From Lucinisca nassula (Eukaryota > Mollusca > Bivalvia > Lucinida > Lucinidae): a stretch of DNA of 64,000 nt. Positions 1 through 64,000 of the stretch are shown in pieces. The position numbers and the translations under genes were made by a program. How positions within the stretch are numbered: position 1 is the stretch's first letter; each line of letters begins with the position of its first letter. The notes beneath the pieces were generated by a model. It was not told the DNA's origin and did not search any database. It saw nothing but the letters and a program-made list of their open reading frames with translations. Location of the stretch: contig OY757017.1 of NCBI GenBank assembly GCA_963580285.1, forward strand, positions 113,183,245 to 113,247,244, read 5' to 3'.

Positions 1-192
1 CTTCCACCTTATATATTGCAGAGTTCATTTCAAAATTTAGGGGTGTCAAGTTGTGTTTTCTTAAAAATTTATTCGGAACATGGCTAAACTTTTTGCAAAC
101 AGTGTAGGCCCTGATCAGATGCGGCTTCTGATCTGGGCCTGCACTGTTTGCCAGGGTACCAGTTTTGGGGTTTTAGGTACAAAATGGGTTAA
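1..192. repeat. TTAA-MITE type 2, left end cut by window
   Basis: It ends GGTACAAAATGGG followed by TTAA (189-192), the same end as the complete copy at 19438-19659. The middle holds the recurrent hairpin whose arms read AACAGTGTAGGCCCTGATCA and its inverse (about 102-152). TTAA at the ends is typical of piggyBac-type insertion; no transposase is present. Confidence 0.7.
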
Positions 193-204
193 GTTCTGGT
201 ATGC

Positions 205-735
205 TTCCTGGCATCATTAGCTTAATGATCTGTTTAGTTGGCAAAATTTTAACTGTTCTGGCAAGTACAATATCCAGTGAAGGGAATTTTACAGGAAAAA
301 TGTGTCTAGCTAATCATATGTTTTACAGCAAAAATACTACCAAAAAAATCCTAGAAATTTTGACACCTTGAGGACATGCTATATTTCTTCTAAAGTTTTA
401 GAAAAATTATTTCATGGTTTAGCAAGGGGTCCAAAAACGGCAGATAGAATGACAAACAGTGTAGACCCTGATCAGACTGCTCCTACAGGAGCAGTCTGAT
501 CTGGGTCTGCACTGTTTGCTTATGCCTGTCTGTCCCAATACTTAGGATCATTATGGTAGTTTATTTGCGATGCCAAATGATCAAGTTTTAGTGATACATT
601 AACTCACAGCATCATGAGTAATATGCAAAAGCTGCTCACATATTTACCAGCAGAAATACTAGTTTGTTTGCAATGCCAAATGATCATAGTTTAAACGATA
701 TGTTAACTAACAGCATCATTAGTTTTGAACAACTG
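205..735. repeat. Hairpin MITE D with a second hairpin MITE inserted
   Basis: The flanks (TTAGTTGGCAAAATTTTAACT on the left, GTTAACTAACAGCATCATTAG on the right, each broken by small differences) match the copies at 15262, 19150 and 22873. Around 330-545 a different hairpin unit is inserted (CCTAGAAATTTTGACACCTTG to CTTAGGATCATTATGG), related to 23100-23320. It contains the shared CTGATCAGACTGCTCC palindrome at about 465-500. Both are non-coding. Confidence 0.6.
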
Positions 736-849
736 GGCTCTGGTTTGTGGCCAAAATGCTAACTGTTCTAGCAAACTTGTACAAGACCTAATACTTTGAT
801 AATTTTGATGGAAAAAATGTGCGGAGCTTCAGCAAAAATATTTGCAGTA

Positions 850-1093
850 TGAAGGGGATGTGTACACCTTCAGGGGAAGCACCTCCTGCAAAAGGATTTT
901 GTCCCCCATTCAATAGAGGTCAACTCTTAAAGAAAAGAATTTGCTCTTGAGGAGCAAATTCTTTCCTCTAAGAGTAGACCCCTTTTTCAGTGGGACAGGG
1001 CTTATTATATAGAAAAGTGAACAGGAAGTCCCAAAAGTTGTCTCCCTTTGAAAAATGGCGGAAAAATCTACCAGGTGTTCCCATTCCCCTTAA
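850..1093. repeat. TTAA-MITE type 3
   Basis: The terminal inverted repeat is AAGGGGAT on the left and GTTCCCATTCCCCTTAA on the right. The centre is a strong palindrome, AAGAATTTGCTC / GAGCAAATTCTTT (about 938-966). Sister copies lie at 4913, 17432 and 33095. Confidence 0.7.
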
Positions 1094-1301
1094 ATGATAT
1101 AGTTTAACGATGTGATAGCTAACAACATTTTAGATTTGAACAACTTGGCCCAGATCCTCACTTGATAGTTATGGGGAATGTACTCGTATACAGCTTCAGG
1201 AGAGTCAACTGTTCAAAAAAATTTCAGTTTCCCTTGTCATTAGGGGTGACAAGGGGCACTAGGTACATTTGAACTAATTTCAGTCCTGTTTTCTGTTTCA
1301 G

Positions 1302-1358
1302 GTTACATCGACAGTCTAAACACTTGTTAGCATTTATTTTTGCTGAATTAGGTACTAG
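1302..1358 (+). CDS. EIF2S2: eIF2 beta subunit, internal exon (first in window)
   Basis: A 57-bp exon bounded by a pyrimidine-rich acceptor (TTCTGTTTCAG ending at 1301) and a donor GTGAGT at 1359. It begins with the third base of a Leu codon and reads LHRQSKHLLAFIFAELGT, closely matching the eIF2 beta segment that precedes the C-terminal domain (recalled vertebrate form LHRQPKHLLAFLLAELGT). It ends with two bases of a codon (AG), completed by T of the next exon to give Ser, so the phase agrees. eIF2 beta is part of the eIF2 trimer that brings initiator tRNA and GTP to the 40S ribosome. Upstream exons lie outside the window. Confidence 0.9.
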
Positions 1359-1409
1359 GTGAGTAGCAAATATATATCCATTATCTAGGAACAGTCAATT
1401 TCATTGATC

Positions 1410-1707
1410 ACCCCCGCCCATAGGGGCTTGAAGAAATATATGGGCTGCATGATGCTTCCACGCAGAGCTGAATCTGGCCCGCACACTAGTACTGGTAACC
1501 CACTTAGAGGATCTAAGGCTGTCCAGGAACCGCGGTGCGAGGCGGACCGTCCATGCTAATAAACCCTATTGGTTTCATTGGGTGACAGGGCTTGAGATGT
1601 CATTTCATCTCTATGTCGGGTAAAAGTCCCACAAAATTGGAAGCAACGTCTCCAAAATGACCTTTACAGTGTTGATGGGGACGTTAAACCTCAATTCAAA
1701 CAAACAA
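1410..1707 (+). repeat. SINE-like retroposon, family S (about 300 bp)
   Basis: It runs from a GC-rich head (CCCCCGCCCATAGGGGCTTG) through GGGCTGCATGATGCTTCCAC, ATCTAAGGCTGTCCAGGAAC and CATTGGGTGACAGGGCTTGAG to a tail of the CAAACAAACA type. At least nine copies lie on both strands: 5213, 21137, 39175, 40460, 47211, 52268 and 56425, plus fragments. I do not see clear A and B boxes, so 'SINE-like' rests on size, 3' tail and dispersal. Confidence 0.7.
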
Positions 1708-1890
1708 TTTCAGTGGCTCAAACACCTTTGGGTGAGGAAAATTTGTCCAAGAAGGGTAGTTTGAGCTTATGAGGTTAATCACCGCACCAGACCAGGAGGA
1801 ATGATAGGGTCATCTTATCAATTTTCTTTATAAACAAAAAAGTTTGTCGTGTGTACTCATCAGAATCACCTTTTTCTCTAATGAGTAGAC

Positions 1891-2103
1891 TTAACCCTTA
1901 TCTTGCTGAATATTCAGTTTAGCCACACCCATTTCTGACTTTGAACCAATCAGATTACTTAATGTAATTTATTCTTACAAATCCATAAACTTCATGTCAA
2001 ACAGTGTAGATCCTGATCAGATGGCTTCTTTAGAAGCCATCTGATCTGGATCTACACTGTTTCCAAAGATAGGGGCTGTCGTGAACAGCAAGATAAGGGT
2101 TAA
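1891..2103. repeat. TTAA-MITE type 1
   Basis: TTAA at 1891-1894 and 2100-2103 flanks the inverted ends CCCTTATCTTGCTG / CAGCAAGATAAGGG. The centre is a ~60-bp palindrome with arms AACAGTGTAGATCCTGATCA. The copies at 3005, 15034, 20483, 48341 and 50145 share the same ends. The TTAA duplication plus CCC...GGG ends suggest piggyBac-type mobilisation. Confidence 0.85.
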
Positions 2104-2381
2104 GGGATAAAATCAAGAAAATTATTACTTGATTATCCCAAATATTTTAATATCTGCAGTTATGGTACTTTTTTGTGGTATAGCTATGGTACTTTTTTGA
2201 GGGACTCCAGAATGAGTTCAAAATAGCCGTGGCAAACGTCAATACTTTTGGGGCTGTGTTTGTGGAGCATTTGCCCACAATACAACCAGCTTCATTTCAA
2301 GAGTTGAATATAATGAGCCATATTAAGTAAAACTGTGTCTCAGTCATGTTCTGTCAACTTGCATGCCTACTCAGCTAGCCA

Positions 2382-2448
2382 GCCTCAGTAGCTCAGTCAG
2401 ATGTGTATCTGACTGGTTATCAGGAGCACAGGGACCTGTTTCAAGCTT
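2382..2448 (+). repeat. tRNA-derived SINE head fragment (family A)
   Basis: Contains an A-box-like TAGCTCAGTCAGATG and a B-box-like CTGTTTCAAGC, matching the SINE heads at 34230 and (minus strand) 47950-48243. The body of the SINE is missing. Confidence 0.55.
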
Positions 2449-3004
2449 TTAGAGAGGAAAGATATACTATCCTATAATAAATACACAAGAGCACCATCGG
2501 GAAAATATGACCAATCATGAATGTGTATCTCTGGCAGTTTGTAACACACATGTCAGAACTCTTGTCACACATGTAGATAACACATTTATGTATACAGTAG
2601 TACCTGCTATCTCTATTAAATCTAGTCTTCACGGTATGGAGCAATGCCACACAGAATGTCCAGAATTGATCAAAAATGATCTTGTGTAGCTAAGCCTGTC
2701 CGCTCGCTTACCAAGAGATTCCGAAGTATTCTAGGCGCAACACAAGGAAAAGTTATATCCGTGTCAAGTATTTTCACCAATACCAATCACCTGAGTCCAT
2801 AATATCAACAACAACAGGTAAATACCACCGGAAAAATGGAAAACAACAATTATGACAGCTGCTTTCTCGATGAGTAAGCCATGTTTTTGGAGCCATTAGA
2901 AAGGAGGGATTTCATTGGTTTAAAATCTCAACAATCCGAATTGGCCAAGGAAAAAATAAGCTAATGCCTACTACGTTATGATTTATTTACTCCAGTTTTG
3001 TAAA
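2449..3004. other. Intronic sequence with no recognised feature
   Basis: AT-rich, without splice-flanked ORF or recognisable repeat end. Short ORFs on both strands here lack any familiar motif. Confidence 0.5.
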
Positions 3005-3217
3005 TTAATCCTTATCTTGCTGTTCACGACAACCCATATCTTTGGAAACAGTGTAGATCCAGATCAGATGGCTTCTGAAGAAGCCATCTGATCAGGATCT
3101 ACACTGTTTGACATTCAACTAATGAATTTGTAGGAATAAATTACTTCAAGTAATCTGATTGGTTCAAAGTCACAGATAGGTGTGGCTAAAATGAATATTC
3201 AGCAAGAGAAGGGTTAA
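3005..3217. repeat. TTAA-MITE type 1, opposite orientation
   Basis: TTAA at 3005-3008 and 3214-3217, with ends TCCTTATCTTGCTG and CAGCAAGAGAAGGG and the central AACAGTGTAGATCC palindrome. It lies about 100 bp from the left end of the foldback element. Confidence 0.85.
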
Positions 3218-3325
3218 AGAGCAAGCAGCTGTCAAAAATGTTATTGTTTTCAAGTTTTGCAGCAGTATTTACAAGTTATGGTCATTTTTCTATAAAATCT
3301 ATATATTTATGTTCAGATATAATAC

Positions 3326-3950
3326 CCCGGTCACACCTTTACGTTTCGACCCGCGTAAGCGCTACGTTTCTCAATACGTGGCGAAACGAAAGGTACGCCG
3401 CAGGAACGTAGCTCTTACGCCGAGATACGTAGCAGGAACGCCTCTTACGCGAGGCTGCCACGTAAAGAAGTTGCATGCAACTTCTTTACGTCACACATAC
3501 GTGGCAGGTTCGAAACGTCGTACATACGTAGCAGAAACGCAGTGCAAACGAAAGGAACGCAACAGCAGCGTAGCACAAACGCCTCTTACGCCGCACATAC
3601 GCCACTCAAGACTTACCACGTAAGTGTGGCGTACGACACGTTGTCGCTGCGTAACAGCGACGTTCCTTTCGTATCTACGGCGTATCTGTTACGTTTTAAT
3701 TTTAAATACGGCGTATCATAACGTAAGCATGGCGTAAGTACTACGTAGCTGTCGTATGTGCGACGTTATTGCTGCGTATGTACGACGTAGTAAAAATAGC
3801 TGTGGCGTTTCAAGTTTACCTGCGGCGTAATAGCGACGATTGTGGCTTTTGTTGAGTTTCAAATGAGGTCAAGTGGCATCGCATAATACATTTTAATCTC
3901 GATCAAGTGGTCTCATATATACAACAACGCAACCGGCAAGTTAGCACTAG
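3326..3950 (+). repeat. Left arm of foldback element, ACG-repeat array
   Basis: 3326-3840 is a degenerate array of short words such as TACGTAGCAG, GAAACG and CTTACGCC with about 12-13 bp spacing and very high CpG. The 104-residue ORF across it is a repeat artefact. The single-copy-like inner part follows to about 3950. Confidence 0.6.
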
Positions 3951-4149
3951 GCCTTCTCTCAGACGCACTTTTGATCTTGTTTGAGACGAATATCAAATAC
4001 GTGCCGAAAGCTTTGTAGCACCGTTTTGAACTCTCCATCACGTGCTTCTGAACTGGTATTTGCGATGATTGACAACCGTCTTTGAACGTTAAAAGCGTGG
4101 GCGGGACAATAGCGCTGTCACTTTATGTTACAATCGATTTTCAATACTG

Positions 4150-4525
4150 CTGAAAAGGAGATTGTGGATACTCGTTAAAACATCGAAGCGGTTCTAACTA
4201 GCAGTACCCACAATCTATAGTCTGCTCAAAACAGAGATTGTGGATACTCGTTAAAACCTCGATGTGTGGCGACAGGGCTTGAGATGTCATTTCATCACAA
4301 TGTCAGGTAAAAGTCCCACAAAGTCGGAAGCAACGTCTCCAAAATGACCTATACGTACAGTTGTGTGTATTTCTGCTCAAAATATTGATTGTGGATGCTC
4401 GTATCGCCTCATCGAATTTTTCTTATTTCTGCTCAAAATATAGATTGTGGATACTCGTTAGTATCGCCTAATCGAGGCGGTTCTAACGAGTACCCACAAT
4501 CTATATTATGAGCAGAAATAAGAAA
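4150..4525. repeat. Hairpin MITE C cores with a SINE fragment between
   Basis: Palindromic cores GATTGTGGATACTCGTTA / TAACGAGTACCCACAATC occur at about 4160-4225 and 4440-4505. Between them, about 4265-4350, is a 3' fragment of the family S retroposon (GGCGACAGGGCTTGAGATG). Confidence 0.55.
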
Positions 4526-4689
4526 AGTAAGATGTACCTCTGATAACCCCGGTTATTCTATTACATATGGTTCAAGCCCCAAAGTCTTTCGGATCCTTAC
4601 GAGACACATGTTCATGGTGCTGCCTAACACAACAGCCTATAATACTGGCACAGCATGCAACGCTTCAGATGTCTGTTAACTTTAGCCAT

Positions 4690-4853
4690 AAAGTCCCTAA
4701 GCCTGCCCTGGCGAGTTGGGACCATTTCACTGGGATTGAAATGTCATTTTATCTAACTGTTGGGTAAAATTTCACACAAAACTAGAAGTAATGTCTCAAA
4801 AATGACCTAAATAATGTTAATGGGGATGTTAAACCTCAAATCAAGTAAACAAA
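4690..4853 (+). repeat. SINE-like family S, 3' fragment
   Basis: A diverged 3' half: AAGCCTGCCCTGGCGAGTTG, then TGAAATGTCATTTTATC, TCAAAAATGACCTAAATAAT and a tail ending CAAACAAAC. Confidence 0.6.
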
Positions 4854-4912
4854 CAGTCAACAGAAACGCAGAAATATTGGTCAATTAAAGTCTGTTATTG
4901 GTGACATGAATT

Positions 4913-5143
4913 CTGAGGGGAATGACTTGGCAGATTTTCCACCATTTTTCAAAAGGGGACAACTTTCGGAACTTCCTGTTTGCTTTTCTATAAGCTTTGT
5001 CCCACGAAATAGTGATATACTCTAAAAGGAAAGAATTTGCTCCTCAGGAGCAAATTCTTTCCTTTAAGAGTTGACCCTTATTGACATGGGAGACTAAAAT
5101 ACGCTTGAAGGAGTTGCCTCCCCTGAAGGTGTATGCATTCCAC
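4913..5143. repeat. TTAA-MITE type 3, diverged
   Basis: The left end TGAGGGGAATG and the internal GGCAGATTTTCCACCATTTT match the copy at 17432. The central AAGAATTTGCTCCTCAGG palindrome is intact. The right end, CCCCTGAAGGTGTATGCATT, is diverged. Confidence 0.6.
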
Positions 5144-5212
5144 TCAAAGTCTCAAAAATAATTGCTCGACTCGACGGTTAGTAAAATATTTGGGCGGATT
5201 TTTGCCCATTTC

Positions 5213-5515
5213 TGTTTGTTTGTTTGATTTGAGGTTTAACGTCCCCTTCAACACCGTAAAGGTCATTTTGGAGACGTTGCTTCCAATTTTTAGGACTTTT
5301 ACCCGTCATTGAGATGAAATGACATCTCAAGCCCTGTCAACCAATGAAACCAAAAGGGTTTATAAGTATGGGCGGGCTGCCTCGCATCGCTTTGCACGGG
5401 CAGGCTTAAATCCTCTAAGCGCTTTACCAGTAGTTGTGTAGTCTGCGTGGAAGCCTCATGCAGTCCATCTCTTTCTTCAAGCCCCGATGGGCGGGGGCCG
5501 ACAATTTCTGTATGT
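5213..5515 (-). repeat. SINE-like family S, full length
   Basis: Reverse-orientation copy: a GTTTGTTTGTTTGATTTGAG tail at the left, the GGTTTATAAGTATGGGCGG region and the CTTCAAGCCCCGATGGGCG head at the right. Confidence 0.75.
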
Positions 5516-5669
5516 ATTGGAATTGCACAAGGAGGATAAATTACAAGGATTCGTGTAAAAAATACATTCAAATCAATCAAATCTTTTATTCACTCTGATT
5601 ACAAATAAATGTAATAACAAGAGGAGCGATACAAATATGCAACGTTCGGCGGCAAAGTATAAGTCAAAA

Positions 5670-5774
5670 AAAAAATAAAATAAAATAAATAAATAAATAA
5701 ATAAATAAATAAAACACAAACAAAACAAAACAACCAGAGGGCAACATTAAATTTTACGAGATGAAATCAGTACT

Positions 5775-5826
<52 letters not shown>
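5670..5826. repeat. Simple repeats: A-rich/(AAAT)n and (CT)n
   Basis: AAAT/AATA tracts at about 5670-5712 and an uninterrupted CT dinucleotide run at about 5776-5826. Confidence 0.9.
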
Positions 5827-5830
<4 letters not shown>

Positions 5831-5929
5831 TTTGAGCACGCGACGCTGAAACAGCACCGAATCTATGGCATTGTGTGCTTCGAATTTGTCAATCAACAAA
5901 AATCAAATCAAATTTATTTCTCTCAGCAT

Positions 5930-6190
5930 CGCGAAAACACGCCTATACAAATACACTGCAAATCCTATCGCCAAACAAAAGAAATTGGAAACAATTTTCC
6001 AATCTCTGCCCAAAACATAGACCGCGGGCGCCCTCACGAACCGCCTTATCGATGCGGCTCTAACGAGCACCCCCAATCCAGCCCCAGAGCAGAAACAAGA
6101 AAAATAAGGTTTATCCTCTGTAAACTCCAGTTTTACTGTGTAAAAGTGGGGTTCAAGGAGGTCAAAACCATACAGGCGCGTTGTCGCGAT
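5930..6190. repeat. Hairpin MITE C
   Basis: Inverted ends GCGAAAACACGCCTATAC and GGCGCGTTGTCGC. The middle keeps the ACCGCCTTATCGATGCGG hairpin and the AAAAGTGGGGTTCAAGGAGG segment of the family, whose best copy is 16001-16273. Confidence 0.65.
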
Positions 6191-6223
6191 GGGTTATACA
6201 ATAGGATAAAGAGGAGCAAAAAG

Positions 6224-6301
6224 TTGTGCAAACATACTGTTTCATGCAACAAACTTATTACGTTGTGCAAACATACTGTTTCATGTAACAAACTTATTTT
6301 A
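6224..6301 (+). repeat. 39-bp tandem duplication
   Basis: Two near-identical 39-bp units, each containing TTGTGCAAACATACTGTTTC, side by side. Confidence 0.8.
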
Positions 6302-6339
6302 TCATCATTTATTAATATTATTTATTTTATTTATCCGAC

Positions 6340-6455
6340 CACACCCTTTCCTGACTTTAAACCAATCAGATAGCTTATGTAATTTCAAACAGTGCAGATC
6401 CCGATCAGACTCAGAAGCCATCTGGTCTGGATCTGCACTATATGCAAAGCTAGGT
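6340..6455. repeat. TTAA-MITE type 1 remnant
   Basis: ACCACACCCTTTCCTGACTTT, TAAACCAATCAGATAGC and the hairpin CAGTGCAGATCCCGATCAGA are the internal parts of type 1. Both TTAA ends have been lost. Confidence 0.5.
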
Positions 6456-6729
6456 TTTTTTTTTTTATCAAGAACGGCAAGTTTTGCTCAGACTGGTCCG
6501 TATGCAGTAAACTATATTCCATTCAAAAAATCATAGAGCATGAAACCTGTGAAAAATAAATGGGCCGTTACAAAGCATGTTCTGCACGAGCATGTGTAGT
6601 CAGACGTGTGGCCAACACGCTAAAGAAAAATATGAATGGGATATTATGTTCACTCCAGAGTGGTAAGTGTAATAAAATATTATAGATGCGTCTCTCTCTC
6701 TCTCTTAACCAGCCAATACACAGGTGTAA

Positions 6730-6895
6730 ACAGATACATTCATCCATACAAATACACTGCAAACCCTACCGCCGAAAAGAACGAATATTTTCCGATGAAA
6801 AACTGATATCCGACACAGATCGTGGATACACGTTAGAACCATTGTGTACAAAGTTGTTTTGTGAAAGCAGGGTTAATTTAAAATATTAGGTAATA
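6730..6895. repeat. Hairpin MITE C remnant
   Basis: CATACAAATACACTGCAAAC, ACCCTACCGCCGAAAAGAAC and CGTGGATACACGTTAGAACC follow the order of the left half of MITE C. The right half is degraded. A CT run precedes it. Confidence 0.5.
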
Positions 6896-7139
6896 GTAAT
6901 TTTCTCTAGTATGATAAGAAGAAGAAGCGCTAGGACGTAGTAAACCTAAATCAAGATTATAGATAAAGGTATGCACATGTATGTAATCAGACCGGACAGT
7001 CGTCGGCAGTCGCGAGCGGACGACAAAGGCGAACGGCGCAAAGGGGAAGCGTCCCCGACTGCCACCGGGTGTAGGCTGGGAAAATAGTCCCGGACTGAGA
7101 TCCAAACTTTCGTTCAAGCCCTGGATTCCATTTTTTATG

Positions 7140-7280
7140 TAAACAGTGTAGACCCCGATCAGACGCCGATAGAATGACATGTAGAGTAGCCTATGGCATT
7201 AAAATCCGTGCTTTTTGGATGTACTTTGACGCCGCGTTCTGTGGCGCCTGATCTGAGTCTCCATTGCTTGCCAAGCTCCT
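7140..7280. repeat. Isolated AACAGTGTAGACC hairpin unit
   Basis: AACAGTGTAGACCCCGATCAG at about 7143 and GGCGCCTGATCTGAGTCTCC at about 7243 form the arms of the recurrent hairpin, here split by about 60 bp. No TTAA ends were recognised. Confidence 0.4.
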
Positions 7281-7544
7281 CACGGCGAATATACGCTAAC
7301 TGGTGATTGATTTTTTACATGACCCGTGACGTCCAAACAATATTAAATATGGAGCGCGAAGCAGTAGATTTTGACAATCGCTTAGCTCCGCCCTCTCCTG
7401 TGGGTTAACCGGTATTGGATGGTGATGTTAAGTATTGATTACCGTTACTTTGACAAACTTGTCTCTTTTAACACCAATTGTGGTGTGGCGCGTCAGTGTT
7501 TTTTGATGTATCTGCTCTTTAATGAACCGGCGGGATATGGCGTA

Positions 7545-8126
7545 CTGCTAACTTGCCGGTTGCCCTGTTGTAAATTATATATATACAACAGCAAGCATTT
7601 GGGTCCTTCGCATTCATGTCTGAGTCTGAGTTGCTACTGATTTGCTTCGAAGCCAAGGTTGAGCTTTCTGATGGGGACGGATTTCTGTCCAGCTCTGATC
7701 CCTGATCAGTCTGAATATTAACCGCAGGGCTGAGATTAGGCTTCCCTTTGCCCCGGTCTTGCAAGTTGCCTTTCCTCTCTTCCTTGTCATGTTGATACTT
7801 CGATGTCACTTGAATGAATGACAACAATACTATTACCACATACGTTTTAAAACGCCGCTGTTACGCAACAGCAACGTCGCAGGTCAGAATGAAACGCAGC
7901 TCCTACGTAACAGCAACGCGATATACGCAGCACTTACGTCACGCAAACGCCGCGATACGTGGGTCTTACGCCGCAGCTTCGCAGTAGAAACGTAGCTCAT
8001 ACTCCATGTACACAACAAGACATCTAATTTGCATAAAAAACGCAGCAGGTTGCGACGTTTGGCCACGTTTTGGGTTTTTGTCAGAAACGTGGTGAAACGT
8101 AGCAGAAACGTAAAGGTGTGACCGGG
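7545..8126 (-). repeat. Right arm of foldback element
   Basis: An inverted, shorter counterpart of 3326-3950: GCTAACTTGCCGGTTGC at about 7549, then an ACG-rich array (7850-8110) ending AAACGTAAAGGTGTGACCGG. It ends 112 bp before the eIF2 beta exon. Confidence 0.6.
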
Positions 8127-8238
8127 CTATAACACATTAATTTATCTGACACAGATTTGGCTTTGTGCCATAACAATGGTGTTGTATAAAAAGTTGTTTT
8201 TCAACCAATAGCTAAATATGGACTGTTGTTGATTTCAG

Positions 8239-8324
8239 TGGTTCAGTAGATGGTAACAACCAGTTAATTATCCGGGGTAGATTTAACCAAAAACAAATAG
8301 AAAATGTTCTCAGGAGATACATCA
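8239..8324 (+). CDS. EIF2S2: eIF2 beta subunit, penultimate exon
   Basis: An 86-bp exon with acceptor GATTTCAG (ending 8238) and donor GTAAGT (8325). Joined to the previous exon it gives [20 protein letters not shown], then [13 protein letters not shown], nearly identical to the domain of eIF2 beta that precedes its zinc ribbon (shared with archaeal aIF2 beta). It ends with one base (A) of a Lys codon completed by AG in the last exon. Both phases fit, so this is a functional-looking exon, not a retrocopy. Confidence 0.93.
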
Positions 8325-8369
8325 GTAAGTATAAGATAGACTGTCATACAGTTAGAAATACATTTTTGT

Positions 8370-8518
8370 CTGTCCAAATTTAGGGGTGTTAGGCTGTGTT
8401 TTCTTAGAAATTTATTTGAAAAATGGCTGAACATTTTACAAACAGTGTAGGCTCTGATCTGGGCCTGCACTGTTTGCCATTTACCCGTTTTGGGGTTTCT
8501 GGTACAAAATGGGTTAAT
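8370..8518. repeat. TTAA-MITE type 2, partial
   Basis: Contains AAATTTAGGGGTGTTAGGCT, a shortened AACAGTGTAGGCTCTGATC hairpin and the right end GGTACAAAATGGGTTAA. Confidence 0.6.
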
Positions 8519-8541
8519 TTGCTCACAAAAAAAAACTTGTT

Positions 8542-9492
8542 AGCTCCCCTGTGCAGGCAGTGCTCATGTTGAGCTATTTTTGATCAGTCAATGTCTGTCG
8601 TGCAGAGTGGTTCATCCATCGTGAACAATTTGCTTTAAATGCAAACTCTTCCTAAACCCTTGGGCAATTTGATTCAAACTTCTGGGTGGCTCCCTAACAA
8701 ATATAGTTCCACTCTGATGAATGAGATGGCTCCTGGAGCTAAAAATAGAAAAAATATTTAAAGGTGACCCCTTACCAAATTGCTAAAATGGTTCAGCTCC
8801 AATGAGCAAAATGGCCACCAGAACTAAAAATAGAAAGAAAACATCATAAATTTGCTTCAAATGTGAACTTCTCCTGCACCCTTGGGCCAATTTGATTCAA
8901 ACTTCTCTGGAATATTGCCTTGGTGACTGTACCAAAATTGCTAAAATTGTTCTGCTCTGAGGAACAAGATGGCCACCAGAGCTAAGAATATAATGTTTTT
9001 TAAAAATCTCCTCCTGTACTCTTTGGCCAGTTTCATTCAAACTTCATAGGAATGTTGCTTGAGTGACCCTCTACCAAAATGGCTAAAATGGTTCTGCTCT
9101 GTTTGGTGAAATGGCCACAGAGCTAAAAATAGAAAAACATCTTAAATTTACTTCAAATGTGAACTCCTCCTAAACCCTTTGATTCAAACTTCACAGGAAT
9201 GTTACTTAGGTGGATCCCTAATAATATAGCTAAAATTGTTCTGCTCTGATGAACAAGATGGCTGCCTGAGCTAAAAATAGAAAAACGTAAATTTGCTTCA
9301 AACATGAATTCCTCCTAAAGCCATGGGCCAGTTCAATTCAAACTACTCAAAAAATGTTGCCATGGGGACTCCATACCAAAATAGTTAAAATCGTTCAACT
9401 CTGATGAACAAGATGGCCACCAGAGATAAAATTCAATGTACAAGAGACAATGACACACAGGTGAGCGAATTAGGGCCCTTTTGGTCATCTTG
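8542..9492 (+). mobile_element. HINE/pearl-like element 1 with ~150-bp minisatellite
   Basis: The 5' end AGCTCCCCTGTGCAGG is a worn form of AGCTCACCTG plus hairpin, followed by TTGATCAGTCAATGTCTGTC. The body holds five to six 142-158-bp units containing GAACAAGATGGCCACCAGAG and CTAAAAATAGAAAAAC. The 3' module is ACAGGTGAGCGAATTAGGGC, a short GGGCCC stem and CATCTTG. No protein is encoded. Confidence 0.65.
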
Positions 9493-10047
9493 TATACAGT
9501 TTTATTACTGGTAGGCAAATAGAAAGGTTAGACACAGTTCTTCGCATAAAAGTCCCTGGCAGAAAATATTCAAAGCATTGTAGCTAAACAACCTCAAAAG
9601 TGGTCAAAATATGAAATGCTCCAGAAAGAATAATATCAGATGCAGTAAAAATCCTAAAAATTCAGACACTTTGAGGCTTACTGTAATTCTCCTAAAATGT
9701 TTATAAGTTTCTTTCACAATCCAGCAAGGAGTCCAAAAAGTGAAAACTGAATGGCACTTCAGCAAAAATATGTTTCTTTTTTTATCACACTGAATGGTTG
9801 AAGTCTTAACTTTAGTTCATTATCTTTCAAAACTGCATCCTGACTTTTACTCATCAGATGAACATATGATTGAATTGGTGTTGCATTGCCTTCTTATATG
9901 AGGGAAATGAATTGCTTATTGTCCTCTAGCTCAATATCCACGTGGGGCACTATACAAACCAATACATACATGTATAGGGTTATTCAATACAATGGTGTAT
10001 AAATGTACATTTTACACTAAGTGTAAAACATAAAATTGTCCTTTTAT
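9493..10047. other. Intronic sequence, mostly unrecognised
   Basis: About 9640-9750 resembles the hairpin unit of 23100-23320 (AATCCTAAAAATTCAGACAC and so on). The rest shows no feature I recognise. Confidence 0.4.
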
Positions 10048-10130
10048 CTCGCCTGTACGAAGTACATGGAGAGCTATTGTTGTCACCCCGGATGGTGTGC
10101 GCGTGCACGTGCACGTGCGCATCACACTGC

Positions 10131-11000
10131 GTTAAAGTTTTTCAAATGCTTATATCTCAACAGGCACTCATCACAGAGCACTCATATTTGGAACTTTAGT
10201 ACCTGGGAGGGTCTTCTGATGTTCAAAGATAACAGACCCCTGGGGTCATGCCTCGGGGTGGGGCTTTGGGTCAAAATCTAGAACACCTATGTTATACTGT
10301 GTTAAAGTTTTTGAAATGCTTATATCTCAGCAGTCACTCATCACAAAGCATTCATATTTACAACTTGGATACCTGGGAGTGTCTTCTGAGATTCCAAGAC
10401 AACACCCCCCCTGGGTTCATGCCTGGGAGTGGGGATGGGGTGGGGCTAGGGGTCAAAATCTTGTGCATGTGCGCATCACACTGCGTTAAAGTTTTTGAAA
10501 TGCTTATATCTCAGCAGTCACTCATCACAAAGCATTCATATTTACAACTTGGATACCTGGGAGTGTCTTCTGAGATTCCAAGACAACACCCCCCTGGGTT
10601 CATGCCTGGGAGTGGGGATGGGGTGGGGCTAGGGGTCAAAATCTTGTGCATGTGCGCATCACACTGCGTTAAAGTTTTTCAAATGCTTATATCTCAACAG
10701 GCACTCATCACAGAGCACTCATATTTGGAACTTTAGTACCTGGGAGGGTCTTCTGATGTTCAAAGATAACAGACCCCTGGGGTCATGCCCCGGGGTGGGG
10801 CTTGGGGTCAAAATCTAGAACACCTATTTAATACTGTGTTAAAGTTTTTGAAATGCTTATATCTCAGCAGTCACTCATCACAAAGCATTCATATTTACAA
10901 CTTGGATACCTGGGAGTTTCTTCTGAGATTCCAAGACAACACCCCCCTGGGTTCATGCCTGGGAGTGGGGATGGGGTGGGGCTAGGGGTCAAAATCTAGG
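10131..11000 (+). repeat. 170/184-bp minisatellite, five units
   Basis: GTTAAAGTTTTT marks unit starts at about 10131, 10301, 10484, 10668 and 10838, giving spacings of 170, 183, 184 and 170. Units 1 and 4 (GGAACTTTAGTACCTGGGAG) form one subtype. Units 2, 3 and 5 (ACAACTTGGATACCTGGGAG) form the other. Confidence 0.85.
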
Positions 11001-11109
11001 ACAACTTTGTTATTTGTTGTATACCTTTCCCTTATGCTAACAAGTTATAGACAGAATTGGTTATACATCAGCCAACCAAGTGACATTGGTTCAAGTGTAA
11101 AAGGGTGAA

Positions 11110-12440
11110 GGTCATGGTGACCTATATTTCACGGTCCAGTGATTTTGCCTTTTTTCTTGAAGACTATTTGTTGGAGAAATGTCAAACCTGGGATATTAGT
11201 TCCATGTGACCCCATGATTGACCTCAAAATATATCTAGGTCACTGTGACCTATATTTCATGGTTCAGTGATTTTGACTATTATCGCGAATACTATATGAT
11301 GGAGAAATGTCATACCTGGATTATTAGTTCCATGTTACCTGATAATTGACCGCAAAATATATCTGGGTCAGTGTGACCTATATTTCATAGCTCAGTGATT
11401 TTGCCTATTATCTTGAAAACTATTTGATGCAGAAATGTCATACCTGGATTATAAGTTCCATGTGACCGGATAATTGACCCCAAAATATAACTAGGTCAGT
11501 GTGACCTATATTTCATGGTTCAGTGATTTTGTCTTTTATCTTGAATACTTTTTGATGGAGAGATGTCATACCTTGATTATTAGTTCCATGTGACCCCATG
11601 ATTGACCTCAAAATATAGCTAAGTCAGTGTGACCTATATTTTATGGTTTAGTGATTTTGCCTATTATCTTGAATATTATTTGATGGAGAAATGTCATACC
11701 TGGGTTATTAGTCCCATGTGACCCCATGCTTGACCTCAAAATATGTCTAGGTCACTGTGACCTATATTTCATGGAATAGTGATTTTGTCTATTATCTTGA
11801 ATACTATATGATGAAGAAATGTCACACCTGGATTGTTTATTCCATGTGACCTGATTATTGACCACAAAATAAATCCAGGTCATTTTGACCTATATTTCAT
11901 GGTTCAGTGATTTTCCCTATTATCTTTATTACTATTTAATGGAGAAATGTCATACCTGGTTTATTAGTTTCATGTGACCCCATGATTTACCTCAAAATAT
12001 ATCTAGGTCACTTTGACCAATATTTCATGGTTCAGTGATTTGCCTATTATCTTTAATAATTTTTCATGAAGAAACATCATGCCTGGATTATTTATTCCAT
12101 GTGACCCCATGATTGACCTTGAAATTATATCTTGGTCAGTGTGACCTAAACTTCATGATTCAGTGACTCTGCCAAATTGAATACTATATTTTTTTATTTT
12201 CTTTTTAGAAACTTCAGTCCTGAATTATAAGTTCCATGTGACGAGATGATTGACATAGAAATATATCTATCTCAGTGTGACCTTTATTTCATGGTTCATT
12301 GATTTTGCCTTATAATTCATACACATTGTGATTCTGAAATGTAATATTTGGCATATATGTTCCATGCGACCTGGTCACTGACCTCAAAATGTATCTAGGT
12401 GTGTGTGACCTATATTTCATGGTTCAGTAATTTTACCTTC
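11110..12440 (+). repeat. 128-bp minisatellite with ERE-like palindromes
   Basis: GACCTATATTTCATGG marks units at 11119, 11247, 11375, 11502, 11631, 11759, 11887 and later, with near-constant 127-129-bp spacing and a final few that are more diverged. Several units contain AGGTCA-nnn-TGACCT (11237-11251, 11492-11506, 11749-11763, 11877-11891). Confidence 0.88.
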
Positions 12441-12499
12441 TATAATGAAGGCGCGAAACAGGCGAGCTATGCTGTCCGGCGACAGCTCTTGTTGAATAC

Positions 12500-13573
12500 A
12501 TGCAATCATTGACCACTACAGTAAAAATGGTTGGTGGAAGTGTAGACAAGAAAGATGAAATACAGGCTTACATCAAAGCTCGCTCAGAACTGGGTTCTTT
12601 TTTGAAGCAGCTGATGACTGAAATTTCTACTGCTAACGGACCTTCTTGTGTTTCTTATGACACAGTTTGGCGGTGGAAAAAGAAATTTGAGTCTGGTGTA
12701 GAGTCCATCAAAATCCACCAAAATCAGGTGGGCCAAAATCTGCATCTCGTAAAAAAATTGTTTGCAAAATAAAGGAAATCATTGACGGAGATGCCAGATT
12801 TACAGTTCATGATATTTCACGAAAGGTAGGCATATCACTATCAACAGTTCACCTTATTTTGAAGAAGGATTTGAAAGTCAGAAAGATTTCTGCTAGATGT
12901 GTGCCACATCTGTCGACTGATGAGCAAAAGAGGCAACGGGTTAAAGTGGCCAAAACGCTGCTTCAAATGTTTCCAAAATATGACAAAAACAGTTTTCCAA
13001 TGTTGTCACAGGTGATGAAACATGGGTCCATTATTCTGAGCCAGTCAAAAAGGTTGGCAATAAGATCAGGGCCACTAAACACAGCCAACACGCAATAATT
13101 GCCGAATGTTCCCTGAGTATAAATAAGGTTTTGTATGCAATCTTCTCTGGTGAAAGAGTCGCAATAAAAGTGCCGGTGAAAAAGGGCAGAAGCATCACCG
13201 GAAAGTACTACAAAGATATAGTACTGAAGAAACTGAAAAAGTCTTATTAGAAACTGGTTTTTGAACATATCCGTCTTCTACATGACAGTGCAACCGCTCA
13301 TACCTCCACAATAATTACAGCATTTTTGAAGAAAGAAAAGATAACTGTTTTGCCTCACCCCCCGTATTCCCCAGGCCTTGCCCCATGTGATTTCTTTTTG
13401 TTTCCGAAATTGAAATCATTCATTGCTGGGCAAAAATACCAGTCTCGACAAGCCATTCATCAGTACCTTATTACTATGCCCAAACCAGCATACCCTGATG
13501 CCTTCAAGAAGTGGATACATCGGCTGAAATTTTGCATTTCTAGCCACAGGGTCTATTTCGAGGGAATGAAATG
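12500..13573 (+). pseudogene. mariner-family transposase, DD34D, broken
   Basis: Three frames together cover a mariner-like transposase. An N-terminal helix-turn-helix region (YDTVWRWKKKFESG) is followed by DISRKVGISLSTVHLILKK and the first catalytic motif GDETW (about 13013). The second Asp is in LLHDSATAHT and the third in YSPGLAPCDFFLF, with exactly 34 residues between them. HDN, usual at the second motif, is HDS here. Frameshifts near 12760 and 13000 and an in-frame TAG near 13246 destroy it. Terminal repeats were not identified. It starts within a few bases of the 3' end of the HINE-like element and lies inside an eIF2 beta intron on the same strand. Confidence 0.9.
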
Positions 13574-13731
13574 AGCACTTTTGGGCTAACTTGAAATTTG
13601 AAGTATACAGAATGAAATAAGCAATTCATTCCCACCATCCCTCATATATACAGATCTGAATGAATACTTGCTATTAAGTTGTGTTTTTGAAACTTAACCT
13701 TTTCACATTTTATTTTCTTTCTCATCCACAG

Positions 13732-13907
13732 AGGAATATGTAACATGCCACACTTGTAAATCACCGGACACATTATTACAGAAAGAAGAACGTTTATTTT
13801 TCCTTCAGTGTGAGACTTGTGGTTCTCGGTGTTCTGTAGCTAGCATCAAATCAGGTTTCCAGGCTGTTACAGGTCGTCGTGCAGCAATGAGAGCCAATGC
13901 GCAGTAG
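13732..13907 (+). CDS. EIF2S2: eIF2 beta subunit, last coding exon with zinc ribbon
   Basis: The acceptor is CTCATCCACAG (ending 13731). The exon reads [17 protein letters not shown], then [19 protein letters not shown] and [16 protein letters not shown], ending at TAG 13905-13907. Two CxxC pairs separated by 17 residues form the C-terminal zinc ribbon of eIF2 beta. The recalled human end is almost the same except for the last few residues (family: AQLRAKAN or similar). The stop position fits the family. The three exons give about the last 105 residues of a ~330-residue protein. Confidence 0.95.
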
Positions 13908-14554
13908 TGATTCGGACACCGTTTAGATTGAAGCACTGACAGCACTAGTGGGTCATTTCACTGAGTGCAGCCAAGACAATTGGTCATGAATGTGACAAGC
14001 TGTTTCATCTAACCTTAAAACTTTAAGCAAACAGTGTGGACCCTGATACCGCTTAATGTGGCATCTGATCTGGGTCTACATTGTTTGCCAATGTCCCAGC
14101 TCATGAGCCAGTCATGGTTTCACAACCTATAGCACTCTTTACATAGCATGCTTAAAATAGCACAGCTTTTTCCTATGAATAACTGTTAACTGGATTCCAT
14201 ACAAATCAGTGATAGTCATGTGGACATAGCAACGTAAAACTGCTGTGCTTAGTAATTGTGGTTGATTGACAAACAATCAACTCAGTACAGAAACCTGCTG
14301 GGGAGCATTTAGAAATTAGGAATTTTCATCATAAAAGTATGTTCAACATATTTTGTTGAAATTGCCTAACTATACAATGGTAATAAGTAGCTAAAAGATA
14401 CCATTGAACTTCAGTGACACTGATGCATTTAGGAGTACAGCAATTTTTTTCTGGACAAGGGCAGTTTGGATGACTGAAGGTTAGCAAGAGCCTCCGGTCA
14501 GGAGACATGATGGTGATAATTCATGGATACCTTTTCAGTCTTTTAGAAAATAAA
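13908..14554 (+). other. EIF2S2: Probable eIF2 beta 3' UTR
   Basis: Follows the stop codon. It contains one copy of the recurrent AACAGTGTGGACCCTGATAC hairpin (about 14031-14094). The first AATAAA I see downstream is at 14549-14554, adjoining a MITE hairpin, so the true polyadenylation site is uncertain. No other gene is visible here. Confidence 0.45.
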
Positions 14555-14640
14555 TATATGTTGTGTGTACTCATTAGAATTGCCTCATCGAGGTGATTCT
14601 AATGAGTACACATAGCATATGTTTTCAAGATAAAATAAGA
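14555..14640. repeat. Hairpin related to MITE C
   Basis: TTGTGTGTACTCATTAGAAT and its inverse ATTCTAATGAGTACACA form long arms around GCCTCATCGAGG. Confidence 0.6.
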
Positions 14641-14750
14641 AAAATCTCCTTAAATTATCCCTAAATGTAGTGAAGATTAATAGGCCACAAGAGTTTGAGC
14701 CGTTGAAGTTTTGCTGTCTGTCGTTAATATGGGAAAAGGATAGAGAATCT

Positions 14751-14810
14751 AACATCAAATTCTCCGCATTGACATCAAATTCTCCGCATTGACATCAAAT
14801 TCTCCGCATT
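14751..14810 (+). repeat. 20-bp tandem repeat, three copies
   Basis: The word ACATCAAATTCTCCGCATT with one linking base is repeated three times without change apart from the first base. Confidence 0.9.
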
Positions 14811-14879
14811 GTATCTGCTCCTGTGGCAATACTAGTGTCAAACCATAGAAACAGATATTAAATGTAGGTGTTTGGTGAT

Positions 14880-14985
14880 AATTTTTTGTCAGTTCTTGAT
14901 AAAATCCTATGTTGTGGGTATTCATTAGAACCACCTTGGCAAAGTGGTTCTGATGATTACCCACAGCATAGGTTTATATGGAGAA
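14880..14985. repeat. Hairpin related to MITE C
   Basis: CCTATGTTGTGGGTATTCAT and ATGATTACCCACAGCATAGG are inverted around ACCACCTTGGCAAAGTGGT. Confidence 0.6.
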
Positions 14986-15033
14986 ATGAGGAAAATATAT
15001 CCTCAGTTTTCACCAAAAAAAAACCCATCTTAT

Positions 15034-15229
15034 TAACCCTTGTCCTGCTGAATAATCATATATGCCACACCCACTACCGATTATCAACCAATCAGATTAC
15101 TTGATGCAAATTATTGCATCAAATTCATAAACTGAATGACAAACAATGTAGATCTTCAGAAGCCATCTGATCTGGATCTTCATTGTTTGAAAGATAAGAC
15201 ATATCCAGGATCAGCAGGACAAGGGTTAA
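15034..15229. repeat. TTAA-MITE type 1
   Basis: TTAA at both ends, with inverted termini CCCTTGTCCTGCTG / CAGCAGGACAAGGG. Both arms carry the same changes from the usual CTTATCTTGCTG, so the inverted repeat is intact and this is a subtype. Confidence 0.85.
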
Positions 15230-15261
15230 CACTTAAAACCTTGTAGACCTGGAGCAGGTTG

Positions 15262-15490
15262 TTAAGAGCATCATTAGCTTAATGAGTTCATTAGTGGTCA
15301 AAATTTTAACTATTCTGGTAAGTACAATATCTAATATTCTGTAATTTTTGCTGAAAGAATGTGAGCAGCTTTTGCATTTGCAAAAGCTGCTCACATTTTT
15401 TTCTGCAAAAATAATAGTATATTTGCCATATTTAATGATCAAAATTTTAACAATACATTGACTAACAACTTTGTTAGTTTTGAACCGCTG
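15262..15490. repeat. Hairpin MITE D
   Basis: The core palindrome is GAGCAGCTTTTGCATTTGC and its inverse. The flanks are GTGGTCAAAATTTTAACTAT on the left and ATGATCAAAATTTTAACAAT on the right. Confidence 0.7.
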
Positions 15491-15509
15491 GACCCAGTTC
15501 AGATAAGCT

Positions 15510-15640
15510 TGAATTACATGTGAAACCCCAAGTCCTGCAGCCCAAAGTCAACTGATTTTTCTCCAGGTACTAAGGTTTTTGCCTACCTCTGATCAATGTT
15601 TGGCTCAGTGTAAGAGAAATAATTTTGAAGAGCCTGTAAA
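15510..15640 (+). repeat. tRNA-derived SINE family B, body only
   Basis: CAAGTCCTGCAGCCCAAAGT, TTTTTCTCCAGGTACTAAGG and GCCTACCTCTGATCAATG follow the body of the SINE at 20882. The tRNA-like head is absent. Confidence 0.65.
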
Positions 15641-15819
15641 GGAAAAAGAAAAGAGCAGGTTTTTTTTTTTGCAGCGGATGACATTTTGAAATATTTGTCT
15701 ATTTTTCTGGAAAAAATAATAAAAATAAGAACAATTTGTTGTCTGCTAAATTAGCCTAGAGAGTGGCAAGGGGGGAAAGGGATAAAGCACTAAGTACAAT
15801 AATACCAGCAGACAACATT

Positions 15820-15985
15820 TTCTGACAAATACCCACAACATATTGTTTCATATGTGGGTACTTGTAAGAATCACCTTTTTGAGGGAAACATGTTATGTGT
15901 ACTTGTTGGAATTGCCTCATTGTGGTGATGCTTAGTACCCACGACATGGTTTCAAGTACTACAATAAAGGTTTGTGGGTACACTC
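15820..15985. repeat. Two overlapping MITE C-like hairpins
   Basis: ACAAATACCCACAACATAT, ATATGTGGGTACTTGTAAG and GTACCCACGACATGG repeat the family's arms in both directions. Confidence 0.5.
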
Positions 15986-16000
15986 AACCCTTTTATCATT

Positions 16001-16273
16001 TCGAAAACACGCCTTTACAAATACATTGCCACCTTTATCGCCGAAAAAACGAAAATTTTATGATGAAAAATTGTGATATTTTTCTTATTTCTGCTCAAAA
16101 TATAGATTGTAGGCACTCGTTAGAACCGCCTCATCGAGGCGGTTGTAACGAGTACCCACAATCTATATTTCAGAGCAGAAATAAGAAAAATAAGGTATAC
16201 CCCCGGAAACCCCAGTTTTATTATATAAAAGTGGGGTTCAAGGGGGTCAAAATTATATAGGCGTGTTTTCGTG
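16001..16273. repeat. Hairpin MITE C, best copy
   Basis: The terminal inverted repeat is CGAAAACACGCCTTTAC / ATAGGCGTGTTTTCG. The centre has long arms TAGATTGTAGGCACTCGTTA / TAACGAGTACCCACAATCTA around AACCGCCTCATCGAGGCGG, flanked by TTCTTATTTCTGCTC and its inverse. The right half contains TATATAAAAGTGGGGTTCAA. It is the reference for the retrozyme-interrupted copy at 33155. Confidence 0.8.
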
Positions 16274-16399
16274 ATGACCAACATTTGATATAGTGACAAA
16301 ACATGCTATAACAACAATTTCAATGGAACGAATCCTTAGCTCAAGATGAGATACATTCATGGAGATATTCAAATATTTTGTAATTATTTATTACTCCAA

Positions 16400-16570
16400 G
16401 AGTGAGTGAGTGAGTGTTTGAGTTTTACGTCCCACCAACAGCTAAGGTCATACGGAGACGGGACCTCGGTTTAAAGACTCATCGAAAAGTCTGGAGAAGC
16501 CCGGGATCGATCCTGCGACCCCTGGTTTACAAGGCGAGTAGCGTAACCACTGCACCACGGAGGCTTCTAA
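16400..16570 (-). repeat. tRNA-derived SINE, family C
   Basis: Read on the minus strand it starts AAGCCTCCGTGGTGCAGTGG with A box GGTGCAGTGGTTA (complement of 16544-16556) and B box GGATCGATCC (16504-16513). It ends in a CTCACTCACTCACTC tail at 16400-16415. A worn copy lies at 61510. Confidence 0.75.
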
Positions 16571-16577
16571 TATTACT

Positions 16578-16668
16578 CCAAGAAACAAATGTTGTGGATA
16601 TTTGTTAGAATCGCCTCGGTGAGGCAATTCTAACAAATGTCCAAAGCATTTGTTTCTTGGAGTAATAA
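16578..16668. repeat. Palindrome, MITE with ATTACTCCAAGAAACAAATG arms
   Basis: TTACTCCAAGAAACAAATG and its inverse CATTTGTTTCTTGGAGTAA enclose AATCGCCTCGGTGAGGCAATT. A relative is at about 20225-20310. Confidence 0.7.
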
Positions 16669-16814
16669 AGGGGAAAAATCCTTTACTACCTAATATACTA
16701 CTCCTTGTTGAGATTCTTTATAGTGGCAAATTCATTATAGCTGCAGATTGTAAAGGCACAAATACTGACCTTATAGCGAGGGTCCTATGTACTTGTTTGA
16801 ATCACCGATAAGTA

Positions 16815-17205
16815 AGGCTGACATGATTAATCGTATAATCGATTAATCGATCGATAAATTCCACAAAAATGATTATCAGTACTGATTTGCTTGCAATCGA
16901 TTATTTGATAAGAGCAATTTACTACCCAAAGTTGTGCCTAAAATAGCTGGATCAGTGGCAAACTGCAGATCCTGATGAGACGCCGCATTTTTCGTCGTCT
17001 CATCTGGGTCTTCACTGTTTGCTCAGGCCTGCCTGTTCAACTATACATATGGTAAAGTGCAACATATGGTAAGAGTCATGCTCACAGGAAGCCAGACAGG
17101 TAATATTATGACAAAAACCTTAGCGATTACTAATCGATTATCGATCGCAATGTCTGGACTGATAATCGATTATCTTTTCAGCTACGATTAGTCAGTCCTA
17201 CCGAT
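16815..17205. repeat. Inverted-repeat element with ATCGATTA-rich ends
   Basis: The left end (TGACATGATTAATCGTATAA, then ATCGATTAATCGATCG) is mirrored at the right (TAATCGATTATCGATCG, then CTACGATTAGTCAGTC). It contains a copy of the GATCCTGATGAGACGCCGC hairpin at about 16967-17022. Confidence 0.55.
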
Positions 17206-17431
17206 AAGTCAATTTATTCCAGTATGATCTTCCTTACTTCTATATGATTATGAAGCTGTGTTATGAACTTATTTGCATGACAAAAACTAAAGATAATGCT
17301 ACTGAATGGCTGTACAGTTCATTGATATTTATCAGTGTACATATTTTCACATTTTCATTGCAAATAAACAGATAAATCCAGTACAGTCTTCTTCATTTGT
17401 CCTATTGGTTTGCCATAAATATCCTTATCTT

Positions 17432-17668
17432 TTAAGGGGAATGGGAACACCTGGCAGATTTTTCCACAATTTTTCAAAGGGAGACAACTTTCCTGTTTGT
17501 TTTCCTATAAGACCTGTCCCACTGAAAAAATGGGTCTACTCTTAAAGGAGAGAATTTGCTCCTCAGGAGCAAATTCTTTCCTTTAAGAGTTGACCCCCTA
17601 TTTACATGGGAGACAAAAATGTTTGCAGGAGTTGTCTCTCCCCTGAAGGTGTTCCCAGTCCCCTTAAT
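17432..17668. repeat. TTAA-MITE type 3, best copy
   Basis: TTAA at 17432-17435 and 17665-17668, with inverted ends GGGGAATGGGAACACCTG / GGTGTTCCCAGTCCCC and the central AGAATTTGCTCCTCAGGAGC palindrome. Confidence 0.85.
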
Positions 17669-17789
17669 ATTGCAGTTGTTAAGTGCATACTGTCATAAAA
17701 ATGTTATGACCACACATGAGGATAACATGGTAACATTGCGCAACATTATGCCGCTGTCTGTATATTGTATCTGAACTTCTTCAGCAATA

Positions 17790-17965
17790 AAAATGAAGGC
17801 AATGATCAGGAATCTACATTTATACAATTACCTCACACTTCCCAAAAAGAGGCACCAAAGGGAAAGAAACTCATACATGAAATGACTAAATTCTAATGAA
17901 AACATCACGAGTTGAAAGCCAAAAGGACAGTTACTTTCCCACAAAATGGCCAAATTGTCTGCTCA
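17790..17965. repeat. Partial copy of the 0.5-kb repeat at 60866 and 61909
   Basis: CACCAAAGGGAAAGAAACTC and GGACAGTTACTTTCCCACAA match those copies with gaps, so that unit is a dispersed repeat and not part of the local gene. Confidence 0.6.
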
Positions 17966-17970
17966 GTGCA

Positions 17971-18664
17971 ATAACAGTGTAACTGACATTTTGGCCAAAA
18001 TAGTTTTTGCCGAAATGGGTGCCTTAGGACTTGACACACTTGGTAAATAAGTTCTACAGCTGGATTCTGCCTCAATCATGATTTATTCAGCATTTTAGAA
18101 AGTTTTTTGTCAGTTACACTGTTTTTGCTCTAACTTTTAGAAAAAAAGTTGGCGCAAAAACAGTGTAAGTGCACTTACCTCATTTTTGCACAAAGTTTTT
18201 TAATACCTCAAAAATATTGAATTCTGCTGCTTGATATTTCAGAATAAGCATGTAAGTACCATGCAGAATGTATAAAATTTGACCTATTACCTACCAAGTG
18301 GCTTTAATTTACTGCTTTACCATGTAAAAGGCAAAGAAATAAGGTTTGTACATTTACACCGTTTTACCGCTGGATGCACTTACACTGTTTTTGCACCAAA
18401 AACACTCGGTGCAGAAATGGTGTATCAACCCTTAAATGCTAAATATTTCTTTTCAAATGCCATTTATTCAACAATAAACATCACACACAAATGAAAGAAA
18501 TCGCCATGAAGTTAAGAAACCAGCTTATAGTATGGTTTTCTATGCCATTCTTTAATAAAACAGTTTTTTGTCTCTCCTGAAAAGTTGCCATTTTGCACTT
18601 GCAACGTTATTGCTCTCAGCAGACGAAATAGCTCCTGCCATGTTATTTTACCTTGCACGGACAA
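17971..18664. other. Unrecognised sequence
   Basis: Contains several scattered ACACTGTTTTTGC words in both directions, possibly an old inverted-repeat element. No coding exon recognised. Confidence 0.4.
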
Positions 18665-18814
18665 CAAATACTGGACTGACCGATAAAATTTTGTGTAACC
18701 ATGTATAAGGCATTGATGTATAATATGTGAAATCATGAACAAATACTAGACTGACCGATAAAATTTTGTGTTACCATGTATAAGGCATTGATGTATAATA
18801 TGTGAAAGCATGAA
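18665..18814 (+). repeat. 75-bp tandem duplication
   Basis: CTGACCGATAAAATTTTGTG and AGGCATTGATGTATAATATG occur twice, 75 bp apart, with a few differences. Confidence 0.85.
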
Positions 18815-19149
18815 CTTGCCACGGGTCAGTAACTGGGTTAGGCCAGTTAAATATTGAATGACCCTCGTAATAGCATGTCTTATAAATTAAGAACTATTTT
18901 ACTGTGTAAGCAGCTACAGGTGTTGATCAGACTACATGGATGCACAGGTACCCGTGTTGTTTACAAATGACAAAAAAAAAATTCATGATGAGCCTCACAG
19001 TATACATGTAGTGCAGTCTATGATGACTTTCACACTTTCTGTAAACTGCTCTTCAGTAAATGTTTTGAGCTGAATGGAACCTTTCTGACGTCACTGTGGG
19101 TGGGTCTTCACTGTTTGCCAGTGTCCCTTGCCTACATGGGTCAACTGGG

Positions 19150-19395
19150 GGCCAATTGTTCAAACTAATGATGTTAGTTGACGTCATTTAAACTTTGATC
19201 ATTTAACATGGCAAATATGCTAATATTTTAGTTGAAAAAATTTCAGCAGCTTTTGCAAATGCAAAAAGCTGCTCTGTTGTTGTTTTTTTTCCAGCAAAAA
19301 TACCACATTATCATACACCAGTACAAGATTGCTATTGCAGTTAACTATTTCACCACTGACGAGCTTGTTACGCTTATGATACTTTGAACAACTCG
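19150..19395. repeat. Hairpin MITE D
   Basis: Core AGCAGCTTTTGCAAATGC with inverse CAAAAAGCTGCT. The left flank GTTAGTTGACGTCATTTAAA and right flank GCAGTTAACTATTTCACC are the weakened ends. Confidence 0.55.
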
Positions 19396-19437
19396 GCCCA
19401 GAATTTTAACAAGGGTTTTCCCTCTGCAAAACACCCA

Positions 19438-19659
19438 TTAATCCATTTAGTACCAGAAACCCCAAAACGGGTTCCCTGGCAATCAGTGCAGGCCCATATC
19501 AGAAAACGCTGCGTCTGATCAGGGCCTCCACTGTTTGCTAAAAGTTAAGTCATTTTCAAAATAAATTTTGATAAAAACACAACCTGACACCCCTAAATTT
19601 TGAAATGAACTCCTGCTATATATAAGGAGGAAGATTCCATTTGGTACAAAAAGGGTTAA
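19438..19659. repeat. TTAA-MITE type 2, full length
   Basis: TTAA at 19438-19441 and 19656-19659. The left end is TCCATTTAGTACCAG and the right end TTTGGTACAAAAAGGG. The internal hairpin is GCAGGCCCATATCAGAAAAC with inverse GTCTGATCAGGGCCTCCAC. The segment AACCTGACACCCCTAAATTT matches the inverse of bases 34-54. Confidence 0.75.
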
Positions 19660-19714
19660 ATACAGATAACCCTCTTTATCAAATGACTTCGCGCCTGAGA
19701 GTGTATTAACGCTA

Positions 19715-20040
19715 TATAATATTTTCGATAATCCACTAGTGGATTAAATATGCAAATTAGCTAGATACGTCCCATAACGTTACATGTACGACGTTCTTAA
19801 TGTCGTCGCGTTTACTAATGGCAGAAAATTTACATTTTTTGTAAACAATCATGAATAAAATGCGTTTTAAATGTCATATGATAAATAGAATCTTGCATTC
19901 GTGCTTTCGTATTATTGAATTTATTAAACTCGTTGAGGAAAAGGGATAAAATGCTCGGCACAGCCTCGCATTTTATCCCTTTTCCTCAATTTGTTTAATA
20001 AATTCAATAATACATGAGCACTCATGTAAGATCCTCTATT
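19715..20040. repeat. Hairpin MITE F, uninterrupted copy
   Basis: The right half is a palindrome: TTGAATTTATTAAACTCGTT, GGGATAAAATGCTCGG and their inverses to 20020. The left half has AATCCACTAGTGGATTAAAT and ACGTTACATGTACGACGTTC. The same element is present in the opposite orientation, split, at 52640-52775 plus 56757-56930. Confidence 0.75.
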
Positions 20041-20482
20041 TACGTATACCAACATTTGATATAATGACAAAACTTTATTACAATCACAGTTTCAATGGAA
20101 CAAATCCTTAGCTCAAGATAGGAGGGCTTAATTAAATTCAAGCTTCACGAAAACATGCCTATATAATTTTGACCCCCTTGAACCCCACTTTTATATAGTA
20201 AAACTGGGGTCTCGGGGGGGTACAAATGAAGCAGATATTTGTTAGAATTGCCTCAATGATGCGATTCTAATAAATGTCCAAAGCATTTATTTCTTGGGGA
20301 GTAATTTAGGGGAAAAGGCCCTTTATTACCTATTATACTACTCTTTATGAAGAGTCTTTATAGTGGCAAATTCTTTATAACACTACAGTTTTCGGGAACA
20401 AATACAGTCCTTATAACGAGGGTCCTCTATATGTACCATTTTCATCTTGTTTTCACACATTTCATGCCACTTTCAACAAGTT

Positions 20483-20695
20483 TTAACCCTTATCTTGCTG
20501 TTCACGACAACCCCTATCTTTGTAAACAGTGTAGATCCAGATCAGATGGCTTCTTCAGAAGCCATCTGATCAGGATCTACTCTGTTTGGCATTCAGTTTA
20601 AGAATTTGTAGCAATAAATTACATCAAGTAAATTGGTTGGTTGATAGACAGAAATGGGTGTGGCTTAAATGAATATTCAGCAAGATAAGGGTTAA
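20483..20695. repeat. TTAA-MITE type 1, full length
   Basis: TTAA-bounded with CCCTTATCTTGCTG / CAGCAAGATAAGGG ends and the ATCAGATGGCTTCTTCAGAA palindromic centre. Confidence 0.88.
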
Positions 20696-20881
20696 AAGTG
20701 AATTTACTGATAATGTTCCATGGCTATAGACAGGTAACGGAGATCTATGTATTTCCTTATCCTTCATGTGGAGATCTGAAAAATATTAAAACCTTTATAA
20801 TTGTAACAATATCTTAACCCTTCAAGTGCTAGCACCTTCAACACTGATTCACATTAAATGACAAGCCCTACTTTCACTGGA

Positions 20882-21117
20882 CGGGTCTCCGTGGCCTAGT
20901 GGTCAAGAGCGCTGACTCTAGATCATTAGGTCTATCACCGCTGTGGTTCAGGCCTCGCTCGGGTCATATGTGAGACGCCAAGTTCTGCAATGGAAGGTCA
21001 GGTGGTTTTTCTCCGGGTACTCCGGTTTTCGCCCACCTCTGATTAACGATTGGCTCAATATGAGTGAAATAATCTTAAAAGGGCCGTAAAACCAAAACCA
21101 AACCAAACCAAACCAAG
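20882..21117 (+). repeat. tRNA-derived SINE family B, full length
   Basis: A tRNA-like head with A box TGGCCTAGTGG (20892-20902) and B box GGTTCAGGCC (20945-20954). The body includes TTTTTCTCCGGGTACTCCGG and CACCTCTGATTAACGATTGG, and the tail is made of AACCAAACCAAACC words. It would be transcribed by RNA polymerase III. Confidence 0.82.
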
Positions 21118-21136
21118 CCCTACTTTCACTGAAAAA

Positions 21137-21432
21137 TTTTGCCCCCCGCCCATCGGGGCTTGAAGAAATAGATGGGCTGTATGCTTCCACCCAGAGCTGA
21201 AATCGACCGCACATGCGTACTGGTAAACCGCATAGAGGATCTAAGCCTGCCCAGGTAAAGCGGTGCGAGTCGGTCCACCCATGCTTATAAACCCTATTGG
21301 TTTCATTGGGCGACAGGGCATGAGCTGTCATTTCATCTTAATGTCGGGTAAAAGTCCCACAAAATTGAAGCAATGTCACCAAAATGACCTTTACAGTGTT
21401 GACGGGGACGTAAAACCTTAAATCAAACAAAC
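21137..21432 (+). repeat. SINE-like family S, full length
   Basis: Head CCCCCCGCCCATCGGGGCTT, the GTACTGGTAAACCGCATAGA centre and an AAATCAAACAAACAAA tail. It directly follows the tail of the family B SINE. Confidence 0.75.
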
Positions 21433-21476
21433 AAAATCACTGAAAAATAATTTTAAAAAATTAGGGCCCAGTTTCT

Positions 21477-22873
21477 AGCTCACCTGTCACGTAGTGACAA
21501 GGTGAGCTTTTGGGATCACTTTTTGTCCGTCGTGCGTCTGTCCGTAAACTTTTCTTGTGAACACACTAGAGGTCACTTTTGGGCCAATCATCATCAAACT
21601 TGGTCAGAATGATCATCATGACAATATCTCGGTCAAGTTCGAATATGGGTCATGAGTAGGTCAGTAGGTCAAATCAAAGAAAAACCTTGTGAACACTCTA
21701 GAGGCCAAAGTTTTGGTCCGATCGTCATCAAACTTGCTCAGAATGATCATCTTGACAATATCTGGGTCAAGTTTGAATATGGGTCATGTCGGGTCAAAAA
21801 GTAGGCCAGCAGGACAAATCATAGAAAAACGTTTTGAACACTCTAAGAGGCCACAGTTTTAGTCAAATCACCATTAAACTTGCTCAGAATGATCATCTGG
21901 ACAATATCTCAGTTAAGTTCGAATATGGGTCATGTCAAATCAAAAAATGGATCGGTAGGTTAATTTGTCATAACTTTTGAACCGTTTGAGATAGAGCCTT
22001 CATATTTGGCATATAGGTTCCTTGTGACAAGGGCTTCCCACTCATATAAGATTCAACCTGTGACCTTGACCTGTGACCTACTTTATCATAACTTTTGAAC
22101 CATATGAGATAGAGCCTTCATATTTGGCATGTATGTTCCTTGTGACATGGTTTTCTCAACCATTGAAAACTTTTGACCCATGACCTTGACCTTTGACCTA
22201 CTTTGTCATAACTTTTGAAGCATTTGAGATGCAGTCTTCATATTTGGCATGTAGGTTCCTTGCAACAAGGGCTTTCTATTCATACATAAAATGATCTTTG
22301 ACCTTTTTCCTTGACATTTGACCTATTTTATTTTAACTTTTGAACCATGTTGTGTAGATGACCCTCTAGGGAAATAGCATAAAAGATTAACAAATGGTCA
22401 CAAGAGCTAAAAATAGAAAAACATTGTTAATTTGCTTCAAATGCGAACTCCTTCTAAACTCTTGGGCCAATTGGATTTAAAACTTCACCGGAATATTGCC
22501 TAGATGACTCCCTACCAAAATAGTTAAAACTCATTCCACTCAAATGAACAAGATGGCTGCCAGAGCTAAAAATAAAAAAAAGTCTTCAAACGACAATTCC
22601 TTCTGTAACCTTGGGCCAATTTCATTCAAACTTCTAAGTTATGTTGCTTAGATGACCCTCTACCAAAAAGGCTAAAACGATCCCGCTTCGATGAACAAAA
22701 TGGCCACCGGAGCTGAAAATAGAAAAATATTGTAAATTTGATCAAACGTGAACTCCTCCTAAACCCTAAGGCCAATTTGATTCAAACTTCACAGGAATGG
22801 CCACTAGAGCTAAAAATAGAAAGTACTCGAGACAGTGACAAACAGGTGAGCGAACCAGGGCCCACAAAGCTTG
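21477..22873 (+). mobile_element. HINE/pearl-like element 3, three different arrays
   Basis: The 5' AGCTCACCT plus hairpin GTCAC-GTA-GTGAC and AGGTGAGCTTTTG is followed by TTTTTGTCCGTCGTGC. Three arrays follow: ~134-146 bp units with CTCAGAATGATCATC (21540-21960), ~118-124 bp units with GAGCCTTCATATTTGGCAT (21960-22340), then ~150-bp units like element 1 (22380-22820). The 3' module is AACAGGTGAGCGAACCAGGG, then CCCACAAAGCTTG. Confidence 0.72.
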
Positions 22874-23078
22874 TTAGTGGTCAAAATGTTAACTGTTCTA
22901 GTAAATACAGTATGTAATAGTGGTAGTTTTGCTGAAAAAAAAAGGTGAGCAGCTTTTGCAAATGCAAAAGCTGCTTATATTTTCTGCAGAAATAATAGTA
23001 TATTTGCCATATTAAATGATCAAAGTTCTAACGACATGTTAACTACCAACATTGTTTGTTTTGAACAACTGACCCTAG
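22873..23078. repeat. Hairpin MITE D
   Basis: The core AGCAGCTTTTGCAAATGCAA is followed by its inverse. Flanks TTAGTGGTCAAAATGTTAAC and ATGTTAACTACCAACATTG. It abuts the end of HINE-like element 3. Confidence 0.7.
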
Positions 23079-23099
23079 ATTGTCATCCTGCAGTGCTCC

Positions 23100-23320
23100 A
23101 AGAGCTAAGAAAGCTCATCTCGCGATTCTTACTACCGCAAAAATCCTAAAAATTTGAACACCTTGAGGACTTGGTATAATTCTCCTAAAATATTAACAAT
23201 TTGTTTCACAATCCAAAGGTGCAGACAGAATGGCAAACAGTTTAGACCCTGATCAGACTGCACTGATTACTGAAGCCTATTAATCTCAATACTTTGGATC
23301 ATTACAGTAGACTATACATT
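23100..23320. repeat. Hairpin unit G, degraded
   Basis: AAATCCTAAAAATTTGAACAC and CAATACTTTGGATCATTACAG are weak inverted ends, with half of the recurrent CTGATCAGACTGC hairpin between them. Relatives are at 330-545 and 9640-9750. Confidence 0.45.
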
Positions 23321-23334
23321 CACCCAGCAACCCT

Positions 23335-23440
23335 ATTCATCAGGGCTTGCAGAAATAGATTGGGCTGCAAGGTGCTTCCACGCAGAGCTAAAACCGACCG
23401 CATATAAGAACTGTTAAACCGGGCAGACGAGAGGTACCTA
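23335..23440 (+). repeat. SINE-like family S, 5' fragment
   Basis: CATCAGGGCTTGCAGAAATAG and GGTGCTTCCACGCAGAGC match the head of the family. The copy stops shortly after. Confidence 0.6.
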
Positions 23441-23483
23441 ATGGGGTTACGATTCTGCCCAATTCAACATAATGGGGTTTATT

Positions 23484-25983
23484 AGCTCACCAGAGCCGAA
23501 GGCTCCGGGGGAGCTTATAGGATAGGCAGTTGTCCGTCGGCGTCTGCGTCGTCGTGTGATGTCAACACTTTTAAACGACATCTCCTCTGAAGCCGCTAGG
23601 CCCATTGGGCCCAAATTTCACCTGTAGCATCCTTGGGTTGGGGGATTGAAAGTTTGTGTTTTTTATGAAATTCGGCTTATTAGTTTGGTTGCTATGGCAA
23701 CTTAGAGTTTCCATAGACTTATAATGGGGAAAATTGAAAAATGGCATTTACTGCTAAGCCGCTGCAGATATTTTGACAAAACTTTCATAGAAATATTCCT
23801 TAGGCAATCTACTATCTGCCATATGATTTTAGGCCTACTGCTCATTTGTATTGGTTGCCATGGAAACCAAAATGAAAAAATAGAAAAAAAAGTACTTAAA
23901 AAATCATCTCCTCAGAAACCGTATGCTCTATGAGGCTGAGAGTTTATGGAAATATTCACCATATTTGCCTTTACAGGTTTTGTGTTTTTTATGAAATTCT
24001 TTCAAAGTTGTTCAAATAGTTTCGGTCCGTTGCACATCAAGGTCACAGGAGCCAAAAACATTTTTTTAATGAAACCTCCTCTGAAACTGCAAGGCCCAGG
24101 TCTTTGATAGTTGGTTTGTCGCTTCATCTAGTGGGCCTCTACCAAGATTGTTCAAATTATAGCCCTGGAGCAAAAAGACCCCGCTCCGGGGCCTTTTGGT
24201 TTTAAATAGACTTACATAGGGAAAAGCTTTAAAAATCTTCTTGTCTGAAACCAGAAGGCGCAGGTATTTGATATTTGGTATGAAGCTTTATCTTGTGGAC
24301 CTTTATCAAGAGTTTTCAAATTATAGCCACCGCCTTTGGGGCCCTTTGGTTTTACATAGACTTATATAGGGAAAAACCTTAAAAAATCTTCTTGTCTGAA
24401 ACCAGAAGGTTCAGGTGTTTGATATATGGTATGTGGACCTCTATCAAGATTGTTCAAATCATAGCCCTGGGGACAAAAATGCCCCGCCCTGCGGCCCTTT
24501 GGTTTTACATTGACTTATATAGGAAAAATCTTAACATTTTCCCCTCTGAAACCGCAAGGCCCAGGTCTTTGATATTTGGTGTGTAGCTTCATCTAGTGGA
24601 CATCTACAAAGACTGTTCAAATTATAGCCCTGGGGCCAAAATGCCCCCGCCCCGGGGCCATTTGATTTTACATAGACTCACATAGGGAAAATGTTAAAAA
24701 TCGTATTGTGTGTGACCAGAAGGCTCAGGTGTTTGGATATTTAGTATGAAGCTTCGCCTTGTGGACCTCTATCAAGAATGTTCAAATTATAGCCATGGGG
24801 CCAAAAACAATGCCCTCACCCCGAGCCCCTTTAGTTTTACATTGACTTATACATGTCTAGGAAAAATCGCAAAAAATCTTCTCATCTGAAACCACAAAGC
24901 CCATGTCTTTGATATTTGGTGTATAGCTTTATCTAGTGACTCGGGGGCCCATTTCGATTTTACGTTGACTTATATAGGAAAAATCTTTAAAAAATCTTCT
25001 TCTCTAAAATCGCAAGGCCCAGGTCTTTGATATTTAATGTGAAGCTTCATCTAGTGGACCTCTATCAAGATTGTTCAAATTATAGCTCTGGGGCCAAAAA
25101 TGCCCCTTCCCTGGGGCCCTTTGGTTTTACATAGACTTACACAGGGAAAACCTTTAAAAATCTTCCTGTCTGAGACCAGAAGGCTCAGGTGTTTGATATT
25201 TGGTATGAAGCTTCATCTTGTGGACCTCTACCAAGATTGTTCACATTATAGCCATGGGACCAAAAATACCCCTGCCCTGGGGCCCTTTGGTTTTACATTG
25301 ACTTTTATAGGGAAAACCTTTAAAATCTTCTTGTCTGAAACCAGAAGGCTCAGTTCCTTGATATTTGGTATTAAGCTTTGTCTAGAGAACCTCGACCAAG
25401 GTTGTTCAAATTATAGCCCTGGGGCAAAAAATGGCACCGCCCCTGGGTGCACTGGTTTTACATAGGCTAATACAGGGAAAACCTTTAAAAATCTTCTTGT
25501 CTGAAAACAGAAAGCTCATGTCTTTGATATTTGGTATGAAGCTTTGTGTAGTAGACCTCTACCAAGATTGCTCAAATTATAGCCCTGAGGCCAAAAATGG
25601 GTGCACCCCGGTGCCCACTGGTTTTACATAGACTTGTATAGGGAAAACCTTTGAAAATGTTCTTAACTGAAACCAGAAGGCCAAGGCCTTTGATATTTGG
25701 TATGAAGCTTCATCTAGTGGACCTCTACCAAAATTGTTCAAATTATAGCCCTGGGGCAAAACATGGGCCTATCACGGGCCTATCACGGGGCCCACTTGTT
25801 TTACATAGGCTTATATTTGGAAACCTTTGAAAATCATCTAGTCTGAAACCAGAAGGCCAAGATCTTTGATATTTGGTATGAAGCTTCGTCTTGTGGATTT
25901 CTGCCAAGATTGTTCAAATTATAGCCCTGGGGCCGAAAATGGCCCTGTCCTGGACTCAACAGGTTTTATGTATAGACTAATAT
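23484..25983 (+). mobile_element. HINE/pearl-like element 4, 5' part
   Basis: The 5' AGCTCACCA plus hairpin GAGCC-GAA-GGCTC is followed by GGCAGTTGTCCGTCGGCG and ~500 bp also found at 28299. From about 24110 there are 165-166-bp units (GATTGTTCAAATTATAGCCC, CTTCTTGTCTGAAACCAGAA). The array stops in mid-unit at 25983; the rest of a unit and a 3' end lie at 44453-44620. Confidence 0.72.
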
Positions 25984-26498
25984 AATAGGCCAGTCAAAAT
26001 AGCATTGAACCTCAAACAAATTCCTTCAGAAGGGTTTTCACTATTTTCAGAATCAGTGAGGTGTCCTGACTTACAGGAAAAAAATCCCCCAAAATATTCC
26101 CTGGCAAAATTGATTTTTTTGGGGAAAATGTTCGAAATTTAAATAAAAATCGCCAAAAAACAGGAATTGAATTATAAAAATTTCATTACATTATATCAAA
26201 TTTATTTAAATAGCCAAAAATAAGCTAACTGTGGTCAAATAGTGATAAAAGAAGGTTTAGCTTGATATGTGAACAGAAAGCTGTCTTTTTTGGGGTAAAA
26301 ACTTGGAAATACATGTATTGACAAAAAACGCATGAAAATGGGAATAAATTTTTAAAAAGTTACTGGTGTGGATTCTTTTGGTGTAAAAAGTTATATATGT
26401 GTATAAGTTAACTTCAGGAAAAAAAAAATATAATTTTTATATGTTTAAAAAGTTCCATTTTTCAGGGTATGAAAATGCACATGTTTACATAAAACAAG

Positions 26499-29400
26499 AG
26501 GGCCCAATGGCCCTATATCGCTCACCTGTTTGGACCCCAGGTGCATGATTGGCAGGAATTATGTAGGTGACCACTTGCCGTCGCTACATGCCAAATATCT
26601 AAGCTCTGGGCCCTGTGGTTTCAAAGAAGAAGATTTTTTAATCTTTTTTCCATTATGAGTCTATGGTAGCTAAGGGGCCCCGGGGCGTGGCCCATTTGGA
26701 CCCCACGGGCATAATTGGCAGGATTTATGTAGGTGACCACTTGCCATTGCTACATGCTAAATATCTAAGCTCTGGGCCCTGTGGTTTCAGAGAAGAAGAT
26801 TTTTGAAGCTTTTTTTTTTTCCATTATTAGTCTATAGGAGCTAAGGGGCCCCGGGGCGTGGCCCTTTTGGACCCCAGGGGCATGATTGGCAGGAATTATA
26901 TAGGTGACCACTTCCCGTTGCTACGTACTATACATCTAAGCTCTGGGCGCTGTGATTTCAGAGAAGAAATTTTTTTAGCTTTTTTCCATAGGAGCTGAAG
27001 GGCCCTGGGGCGTGGCCCGTTTGGAACCCAGGGGCATGATTGGCAGGAATTATGTAGGTGACCATTTGCCGTTGCTACATGCTAATTATCTAAGCTCTGG
27101 GCTCTGTGGTTTCAGAGAAGAAGATTTTTTTAATCTTTTTTCCATTATGAGTCTATAGGAGCTAAAGGGCCCCGGGGCGTGGCCCGTTTTGACCCCAAGG
27201 GCATGATTGGCAGGAATTATGTAGGTGACCACTTGCCGTTGCTACATGCTAAATATCTAAGCTCTGGGCCCTGTGGTTTCCGAGAAGAAGATTTTTGAAG
27301 CTTTTTGTTCCATTATGAGTCTAGGGGAGCGAAGGGGCCCCGGGGTGTCGCCCATTTAGAACCCAGGGGCATAATTGGCAGCAATTATGTAGGTGACCAC
27401 TGGCCGTTGCTACATTCTAAATATCTAAGGTCTGGGCCCTGTGGTTTCAGAGAAGAAGATTTTTTAAGCTTTTTTTCCATTATGAGTCTTTGGGAGCAAA
27501 GGGGCCCCGGCATATGGCCCATTTGGAACCCAGGTGCATGATTGGCAGGAATTATGTAGGTGACCAATTGCCGTTGCTACATGCTAAATATCTAAGCTCT
27601 GGGCCCTGTGTATCAGAGAAGAAGATTTTTGAAGCTTTTTCCATTACGAGTCTATGGGAGCTAAGGGGCCCCGACGCATGGCCCATTTGGACCCCAGGGG
27701 CATGATTGGCAGGAATTATGTAGGTGACCACTTGCCGTTGCTACATGCTAAATATCTAAACTCTGGGCCCTGTGGTTTCAGAGAAGAAGATTTTTGAAGC
27801 TTTTTTTTCCCATTATGAGTCTATGGTAGCTAAGGGGCCCCGGGGCATGGCCCATTTGGACCTTAGGGGCATGATTGGCAGGATTTATGTAGGTGACCAC
27901 TTGCCGTTGCTACATGCCAAATACCTCAGCTCTGGGCCCTGTGGTTTCAGAGAAGAAGATTTTTTAAGCTTTTTTCCATTATGTGTCTGTAGGAGCTAAA
28001 GGGCCCCGGGGCGTTGCCCGTTTGGACCCAAGGGGCATGATTGGCAGGAATTATGTAGGTGACCACTTGTCGTTGCTACATGCTAAATATCTAAGCTCTG
28101 GGCTCTGTGGTTTCCGAGAAGAAGATTTTTGAAGCTTTTTGTTCCATTATGAGTCTATGGGAGCGAAGGGGCCCCGGGGCGTCGCCCGTTTGGAACCCAG
28201 GGGCATGATTGGCAGGAATTATGTAGGTGACCACTGTCCGTTGCTACATTCTAAATATCTAAGGTCTGGGCCCTGTGGTTTCAGAGAAGAAGATTTTTAG
28301 CTCACCAGAGCCGAAGGCTCCGGGGGAGCTTATAGGATAGGCAGTTGTCCGGCGTCGTCGTCGTCGTCGTTGTCGTTGTCGTCGTCGTCGTCGTCGTCTG
28401 ACGTCAACACTTTCAAACATCTTCTTCTCTGAAGCCACTGGACCGATTCAGCCCAAATTTTATCTGTAGCATCCTTGGGCTGGGGGATTGAAAGTTTGTG
28501 TTTTTTATGAAAATTGGCCCATTAGTTTGGTTGCTATAGCAACTTAGAGCTCCCATAGATTTATAATGGGGAAAATTGAAAAATGGCATTTATTGCCAAG
28601 CCACTGCAGATATTTTGACAAAACTTTCATAGAAATATTCCTTAGGCAATCTACTATCTGCCATATGATTTTAGGCCTACTGCTCATTTGTATTGGTTGC
28701 CATGGAAACCAAAATGAAAAAATAGAAAAAACAATACTTAAAAAATCATCTCCTCAGAAACCGTATGCTCTATGAGGCTGAAAGTTTATGGAAATATTCA
28801 CCATATTTGCCTTTACAGGTTTTGTGTTTTTTTTATGAAATTCGGCTCTTTAGTTTGGTTGCTATGGCAACTTAGATCTTCCATAGACTTATAATGGGGA
28901 AAATTGAAAAATGGCATTAACTACAAAGCCTTTGCAGATATTTTGACAAAACTTTCATAGAAATGTTCCTTTAGTAAACTTCTCTCAGCCATATGCTGTT
29001 ATGTCAACCTGGGGGTCCAGTAGGTTGTGCCGGGGCCATGCCCCGCCCCCAGTAATTCATAAAATAACTTATATCTCAGAAACCTTACAGATCCCCACCC
29101 CTAAACCATATATATTCTTGTTCCTATTGATAAGACGCATTCAGTGACACCAACCTGGAGGTCCTCCGGGATGTGCCGAGGCCATGCCCCACCCCCTCCA
29201 CTTCATAAAAGGCCCAATATCTCGGAAACCATTCAGATCCCCACCCCTGAACCCTATATACTCTTGTTCCTTATGATAAGAAGCATTCAGTGACATCAAA
29301 CTGGGGGTCCCCCGGGATGCGCCGGGGCCATGTCCCGCCCCTCCATTTCATAAAAGGCCCAATATCTCGGAAACCTTACAGATCCCCACCCCTAAACCAT

Positions 29401-32400
29401 ATATATTCTTGCTCCTTATGATAAGACGCATTCATTGACCCCAAATTGGGGGTCTTCCGGGGTGCGCCGGAGCCATGCCCCACCCCTTCACTTCACAAAA
29501 GGCCATATATCTCAGAAACTGTTCAGATCCCCACCCCTAAACCATATATGTTCTTGTTCATTATGATGAGACACATTCAGTGACACCAACCTGGGGGTCC
29601 CCAGGGATGTGCTGGGGCCATGCCCCATCCCCTCCATTTCATAATATCACAATATCTCGGAAACCTTACAGATCCCCACCCCTAAACCATATATATTCTT
29701 GTACCTTATGATAGGACACTTTCATTGACACCAACCTGGGGGTCTCCCTGGGCCTTGCCCCACCCCTGCACTTCACAAAAGGCCTTATATCTCAGAAACT
29801 GTTCAGAGCCCCACCCCTAAACCATATATATTCATCTTCCTTATGATAAGGCACATTCATTGACACCAGCTTGTGAGTCCCCGGGGCATGCCCGGGCCTT
29901 GCTCCACCGCTTGACTTCATTAAAAGCCACATATCTCAGAAATAGTTCAGATCCCCACCCCTAAACCATATATATTCTTGTTCCTTATGATAAGACTCAT
30001 TCAGTCACACCAACTTGGGGGTCTCTTTGTGCTGAGGCAATGTGCCCCGCCCTTCCACTTCATAAAAGGCCATATATTTCAGAAACCATTAAATCCCCAC
30101 CCCATATTCATATATGTTCTTGTTCCTTATTATTAGCACACCTACTGTAGATGTGTCCGCAGGGGCCAGTCCTCTCCTTTCCACTTCATGAAAGGATATC
30201 TTGGAAACCGTTCAGATTCCCACCCCTAAACCATATATATACTTGGTCCTTATGATGAGACACATTTAGGGATAACAATCTTGGGCTTTCCTGGGAACGA
30301 CAGGGCATGCTCCAACCCCTCCACTTATATCTCCAGCCATGCAGATCCCCACTGCTAAACCATATATATTCTTGTTCTTTGTGATAAGACACATTTAGTG
30401 ATACCAACCAGGGCTCCATTGGGTCCATGCCCCACCCCCTCTACTTCATAAAAGGCCTAATGTTTTATATACTGAGTCCACATGGATGCTCATTTGGATA
30501 TGGGGGTTCATTTGGCAGATTAAAATGATATCATGTTAAAATACATGGCTGCAATTTGGCAGTGCCCACCTGAGCTCTGGTGAGCATAGTGGCCCATGGG
30601 CCTCTTGTTTAAGCTTTTTTTCCATTATGAGTCTATGGGAGCTAAGAGGCCCCGGGGTGTGGCCAATTTGGACCCCAGGGGCATGATTGGCAGGAATTAT
30701 GTAGGTAACCACTTGCCGTTGCTACATGCCAAATATCTCAGCTCTGGGCTCTGTGGTTTCAGAGAAGATGTTTGAAGCTTTTTTTCCATTATGAGTCTAT
30801 AGGAGCTAAAAGGCCCCGGGACTGTGGCCCTTTTTGACCCCAGGGGGCATGATTGGCAGGAATTATGTAGGTGACCACTTGCCGTTGCTACATGCTAAAT
30901 ATCTAAGCTCTGGGCCCTGTGGTTTCCGAGAAGAAGATTTTCGAAGCTTTTTGTTCCATTATGAGTCTATGGGAGCGAAGGGGCCCCGGGGCGTCGCCCA
31001 TTTGGAACCCAGGGGCATGATTGGTAGGAATTATGTAGGTGACCACTGGCCGTTACTACATTCTAAATATCTAAGGTCTGGGCCCTGTGGTTTCAGAGAA
31101 GAAGATTTTTTAAGCTTTTTTTCCATTATGAGTCTTTGGGAGCAAAGGGGCCCCGGCACATGGCCCATTCGGAACCCAGGGGCATGATTGGCAGGAATTA
31201 TGTAGGTGACCAATTGCCGTTGCTACATGCTAAATATCTAAGCTCTGGGCCCTGTGTTTCAGAGAAGAAGATTTTTGAAGCTTTTTTCCATTACAAGTCT
31301 ATGGGAGCTAAGGGGCCCCGACGCATGGCCCATTTGGACCCCAGGGGCATGATTGGCAGGAATTATGTAGGTGACCACTGGCCGTTGCTACATTCTAAAT
31401 ATCTAAGGTCTGGGCCCTGTGGTTTCAGAGAAGAAGATTTTTTAAGCTTTTTTTCCATTATGAGTCTATGGGAGCTAAGAGGCCCCGGGGTGTGGCCAAT
31501 TTGGACCCCAGGATCATGATTGGCAGGAATTATGTAGGTAACCACTTGCCGTTGCTACATGCCAAATATCTCAGCTCTGGGCTCTGTGGTTTCAGAGAAG
31601 AAGATGTTTGAAGCTTTTTTCCATTATGAGTCTATAGGAGCTAAAAGGCCCCGGGGCGTGGCCCGTTTTGACCCCAGGGGCATGATTGGCAGGAATTATG
31701 TAGGTGACCACTGACCGTTGCTACATGCTTAATATCTAAGCTCTGGGCCCTGTGGTGTCCGAGAAGAAGATTTTCGAAGCTTCTTGTTCCATTATGAGTC
31801 TATGGGAGCGAAGGGGCCCCGGGGCGTCGCCCATTTGGAACCCAGGGGCATGATTGGCAGGAATTATGTAGGTGACCACTGGCCGTTACTACATTCTAAA
31901 TATCTAAGGTCTGGGCCCTGTGGTTTCAGAGAAGAAGATTTTTTAAGCTTTTTTTCACTTATGAGTCTATGGGAGCTAAGGGGCCCCGGGGTGTGGCCAA
32001 TTTTGACCCCAGGGGCATGATTGGCAGGAATTATGTAGGTAACCACTTGCCGTTGCTACATGCCAAATATCTCAGCTCTGGGCCCTGTGGTTTCAGAGAA
32101 GAAGATTTTTGAAGCTTTTTTCCATTATGAGTCTAAAGGAGATAAAGGGCCCCGGGGCGTGGCCCGTTTTGACCCCAGGGGCATGATTGGCAGGAATTAT
32201 ATAGGTGACCACTTGCTGTTGCTACATGCTAAATATCTAAGCTCTGGGCCCTGTGGTTTCTGAGAAGAAGATTTTTGAAGCTTTTTGTTCCATTATGAGT
32301 CTATGGGAACGAAGGGGCCCTGGGGTGTGGCCAATTCGGACCCCAGGGGCATGATTGGCAGGAATTATGTAGGTGACCACTGGCCGTTAATACATGCTTA

Positions 32401-32673
32401 ATATCTTAGCTCTGGGCCCTGTGGTTTCAGAGAAGAAGATATTTTAATTTTTTCCCATTGATAGTCTATGGGAGCTATATGTTGCCATGGCACCAGAATT
32501 CCAATCTGATCAGCCCAAAAACCTTATTGGCCATGGGGTATTAGAGATATACTTATTTGAAATTGTTTACGGACGGACGCACACACGCACGGACGCATGG
32601 ACACACGCACGACGGACGACGGGCAAAAAGTGATCACAAAAGCTCACTTTGTCACTACGTGACAGGTGAGCTA
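26499..32673 (-). mobile_element. HINE/pearl-like element 5 with 167-bp array
   Basis: Written on the + strand it starts CAAGAGGGCCCAATGGCCC (hairpin GGGCC-CAAT-GGCCC), then CGCTCACCTG. It ends with GTCACTACGTGACAGGTGAG, then CT. So it lies on the minus strand with its hairpin-CTCTTG end at the left. The body has about 22 units of ~167 bp (GCATGATTGGCAGGAATTAT, AGAGAAGAAGATTTTT). Element 6 interrupts it at 28299-30611. Confidence 0.75.
28299..30611 (+). mobile_element. HINE/pearl-like element 6, nested in element 5
   Basis: The 5' end AGCTCACCA plus hairpin GAGCC-GAA-GGCTC is the same as element 4. Its ~145-bp array (CAGATCCCCACCCCTAAACC at 29088, 29234, 29379, 29524, 29669 and onward) differs. 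The 3' module is GAGCTCTGGTGAGCATAG, hairpin GGCCCATGGGCC, TCTTG. Flanks GAAGATTTTT and TTTAAGCTTTTTTTCC re-form one 167-bp unit of element 5 when it is removed. A GTC-rich simple repeat lies at about 28345-28400. Confidence 0.8.
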
Positions 32674-32888
32674 AAAACACCCAAAATCTAGTATTTTCCG
32701 GTCAAGTAGAAATTACATTATAAAAATAAATTGTATGATGTCAAACTAATTTATATAGCCAGATGTACACTGACTATATCAAGTAGCTCTCAAAAATCCT
32801 TCAGCTTCGTGCCTGGACAGCAATTTGACCTGTTAAAGGCAGAAAATGTGAAATTTTGAAGAAAAAAAAAACGTGGAAAATAGGAATA
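32674..32888 (+). repeat. Continuation of the left inverted end of the 18.5-kb segment
   Basis: ATGATGTCAAACTAATTTAT, ATAGCCAGATGTACACTGAC and GAAATTTTGAAGAAAAA match, in order, the inverse of about 43860-44060. The element 5 insertion separates it from 26498. Confidence 0.65.
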
Positions 32889-33025
32889 TGTTTTGTTTTT
32901 GGTTTGGTCGCCATGAGGCGGGCAAACCGGGTCTAATGACCAGATTGTAACTGTTCCATGGAGGGGCACGTGACGCGATCAACCAATCAGCTTTAACATT
33001 AAACATCAACTCAAACAAACAAATA
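32889..33025 (-). repeat. SINE-like fragment with AAACAAACAAAT end
   Basis: TTTGGTCGCCATGAGGCGGG and AACATCAACTCAAACAAACA resemble a short retroposon with the same kind of tail as family S. The head is not recognised. Confidence 0.4.
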
Positions 33026-33446
33026 ACGATGATGCAATACTATACTGCAGAAACAGGCCGAAAAGCAAGCGTTTAAACTCCAACAATAAATATCTTAAGG
33101 GAAATGGATACACCTGGCCGGTGTGGCAATTAGTCTACCATTTTTACCGTATTTCGAAACACACCTATACAAATACATTGTCATTTTTTGGCCAAAGAAA
33201 CAGAAATTTTAAAAAGAAAAATTGGAATATTTGCCTTTTTTGCTCAAAACATAGATTGCGGGGAGTCGACAGAAACGCCTCAACGAGGCGATTCTATCGA
33301 GTACCCACAATCTAGTGTCTCAGAGCATGAATATGGAAATTAATGTATACCCCTGCAAACCCGAGCTTTACTATATAAAAGTGTAGATTATATTTTCTTG
33401 TCCTTTGGGATCATTGATTCCATTGTGGAATTTTGAAAATATCTGA

Positions 33447-33492
33447 GGGTCACTGATGAGGCCCAATTGACTGAAACTAGCTAGTCTGGTCC
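33447..33492 (+). ncRNA. Hammerhead ribozyme, type I, unit 1
   Basis: Stem I GGGTCA (33447-33452) pairs with TGGTCC (33487-33492) using G-U pairs. The core CTGATGA (33453-33459) and GAAA (33473-33476) are intact. Stem III CTAGCTAG (33477-33484) has no loop, and the site is GTC with predicted cleavage after 33486. Stem II (GGCC, CAATT, GACT) has one mismatch and a wobble, so activity may be reduced. Confidence 0.82.
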
Positions 33493-33706
33493 AGAAAACA
33501 TGTACACTCCATATTTTTCAGTTAGGTGGTGTATTCCTTGCTTCCAAAGGATAGCCCTTTTATAGAACATATTTAACTTCACTACAACTGGTGTGTGGGA
33601 ATGTGTGTGGCGGTAAAACGTCTCCCTGCCCTACATCATAGTGTAGATTATATTTTCTTGTCCTTTGGGATCTTTGATTCCATTGTGGAATTTTGAAAAT
33701 ATCTTA

Positions 33707-33752
33707 GGGTCAATGATGATGCCTAATTGGCCGAAACTAGCTAGTCTGGCCC
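33707..33752 (+). ncRNA. Hammerhead ribozyme, unit 2, core mutated
   Basis: The same layout as unit 1, 260 bp downstream, with GAAAC, CTAGCTAG and GTC (cleavage point after 33746) intact. However, the core reads ATGATGA (33713-33719) instead of CTGATGA. Loss of the conserved C should inactivate it. Confidence 0.75.
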
Positions 33753-34229
33753 AGAAAACATGTGAACACCATATTTTTCAGTTCTGTGGTGTATTCCTTG
33801 CTTCCAAAGGATAACCCTTTCATAGAACATATCAAAGGGGATCACAATTCTATAGGCGTGATTTCGGGACGGAGATACAACTTTAAGGACCTTATGGTTG
33901 CTACTCTGTTGGCTCTGTCCAACTGAAAAAGGGGTCTACTCTAACAGGGAAGAATTTGCTCCTCAAGGGGTCTACTCTGAAAGGGAAGAATTTGCTCCCA
34001 AGGAGCAAATTCTTTCCTTTAAGAGTATACCCCTTAGACATATCCAAAGAGAAACTACTTTTGCAGGAGTAGCCCCACCCCCTTAAAGCGTATCTATTTC
34101 CCTTATGGGAAACTTATAACAGCCGCAGTCATTTTCGCAAAGTTGACGTCTTGTAATGCCATTATGGAGTAAGTCCATGGGGCCATGGAAACGAAAAACA
34201 ACAGAACATAACAACTACTACTCACAAAG

Positions 34230-34537
34230 TGTGGCTGGCTGCGGTAGCTCAGTCGGATGCAATCTGACTGGTGATAAGGAAGACTCGGGTTCGATACCTA
34301 CCGGGGTCGGCAACATTCTTTCGTGGAGATTGATCATGAAATCTTTTCGATGGTCATTCTCTCCCTTCCGCTGATTCACGAAGGGCAGGGGTCAGTTTTT
34401 GGCGACAGAATGTGCACTGAACTGGTAAATCGCTTACGGATAAGCCTGCTCAGGAAAAGCGTGGATAGGTACACTGACAGGCCCAAACATGACCCAAATC
34501 AGTGTTGACTGGGCCGTTAAATACAAATAAACAAAAC
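34230..34537 (+). repeat. tRNA-derived SINE family A, full length
   Basis: A box TAGCTCAGTCGG (34245-34256) and B box GGTTCGATACC (34288-34298). The body contains TAAGCCTGCTCAGGAAAAGC, shared with family S, and CAGTGTTGACTGGGCCGTTA. The tail is AATACAAATAAACAAA. Confidence 0.83.
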
Positions 34538-34689
34538 TTGCAAAGTTTACTTCACACAGATAGGAACAGATTTATATATTCTGAACATCTTTCGGTGCGC
34601 TGATAGCTCTAATAATACGTATATGTAAATGTTGGAAAGACAAAGAACGTTATTCTTCCTCATTTATAAAGATCGCTGGGTGTAACGGG

Positions 34690-34901
34690 CCTCCTTGGCC
34701 TAGTGGATAAGAGTGCTGACTTTTAATCATTAGATCTCTCAACGCTGTAGGTTTGAGCATGGCTCAGGTCACATAATGAGAAGTTCTGCAACGGAAGGTT
34801 AAGAGGTTTTTCATCGGGTACTCCAGTTTTCGAACACCTCTGATTAACGATCAGCTTGATGTGAGTGAAATAATCTTGAAAGGATCGTAAAACCAAAAAT
34901 A
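34690..34901 (+). repeat. tRNA-derived SINE family B
   Basis: A box TTGGCCTAGTGG (34695-34706), B-box-like GGTTTGAGC at about 34750, body TTCATCGGGTACTCCAG and an AAAACCAAAAATAAA tail. It immediately precedes the left end of the element at 34902. Confidence 0.78.
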
Positions 34902-37900
34902 AACTAGAAATGTGTCAATACAACACAAATGCCCCCGCCCGGGAGCCTACCTCACCCTCCCCCCTCCCCCAACCCCCTCCTTAGGTCATTGGCATAGGTT
35001 GGTGTATGGCTGATTAAACCTTGGAAAATTAACTATCAACATACCAAATAGGAACTCAATCCACCAAATGGTTTGGAAAATATGAGCTCTTACCAACGTT
35101 AGCATTCAACATTTCTAAGTCTGCATCCTTGACCTTAAGGTCATGGGGCACGGTGGGGTTATGGCTGAATGAAACTTTTGACCTGTATCTATCATCATTC
35201 CAAATATGTAGCAAATCCATCACATGGTTCAGGAAATATGAAATCTCAAAAAATATAATATAAAAAAATTCTAAGTCTGTGACCTTGACCTTGAGGTAAT
35301 GGGTGGGGGTATGGCTCAATGAAACTTTGGACCTGCAACTATTGTCATACCAAATATGAAGCAAATCCATTATAAAGTTTGGAAAATATAAGCTATTATC
35401 ATACTTAAATTTGAAAATTTCTATGTCTGCGACCTTGACCTTGAAATCATAGGCATGGGTGGGGGTATTACTGAATAAGAGGGCCTAGAGGGCCCTGAAT
35501 CGCTCACCTGAGAATTAGTGTCTCCAATACATTCTAGGCCCAAGGGCTATAATTTGAACAAACTTGGTAATGGTCCACTAGATGAAGCTTCATACCAAAT
35601 ATCAAAGACCTGGGCCGTCTGGTTTCAGACAAGAAGATTTTTAAAGGTTTTCCCTATACATGTATAAGCCTATGAAAAACCAAAGGGTCCCGGAGTGGGG
35701 GCATTTTTGGCCCCAGGGCTATAATTTGAACAATCTTGAAACAGGTCCACTAGATGAAGCTTCACACCAAATACCAAAGATCTGGGCCTTGCGGATTCAG
35801 AGAAGATTTTTAAAGATTTTCCATGTATAAGCCTACGTAAAACCAAAGGCGCCAGGGTTGGGGCATTTTTGGCCCCAGGGTTATAATTTTAACAATCTTG
35901 GTAGAGGTCTAGTAGTTGAAGCTTCATATCAAATAGCATAGAGCAGGGCCTTGTGGTATCAGAAGAAGAATTTTAAATATGTTCCCTAATTAAGCATATG
36001 AAAAACCAAAGGGTCCCAGCGTAGGGGCATTTTTGGTCCTAGGGCTATAATTTGAACAATCTTGATATAGGTCCAATAGATGAAGCTACACACCAAATAT
36101 CTAAGACCTTGGCCTTGCAGTTTCTGAGAAGTTGCTTTTAAGATTTTCCCTATATAAGACTATGTAAAACCAAAGGCCCCCGGGGCGGGGACATTTTTGG
36201 CCCCAGGGCTATAATTTGAACAATCTTGGTAGAGGACCATTAGATTAAGCTTCACACCAAATATCAATGACCTGGGCCTTGCGGTTTCAGAGAAGAAAGT
36301 TTTAAAGAGTTCCCCTACACAAGCTAAGGTAAAACCAAAGGCCCCCTGGGCGGGGGCATTTTTGGCCCCAGGGCTTTAATTTGAACAATCTTGGTAGAGG
36401 TCCACTAGGTGAAGCTTCATACCAAATATCAAAAACCTGGGCCTTGTGGTTTCAGAGAAAAAGATTTTTAAAGTTTTCCCTAAGCCTATGAAAAACCAAA
36501 GCGTCCAAGAGTGGGGCCATTTTCTGCCCCAGGGCTATAATTTGTACAATCTTGAAAGAGGTCCACTAGATGAAGCTTCACACCAAATATCAAAGATCTG
36601 GGCCTTGCGAATTCAGAGAAGAAGATTTTTAAAGATTTTCCCTGTATAAGCCTATCTAAAACCAAAGGCCCCCGGGGCGGGGGCATTTTTGGCCCCAATG
36701 CTATAATTTGAACAATCTTAGTAAAGGTCCACCAGGTAAAAGCTTCACACCAAATATTAAAGACCTGGGCCTTGTGGTTTCAGAGAAGAAGATTTTTTTA
36801 TGATTTTCCCTATATAAGCCTATGTAAAACATAGGCATTTTGGCCCCCAGGGCTATAATTTGAACAATCTTGGTAGGGGTCCACTAGATGAAGCTTCACA
36901 CAAAATATCAAAGATCTGGGCCTTGCGGTTTCAGAGAAGAAGATTTTTAAAATAATTTCCCTATATAAGCCTATGTAAAAACAAAGGCCCCCGGGTCGGG
37001 GGCATTTTTGGCCCCAAGGCTATAATTTGAACAATCTTAGTAGAGGTCCACCAGGTAAAGCTTCACACAAAATATAAAAGAGGTGGGTTTTGTGGTTTCA
37101 GAGAAGAAGATTTTTTAATGATTTTCCCTATATAAGCCTATGTAAAACCATAGGCCCCCGGGGCTGGGGCATTTTGGCCCCCAGGGCTATAATTTGAACA
37201 ATCTTGGTAGAGGTCCACTAGATGAAGCTTCACACCAAATATCAAAGATCTGGGCCTTGCGGTTTCAGAGAAGAAGATTTTTAGAGATTTTCCCTGTATA
37301 AGCCTATGTAAAACCAAAGCCCCCCCCCCTCCTCCCCCCCCCCCCCCCCGAGCGGGGGCATTTTGGCCCCAAGGCTATAATTTGAACAATCTTAGTAGAG
37401 GTCCACCAGGTAAAGCTTCAACCAAATATAAATAAAGACCTGGGCCTTGTGGTTTCAGAGAAGAAAATTTTTAATGATTTTCTCTATATAAGCCTATGTA
37501 AAACCAAAGGCCCCCGGGGCGGGGGCATTTTGGCCCCCAGGTCTTTAATTTGAACAATCTTGGTAGAGGTCCACTAGATGAGGCTTCATACCAAATATCG
37601 AAGACCTGGGCCTTGCGGTTTCAGAGAAGATTTTTAAAGTTTTCATTTAAAAAATCTATTTTTAGCTCCTGTGACCCAGATGTGCAATGGACCAGAACCA
37701 TTTGAACAATTTTGAAAGGGGACCACCTAAGGATCATTGCTGTGAAATTTGGTCAAAATCCGATCAGTGGTTTAGAAGGAGATGTCATTTGAAGAAAAAG
37801 TTTACGCACACACGCACGCACTGACGACGGACGACGGACGAAAAGTGATCACAAAAGCTCACTTTGTCACTACGTAACACGTGAGCTAATAAAACTTTGG

Positions 37901-38655
37901 ACCTGCATCTATCATCAAACCAAATATGATCCAAATGAATCATAAAAGTTCATGTTCAACGTGGTACAAATACCTTAACCTGAGTCTTAAACATTAAAAA
38001 ATGTCCAAGTCTGTGACCTTGACCTTGTGGGGGTATTGCTGAATAAACCTTTGGGCCTATATGTATTATCATACCGGTTATGAACTAAATTCATTGCACG
38101 GTTTGGAAAATATGAACTCAAGTTCTACCTGGTACAAATACCTTAACCTGGGTCTTAAACATTAAAAATTTCAAAGTCAATGACCTTGACCTTGAGGTCA
38201 TTGGTATTGCTGAATATAACTTTGGACCTATATATATCATCATACTAAATATAAACCAAATCCAATGAATGGTTTTGAAAATATGAGCTCTAGTTCTACC
38301 TGGTACAAATACCTTAACCTGGGTCTTAAACGTTAGAAATTTCTAAGTTTGTGACCTTGACCTTGAGGTCACGGATGTGGGTGTGGGTGGGGGCATTGCT
38401 GAATAAAACTTTGGACCTATATCTATCATCATTCTAAATATAAACCAAATCTATTGCATGGTTTGGAAAATATGAGCTAAAGTTCTACCTTGTACAAAAA
38501 ACTTAACCCGAGTCTAACAGGATTACGTACGTACGTACACACTTTCGTACAGAAGGACGTACATTCGGACGCAAGTGCGCACGTACGCACGTACCCACGG
38601 ACGCACGTACGGAAAACTCTATGCCCCCGGCATCATCCGATGCGGGGGCATTAAA
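34902..38655 (+). mobile_element. Element T, AGGTCA-rich array, interrupted by element 7
   Basis: The 5' end is CTAGAAATGTGTCAATACAA, then CACAAATGCCCCCGCCC. The body has ~150-170-bp units with GACCTTGACCTTGAGGTCAT, GGTACAAATACCTTAACCTG and CATGGTTTGGAAAATATGA. An ACGTACGTACG-rich stretch (38520-38610) precedes the 3' hairpin TATGCCCCCGGCATCATCCG with its inverse. The copy at 44724-45981 is in the opposite orientation and uninterrupted, and confirms both ends. Confidence 0.75.
35475..37888 (-). mobile_element. HINE/pearl-like element 7, nested in element T
   Basis: On the + strand it begins AAGAGGGCCTAGAGGGCCC, then GAATCGCTCACCTGAG, and ends with GTCACTACGTAACACGTGAG, then CT. About 13 units of ~166 bp (CTATAATTTGAACAATCTTG, GAAGCTTCACACCAAATATC) are the reverse of element 4's array. 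Flanks CTGAATAA and AATAAAACTTTGGACC give a clean GAATAAAACTTTGG when joined. A C-rich run lies at 37319-37350. Confidence 0.78.
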
Positions 38656-39170
38656 AGATCGCTGGATGTGTAAAAACATTTCCATGTCTTTGCTACTAGA
38701 ATTAACGTCAGTGCCAAGGTCGATTTTTAGGGAGCGGAACAAAGTCATAACGTTGATTGGTCGTTGTTTATTGTTCTTGAGCCCAGCACAGATAGCAATA
38801 GTTTCTGTTCAAAAACTTCATGACTACTAAGTGACCTGCCACCAGTTACAGACTGAGTTGTTGAAAGACTTTTTGGCGCATTCGATGGGAGCTATTGTAT
38901 CTGATAAGCCGAGAGTGGTGTTCTTTATTTCCACTCAATACTTGACGTTTTACTAATCAGTTTCTTTTACAATTAAATTGTAATCCAGAAAGATATACAA
39001 AAGGATTGCAAATTTCAGGTTTTTGCGGAGGTATCGCTTAAAGAAACTGCCGAGGTTTAAGATACAGTCTGATTCGCAGCACTTTGTCTGGGCAGGCTTA
39101 GATCTTCCTATGCGGTTCAGCAAAACTTCAAAGTTCGGTCGGTTTCAGCTCATGCAGTTCAATATATTGC
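38656..39170. other. Unrecognised sequence
   Basis: No repeat end, splice-flanked exon or familiar motif recognised. Short ORFs on both strands are of no clear meaning. Confidence 0.4.
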
Positions 39171-39174
39171 CCCA

Positions 39175-39490
39175 AGGTCTGATCGGCCCCCGTCCATCGG
39201 GGATTGAAGAAATAGATTGGGCTGCATGTTGCTTCCACGCAGTGCTGATACCGGCCGCACACGAGTAGTGTTAAATCGCCTAGAAGTTCTAAGCCTGCCC
39301 AGGAAAAGTGGCTCGAGTCGGACCGTTCATGCATTTTAACCATTTAGTTTCATTGGGCGACGGGGCTTGAGAAGGAGTTTTATCTGCCCGTTTTATCTCA
39401 GTACTGAGTAAAAGTCCCAAAAAATTGGAAGCAATGTCTCAAAAAAGACTCATACAGTGCTAACAGGGACGTTAACAACAAATGAAATAG
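39175..39490 (+). repeat. SINE-like family S
   Basis: CGTCCATCGGGGATTGAAGAA head, GCTGCATGTTGCTTCCACGC and TTCATTGGGCGACGGGGC. The tail is truncated at AACAACAAATGAAATAG. Confidence 0.68.
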
Positions 39491-39499
39491 ATAACCAAG

Positions 39500-39935
39500 G
39501 CCCTATAGAAGGCCTGATGACTAAGGAAAACTCTTTTTATACGCCCGTTTAAAAAACAACAACAACAACAACAAAAGTTAATATTAAGTTATGGGGTTGG
39601 TGTCCGTCCGTCCGTTCGTAAACTTTTTTTTTCGTTTCCGTATAACTCCTACTATACAGTTTTCATCCGATCAAGCCTAAAATGTGTATGTAGTAAGGCT
39701 AAGATGTGAAGATGTGCCTTAAGTTTCGAGAATTACTGTCCACCAAATATTAACAGAGTTATGGTCCTTTGAAAAATTCGGTTTACATTTTCGTTTGGTT
39801 AAGTTTGTGCTATACATGTGTAGACCATATGTAAGTTACATTTAGTTTATACTTGCCATGGAGTTAAACAATTTACCATAGAATACTCATCACTACCTAC
39901 CCCTCCTGATACCAAGGTCACAGACTTCGAAATTT
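39500..39935 (+). repeat. Probable dispersed repeat with GTCCGTCCGTCCG
   Basis: An AAC simple run (39551-39575) precedes GGTTGGTGTCCGTCCGTCC and a low-complexity stretch typical of the 5' regions of the tandem-repeat elements. No ends were found, so the class is open. Confidence 0.35.
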
Positions 39936-39939
39936 TATA

Positions 39940-40250
39940 TACACATTTTGTATTAAAGTTTATTATCTTTATTCAAAAAATGCATTAAGCGGGATAATGA
40001 TATCAGCTGGCTCAAATCAGAATGTAGACTGACAAGACCAAACCTATTGGATGCTTTTTGAAAGCAGCCAACTTGTTAAAGTTAGTGGTGAGGATTCATG
40101 AAATTTTTTTGGATGTAAAAAGTAAGATATATCAGCTATACAGGAATAAAATAAATTTTTAGATATTTGAAAAGTCAATTTTCTGGGTAGAAAAATACAC
40201 ATTTTTATACAAAACCCTCAAAATCCATTATATGCCACCAGTAACACTAT
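39940..40250 (+). repeat. Further unit of the 18.5-kb segment's terminal repeat
   Basis: AAAGTTAGTGGTGAGGATTC (about 40076) and GAAAAATACACATTTTTATA match 26350-26490 and, inverted, 43850-43880 and 44085-44115. The ends of the large segment thus seem built from a ~200-bp repeated unit. Confidence 0.5.
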
Positions 40251-40459
40251 ACTACTTAATATAGGGCTCTAACAATATACAAAATAGTACAGTCTTGTGC
40301 ACTATAACTTGTTTTTCACTGATCATTATGTGTCCTGCAGGAAGGCGTTCATATATATATATGCCAAAAATATACATACACCTACTGTCAGATCATGAAC
40401 CATCTTATATTGTGCAAAGATGTTGTTTCTATCCAACAAAATACTGTTTTAAACCCAGA

Positions 40460-40748
40460 TACCGCGGCCCCCGCCCATTGGGGCTTAAACAAATAGATGG
40501 GCTGCATGATGCTTCCACGCAGAGTTGAAACCGACTGCACACGAGCACTGGTAAACCGCTTTGAGGATCTAAGCCTGCCCAGGCAAAGCGGTGCTTATAA
40601 ACCCTATTGGTTTCATTGGGCGACAGGGAATGAGATGTCATTTCATCTCAATGTCGGGTAAAAGTCCCACAAAATTGGAAGCAATATCTCCATAATGACC
40701 TATACCGTGTTGACGGGGACGTTTAGCCTCAAATCAAACAAACAAAGA
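40460..40748 (+). repeat. SINE-like family S, full length
   Basis: CCCCCGCCCATTGGGGCTTA head, GAGCACTGGTAAACCGCTTT centre, TGTTGACGGGGACGTTTAGC and a CAAATCAAACAAACAAAG tail. Confidence 0.75.
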
Positions 40749-41640
40749 CCCAGATACATTATTTGTTGGGAAGATTTATTTGACAGATTCATTCTTGTCT
40801 AAAATGTGTAATTTCTTAGCTATATAGCAGTTATGCTTCAAGCCAACATGCCCATTTGGTGACAAAGAAGAAATGCATAAAACTATGCACCAAGAATCAG
40901 AAAAATATGTTCACTTTTCCATGATAGAGGCCATCAATTTTTGAAAATCACAAAGACCAACAAGAGAAAAGAATGGGAATTATAGAAGAACATGCAAAAT
41001 GTTAATAGATCAGAAGCAACTTTGAGTTAACTAAATCCATGTCAAAACTACAGTAGACCTGTGTTTCACCCTGGATTAATTGTTCTTGTAGTGTGAATTC
41101 TGGGCAAAACAATAAGGAAATTAAAAAAAAATAGTACGTGGGACATGGCAACCATCCAGCAACTGGAAATATGCTTCCTATCCTTCTTATCCAGAAACAT
41201 TTTATTAATAATGTTTTTAGATATATTTTTTTTTTGCATTCAAAATCAAACCGCAAACTCTGCAAAACTAAAAGCTTGATTTAACAATATCACTGTGTAT
41301 CTTGCCATAATCTAACATGAATAAGGACAACGGCAGCAACAAATAGCATTTTCTGCTTATTTCTATAAATATGCAACAAAGTTACTCAATTAACATACTT
41401 AATACTGGAGGAAGGAACAGTCAAACAGTTTTAAAGCAAGAGAACCATGATGGTCCTGCATGTATATCCCTCATCAAAGCTAACATATTTGCATACTTAA
41501 TATTGAAATTTCACATGAACTTTTACAGTTTTTGTTTAAATTTAATCTCCAAGAGTGCCAATGTGTCCTGTATTGAGTACTTATACCGTATTTGACAAGC
41601 AGTGCTTAAATTTAGACCATTAAAGGACAACAAGGCACAC
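40749..41640. other. AT-rich sequence, no feature recognised
   Basis: Could be single-copy. ORFs of 74 and 87 residues on opposite strands show no known motif and no splice context. Confidence 0.4.
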
Positions 41641-42900
41641 CAATTAATCTCTACACCACTGATTAATTTGAACAACGTTGGTGGAGGGCCACCCATGTAA
41701 CATTTGTGTAATCAGCCCTTTACTCTTCTCCAGGTGATACAATTCTATGAAAACTTTTAAAGATCACCCGAGGATTATTCCTGCAGTTTAGTTGAAACCC
41801 TTGCAGTAAAAAAATTGTGAATGGACGGATGATGGAAATGGTCCCAATTACATGGCATGAGCACACTGTGTACATGTGAGTTCACAAATTACCCCAATGA
41901 TGGGGCCATATTTGACCCTAGAGCTGTTATTTGAACACCTTGATAAAGGGTTACTTGATGTAGCTCGTACACATACTTACCAAATATCAAAGGTCCTGGG
42001 CTTTCCATTTTCAACATTGTTTTTAAAGCTTTTCCCTATATGAGTCTATGCAAAACAAGTGACCCCCTGGAGTTGGGCCATTTTTATTCCTGGGCAGTAA
42101 TTTAAACAATGTTGGTTGAGCAATACTATATAAAGGTATACCAAATATCAAAGGCCTTGGCCATCTGTTTCATCTGGACCTTCCAGTTTAAAATGTCTGT
42201 GTAAAACAAGTGATTCTGAAGGCGGGGCCCTTGTTGATAACAGTGCTATGATTTGAACAATCTTGGTAAAAGTCAACTAGATGAATATACATACAAATAT
42301 CAAGGACATAGATTTTTTTTATAGTTTTCCCTATATGAATCAATTTTTGAACAATCTTGACAAAAATTCACTATCTGAAGTTATATTTACCAAACACCAA
42401 AGGCCCGACCCTTCCATTTTCAGGCAAGAAGATTTTTAAAGTTTTCCAATATGGGTCAATGTAAAACAAGTGACAATCAGAGGGCCCATTTTTGACCCCA
42501 GGGCTATAATTTCCACAGTCTTGGAAAAAGCTACATACCAAATCTCTAAAACCTTACACCTTTATACAAGATGATTTTAAAGATTTTACTTATTCTCCTT
42601 TTTTCTGCCATGGCAACAAAAGCTGCATAGGATGGAATTCTTCGAACAGCAGACCCCAGTGTGAGCCAGTTGGTACCTCAGGGCTATACTCTGGGCAATC
42701 TTAATTGGCAGAGATCCACTAGATGAGGATACCTATTAAATATCAAAGGCCAAGATCGTCTAGTTTCAGGATGTGAGTTCATGCAAAACATTTGTAACAC
42801 CAGGGATGGGTACACTTTTGACCCCAAGTGTTGACAAAAACTGCTTGCCAAACCTAATAAAAGACCTTCTTGTTCTGGTTTTGGATAAGTAATCTTGCTT
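41641..42900 (-). repeat. Degenerate 166-bp array
   Basis: Words such as CCAAATATCAAAGG, CTATAATTT-CACAGTCTTGG and TTTTCCCTATATGAGTC recur at roughly 100-170-bp steps, as in elements 4 and 7 but far more diverged. A C run is at about 42908-42931. Confidence 0.5.
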
Positions 42901-43009
42901 ATCCCATCCCCCCCCTCCCCCCCCCCCCCCCGTTTTTCATGCCATGCCAGTCAGAGTTGCTTGGAATGGATTTTTGAATAACTCTGAACAAGATTTAGTG
43001 ACTTAAGAA

Positions 43010-43390
43010 ATGTCATTTGCGAAAATTGAGAACAGAAGGGCAGACGGATGTAGGTCAAAGGTCAAGGTCAGGAGATAACAAGGAGTGCACATGTGAAATA
43101 TGAAAGCTATGTCACTTACCAATCGAAAGTTATGGCCAACGTTAATGTTTTTCAAAAATGTTGAAAAAAGTAGGTCAAAGGTCAAGGTCAAGGTCACGAG
43201 TTAAAAAATTATGGTACCACTGGAAAGGTGTTGTGATAAGGTATACACATGTGAAATATGAAAGCTCTATCTATTACCATTCAAAAGTTATGTCCAATGT
43301 TAAGGTTTTTGTAGACAGACAAACGGCCAAACAGACAGACAGACCAAAAACTATATGCCCCCGAATCTCTTAGATTCCGGGGGTATAATA
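43010..43390 (+). repeat. Element T-like fragment
   Basis: Two ~150-bp units with GTAGGTCAAAGGTCAAGGTC and CACATGTGAAATATGAAAGC. The 3' end is a hairpin TATGCCCCCGAATCTCTTAG with its inverse GGGGGTATA. Confidence 0.6.
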
Positions 43391-43689
43391 AAAAGTATTA
43401 TCTTTTTACCCTGAAATAAGGATTTGTTTTTCAAAAGCTAAAAATGTTTCTTCGTGCTGTAATCTGATGTAACGCTACATCAAAGTGTTTTCAAAATCCT
43501 TTACCAGATACATGTCTTAAAATGTACGTTTTCCATGTTGTTGTTTTTTTTTTTCTTTGGCAAAATGTCCAACAACCCAGAAAGGAACATTTCTGTGAAG
43601 GTATGAAGTTGAAGCATTTAATAGCTGCTTCAAAGTAGTTTGTGCATATCTGGTAATACAAACCAGCTCCACGTCAGACATGTATGTAC

Positions 43690-44452
43690 TATGAAATTTT
43701 GTTAAGTAATTCCTATATGAGAAAAAATATGGTATTTTTCAGTAAAATTCAACATTTTCATCGCCTGAAAAATGAAACTTTATAAATATTTCAATATCTT
43801 TCTTTGTTTCTGTTGTTAACTGTTATCCGCATAAAAGCATTTTCAAGAATCCTCACCACTAACTTTTTACAAAAACATTCCCGTTTCCCTCGCTTTTTTG
43901 TCAAAATTTTGAATTTCTCCCTTAAAAAGTAAACTTCTGCGCAGGCACAAAACTGAATGTTTTTTATAGCTACTTTAAAAATTGAGAGTAGGTAGTGCAC
44001 ATCTGGCTATATAAATTGGTTTGACATCATACAATAGGTTTTTATACTGTGGTTGCTACTTGCCCCCAAAACTAATGGATTATGAGTGTTTTATATAAAA
44101 ATGTGCATTTTCCTACCCCGCAAAAATGATTTACCCCCAAAAAGATAGCTTTCTGTTCACATATCAAGCTGAAACTTCTTTTATCACTACTTGACAACAG
44201 TTAGCTTAATTTTGGCTATTTAAATAAATTTGATATAATTTATTGAATTTTTTATAATTTAATTCCTGTTTTTGGCGATTTTTTTTCAAATTTCGAACAT
44301 TTTCCCCCAAAAATCAATTTCGCCAGGGAATATTTTTGGGGATTTTTTTCCTGTAAGTCAGGACACCTCACTGATTCTGAAAATAGTGAAAACCCTTCTG
44401 AAGGAATTTGTTTGAGGTTGAGGGTCTTTTTGGGCTAAAATGACTGGCCTAT
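43690..44452 (-). repeat. Right inverted end of the 18.5-kb segment
   Basis: Inverse of 25984-26498 plus 32674-32888 with moderate divergence, ending AAAATGACTGGCC. Here the sequence is not interrupted: TGAGTGTTTTATATAAAAAT is the empty counterpart of the element 5 insertion site. Confidence 0.65.
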
Positions 44453-44620
44453 AAGGAAAACTTTTAAAAAGCTTCTTGTTTGTAACCATTGATATTTGGT
44501 ATGAAGCTTCACCTTTTAGACCTCCCTCAAGATTATGCAAATTATAGCCCCGAGGCCAATAATTCCCCTGCCCGGGGCCCACTTGTTACACTATGGATCA
44601 GGTGAGCCATCCAGGGCCCT
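44453..44620 (+). mobile_element. HINE/pearl-like element 4, 3' end
   Basis: Resumes the 166-bp unit (AAGGAAAACTTTTAAAAAGC, TTGATATTTGGTATGAAGCT), then TGGATCAGGTGAGCCATCCA and GGGCCC. The terminal CTCTTG is worn. With 23484-25983 this restores a full element. Confidence 0.65.
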
Positions 44621-44723
44621 TTTCACATCAACCCAATGTTGGTATTCTTTCTTACTCCAATTTGGGCGTAATAGTTTGAGCTCACATTCAGAAGATCGTC
44701 AGTTCAAATCAAGACTGAATATT

Positions 44724-45981
44724 TTTATGCCCCCTACATCGGATGATGCCGGGGGCATAGAGTTTTTCGGTTTTCCGTACGTGCGTCCGTGGGTATGTGC
44801 GTCCGTGTGTACGTGCGTACGGTTGTCCGAATGTACGTCCTGTACGAAAGTGTGTACGTACGTACGTACGTAATCCTGTTAGACTCAGGTTAAGGTTTTT
44901 GTACAAGGTAGAACTTGAGCTCATATTTTCCAAACCATGCAATAGATTTGGATTATATTTAGTATGATGATAGATATAGGTCCAAAGTTTTATTCAGCAA
45001 TACCCCCACCCATACCCATAACCTCAAGGTCAAGGTCACGAACTTATAAATTTCTAACGTTTAAGACCCAGGTTAAGGTATTTGTACCACGTAGAACTTG
45101 AGATCATATTTTCAAAACCATACAATGGATTTGGTTTATATATAGTATGATGATAGATATAGGTCCAAAATTTTATTCAGCAATACCCCCACCCATACCC
45201 ATGACCTCAAGGTCAAGGTCACAGAATCAGAAAATTTTTAATGTTTAAGACTTTGGTTAAGGTATTTGTACCACCAATTTCAATATAACTTCACACAAAT
45301 GTTCCTTATAAAAATATCTCGTGCAAGTTCGACTTTTAAGGTCATGGCCTCAAGATCAAGGTCACAGTGGCTATTTTCAGAAAAACTTTGTCATTGCTCT
45401 AACGCCTACATTTCTTCACTGATTTCAATATAACTTCACACAAATGTTCCTTATGACAATCTCTTAGCGAGTTCGACTTTCAAGGTCATCACCTCAAGGT
45501 CAAGGTCACTGTGGCTATTTTTAGAAAAACTTTGTCATCGCTCTAGCGCCTACATTTCTTCACCAATTTCAATATAACTTCACACAAATGCTCCTTATGA
45601 CATTATCTCGAGCTATTTTGACTTTCAAGGTCAAGGTCACTGTGGCTATTTTTAGAAAAACTTTGTCATCCCTCTAGAGCTTGCATTTCTTCACCGATTT
45701 CAATATAACTTCACACAAATGTTCCTTATGACAATATCTCGAGCCATTTCGACTTTCAAGGTCAAGGTCACTATAGCTATTTTTAGAAAAAACTTTTATA
45801 TTATATTTTTTGAGAGCTCATATTTCTTGAACCATGTGATGGATTTGGTACATATTTGGAATGATGATAGATACATGTCAGAAGTTTCATTCAGCCATAA
45901 CCCCGCCCTTGCCGCATGGGGGGGGGGGTGAGGTAGGTCCCTGGGCGGGGGCATTTGTGTTGTATTGACACATTTCTAGTT
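44724..45981 (-). mobile_element. Element T, uninterrupted copy
   Basis: The 3' hairpin at the left (TATGCCCCCTACATCGGATG with inverse) is followed by a GTACGTACGTACGTAC tract. Units with CCTCAAGGTCAAGGTCAC follow, about 130-170 bp apart. The 5' end is at the right: GCGGGGGCATTTGTGTTGTA, then TTGACACATTTCTAG. Confidence 0.75.
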
Positions 45982-46039
45982 TTCCTTAATGAGAACACAT
46001 AAACAGCTATTCTCACATGCAGCATTTTAGATTTTGTTT

Positions 46040-47069
46040 AGCTCACCTGAGCATGAAGAGCTCATGCTGAGCTATTGTGATGGATCAGTTTCCGTCGTGT
46101 GTCCTTCGGCGTCCAAAATATGCTTTTCATGCCAATTCCTCCTAAACCCTTCAGCCAATTTGATTCAAATTTTTGGAAACATCGATCTTTGAAGGCCACT
46201 TTAGGCGCTTTCACTTCCAACTTACTTGCATGCGCAGTATGTGTAGGGCAAAATATCGCGTGTTTAAAGTGATCCTATTTGTGTCAATATTGATAGAAAA
46301 CCGTCGGCGGATGAAGCCATTAACTGGAGTCCCCCCACTCCCCACAACCTTTTGCAACCAATGGCGTCGTAAAGTCATTCATACTTCGTAGGATTATTGC
46401 TTAGATGACCCGCCAAGAAAATAGTTAAAATGGTTCTGCTGACAGCTAAATATGATAAAAAATTTAATGTTAATTTCTCCTATACCTTTGGTCCTGTTTC
46501 ATTCAAACGCAAAAATGGTTTCGCTCGGATGAACAAGGTCGAGATTAGCTAAAACAGTTCAGCTCCAATGAACAAGATGTCCGCCAGAGCTAGAAATAGG
46601 AAAACCGTTAAATGACAACTCCTGTACCGTTGGTCCAATGCCATTCAAGCTTCCGAGGAATGGTGCTTTAAAAAGGTGACCTTCTACAGGAATAGCTGAA
46701 CAATTCCGCCCGGGTGAAAAAAATGGCTTCCAGGGCTTAAAACAAATATCTGTTAAGGACAACTTTTATATCTTTGGTTCAATTTCATTTAAATTTTCCA
46801 GAAAGTTGCTTGGGTGACTGTTTACCAAAACGATTTTGCTCCAACGAAGTAAATGGCAGATGGTAGAAAACCATTAAAATGCCAACTTCTGTAAAACTCT
46901 TAAGCCAGTTTCATTGAAACTTAGCAACAATAATGTTGCCCAGGTGACCATCAATGTGTGTGCAACAGTTATACTCCATGGAGAAAGATGGCTGTCAGTT
47001 ATACACATGACAGAGGCTATGTCACATCTTGAAATCACGTGAGCATTCAGGGCCATCTTCGCCCTCTTG
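46040..47069 (+). mobile_element. HINE/pearl-like element 8 with ~150-bp array
   Basis: The 5' AGCTCACCTGAGCATGAAGA hairpin pairs GAGCAT with ATGCTGAGC. The array is diverged: TGAACAAGATGTCCGCCAGA and AGAAATAGGAAAACC. The 3' module is CACGTGAGCATTCA, hairpin GGGC-CATCTTC-GCCC, TCTTG. Confidence 0.7.
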
Positions 47070-47210
47070 CTTTTTTCAAAAGCTTAAAAATTTAAGTTTC
47101 AATTTTTAAGATACAAAGACTTAAAATAGGATATTTATTGTTCATTTGTTTTAGGGATACTTTTTGGTTCTCTTTCAAATGATGCAGTTTGTTAAGCTCT
47201 TTTACATAAG

Positions 47211-47520
47211 AAAGTCGGCCCCCGCCAATAGGGGCTCGAAGAAATATATGGGCTGCATGATGCTTCCACGCAGAGCTGAATCCGGCCCGCACTCTAGTAC
47301 TGGTAAACCGCTTAGAGGATCTAAGTCTGTCCAGAAACCGCGATGCGAGGCGGACCGTCCATGATTATAAATCCTATCGGTGTCATTGGGCGACAGGGCT
47401 TGAGATGTCATTTCATCTCAATGTCGGGTAAAAGTCCTACAAAATTGGAAGCAACGTCTTCAAAATGACCTTTACAGTATTGACGGGGATGTTAAACCTC
47501 AAATCAAACAAACAAACATA
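47211..47520 (+). repeat. SINE-like family S, full length
   Basis: Head GGCCCCCGCCAATAGGGGCT, centre CACTCTAGTACTGGTAAACC, 3' tail AAATCAAACAAACAAAC. Confidence 0.76.
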
Positions 47521-47949
47521 AGGAAGTGGATTTTTTTTTATAAAGAAATGAAAAAAAAAATGAAATTTTATTTTTTTTTAAAAAGAAAAGACTTAAACAT
47601 GTTAAAAGAAGATTTCTTGTTCTTGTTTGATTTTAATTGCTGCAGTCTGTTTAGCTTCCTTTATGTCATTCTGGGCAAAAACTGCAACACTTAAATTTTT
47701 GCAACTTGTCCTCATCCAACTTATGCCCCAAAAAGTGGGTTATTTTTGTCTTCTGAAAACTCTCTTGTGTTGTGTGTTTGGATATGATAAGGATGTTTAA
47801 CTAACAGGATTTCTGCTTTGGACTCGAACAATCATGTTATAAAGAGGTGGTGTAGTTCTCTTCTAATCAACAATTGGAAACCTATTTTTGAAACACGGGG
47901 AGATGAAAGGGTTAATGCTTCATTTCTATGCAAAGCCCTTTGACGTGTA
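47521..47949. other. A/T runs then unrecognised sequence
   Basis: Poly-T and poly-A runs at 47530-47590, then AT-rich DNA without recognised feature. Confidence 0.4.
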
Positions 47950-48243
47950 TCGTTTGTTTGTTTGTATTGGAGTTTAACGACCAAGTCAACACTAATTAGG
48001 TCATTTTTGAGCCGGTCAGTTTACCTATCCACACTTTTCCTGGGCAGGCGGATAACCAGTACAGTGCACATTCCTATGCCAGACACTGACAAATTGCCAA
48101 TCAGCGTAGGGGAGAGAATGACCGTAGGAAAAATTTCAAGATCAATCTCCACGAAAGAATGTTGCCAACCCCGGAAGGTATCGAATCCATGTCCTCCTGA
48201 TCACTAGTCAGACGTGCATCAGACTGAGCTACCGAGGCCGGCT
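47950..48243 (-). repeat. tRNA-derived SINE family A, full length
   Basis: On the minus strand: GAGCCGGCCTCGG, A box TAGCTCAGTCTGATG (complement of 48217-48231) and B box GGATTCGATACC (complement of 48177-48188). The shared body segment is CGCCTGCCCAGGAAAAGTG, and the tail CAATACAAACAAACAAAC ends at about 47950. Confidence 0.84.
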
Positions 48244-48340
48244 CTGACGTGTATCGTGTTGTCTGTTCATAGTGAACTGACTGAGAAGATACTAAAGGAT
48301 ATTTTCAATGAAAAGACATGAAGGCAACACTTGTGTTTTA

Positions 48341-48552
48341 TTAACCCTTCTCTTGCTGAATATTCAGATTAGCCACACCCATTTCTGCCTTTGAACCAAT
48401 CAGATTACTTTATTATATTTATTCCTACAAATTCGTAAATTGAATGTCAAACAGTGTAGATCCTGATCAGATGGCTTCTTCAGAAGCCATCTGATCTGGA
48501 TCTACACTGTTTCCAAAGATAGGGTTGTCGTAAACAGCATGATAAGAGTTAA
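48341..48552. repeat. TTAA-MITE type 1
   Basis: TTAA-flanked, ends CCCTTCTCTTGCTG / CAGCATGATAAGAG, with the full GATCAGATGGCTTCTTCAGA centre. Confidence 0.83.
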
Positions 48553-48579
48553 CTGTTAAAGGTTTGTCAATTTTTTGGA

Positions 48580-48955
48580 TTAGGCTGAGTAACTTTGCAT
48601 ATATAATTTTGATCCCCTCAAACCCAACTTTTATACAGTAAAACTGAGGTTTTCTGGGTTTTACATTATTTTTCCTAGTTCTGCCCAAAACTAGATTTAG
48701 GGTACTTGTTGAGAACCCATACTCTATCTTACGAATAGAACTAAGAAAAATAATATAGTGTTTTGTCTGAAAAAATGTCATTTTTTTATTATTATTTTAT
48801 TTTTGGGGGTGGGGGGGGGGGGATGGGGATGGGGTGGTAAAAAAATTCAATGTATTTGAAAGACGTGTTTTCGTAATGAAGTTTAAAGGCCCAGTCAGCA
48901 CTAGATCATTCAGTACCGGTCTGTTTACCTTCCACACTTTCTTGGGCAGGCTTAT
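48580..48955. repeat. MITE C remnant, then SINE family A fragment
   Basis: ATATAATTTTGATCCCCTCA, CCCAACTTTTATACAGTAAA and GTATTTGAAAGACGTGTTTTCG outline MITE C in reverse, with a G-rich run near 48805. From 48890, GGCCCAGTCAGCACTAGATC and CTTTCTTGGGCAGGCTTATG are the SINE body on the minus strand. Confidence 0.5.
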
Positions 48956-49223
48956 GCAGCTGGTGTTGTGCCGTGTGGCGGCCGTAAAACGTCTCCCCGT
49001 ACATCAACCATAGTGCAGTTTATATTTTACTTTTGGTCCTTTGAGATCAGCGTGAATATTCTGAGAAATCAGAAATAAATTATTGGTTTAGACTTATATT
49101 CTAGACATGTTTTTAATTATTTGGACCCCATTTTGATTTATATCAGTCTTTGAATCGACTGCCTATTTGAAATTCGCAAAATTGCAGTATGTTTCCTCTG
49201 GCTTTCTTTGCCGGATCATTACA

Positions 49224-49269
49224 GGGTCACTGATGAGGCTTTATTAGCCGAAACTACGTAGTATGACCC
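49224..49269 (+). ncRNA. Hammerhead ribozyme, type I, unit 1
   Basis: Stem I GGGTCA/TGACCC is perfect. CTGATGA is at 49230-49236. Stem II GGCT/AGCC has loop TTATT (49237-49249). GAAA is at 49250-49253, stem III CTACGTAG at 49254-49261, and the site is GTA with predicted cleavage after 49263. The very short stem III is typical of metazoan forms, which are expected to work best as dimers. Confidence 0.88.
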
Positions 49270-49607
49270 ATCTTCTTTCTTATGAATGTTTTCATTGCTC
49301 TTAAAGGAACTTATTTTTGATTTTTATTTGCCTTCACTGCAGCTGGTGTTGTGCCGTGTGGCGGCCGTAAAACGTCTCCCCGTACATCAACCATAGTGCA
49401 GTTTATATTTTACTTTTGGTCCTTTGAGATCAGCGTGAATATTCTGAGAAATCAGAAATAAATTATTGGTTTAGACTTATATTGTAGACATGTTTTTTAA
49501 TTATTTGGACCCCATTTTGATTTATATCAGTCTTTGAATCGACTGCCTATTGGAAATTCGCAAAATTGCAGTATGTTTCCTCTGGCTTTCTTTGCCGGAT
49601 CATTACA

Positions 49608-49653
49608 GGGTCACTGATGAGGCTTTATTAGCCGAAACTACGTAGTATGACCC
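49608..49653 (+). ncRNA. Hammerhead ribozyme, type I, unit 2
   Basis: Identical to unit 1: GGGTCA 49608-49613, CTGATGA 49614-49620, GGCT-TTATT-AGCC 49621-49633, GAAA 49634-49637, CTACGTAG 49638-49645, predicted cleavage after 49647, TGACCC 49648-49653. The two sites are 384 nt apart. Confidence 0.88.
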
Positions 49654-49711
49654 ATCTTCTTTCTTATGAATGTTTTCATTGCTCTTAAAGGATCTTATTT
49701 TTGATTTTTAT

Positions 49712-49980
49712 TATAAATACATAAAGGTTTAACAAGTACAGTTCAACATCTTTCACCAGAACTGCCAACTGCCCTTCTTGGATTGGCAGAAGAGACTGGG
49801 AATGACAATAGACAAGATTCATGAACCATATTTACCCATAAAATGTTTACATAATTTCACCATTCAAGAACCAATTGAACATTGTGCCAATTTGTTTAAC
49901 CCATATAAGCTCTAAAATATTACTCAACCAATCCCATCTGCAGTTTTCAATAATACAGTTAAATCCCTACATTAAGATCA
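49712..49980. other. Unrecognised sequence
   Basis: Begins with an AT-rich stretch after the retrozyme. No recognised feature. Confidence 0.35.
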
Positions 49981-50037
49981 CCTTTGGGACTGTTCAAAAG
50001 TGGTCTTTAAGACCACTTTTGAACAGTCCCAAAGGTG
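49981..50037. repeat. 56-bp near-perfect palindrome
   Basis: CCTTTGGGACTGTTCAAAAG, then TGGTCTTT, is followed at once by the exact inverse ending GTCCCAAAGG. A looser inverted repeat (ATATGCTTC... and AAGCATAT) lies to the right at 50100-50120. Probably a MITE core. Confidence 0.75.
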
Positions 50038-50144
50038 GCCTTCCACTAGAACATTCTGAAAGTGAAATACTCAAAGAAATTGTAGCTCAAACCACCTAAA
50101 TATGCTTCTTTTAAAAGCATATTTTTTCTTAATTCTAGGTGGTC

Positions 50145-50357
50145 TTAACCCTTATCTTGCTGTTCACGACAACGCCTATCTTTGCAAACAGTGTAGATCC
50201 AGATCAGATGGCTTCTGACGAAGCCATCTGATCAGGATCTACATTGTTTTCCATTCAGATTGTGAATTTGTTGCAATAACTTGCATCAAGTAATCCGATT
50301 GGTTGATAATCGGTAGTGGGAGTGGCATATATGAATATTCAGCAAGATAAGGGTTAA
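50145..50357. repeat. TTAA-MITE type 1, full length
   Basis: TTAA at both ends, CCCTTATCTTGCTG / CAGCAAGATAAGGG termini, and central GATCAGATGGCTTCTGACGA with inverse. Confidence 0.88.
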
Positions 50358-50558
50358 TAGCGGAATTTCACTGAATTTGCATTTCACGTATCTCTGATGC
50401 TTTGTCATTATGTAGGGATGCCATGATAGTTGTATTTACATATCACTAAAGCCTATATCCACCTAGGCTTTATAGGCTTCTGAGAATTTGAATAAAAATT
50501 CTTCTGCCTCAAGTCCTTATCCCGAGATTACATAATATCCCGCTATTACATAATTTTT

Positions 50559-52140
50559 AGCTCGCCTGTACGAAGTACATGGAGAGCTTTTGTTGTCACC
50601 TTCTTTGTGCACGTGTGCGTGTGCGTTCCCGTCACACTGCGTTAAAGTTTTTCAAATGCTTATACCTCAACAGTCACTCATCACAGAGCACTCATATTTG
50701 GAACTTAAGTACCTGGGAGGGTCTTCTGACGGGGTGCGGCTAGGGTTCAAAATCTAGAACACCTCTGTAAAAATGTGTTAAAGTTTTTATCACAAAGGAT
50801 TCATATTTTACAACTTGGATATCGGGCGTGTCTTCTGAGATTCCAAGACAACACACCCCTGGGTTCATACCTGCGAGGAAGGATGGGGTGGGGCTATGGG
50901 GTCAAAATCTAGGACACCTTTGTGATTTGTTATATACGTTTCCATTATGCTAACGAGTTATAAACACAATTGGTTATATATCAGCCAACCATGTGACATT
51001 GGTTCAAGTATAAAAGGGTGAAGGTCATGGTGCCTACATTTCACGGTCCAGTGATTTTGCCTTATATCTTGAAGACTATTTTGGAGAAATGTCAAACCTG
51101 GGATATTAGTACCATGTGACCCCCATGATTGACCTCAAAATATATCTAGGTCACTGTGACCTATATTTCATGGTCCAGTGATTTTGCCTTATATCTTGAA
51201 GACTATTTGTTGAAGAATGTCATACCTGTGATATTAGTTTGATGTGACCCCATGCTTGACCTCAAACTATATCTAGGTCACTGTGACCTTTATTTCATGG
51301 TCCAGTGATTTTGCCTTATATATTGAAGACTATTTGTTGGAGAAATGTCATACCTGGGATATTAGTACCATGTGACTCCCATGATTGACCTCAAACTATA
51401 TCTAGGTCACTGTGACCTATATTACATGGTCAAGTGATTTTGCCTTATATCGTGAAGACTATTTGTTGAAGAAATGTCATACCTGTGATATTAGTATGAT
51501 GTGACCCCATGATTGACCTCAAAATATATCTAGGTCACTGTGACCTATATTTCATGGTTCAGTGATTTTGCCTATTATCTTGAATACTATTTGATGGAGA
51601 AATGTCATACCTGGATTATTAGTTCCATGTGTCCCCATGATTGACCTCAAAATATATCTAGGTCATTGTGATCTATATTTCATGGTTCATTGATTTTTCC
51701 TATTATCTTGAATAATATTTTGATATCGAAATGTTATATCTGGGATATTACTTCAATGCAACCAGGTGATTGACCTCAAAATATATCTAGGTCCGTATGA
51801 CCTATATTACATGGTTCATTGACTTTGACTTATATCTTGAATACTATTGGCTGGAGAAAATTTCATATCTGAATTACCAATTCCATGTGACCAGATGATT
51901 TACATAGAAATATATCTAGGTCAGTGTGACATATTTTCATGGTTCAATGATTAGCCTTATAACTCAGACACAATTTGATTCTGAAATGTAATATCTGGAA
52001 TATATGTTCCATGTGACCTGATGATTGACCTCAAAATGTATGTGGGTGAATATGATCTATATTTCATGGTTCAATAGCTTTACCTTATATCTTGAAGGCG
52101 CGAAACAGGCGAGCTACGCTGTCATGTGACAGCTCTTGTT
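50559..52140 (+). mobile_element. HINE/pearl-like element 9, relative of element 2
   Basis: The 5' AGCTCGCCTGTACGAAGTAC hairpin and the 3' module ACAGGCGAGCTAC, hairpin GCTGTCA-TG-TGACAGC, TCTTG. The inside has two worn units of the 170/184-bp type, then about eight of the 128-bp type (from 51030). The 3' hairpin stem differs from element 2 yet still pairs. Confidence 0.78.
51030..52080 (+). repeat. 128-bp minisatellite with perfect ERE palindromes
   Basis: Units at ~128 bp. AGGTCACTGTGACCT is present exactly at 51148-51162, 51275-51289, 51404-51418 and 51532-51546. Later units are diverged. Confidence 0.88.
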
Positions 52141-52267
52141 CCAGTTTGTATTGGTCATAAATATCAAAATGCCAAACGATATGACGTTTTCCTGCTCTGG
52201 GCAGAAGAGAATGTTACTTTTCCTGTTCTTATCTTAAATTTTAAAATTCCAACACTTTCATAATTTT

Positions 52268-52555
52268 GTTTGAATTGAGATTTTACGTCCCCGTTAACAC
52301 TATTCAGGTCATTTTGGAGACGTTGCCTTCAATTTTGTGGGGCTTTTACCAATGACATCTCAAACCCTGCCGCCCAAACAAACCAAAAGGGTTTATATGT
52401 AGGGACGGTCCAACTTGCACGTCCTTGCCTGGGCAGGCTGAGACCCTCTTAGCGGTTCAGCAGTACTCCTGTGTGGTTGGTTTCAGCCCTGCGTGGAAGT
52501 ATCATGCAGCCCAAATCCATTTCTTCAAGCCCCAATAGGCGGGGACTTAACAGTT
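52268..52555 (-). repeat. SINE-like family S
   Basis: Left tail TTTGAATTGAGATTTTACGT, then GTCCCCGTTAACAC, TTGCCTGGGCAGGCTGAGAC and GCCCCAATAGGCGGGG at the right. Confidence 0.7.
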
Positions 52556-52775
52556 CCAGCGTTAAAGAAATAATGAGTAAGACTCTTAGGAACCGCAACT
52601 GCTGCCTTCAGTTATCTACCTTGTAAATTATGCATGTGCATGTACTATTGAATTTATTAAACGAGCAAAAGGAATAAAACGTGAGGCTTCGACAGCATTT
52701 TATCTCTTCTCAACGAGTTTAATAAATATGATAAAACATAAGCACGAATGCAAGCTCCTATTTATCATATGACAT

Positions 52776-55700
52776 TTATCACGTGACAGGTGAGCTTTTG
52801 TGATCACATTTTGTCCGTGGTGCGTGCGTCCGTCCGTGCGTCCGTAAACAATTTCAAATAAGTATATCTCTAATACCCCTTGGCCAATCTTGATCAAATT
52901 TCATGTGAAGCATCATCGGGTAGGGGGAAAGGCTGCATAAGGTTTTTGGGCTGATCAGATTGGAATTCCGGTTGCCATGACAACATATAGCTCCCATAGA
53001 CTTATAATGGGAAAAATTTAAAAAATCTTCTTCTCTGAAACCACAGGGCCCAGAGCTTAGATATTTAGCTAGTAACAATGTTAAGTGGTCACCTACATAA
53101 ATCCTACCAATCATGCCCCTGGGGTCCAAATCGACCACACCCTGGGTCCCCTTAGCTCTTTTGGCTCATTTTGGAAAAAAAGGCTTCAAAAATCTTCTTC
53201 TCTGAAACCACAGGGCGCAGAGCTTAGATATTTAGCATGTAGCAACGGCAAGTGGTCACCTACACAATTCCTGCCAATCATTCCCCTGGGTTCCAAATGG
53301 GCCCCCAGCCCGGGGCCTCTTAGCTCCTATAGACTCATAATGGGAAAAAAAGCTTCAAAAATCTTCTTCACTGAAACCACAGGGCCCAGAGCTTAGATAT
53401 TTAGCATGTAGCAACGGCAAGTGGTCACCTACATAATTCCTGCCAATCATGCCCCTGGGGTCCAAACGAGCTGTGGCCCCTTAGCTCCTACAGGCTCATA
53501 ATGGAAAAAAGCTTCAAAAAGCTTCTTCTCTGAAACCACAGGGCCCAGAGCTTAGATATTTAGATTGTAACAACAGCAAGTGGACACCTACATAAATCCT
53601 GCCAATCATGCCCCTGGGGTCCAAACGGGCCACGCGCCGGGGCCCCTTAGCACCCATAGACTCATAATGGAAAAAAAGCTTCAAAAATCTTCTTTTCTAA
53701 AACCACAGGGTCTAGAGCTTAGATATTTAACATCTAGCAATGGCAAGTGGTCACCTTCATAACTCCTGCCAATCATGTCCCTGGGTTCCAAATGGGCCAC
53801 GCCCCGGGGCCCCTTTGCTCCCATTGACTCATAATGGAAAAAAAAAGCTTCAACATTTTTTTTCTCTGCAACCACAGGGCCCAGAGCTTAGATATTTAGC
53901 ATGTATCAACGGCAAGTGGTCACCTACATTATTCCTGCCAATCATTCCCCTAGGGTCCAAACGGGCCACGCCCCGGGGCCCCTTAGCTCCTGTAGACTCA
54001 TAATGGAAAAAAAAGCTTAAACAATCTTCTTCTCTGAAACCACAGGGCCCAAGAGCTTAGATATTTAGCATGTAGCAATGGCATGTGGTCACCTACATAA
54101 ATCCTGCCAATAATGTCCCTTGGGTCCAAATGGGCCACGCCCCGGGGCCCCTTATCTCCCATAGACTCATAATGGAAAAAAAATCAAAAATCTTTTTTTC
54201 TGAAACCACAGGGCCCAGAGCTGAGATATTTAGCATATGGCAATGACAAGTGGTCACCTACATAAATCCTGCCAATCATGCCCCTGGGGTCCAAATGGGA
54301 CACACCCTTGCCCAACCCCCCCCCCCCCCCCCCTTAGCTCCCATAGACTCAAAATGGAAAAAAAGCTTCAAAAATCTTCTTCTCTGAAACCACAGGGCCC
54401 AGAGCTTAGATAGTTAGCTTGTAACAATGTCAAGTGGTCAACTACATAAATGCTGCCAATCATGTCCCTGGGGTCAAATTTGCCACACCCTGGGGCCCCT
54501 TAGCCTCCATAGACCTATATTGGAAAAAAAGCTTCAAAAATCTTCTTCTCTGAAACCACAACGCCCAGAGCTTAGATATTTAGCATGTAGCAACGGCAAG
54601 TCTTCACCTACATAAATCCTGCCAATCATGCCCCTGGGGTCCAAATTGGCCACACCTCGCGGCCCCTTAGCTCCCATAGACTCATAATGGGAAAAAAGCT
54701 TCACAAATCTTCTTCTCTGAAACCACAGCGCCCAGAGCTTAGATATTTAGCATGTAGCAAAGCCAAGTGGGCATCTAAATAAATCCTGTCAATCTTGCCC
54801 CTGGGGTTCAACTGGGCCACTCTCCGGGGCCCCTTAGCACCCATACTCATAATGGAAAAAGCTTCAAAACTCTTCTTCTCTGAAACCACAGGGCCCAGAG
54901 CTTAGATATTTAGATTGTAACAATGTCAAGTGGTCACCTACATAAATGCTGCCAATCATGTCCCTGGGGTCCAAATTGGCTACACCCTGGGGCCCCTTAG
55001 CTTCCATTGACTTTTAATGAAAAAAAAAGAGCTTCAAAAATCTTCTTCTCTGAAACCACAGGGCCCAGAGCTAAGATATTTAGCATGTAGCAACGGCAAG
55101 TGGTCACCTACATAATTCCTGCCAATCATGCCCCTGGGGTCCAAATGGGCCACGTCCCGGGGCCTCTTAGCTCCCATAAACTCATAATGGTAAAAAGTTT
55201 CAAAATCTTCTCTGAAACAGTGAAGCACAGAACTTAGATATTTAGTATCTAGCTACATAAAATAGTCACCTACATAAATCCTGCTAACCCTGCCGCTGGG
55301 GTCAAAATTGGCAACGCCCGTGCTCAACAGCTCCTTTAGACTTATAATGGAAGAAACGTCAAAAATCTTCTTCTATGAAACCATAAGGCCCAGAGCTTAG
55401 ATATTTAGTTTGTAGCAACGTCAAGTGGTCACCGACATATATCCTGCCAATTATGCCCCTTGGATCCAAATTGGCCACACCCAAGGGCTTTTTAGCTCCC
55501 ATAGACTTACAATTGGAAAAACTAAATAAATCTTCTTCTCTGAAACCACAGGGCCTAGAGCTTAAATATGTAGCATGTAGCAACGTCAAGTGGTCACCTA
55601 CATAAATCCTGCCAACCATGCTCTTGGGGTCAAAATTGGCCACACCCATGGGCTCATTTGCTCCCCTAGACTTATAATGGAAAAAAACCTTCAAAAATCT

Positions 55701-56756
55701 TCTCCTCTGAAACCATAAGTCCCAGAGGTTAGATCTTTAGTATGTAGCCACATGAAATGGTCACCTTAATAAATACTGCCAAAAATGCCCCTTGGGTCAA
55801 AATTTGCCACGCCCATGGGCACATTACTTACCATAGACTTGAAATGTACAAATTCAAATGAAAACAAACTTCAAAAATCTTCTTATCTGAAAACATAAGG
55901 GCGAGAGCTTCGGTATTTAGCATGTTGCAACGTCGAGTGGTCGCCCACATGAATCCTGCCAATCATGCCCCTAGGGTCTAAATTAGCCAAATATTGTGAC
56001 CCCGTAACTCCAATAAACTAATAATGTAATAATGGAAAATAAGCTTCGAAAATCTTGTTTTCTGAAACCATGAAGTACATACCTTAGATATTTAGTATAT
56101 AGCAACGTAAAATGGTCACCCACATAAATCATGCCAACCATGCCCTTTGGGTCAAAATTTGTCATGCCCCAGGGCTCATTAGCACCTATAGACTTATACT
56201 GGAAAAAACTTCAAAAATCTTCTTCCCCGAAACCATGAGGCCCAGAGCTTAAATATTTAGTGTGTAGCAATGTCAAGTGGTGTGGTCTCCTACATAAATC
56301 ATGCCAACCATGCCCCTGGAGTCTGAATTGGACATTCGCCAGGGCGCCTTAACTCCAATAGACTTATAATGGATCAACTTAAAAAATCTTCTTTTACGAA
56401 ACCACAGGACCCCGATTTTTTATTGATTTGAGGTTTAAGATCCCCGTCAACACTGTGTAGGTCATTTTGGAGACTTTGCTTCCAGATTTGTGGGACTTTT
56501 ACCCTACATTGAGATGAAATGACATCTTAAGCTCTGCTGCCCAATGAAACCAATAGGGTTTAAATGCACCATTTTTCCTGGGCAGGCTTAGAGCCTCTAA
56601 GCTGTTTACCAGTACTCATCTGCGTTCCGTTTCAGCTCTGCATGGAAGCACCATGTAGCCCAATCTATTTCTTCAAGTCCCGATGGGTATTCTAAACATC
56701 ACTCATGCTTTTCTGGTACACAGGCGAGCGCTACATGGCCAGTTGGCCCTCTTGTT
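52776..56756 (+). mobile_element. HINE/pearl-like element 10 with 167-bp array
   Basis: The 5' end is short: it starts inside the usual hairpin (CACGTGACAGGTGAGCTTTT), then GATCACATTTTGTCCG. About 20 units of ~167 bp (CACCTACATAAATCCTGCCA, TCTTCTTCTCTGAAACCACA) are the inverse orientation of element 5's unit. The 3' module is CACAGGCGAGCGCTACAT, hairpin GGCCA-GT-TGGCC, CTCTTG. A family S copy is inserted near the 3' end. A C run lies at 54308-54334. Confidence 0.77.
56425..56690 (-). repeat. SINE-like family S inside element 10
   Basis: TTTGAGGTTTAAGATCCCCG, GTCATTTTGGAGACTTTGCT and CTGGGCAGGCTTAGAGCCTC, ending CTTCAAGTCCCGATGGG. Confidence 0.7.
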
Positions 56757-56989
56757 TAAAATAAAAAATTCAATGTTACACCATTAGTAAATGCGACGTC
56801 GTTAAGGACGTCGTACGTGAAACGTTAGGGGCGTATCTAACTAATTTGCATGTTTAATCCACCAGTGAATTACCCAAATTAAAGAGGATATTTACTTTTT
56901 GAGATGAATAACAAAAACGTTGGAATTTATCGAGAAAACAATAAACACGAAAATTTTCTTTTTACTTTATACGTCGACTTTCGTGTCAT

Positions 56990-57012
56990 TCGATTGGGGC
57001 TCGTCCGGGATC
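56990..57012 (+). other. Primer-binding-site-like motif (tRNA-Pro type)
   Basis: TTGGGGCTCGTCCGGGAT (56994-57011) matches 17 of 18 bases of the complement of a tRNA-Pro 3' end, the kind used by some LTR retroelements. It follows GTGTCATTCGA, and AATAAA lies about 55 bp upstream. No LTR pair or reading frame was found. The reverse reading could also be the 3' part of a decayed tRNA-like sequence. Confidence 0.35.
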
Positions 57013-57285
57013 GGGGTCAAGTTTGTGGTTATTAAGATTAAATTAACAGATCATGATTCCTATTTACTGCCAATACAATAGGTCACTGTTTAAAAATGTC
57101 AATTTGATGAAATGCAACAAGCAGTACATGTTTCATGCTTAGCTGAGTTGAGCATGAAAAATGCTTTATCATTTTGTGTCCAGTTCAATAAAGCAAATAC
57201 GCCTTTCCAGTATGTGTGTAGGTGTGTAGTGGGCGTCGGTGCATTTTTACTTTCCACTTTAAAAATAACTTTTCAAACAACTCAC

Positions 57286-58288
57286 CCTGACGCACCTGGC
57301 CTGGTGGCGAATAGTTTACGTGTAACCAGAGTGATACCAACTCCAGCTACCACAGCACCCATTATTGCCACAGCAGCCACGTTGACAGGATTGTTCATAA
57401 AACCCATATTTATATCCTGGGTCACTCCATTAGATTGCGCTGTTGTGGTTACCTGAGTTGATATATTCAAAACCGTCATTGAAGCACTATTCAGGGTTTT
57501 CATTGGACTTGGCGTATTTGTAGCAATATTAGAAATATCTGAGCTTGGACCTTTAGACACAGACGAAGCCACAGAAACAATATTTTCTGAATCAATAGGT
57601 GTTGTGTCCCATAAAGCTGCTCTGTGGGTTGGAAGCTCTGGATCTATTGAAGTAATATTTTCTGACCTAGTTGATAAGATATTTGCGATTGTGGTTGGAG
57701 CTTCGGATACAACATTTACAGAATAATTTGCAATAGTGGTAGGCAATGTCGTTGAAGTAGTATCTCCTAAAGATGTTCTGGGAATTTCCGATGTAGATGC
57801 AGTGTTTACTGAATTTATTGCAAATATCTGTGTAGTTTCGATTGAAGATATACCTGCTGCGGTAGAACTCACTGAAGCCTTTGACTTTCTTGAAGCTGTA
57901 TACCATGTCACTTGGCTTGCAATTTTCGACGTAGATTGATCAACCGTAATGCGCTGCGGGGTTGTAATTGTTGTCGGACCACCTATAACTGTGCTGAGAG
58001 TCACAGTTACAGATGAATTCCCCGAAGAAGTAAACGTTTTAGAAGTAACAATCTCGGCGGGTGTTGTATGTTGGGTTGTTGTTGACATCTCAGAATACAC
58101 ATTTGAAGTTGTTGTTGTGGATGAAGTTGTACAGGTTACGAGAATCCGTAATCTCACGGACATGAACCGTACTACAGTGTGAACTTCAGTCTGTAGAGCT
58201 TTATTTATTTCAGTGCACGTTGCCTCCAGTTCGTAGTGCTTGGACTCAATGATGTCCCTTCCGTCTGTCACAATTTTGCTAGGTTCAG
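57286..58288 (-). CDS. Exon of a mucin-like single-pass membrane protein
   Basis: On the minus strand a long pyrimidine tract and CTGAAG precede the exon at 58288, and it ends at a strong donor (CAGG, then GTGAGT) at 57286/57285. The reading frame stays open for about 334 residues. First comes a ~55-residue part with two Cys (YELEATCTEINKALQTEV, RILVTCTTSS). Then about 230 residues rich in Ser/Thr with many TTT, SST and STT runs, likely O-glycosylated. Then one hydrophobic segment (VAAVAIMGAVVAGVGITLV) followed by TRK, so the Ser/Thr part is probably outside the cell. The ORF continues upstream of 58288 only as intron read-through (it includes a MITE hairpin piece and no ATG start). Family unknown; other exons were not found. 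Confidence 0.65.
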
Positions 58289-58854
58289 CTTCAGAAAAAA
58301 ACAACAACAAAAAAAAAACAAATATAATATCTATCTCTAAAATGGTAACCAGCGAATGTAATCTTCCATCCCTTAAAGCGCCAAGCAAAAATGTATCAGA
58401 AAATGTCGTCTGATGTATCATCTCGCAAACTTTTAAAAATATTTTTTCATGTAGATCCTGATCAGCGTACGCCCAGTCCTGATTGGACTGATCAGTTTGA
58501 TCTGTGTCCACTTTGTTTGATACAATCCAGCTGACAACAAAGCAGACGCCAATTCTTTTGATTGGCTTTTAAGGGTTATCTTAATTGGCAAGCATGTTCT
58601 AAGAAGGGTAATAGAGGCCATTTATGACTCCGGACGCCTTCATGAAGTTGAAAGGTATGATTCTGATATCTACATTTATCGGTTACCCCTTATGTTAATT
58701 GTATTGTAACATCTTGAGCTGATAAAGATATACTATCTCAGGACAAGTAAGCTTTATCAGGTCAATGTCACATTGCACTTCTATGAACTGGACTGCTAAA
58801 AAAAGCAAAATGTAAGAGTGTACAAGGGGATTAACTGAGAAATAGAATACCAAA
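58289..58854. other. Likely intron of the mucin-like gene
   Basis: Starts with the A-rich (minus: T-rich) acceptor tract. It contains a half copy of the GTAGATCCTGATCAGCGTAC hairpin at about 58452. No other feature. Confidence 0.45.
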
Positions 58855-58990
58855 TTCCTGTCATTTGATATCAAGTTTATCAGGCTCGGCTTCGAGAACC
58901 TAGCAAGTCTCGAGATTCTACATTTGTTCTCGAAGCCTTGCCTGATAAACTTGATATCAAACAACACGAACCTGGTATTCTCTTTATCTG
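58855..58990. repeat. Palindromic MITE
   Basis: TTTGATATCAAGTTTATCAG, GCTCGGCTTCGAGAAC and their inverse GTTCTCGAAGCCTTGCCTGA, AAACTTGATATCAAA face each other around GTCTCGAGATTC. The outer ends are ATACCAAATTCCTG and CGAACCTGGTAT. Confidence 0.75.
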
Positions 58991-59087
58991 GTATGCCGTT
59001 CGTTGATCGCACATGCCAAATTGTAGGCTGCCTTTGCGAGTGCACAGACTCCTGTGGAATTTGACCACATACGGAAGCACGGTATCA

Positions 59088-59215
59088 GCCTAGCAGGCAC
59101 ATGACGTCGTTGCGACGTCATGACGTTTAAGCAACGTAATATCTACGTCGATGCAACGTCGTGACGTTGCACCGACGTCGATTTGACGTCCCTAGGGCGA
59201 CGTGTGCCTGCTGGG
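59088..59215. repeat. ACGTC-rich MITE, copy 1
   Basis: Ends CTAGCAGGCACATGACGTCG and GCGACGTGTGCCTGCTGG are inverted. The inside has nine or so ACGTC/GACGT words, several as full TGACGTCA-like palindromes. Confidence 0.75.
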
Positions 59216-59327
59216 AGTATTTCAGCCTTTAGAATGTCATACCTGTGTAATGTTATGCTATGGTCCATAGCTCTAATAATGACATAAAGATGCCAATGTA
59301 ATATGTTCTTTCGCGTCTCGTCTTGAA

Positions 59328-59465
59328 GCATCCTAGCGGATACATGACGTAATTTTGACGTCACATTAACGTCGGTGCAGTGTCATGACGTTTATGCAAC
59401 GTCAAATCTACGTCGGTGCACCGACGTTGATTTGACGTTGCCCCAGCGACGTGTGCCTGCTGGTA
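59328..59465. repeat. ACGTC-rich MITE, copy 2
   Basis: Same design as 59088-59215 with the right end AGCGACGTGTGCCTGCTGG and a worn left end CTAGCGGATACATGACGT. Confidence 0.7.
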
Positions 59466-60256
59466 TCCATGTGATTTGTTAAAGTGCGACAGACCAAGAT
59501 TAATTTGTCAGTAACAAATGTTGCACTGAACTCAGTAGAGCTGCTAGAGTCTATTAAACTGGACCAGGGTCTCCTACCCTTACAATCTGTTCTGTTTTGT
59601 ATTTCGTCTTGATGTCACTAATTGCTCACTCAACGAGTGCTTAAATCACGTGTAGGGTCTACTAGGTTACGCACAGTCTAAGGACGATAAAAAAATCGGG
59701 TCAATCCCATCATACAGTCAGGTGCTTTCACATCGCGACGTAATTTTGTGACTACAGTGCTTGAGTGAACAACAGAACAGCAAAAACCTGAAGTAATGAG
59801 AACCATCACTTTATGTAAGCATCTACAGTAATCATGTTTTCATAAGTTTGGGACAATTTCTATTTTTGTTGCTTAGCAACCGTGAAGCATCCGTAAAAAA
59901 ACATGTACATATCAAATAGAGTGTGTGGCCATAGTACGGTGTTGTATTTTAAGATTTAATTGAACAGCAAACTATTGAAAGGAACACTGGCCATTCTGCA
60001 AAAATTTTACTTGAAACTGTTTTGAGACTTTCTCATAAGCGGGGGATAAATAATTGCCATCAGTCATATGTTTTAGCGAATGTTAATTTAACACCTTGAT
60101 ACCTTGATTTTTCATAATATGTTTGTCACAGTTGTCACTTTTCGTAATATTTCGTAACGGTGAACTGTCTTGTTTGTCCCTTTTCCCTCGTTTTAGTTGC
60201 ACCTCGTCACTGACGTATTTTATCATTTCCACTGAGAAAACGAAAGTACCAATAAT
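59466..60256. other. Region upstream of duplicated exon, unrecognised
   Basis: No repeats recognised. May hold the first exon or promoter of the gene at 60357, but no start codon with splice support could be chosen. Confidence 0.35.
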
Positions 60257-60356
60257 TATTGTTTACTTTTGTCAGTGTTATTGGTCACTTTTTATATATA
60301 TGCACTATATCAATTATTTGCACGCGGGAAATCTCTTTGTATGTATTTTGGGACAG

Positions 60357-60532
60357 CCATTTTGCACAGCTGACTTGAAATCGTTCAGTGATTTCAAAGA
60401 AGGTGAAGAATGTTATTTATATCTTAGTATGAGTCCAGGTAATTGCCCAAATATGAGCACTCTTCCAGAATGTTCTTATTTCACTAGAAATTGTGTATTT
60501 ATTCTGATCGGGCCAATATTTACATTGTACAG
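60357..60532 (+). CDS. Cys-containing exon, copy 1 (unknown protein)
   Basis: A 176-bp exon between a TATGTATTTTGGGACAG acceptor (ending 60356) and a CAG/GTAAAT donor (60533). It reads PFCTADLKSFSDFKEGEEC, then YLYLSMSPGNCPNMSTLPEC and SYFTRNCVFILIGPIFTLYR. Five Cys suggest an extracellular or secreted domain, and the end is hydrophobic. The open frame continues upstream for ~78 codons but without a convincing ATG, and that part is probably intron. The same exon recurs at 63814. I do not recognise the family. Confidence 0.55.
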
Positions 60533-60603
60533 GTAAATAGCTGATAAGCAAAAATGCTTTCAGGTTAGTCCATGGTTAGTCCATGGAAGAACATGATTTT
60601 GTT

Positions 60604-60725
60604 TAACCCCTGTCCTGCTGTTCATGTCCATCTCTGCCTTTGGAAACAGTGTAGGTCCAGATCAGATGGATTCTGAGGATGACATCTGATCGGGGTCTGT
60701 AATGTTTGGCATTCAATTTGTGAGT
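60604..60725. repeat. TTAA-MITE type 1, left half
   Basis: TTAACCCCTGTCCTGCTG and the CAGTGTAGGTCCAGATCAGA hairpin are present. The right TIR is lost. Confidence 0.6.
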
Positions 60726-60865
60726 TTGGGTATGCACATGTATAGTTTCAAGTAGTCTGCATCGGTTAACCAGGGGAACAGTAGTTGTCCCAGCAGTTGA
60801 GCTTTATGTCGGTCTGAGTTCTATGTCCCGATACAGAAAATATGTATTGTTTATGGATTCCTGTA

Positions 60866-61370
60866 AAGTAGAAGTAAAACAAAGATCAGGAATTGATACA
60901 ATTAACTTACTCCATCCATAAAAGACACCAAAGGGAAAGAAACACAAACACCAAGCGACCAGACCACAATGGAAACCCAAACAAAGGAAGGCCATATGGA
61001 CAGTTACTTTCCCACAAAATGGCCATATGGCCATCCAAAACCAAAAGACACAAGTGATACACACAGTAAGTAACAAACAACAACATAAATAAATCGCCAC
61101 AGAAGAGCCGCCTTGGAACGGTCAGTGGAAGATTTCCACTGGGGGGCTTAAATCGATTTTACGTGGCCACAATCCTCGCCCTTACTTCCGTCGCGATTTA
61201 GACAAATAATTTGTTCAGTCCGCATGAAGGCCTCCTAACTCATCAGTGCAACATCTCCGTGAACACAGAAATCAAAGAACCACAGAGGTGAGACAACGGT
61301 GAGGACTCGACAGCAAGAAACCACTGAAATGCTGGAGCAAAAGAAAACCAACAGTTAGACTCCGATGAGC
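60866..61370. repeat. 0.5-kb repeat, copy 1
   Basis: AAAGTAGAAGTAAAACAAAG to AACCAACAGTTAGACTCCGA, about 95% the same as 61909-62425. It includes the inverted words GGCCATATGG. The minus-strand ORF (98 residues, Cys- and Phe-rich) is not conserved in length between copies, so I leave it out as a gene. Confidence 0.7.
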
Positions 61371-61908
61371 CCGACCAGAGATTGAAGCCTGAATATTTTC
61401 CTTGTGGTGCATTAATTTATGTGTTAGTCCCTAGATCACGGAGTTTTAATTAGACCAATATGTGTGAAGTTTTTAATTATGTGTCCTATCCAAAAATATA
61501 GTCATACACAGATGAGACCTTGGTCTGGCGGTTTGTCTGGAAGTCTGGAGAAGCCAGGCATCAGTTCTAGGACCCCTGTTATTATTCCAATAGCACAACC
61601 ACTACATCATACGGCTTCTTGACCGAGGTAAGTTTGGATCTAAACTATGGGAGGCAAATATGCAGATCAGATGGTGAAGATGTGTCGTTTGATCTGTATC
61701 TTTGTGATCTCGGTGTCGTCTGATCTGTACCTTTGTGATCGCTCTGTCGTCTGATCTGTGTCTCTGTATTTTTAGAATTTCTATATCTATATTAGGGTAA
61801 CATTATTTGTGCATGAGGTTAGTAATGTGATCATGAATAAAACTATCATGCACCGGCTGTCTGAAAATTGTTGTCGTCGTCTGTTCACACTTGTCGATTC
61901 AAACCGAC
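61371..61908. other. Spacer with a worn tRNA-SINE (family C)
   Basis: About 61510-61620 matches 16400-16570 (GAAGTCTGGAGAAGCCAGGC, ACAACCACTACATCATACGG), minus strand. The short TCTGATCTGT words at 61690-61770 are a local repeat. Confidence 0.5.
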
Positions 61909-62425
61909 AAAGTAGAAGTAAAACAAAGATCAGGAATCGATACAATTAACTTACTCCACCCATCAAAGACACCAAAGGGAAAGAAACACAAACATGAAGC
62001 GACCAGACCATAATGGAAACCTAAACAAAGGAAGGCCATAAGGACAGTTACTTTCCCACAAAATGGCCATATGGCCATCCAAAATAAAAAGACACAAGTA
62101 ATACACACAGTAAGTAACAAACAACAACATAAATAAACCGCCACCGAAGAACCGCCTTGGAACGGTAAGTGGAAAGATTTCCACTCGGGGGCTTAAATCG
62201 ATTTTACGAGGCCACAATCCTCGCCCTTACTTCCGTCGCGATTAAGACAAATAATTTGTTCAGCCCGCATGAAGGCCTCCTAACTCATCAGTGCAACATC
62301 TCCGTGAACACAAATAATCAAAGAACCACAGAGGTGTGACAGCGTTGAGGACTCGACAGCAAGAAACCACTGAAATGCTGGAGCAAAAGAAAACCAACAG
62401 TTAGACTCCGATGGGCCCGACCACA
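61909..62425. repeat. 0.5-kb repeat, copy 2
   Basis: As copy 1. A third, partial copy at 17790 shows it is dispersed. Class unknown. Confidence 0.7.
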
Positions 62426-62511
62426 GATACAGCATCAGGCACCAACCAACATTACCTTGAATTAGATCTCCCTAATTCTCAATAAGCCTTTACGTTGGAA
62501 CCAATGAACTT

Positions 62512-63340
62512 GCGAAATATTACATTCCATTCAGTATAGCCTCGCCGAGGCGAAAAATGTGAAAATTTTCTAACTGCTTCTCGTCGGAAACCGTTGGGCC
62601 GATTGAAGTCAAATTTCATATGGAGCCTGTATGGGATGGGGGAAACCAAAATTTGCTCATGGGGTCCAGATCACATGACCAAAATGGCCGCCAAGCCATA
62701 TATGGTCTGTCTGTCTGTCCGTCCGTAACCCGTTTGTGAAAATTGGTGATAGTGACTTAACCGCTTGGAATATTTAAACAATTTTTGGCATACTGATAGA
62801 TATCAATGAGATCTAACCAATGAACTTGCGAAATATTACATACCATTTAGTATAGCCTCGCCGAGGCGAAAAATATGAAAATTTTCTAACTGCTTCTCCT
62901 CGGAAACCGTTGGGCCGATTGAAGTCAAATTTCATATGGAGCCCCTATGGGATGGGGGAAACCAAAATTTGCTCATGGGGTCCAGGTCACATGACCAAAA
63001 TGGCCGCCAAGCCATATATGGTCTGTCTATCCGTCCGTAACCCGTTTGTGAAAATTGGTGATAGTGACTTAATCGCTTGGAATATTTAAACAATTTTTGG
63101 CATACTGATAGATATCAATGAGATCTAACCAATGAACTTACAAAATATTACATTCCATTTAGTATAGACTCGCCGAGGCGAAAAATGTGAAAATTTTCGA
63201 ACTGCTTCTCCTCGGAATACGTTGGGCCGATTGAAGTCAAATTTCATATGGAGCCTCTATGGGATGGGGGAAACCAAAATTTGCTCATGGGGTCCAGGTC
63301 ACATGACCAAAATGGCCGCCAAGCCATATATGGTAAAAAA
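62512..63340 (+). repeat. ~314-bp tandem repeat, 2.7 units
   Basis: CTCGCCGAGGCGAAAAAT occurs at 62541, 62857 and 63169 (316 and 312 bp apart), each followed by GGGCCGATTGAAGTCAAATT and CATGACCAAAATGGCCGCCA. The third unit is cut after GCCATATATGGT. Confidence 0.88.
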
Positions 63341-63700
63341 AACCCTTCAAAAATAAGTCTTCTCCAGAACCACTGGGCAGATTTTCACGAAACTTGATAA
63401 ATAGCATCTGGGACGTAGGCCCATCATAAATTGCTAAAATGGTGACCCTGGATTGACCTTGACCTTCTTTGTGCCTAGGTCAAACTTTGACATATATGCT
63501 TTTGTATTGGAAAAGTGAGAATGCTTTTTATCCTGCAAACGATTCAGAATACAGTACTAAATATAAGATATATTTTTGCTCTTACGATAAGGCGCAATTA
63601 TTGGGGGAACCGTTTTAGGTCCAGGTCACATGACCAAAATGGCCGCCATACCCATATATGGTAACACTCATAAAGCTAAAAGCATCCGGCTGAAGCACTG
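63341..63700 (+). repeat. Related low-copy repeat tail
   Basis: GGATTGACCTTGACCTTC and a further GGTCACATGACCAAAATGGC at 63619 resemble the 314-bp unit and the AGGTCA-type arrays. Ends not found. Confidence 0.45.
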
Positions 63701-63813
63701 GTTATTGTTTACTTTTGTCATTTGAGTAATAGTATGTGTTATTGGTCACTTTTTATATGCACAATAACAATTATTTGCACGCGGGAATTCTCTTTGTATG
63801 TATTTTGGGACAG

Positions 63814-63989
63814 CCATTTTGCACAGCTGACTTGAAATCGTTCAGTGATTTCAAAGAAGATGTAGAATGTTATTTATATCTTAGTATGAGTCCAGGTAAT
63901 TGCCCAAATATGAGCAGTCTTCCAGAATGTTCTTATTTCACTAGAAATTTTGTATTTATTCTGATCGGGCCAATATTTACATTGTACAG
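63814..63989 (+). CDS. Cys-containing exon, copy 2 (unknown protein)
   Basis: Same length (176 bp), acceptor and donor as 60357-60532, with 4 base differences. All four change the residue: G to D, E to V (EGEEC to EDVEC), T to S (MSTLP to MSSLP) and C to F (RNCVF to RNFVF). The preceding ~100 bp are also similar (GTTATTGGTCACTTTTTATA, TTATTTGCACGCGGGAA). It may be an alternative exon or part of a second gene copy. The window ends 11 bp after it. Confidence 0.55.
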
Positions 63990-64000
63990 GTAAATAGCTG

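Follow-up and report, generated by a model that had tools for sequence, protein, structure and literature searches.

The 64,000-nt stretch of Lucinisca nassula DNA analyzed here (the window) carries a head-to-tail pair of hammerhead-bearing units, which raises the question of what the pair is and how it came to be inserted. The features of the locus are listed in Table 1, with unit positions numbered from the first base 3' of the predicted hammerhead cut. Tandem Repeats Finder, in agreement with direct reading, gave a period of 384, 2.0 copies, and a 98% match, which bears out the tandem ~384-bp units of a preliminary description of this DNA; the 1.97 units of 384 bp are cut short on the 5' side. 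The two units were mismatched at 4 of 375 compared columns, and this supports the recent insertion proposed in that description. The unit of this family (family 1) was found to be non-coding, with a longest stop-free frame of 46 amino acids and a GC content of 0.38 (<50%). No Pol III boxes were found in it by simple patterns, and the family-1 copies were plain tandem units without LTRs. Elsewhere in the window, tandem-repeat arrays with periods of ~129 to 190 bp fill much of positions 24433 to 38515 and 51022 to 56412 (Tandem Repeats Finder). Long palindromic hairpins, possibly fold-back elements, lie on either side of the retrozyme (48446 to 48515, 49970 to 50046, and 50184 to 50253), and a similar hairpin adjoins two Penelope-like element (PLE) loci, L079 and L094.

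Table 1. Features of the window related to the two retrozyme families (window coordinates).
Feature	Position	Strand	Remarks
Retrozyme insertion, 1.97 head-to-tail units	48955..49712	+	Unit position 75 -> 65
Hammerhead 1	49224..49269	+	Direct reading and core/stem scan
Hammerhead 2	49608..49653	+	Direct reading and core/stem scan
Predicted cut 1	49263..49264 (after 49263)	+	Direct reading
Predicted cut 2	49647..49648 (after 49647)	+	Direct reading
Loopless palindromic stem III ACTACGTAGT, hammerhead 1	49253..49262	+	Reading and folding; identical at 49637-49646
Fixed 3' end, putative reverse-transcription start	49709..49714 (unit about 62-67)	+	64/73 copies end at unit 62-71
Conserved hairpin 3' of the putative start, candidate recognition element	49337..49401 (unit about 74-138)	+	Inside the array
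Family-2 retrozyme, 260-bp unit, about 1.75 units, degraded	33380..33832	+	Passenger in a larger repeat
Family-2 hammerhead 1	33447..33492	+	One stem II pair broken
Family-2 hammerhead 2	33707..33752	+	Core mutated, CTGATGA -> ATGATGA

Each family-1 hammerhead consists of stem I (GGGTCA/TGACCC, 6 bp), CTGATGA, stem II (GGCT/AGCC) closed by the loop TTATT, GAAA, and the palindrome ACTACGTAGT, which provides a stem III of 5 bp, if A15.1-U16.1 is counted, without a loop. The predicted cuts follow GTA, are exactly 384 nt apart, and fall where the preliminary description had placed them. Scanning both strands of the window for CTGANGA cores with pairing stems returned only these two hammerheads. 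The minimum-energy fold of a lone 46-nt core was a non-hammerhead structure at -12.5 kcal/mol (-11.3 for the hammerhead without stem III), and that of two strands was a double hammerhead at -39.3 kcal/mol. With a palindromic stem III that lacks a loop, cooperation of two units is predicted, and the folding points to joint cleavage by the hammerheads of neighboring units. The two had been described as complete type I hammerheads; the type I topology (with stem I open), the core, and stems I and II stand in each unit, but self-sufficiency does not, given the loopless palindromic stem III and the two-strand fold. The covariance-model check suggested in the same description was run, and Rfam accepted neither core, which that description had named as a refuting outcome, with 0 hammerhead matches in the whole window at the gathering threshold. 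At relaxed limits over positions 48400 to 50300, the sole hammerhead match was to type III (RF00008) at 20.3 bits (E 0.38; threshold 48.5); the miRNA matches that outscored it were long palindromes outside the retrozyme and were set aside. We attribute the rejection to the loopless stem III, and the functional reading therefore relies on the comparison of hammerheads from two families given below. Divergence was 2.0% in the hammerhead and 2.6% in the rest of the unit after one exact unit per array was dropped, which is no strong contrast, and the estimate is biased because most loci (L009 to L078) were chosen by exact hammerhead.

Searching the 2.93-Gb genome with the 46-nt hammerhead and ≤3 mismatches gave 15,299 forward and 15,192 reverse matches (30,491 in all, which are units, not insertions). 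The reversed pattern gave 0, so the hammerhead is not a chance match. The family-1 hammerhead had 0 matches in IMG/VR contigs and 0 in GTDB genomes, a literal search of papers for the conserved block gave 0, and no published description of the family was found in the literature searched, which supports the earlier suggestion that it may be new. Metazoan non-LTR retrozymes are described as tandem repeats of 150 to 450 bp with type I hammerheads, GC <50%, no LTR, PBS, PPT, or ORF, and thousands of dispersed copies, and the retrozyme of Mytilus galloprovincialis as about 350 to 390 bp (PMC7229834). The window element resembles them, Mytilus being compared by description, in its short tandem units (384 bp), type I hammerhead topology, low GC, 30,491 hammerhead matches, and dispersed copies of 105 to 1983 nt. 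Its Rfam score apart, assignment to the animal non-LTR retrozymes, a known kind of element, is well supported by these sequence features. It differs in its stem III, a loopless palindrome; monomeric action is reported for most invertebrate hammerheads (PMC7761336).

Copy ends were then determined for 73 elements delimited in 67 loci from L001 to L078, leaving out hits <100 nt, hits ≤60 nt from a locus end, and repeated junctions; as L009 to L078 were chosen by exact hammerhead, copies too short to contain one were missed. The 3' end lay at unit 62 to 71 in 64 of the 73 copies (at 64 to 69 in 59 of these). The other nine ended at unit 30, 55, 75, 77, 85, 169 (two copies), 273, and 357 and count against a fixed-start model; the two ending at 169 (L019 and L055) are older and family-2-like. 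The 64 copies with the common 3' end were 105 to 1983 nt long (median 404), 34 of them >383 nt. Their 5' ends were scattered over all twelve 32-nt bins, with 2 to 11 per bin, and a single one lay ≤2 nt from the cut. The dimer in the window is one of this range of copy lengths and no special form. These genomic data are best read as products of an enzyme that copied an RNA circle and began at a set point inside it, which would give fixed 3' ends and scattered 5' ends. The pattern of copy ends is what is new here, and no published report of such an insertion signature in animal retrozymes was found in mainly openly readable literature, taken without supplements. The copies might instead be traces left in the genome by a viroid-like RNA with RNA-to-RNA replication and only occasional reverse transcription, as the unit is circle-sized, non-coding, and ribozyme-bearing and RNA-to-RNA copying has been raised as a possibility (PMC7229834), but the very large number of copies with a single insertion signature, an opposite strand without a ribozyme in the window scan, and the empty IMG/VR search make this very unlikely.

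Paralogous empty sites were present among the fetched sequences for 24 of the 73 elements. With letters matching at both junctions counted, 23 of the 24 comparisons gave flank overlaps between -3 and +9 nt, which corresponds to near-blunt insertion. The +28 nt overlap of L035 was rejected as a target duplication since it is ambiguous and sits in a tandem repeat. Insertion was often between GGYTT and A (GGYTT/A) at these sites, with GGYT at the junction in 10 of the 24 copies by eye. In the 8 nt of left flank nearest the element, GGYT occurred in 13 and GGY in 24 of the 64 copies, compared with means of 2.5 (maximum 4) and 8.0 (maximum 13), respectively, across 11 windows farther out. Strict flank matches of ≥4 nt occurred in 10 of 64 copies against about 1.9 expected, and the examined flanks held no convincing long target duplication except in L076. 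This copy has a 16-nt flank match with ~24 nt of extra sequence between the match and the 3' end of the element. For the window's own copy, the closest empty site was only 78 to 79% identical, so its junction is less certain. A target-site duplication of >4 bp is listed for retrozymes as a feature "when present" (PMC7229834), which does not make it a requirement for membership; here, 23 of 24 insertions were near-blunt. Near-blunt junctions with short shared letters, and the filler of ~24 nt in one copy, could also arise if cDNA were made apart from the target, from a fixed primer on the circle (a small RNA or self-priming) and then end-joined, an explanation rendered quite improbable by the GGY preference at the left junction (24 of 64 vs 8.0), which suggests a sequence-selective nick. 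Also counted against it, no primer-binding site was identified, the scan having covered Pol III boxes.

A second retrozyme in the window (Table 1), to which the preliminary description made no reference, is older than the first. The search for this family gave 3,485 first-look candidates genome-wide, of which 40 were scored. In eight loci (L096 to L103, the window among them), the family-2 copy sits inside a larger repeat with common flanks, and these were therefore counted as a single insertion event. The 3' ends of family 2 were at unit 260 to 4 in 4 of 4 independent copies (the L096 to L103 event, L019, L027, and L085), and in the alignment of the two families this end falls at about position 64 of family 1, the homologous base. 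The distance from cut to end was 86 to 90 nt in family 2 vs mostly 64 to 69 nt in family 1, so the position of the end seems to depend on the block 3' of it rather than on the ribozyme. This block (family-1 unit 62 to 168) was 75% identical between the families and folds as a long hairpin in which 3 of 21 pairs were compensatory among ten hand-chosen sequences. Family-1 variability was lowest, at 0.9 to 1.4%, over unit 67 to 138 vs 2.9 to 4.8% at 187 to 354. Between the best family-2 hammerhead (L027) and family 1, 7 of the 46 positions differed, with the core unchanged. The changes comprised compensatory replacements at pairs 17/23 (U-A to C-G) and 34/35 (C-G to G-C, the palindrome being kept), one U-A to U-G, one loop base, and the cleavage-site base (A to C). 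No double changes were found inside either family among 30 (family 1) and 11 (family 2) distinct hammerheads, and the stem II pair 16/24 was broken in 5 of the 11 distinct family-2 hammerheads, which counts against the functional reading.

The homogeneity of arrays was measured on 109 unit segments taken from the 64 elements with the common 3' end, at a mean distance to the consensus of 2.3%. Divergence was 1.7% within arrays (72 pairs) vs 4.4% between arrays (5,811 pairs). In the 26 arrays with ≥2 segments, 117 non-consensus sites were common to all units and 257 to some only, and shuffling the units gave 6.1 all-unit sites, with a maximum of 21 in 500 shuffles. Rare variants (present in ≤2 arrays) were common to all units at 57 sites vs a shuffled mean of 1.2 (maximum of 10 in 300), and the four segments of the L003 array had zero differences. 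This is strong evidence that each array derives from one template sequence. Read directly, this would mean that a single RNA circle was copied in rolling-circle fashion; a linear transcript made from an array that was homogeneous to begin with could also be the template and would leave the same picture. A LINE-type reverse transcriptase might accordingly mobilize the retrozyme from linear read-through transcripts of tandem copies, since homogeneous arrays could yield multimeric transcripts, LINEs likewise show a fixed 3' end, truncation on the 5' side, and target priming, and the target of the retrozyme is T-rich. We regard this as unlikely, as neither a tail of poly(A) or simple repeats nor a long target duplication was present in the examined flanks, and the 3' end falls inside the unit. 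Tandem units and array-specific homogeneity are likewise traits of ordinary satellite DNA spread by unequal crossing-over, in which the hammerhead would be a fossil. Against it are the dispersed short copies that share a 3' end and are often below one unit in length, the near-blunt insertions into other repeats, and the compensatory hammerhead changes between families, which leave it a very small probability.

As the retrozyme encodes no reverse transcriptase or GIY-YIG domain (longest stop-free frame, 46 amino acids), it is not itself a PLE. PLEs have been proposed as retrozyme mobilizers on other grounds (PMC7229834, PMC7761336). The purified Penelope-like enzyme of the green anole starts inside its RNA in vitro, 111 to 118 nt into the ORF, with the hammerhead cut at +26 (PMC11167929), which by our arithmetic is 85 to 92 nt past the cut. 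This enzyme favors AT-rich targets, its genomic ends agree with the in vitro starts, and in vitro insertion was unchanged with ribozyme mutants (PMC11167929), so hammerhead cutting is not needed for it. PLEs are abundant in the 2.93-Gb genome, with at least 138 GIY-YIG matches from 150 scored of 746 candidates, and two loci with tandem units had RVT_1 and GIY-YIG ORFs of 764 and 820 amino acids. In the tandem PLEs L079 and L080, the unit junctions were nearly identical (99.9% over 838 nt and 99.7% over 637 nt). Both have an additional ORF upstream (492 and 431 amino acids) with no match in Pfam, and both have a (TA)n 3' end. The L089/L095 family carries a canonical minimal hammerhead core, CTGATGAGTTATAAACGAAACCGGTT, ~50 nt before its (TA)n end, and other PLE families had hammerhead remnants only (by eye). 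In eight loci, the (TA)n end lay 50 to 54 nt past the cut, genuine or remnant, in two families and 93 to 94 nt past it in a third; the 3' end of L083/L086 was unreadable because both sit in a longer shared repeat. In five further loci (L087, L088, L090, L091, and L093), the GIY-YIG frames were followed by C2H2-like zinc fingers and not by a PLE 3' end (by eye, with a Pfam scan of L087 only).

A fixed internal 3' end past the cut, as expected for mobilization by a Penelope-like enzyme, is found at 62 to 71 nt in the retrozyme. The PLE families examined end at (TA)n and the retrozyme insertions do not, which counts against the partnership, and comparison of the retrozyme with 17 fetched GIY-YIG loci revealed no homology (best E among the matches listed, 1.6). 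A shared 3' end was also sought by comparing nine PLE ends with the retrozyme end, which ranked first among 383 windows for three of them (L080, L092, and L094) and was outscored by 22 to 73 windows for the other six. Of 5,000 dinucleotide shuffles of the PLE end, the score was reached by 100 (L080), 472 (L092), 87 (L094), 1,745 (L079), and 3,061 (L089). The likeness was judged weak, and a shared end was rejected. The enzyme of the retrozyme is most likely Penelope-like, by analogy, because one such enzyme initiates internally downstream of a hammerhead cut in vitro; the partner is suggested by the shared signature and by co-occurrence.

Taken together, the element in the window is probably a young, non-autonomous, non-coding retrozyme copy made from an RNA circle with a fixed internal start, most likely by a PLE-type enzyme. 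Tandem units would be read through as RNA, and neighboring hammerheads, paired via their palindromic stems III, are predicted to cut as a double hammerhead and free units of 383 to 384 nt. The freed units would be closed into circles, for which host ligation has been proposed (PMC7229834), and such a circle should cut poorly, as it would have a single loopless hammerhead. Primed at the target DNA, the reverse transcriptase would start 62 to 71 nt 3' of the cut, just 5' of the conserved hairpin, and copy round the circle for anything from part of a lap to some five laps. The copy would then join nearly blunt, often at GGYTT/A, as seen at the 24 empty paralogous sites.

Among known systems, amphibian retrozymes (newt and axolotl) have a weak stem III and reportedly need dimeric hammerheads (PMC7229834), and minimal PLE hammerheads are reported to cleave through two units jointly (PMC7229834, PMC7761336). 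The amphibian elements, compared by description, are like the present one in the weak stem III and in two-unit action, which is predicted here. PLEs with minimal hammerheads (PMC11167929; L089/L095) share with the retrozyme a hammerhead upstream of an internal start and tandem units, and those of L089/L095 also share a short palindromic stem III; PLEs differ in encoding a reverse transcriptase with GIY-YIG, in ending at (TA)n here, and in lacking sequence homology to the retrozyme. Plant LTR retrozymes, with type III hammerheads, LTRs, PBS/PPT, and 4-bp duplications (PMC7761336), are likewise hammerhead-bearing and non-autonomous and move via RNA circles, as the present element may. Here, in contrast, stem I is open and the units are plain tandem repeats, with no type III hammerhead in an LTR. 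The schistosome W-elements and alpha elements, compared by description, are similar satellite- or SINE-like hammerhead repeats with signs of mobility, and the available part of their description mentions no fixed 3' end (PMC8490949).

To the metazoan non-LTR retrozymes, this analysis adds a fixed 3' end, a target site, and a hairpin. More tentatively, animal retrozymes could be minimal PLE satellites that copy only the initiation region, that is, the hammerhead, the internal start, and the hairpin 3' of the start. With the hairpin in that position, only a circle or a multimer would be copied in full, and the copy would regain the hairpin by going round. If true, this would explain both circle formation and tandem genomic copies with one fixed end. 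The copies offer one start base common to two diverged families, a target preference, a candidate recognition hairpin, and evidence for a single template, which make the retrozyme enzyme and its template RNA directly testable.
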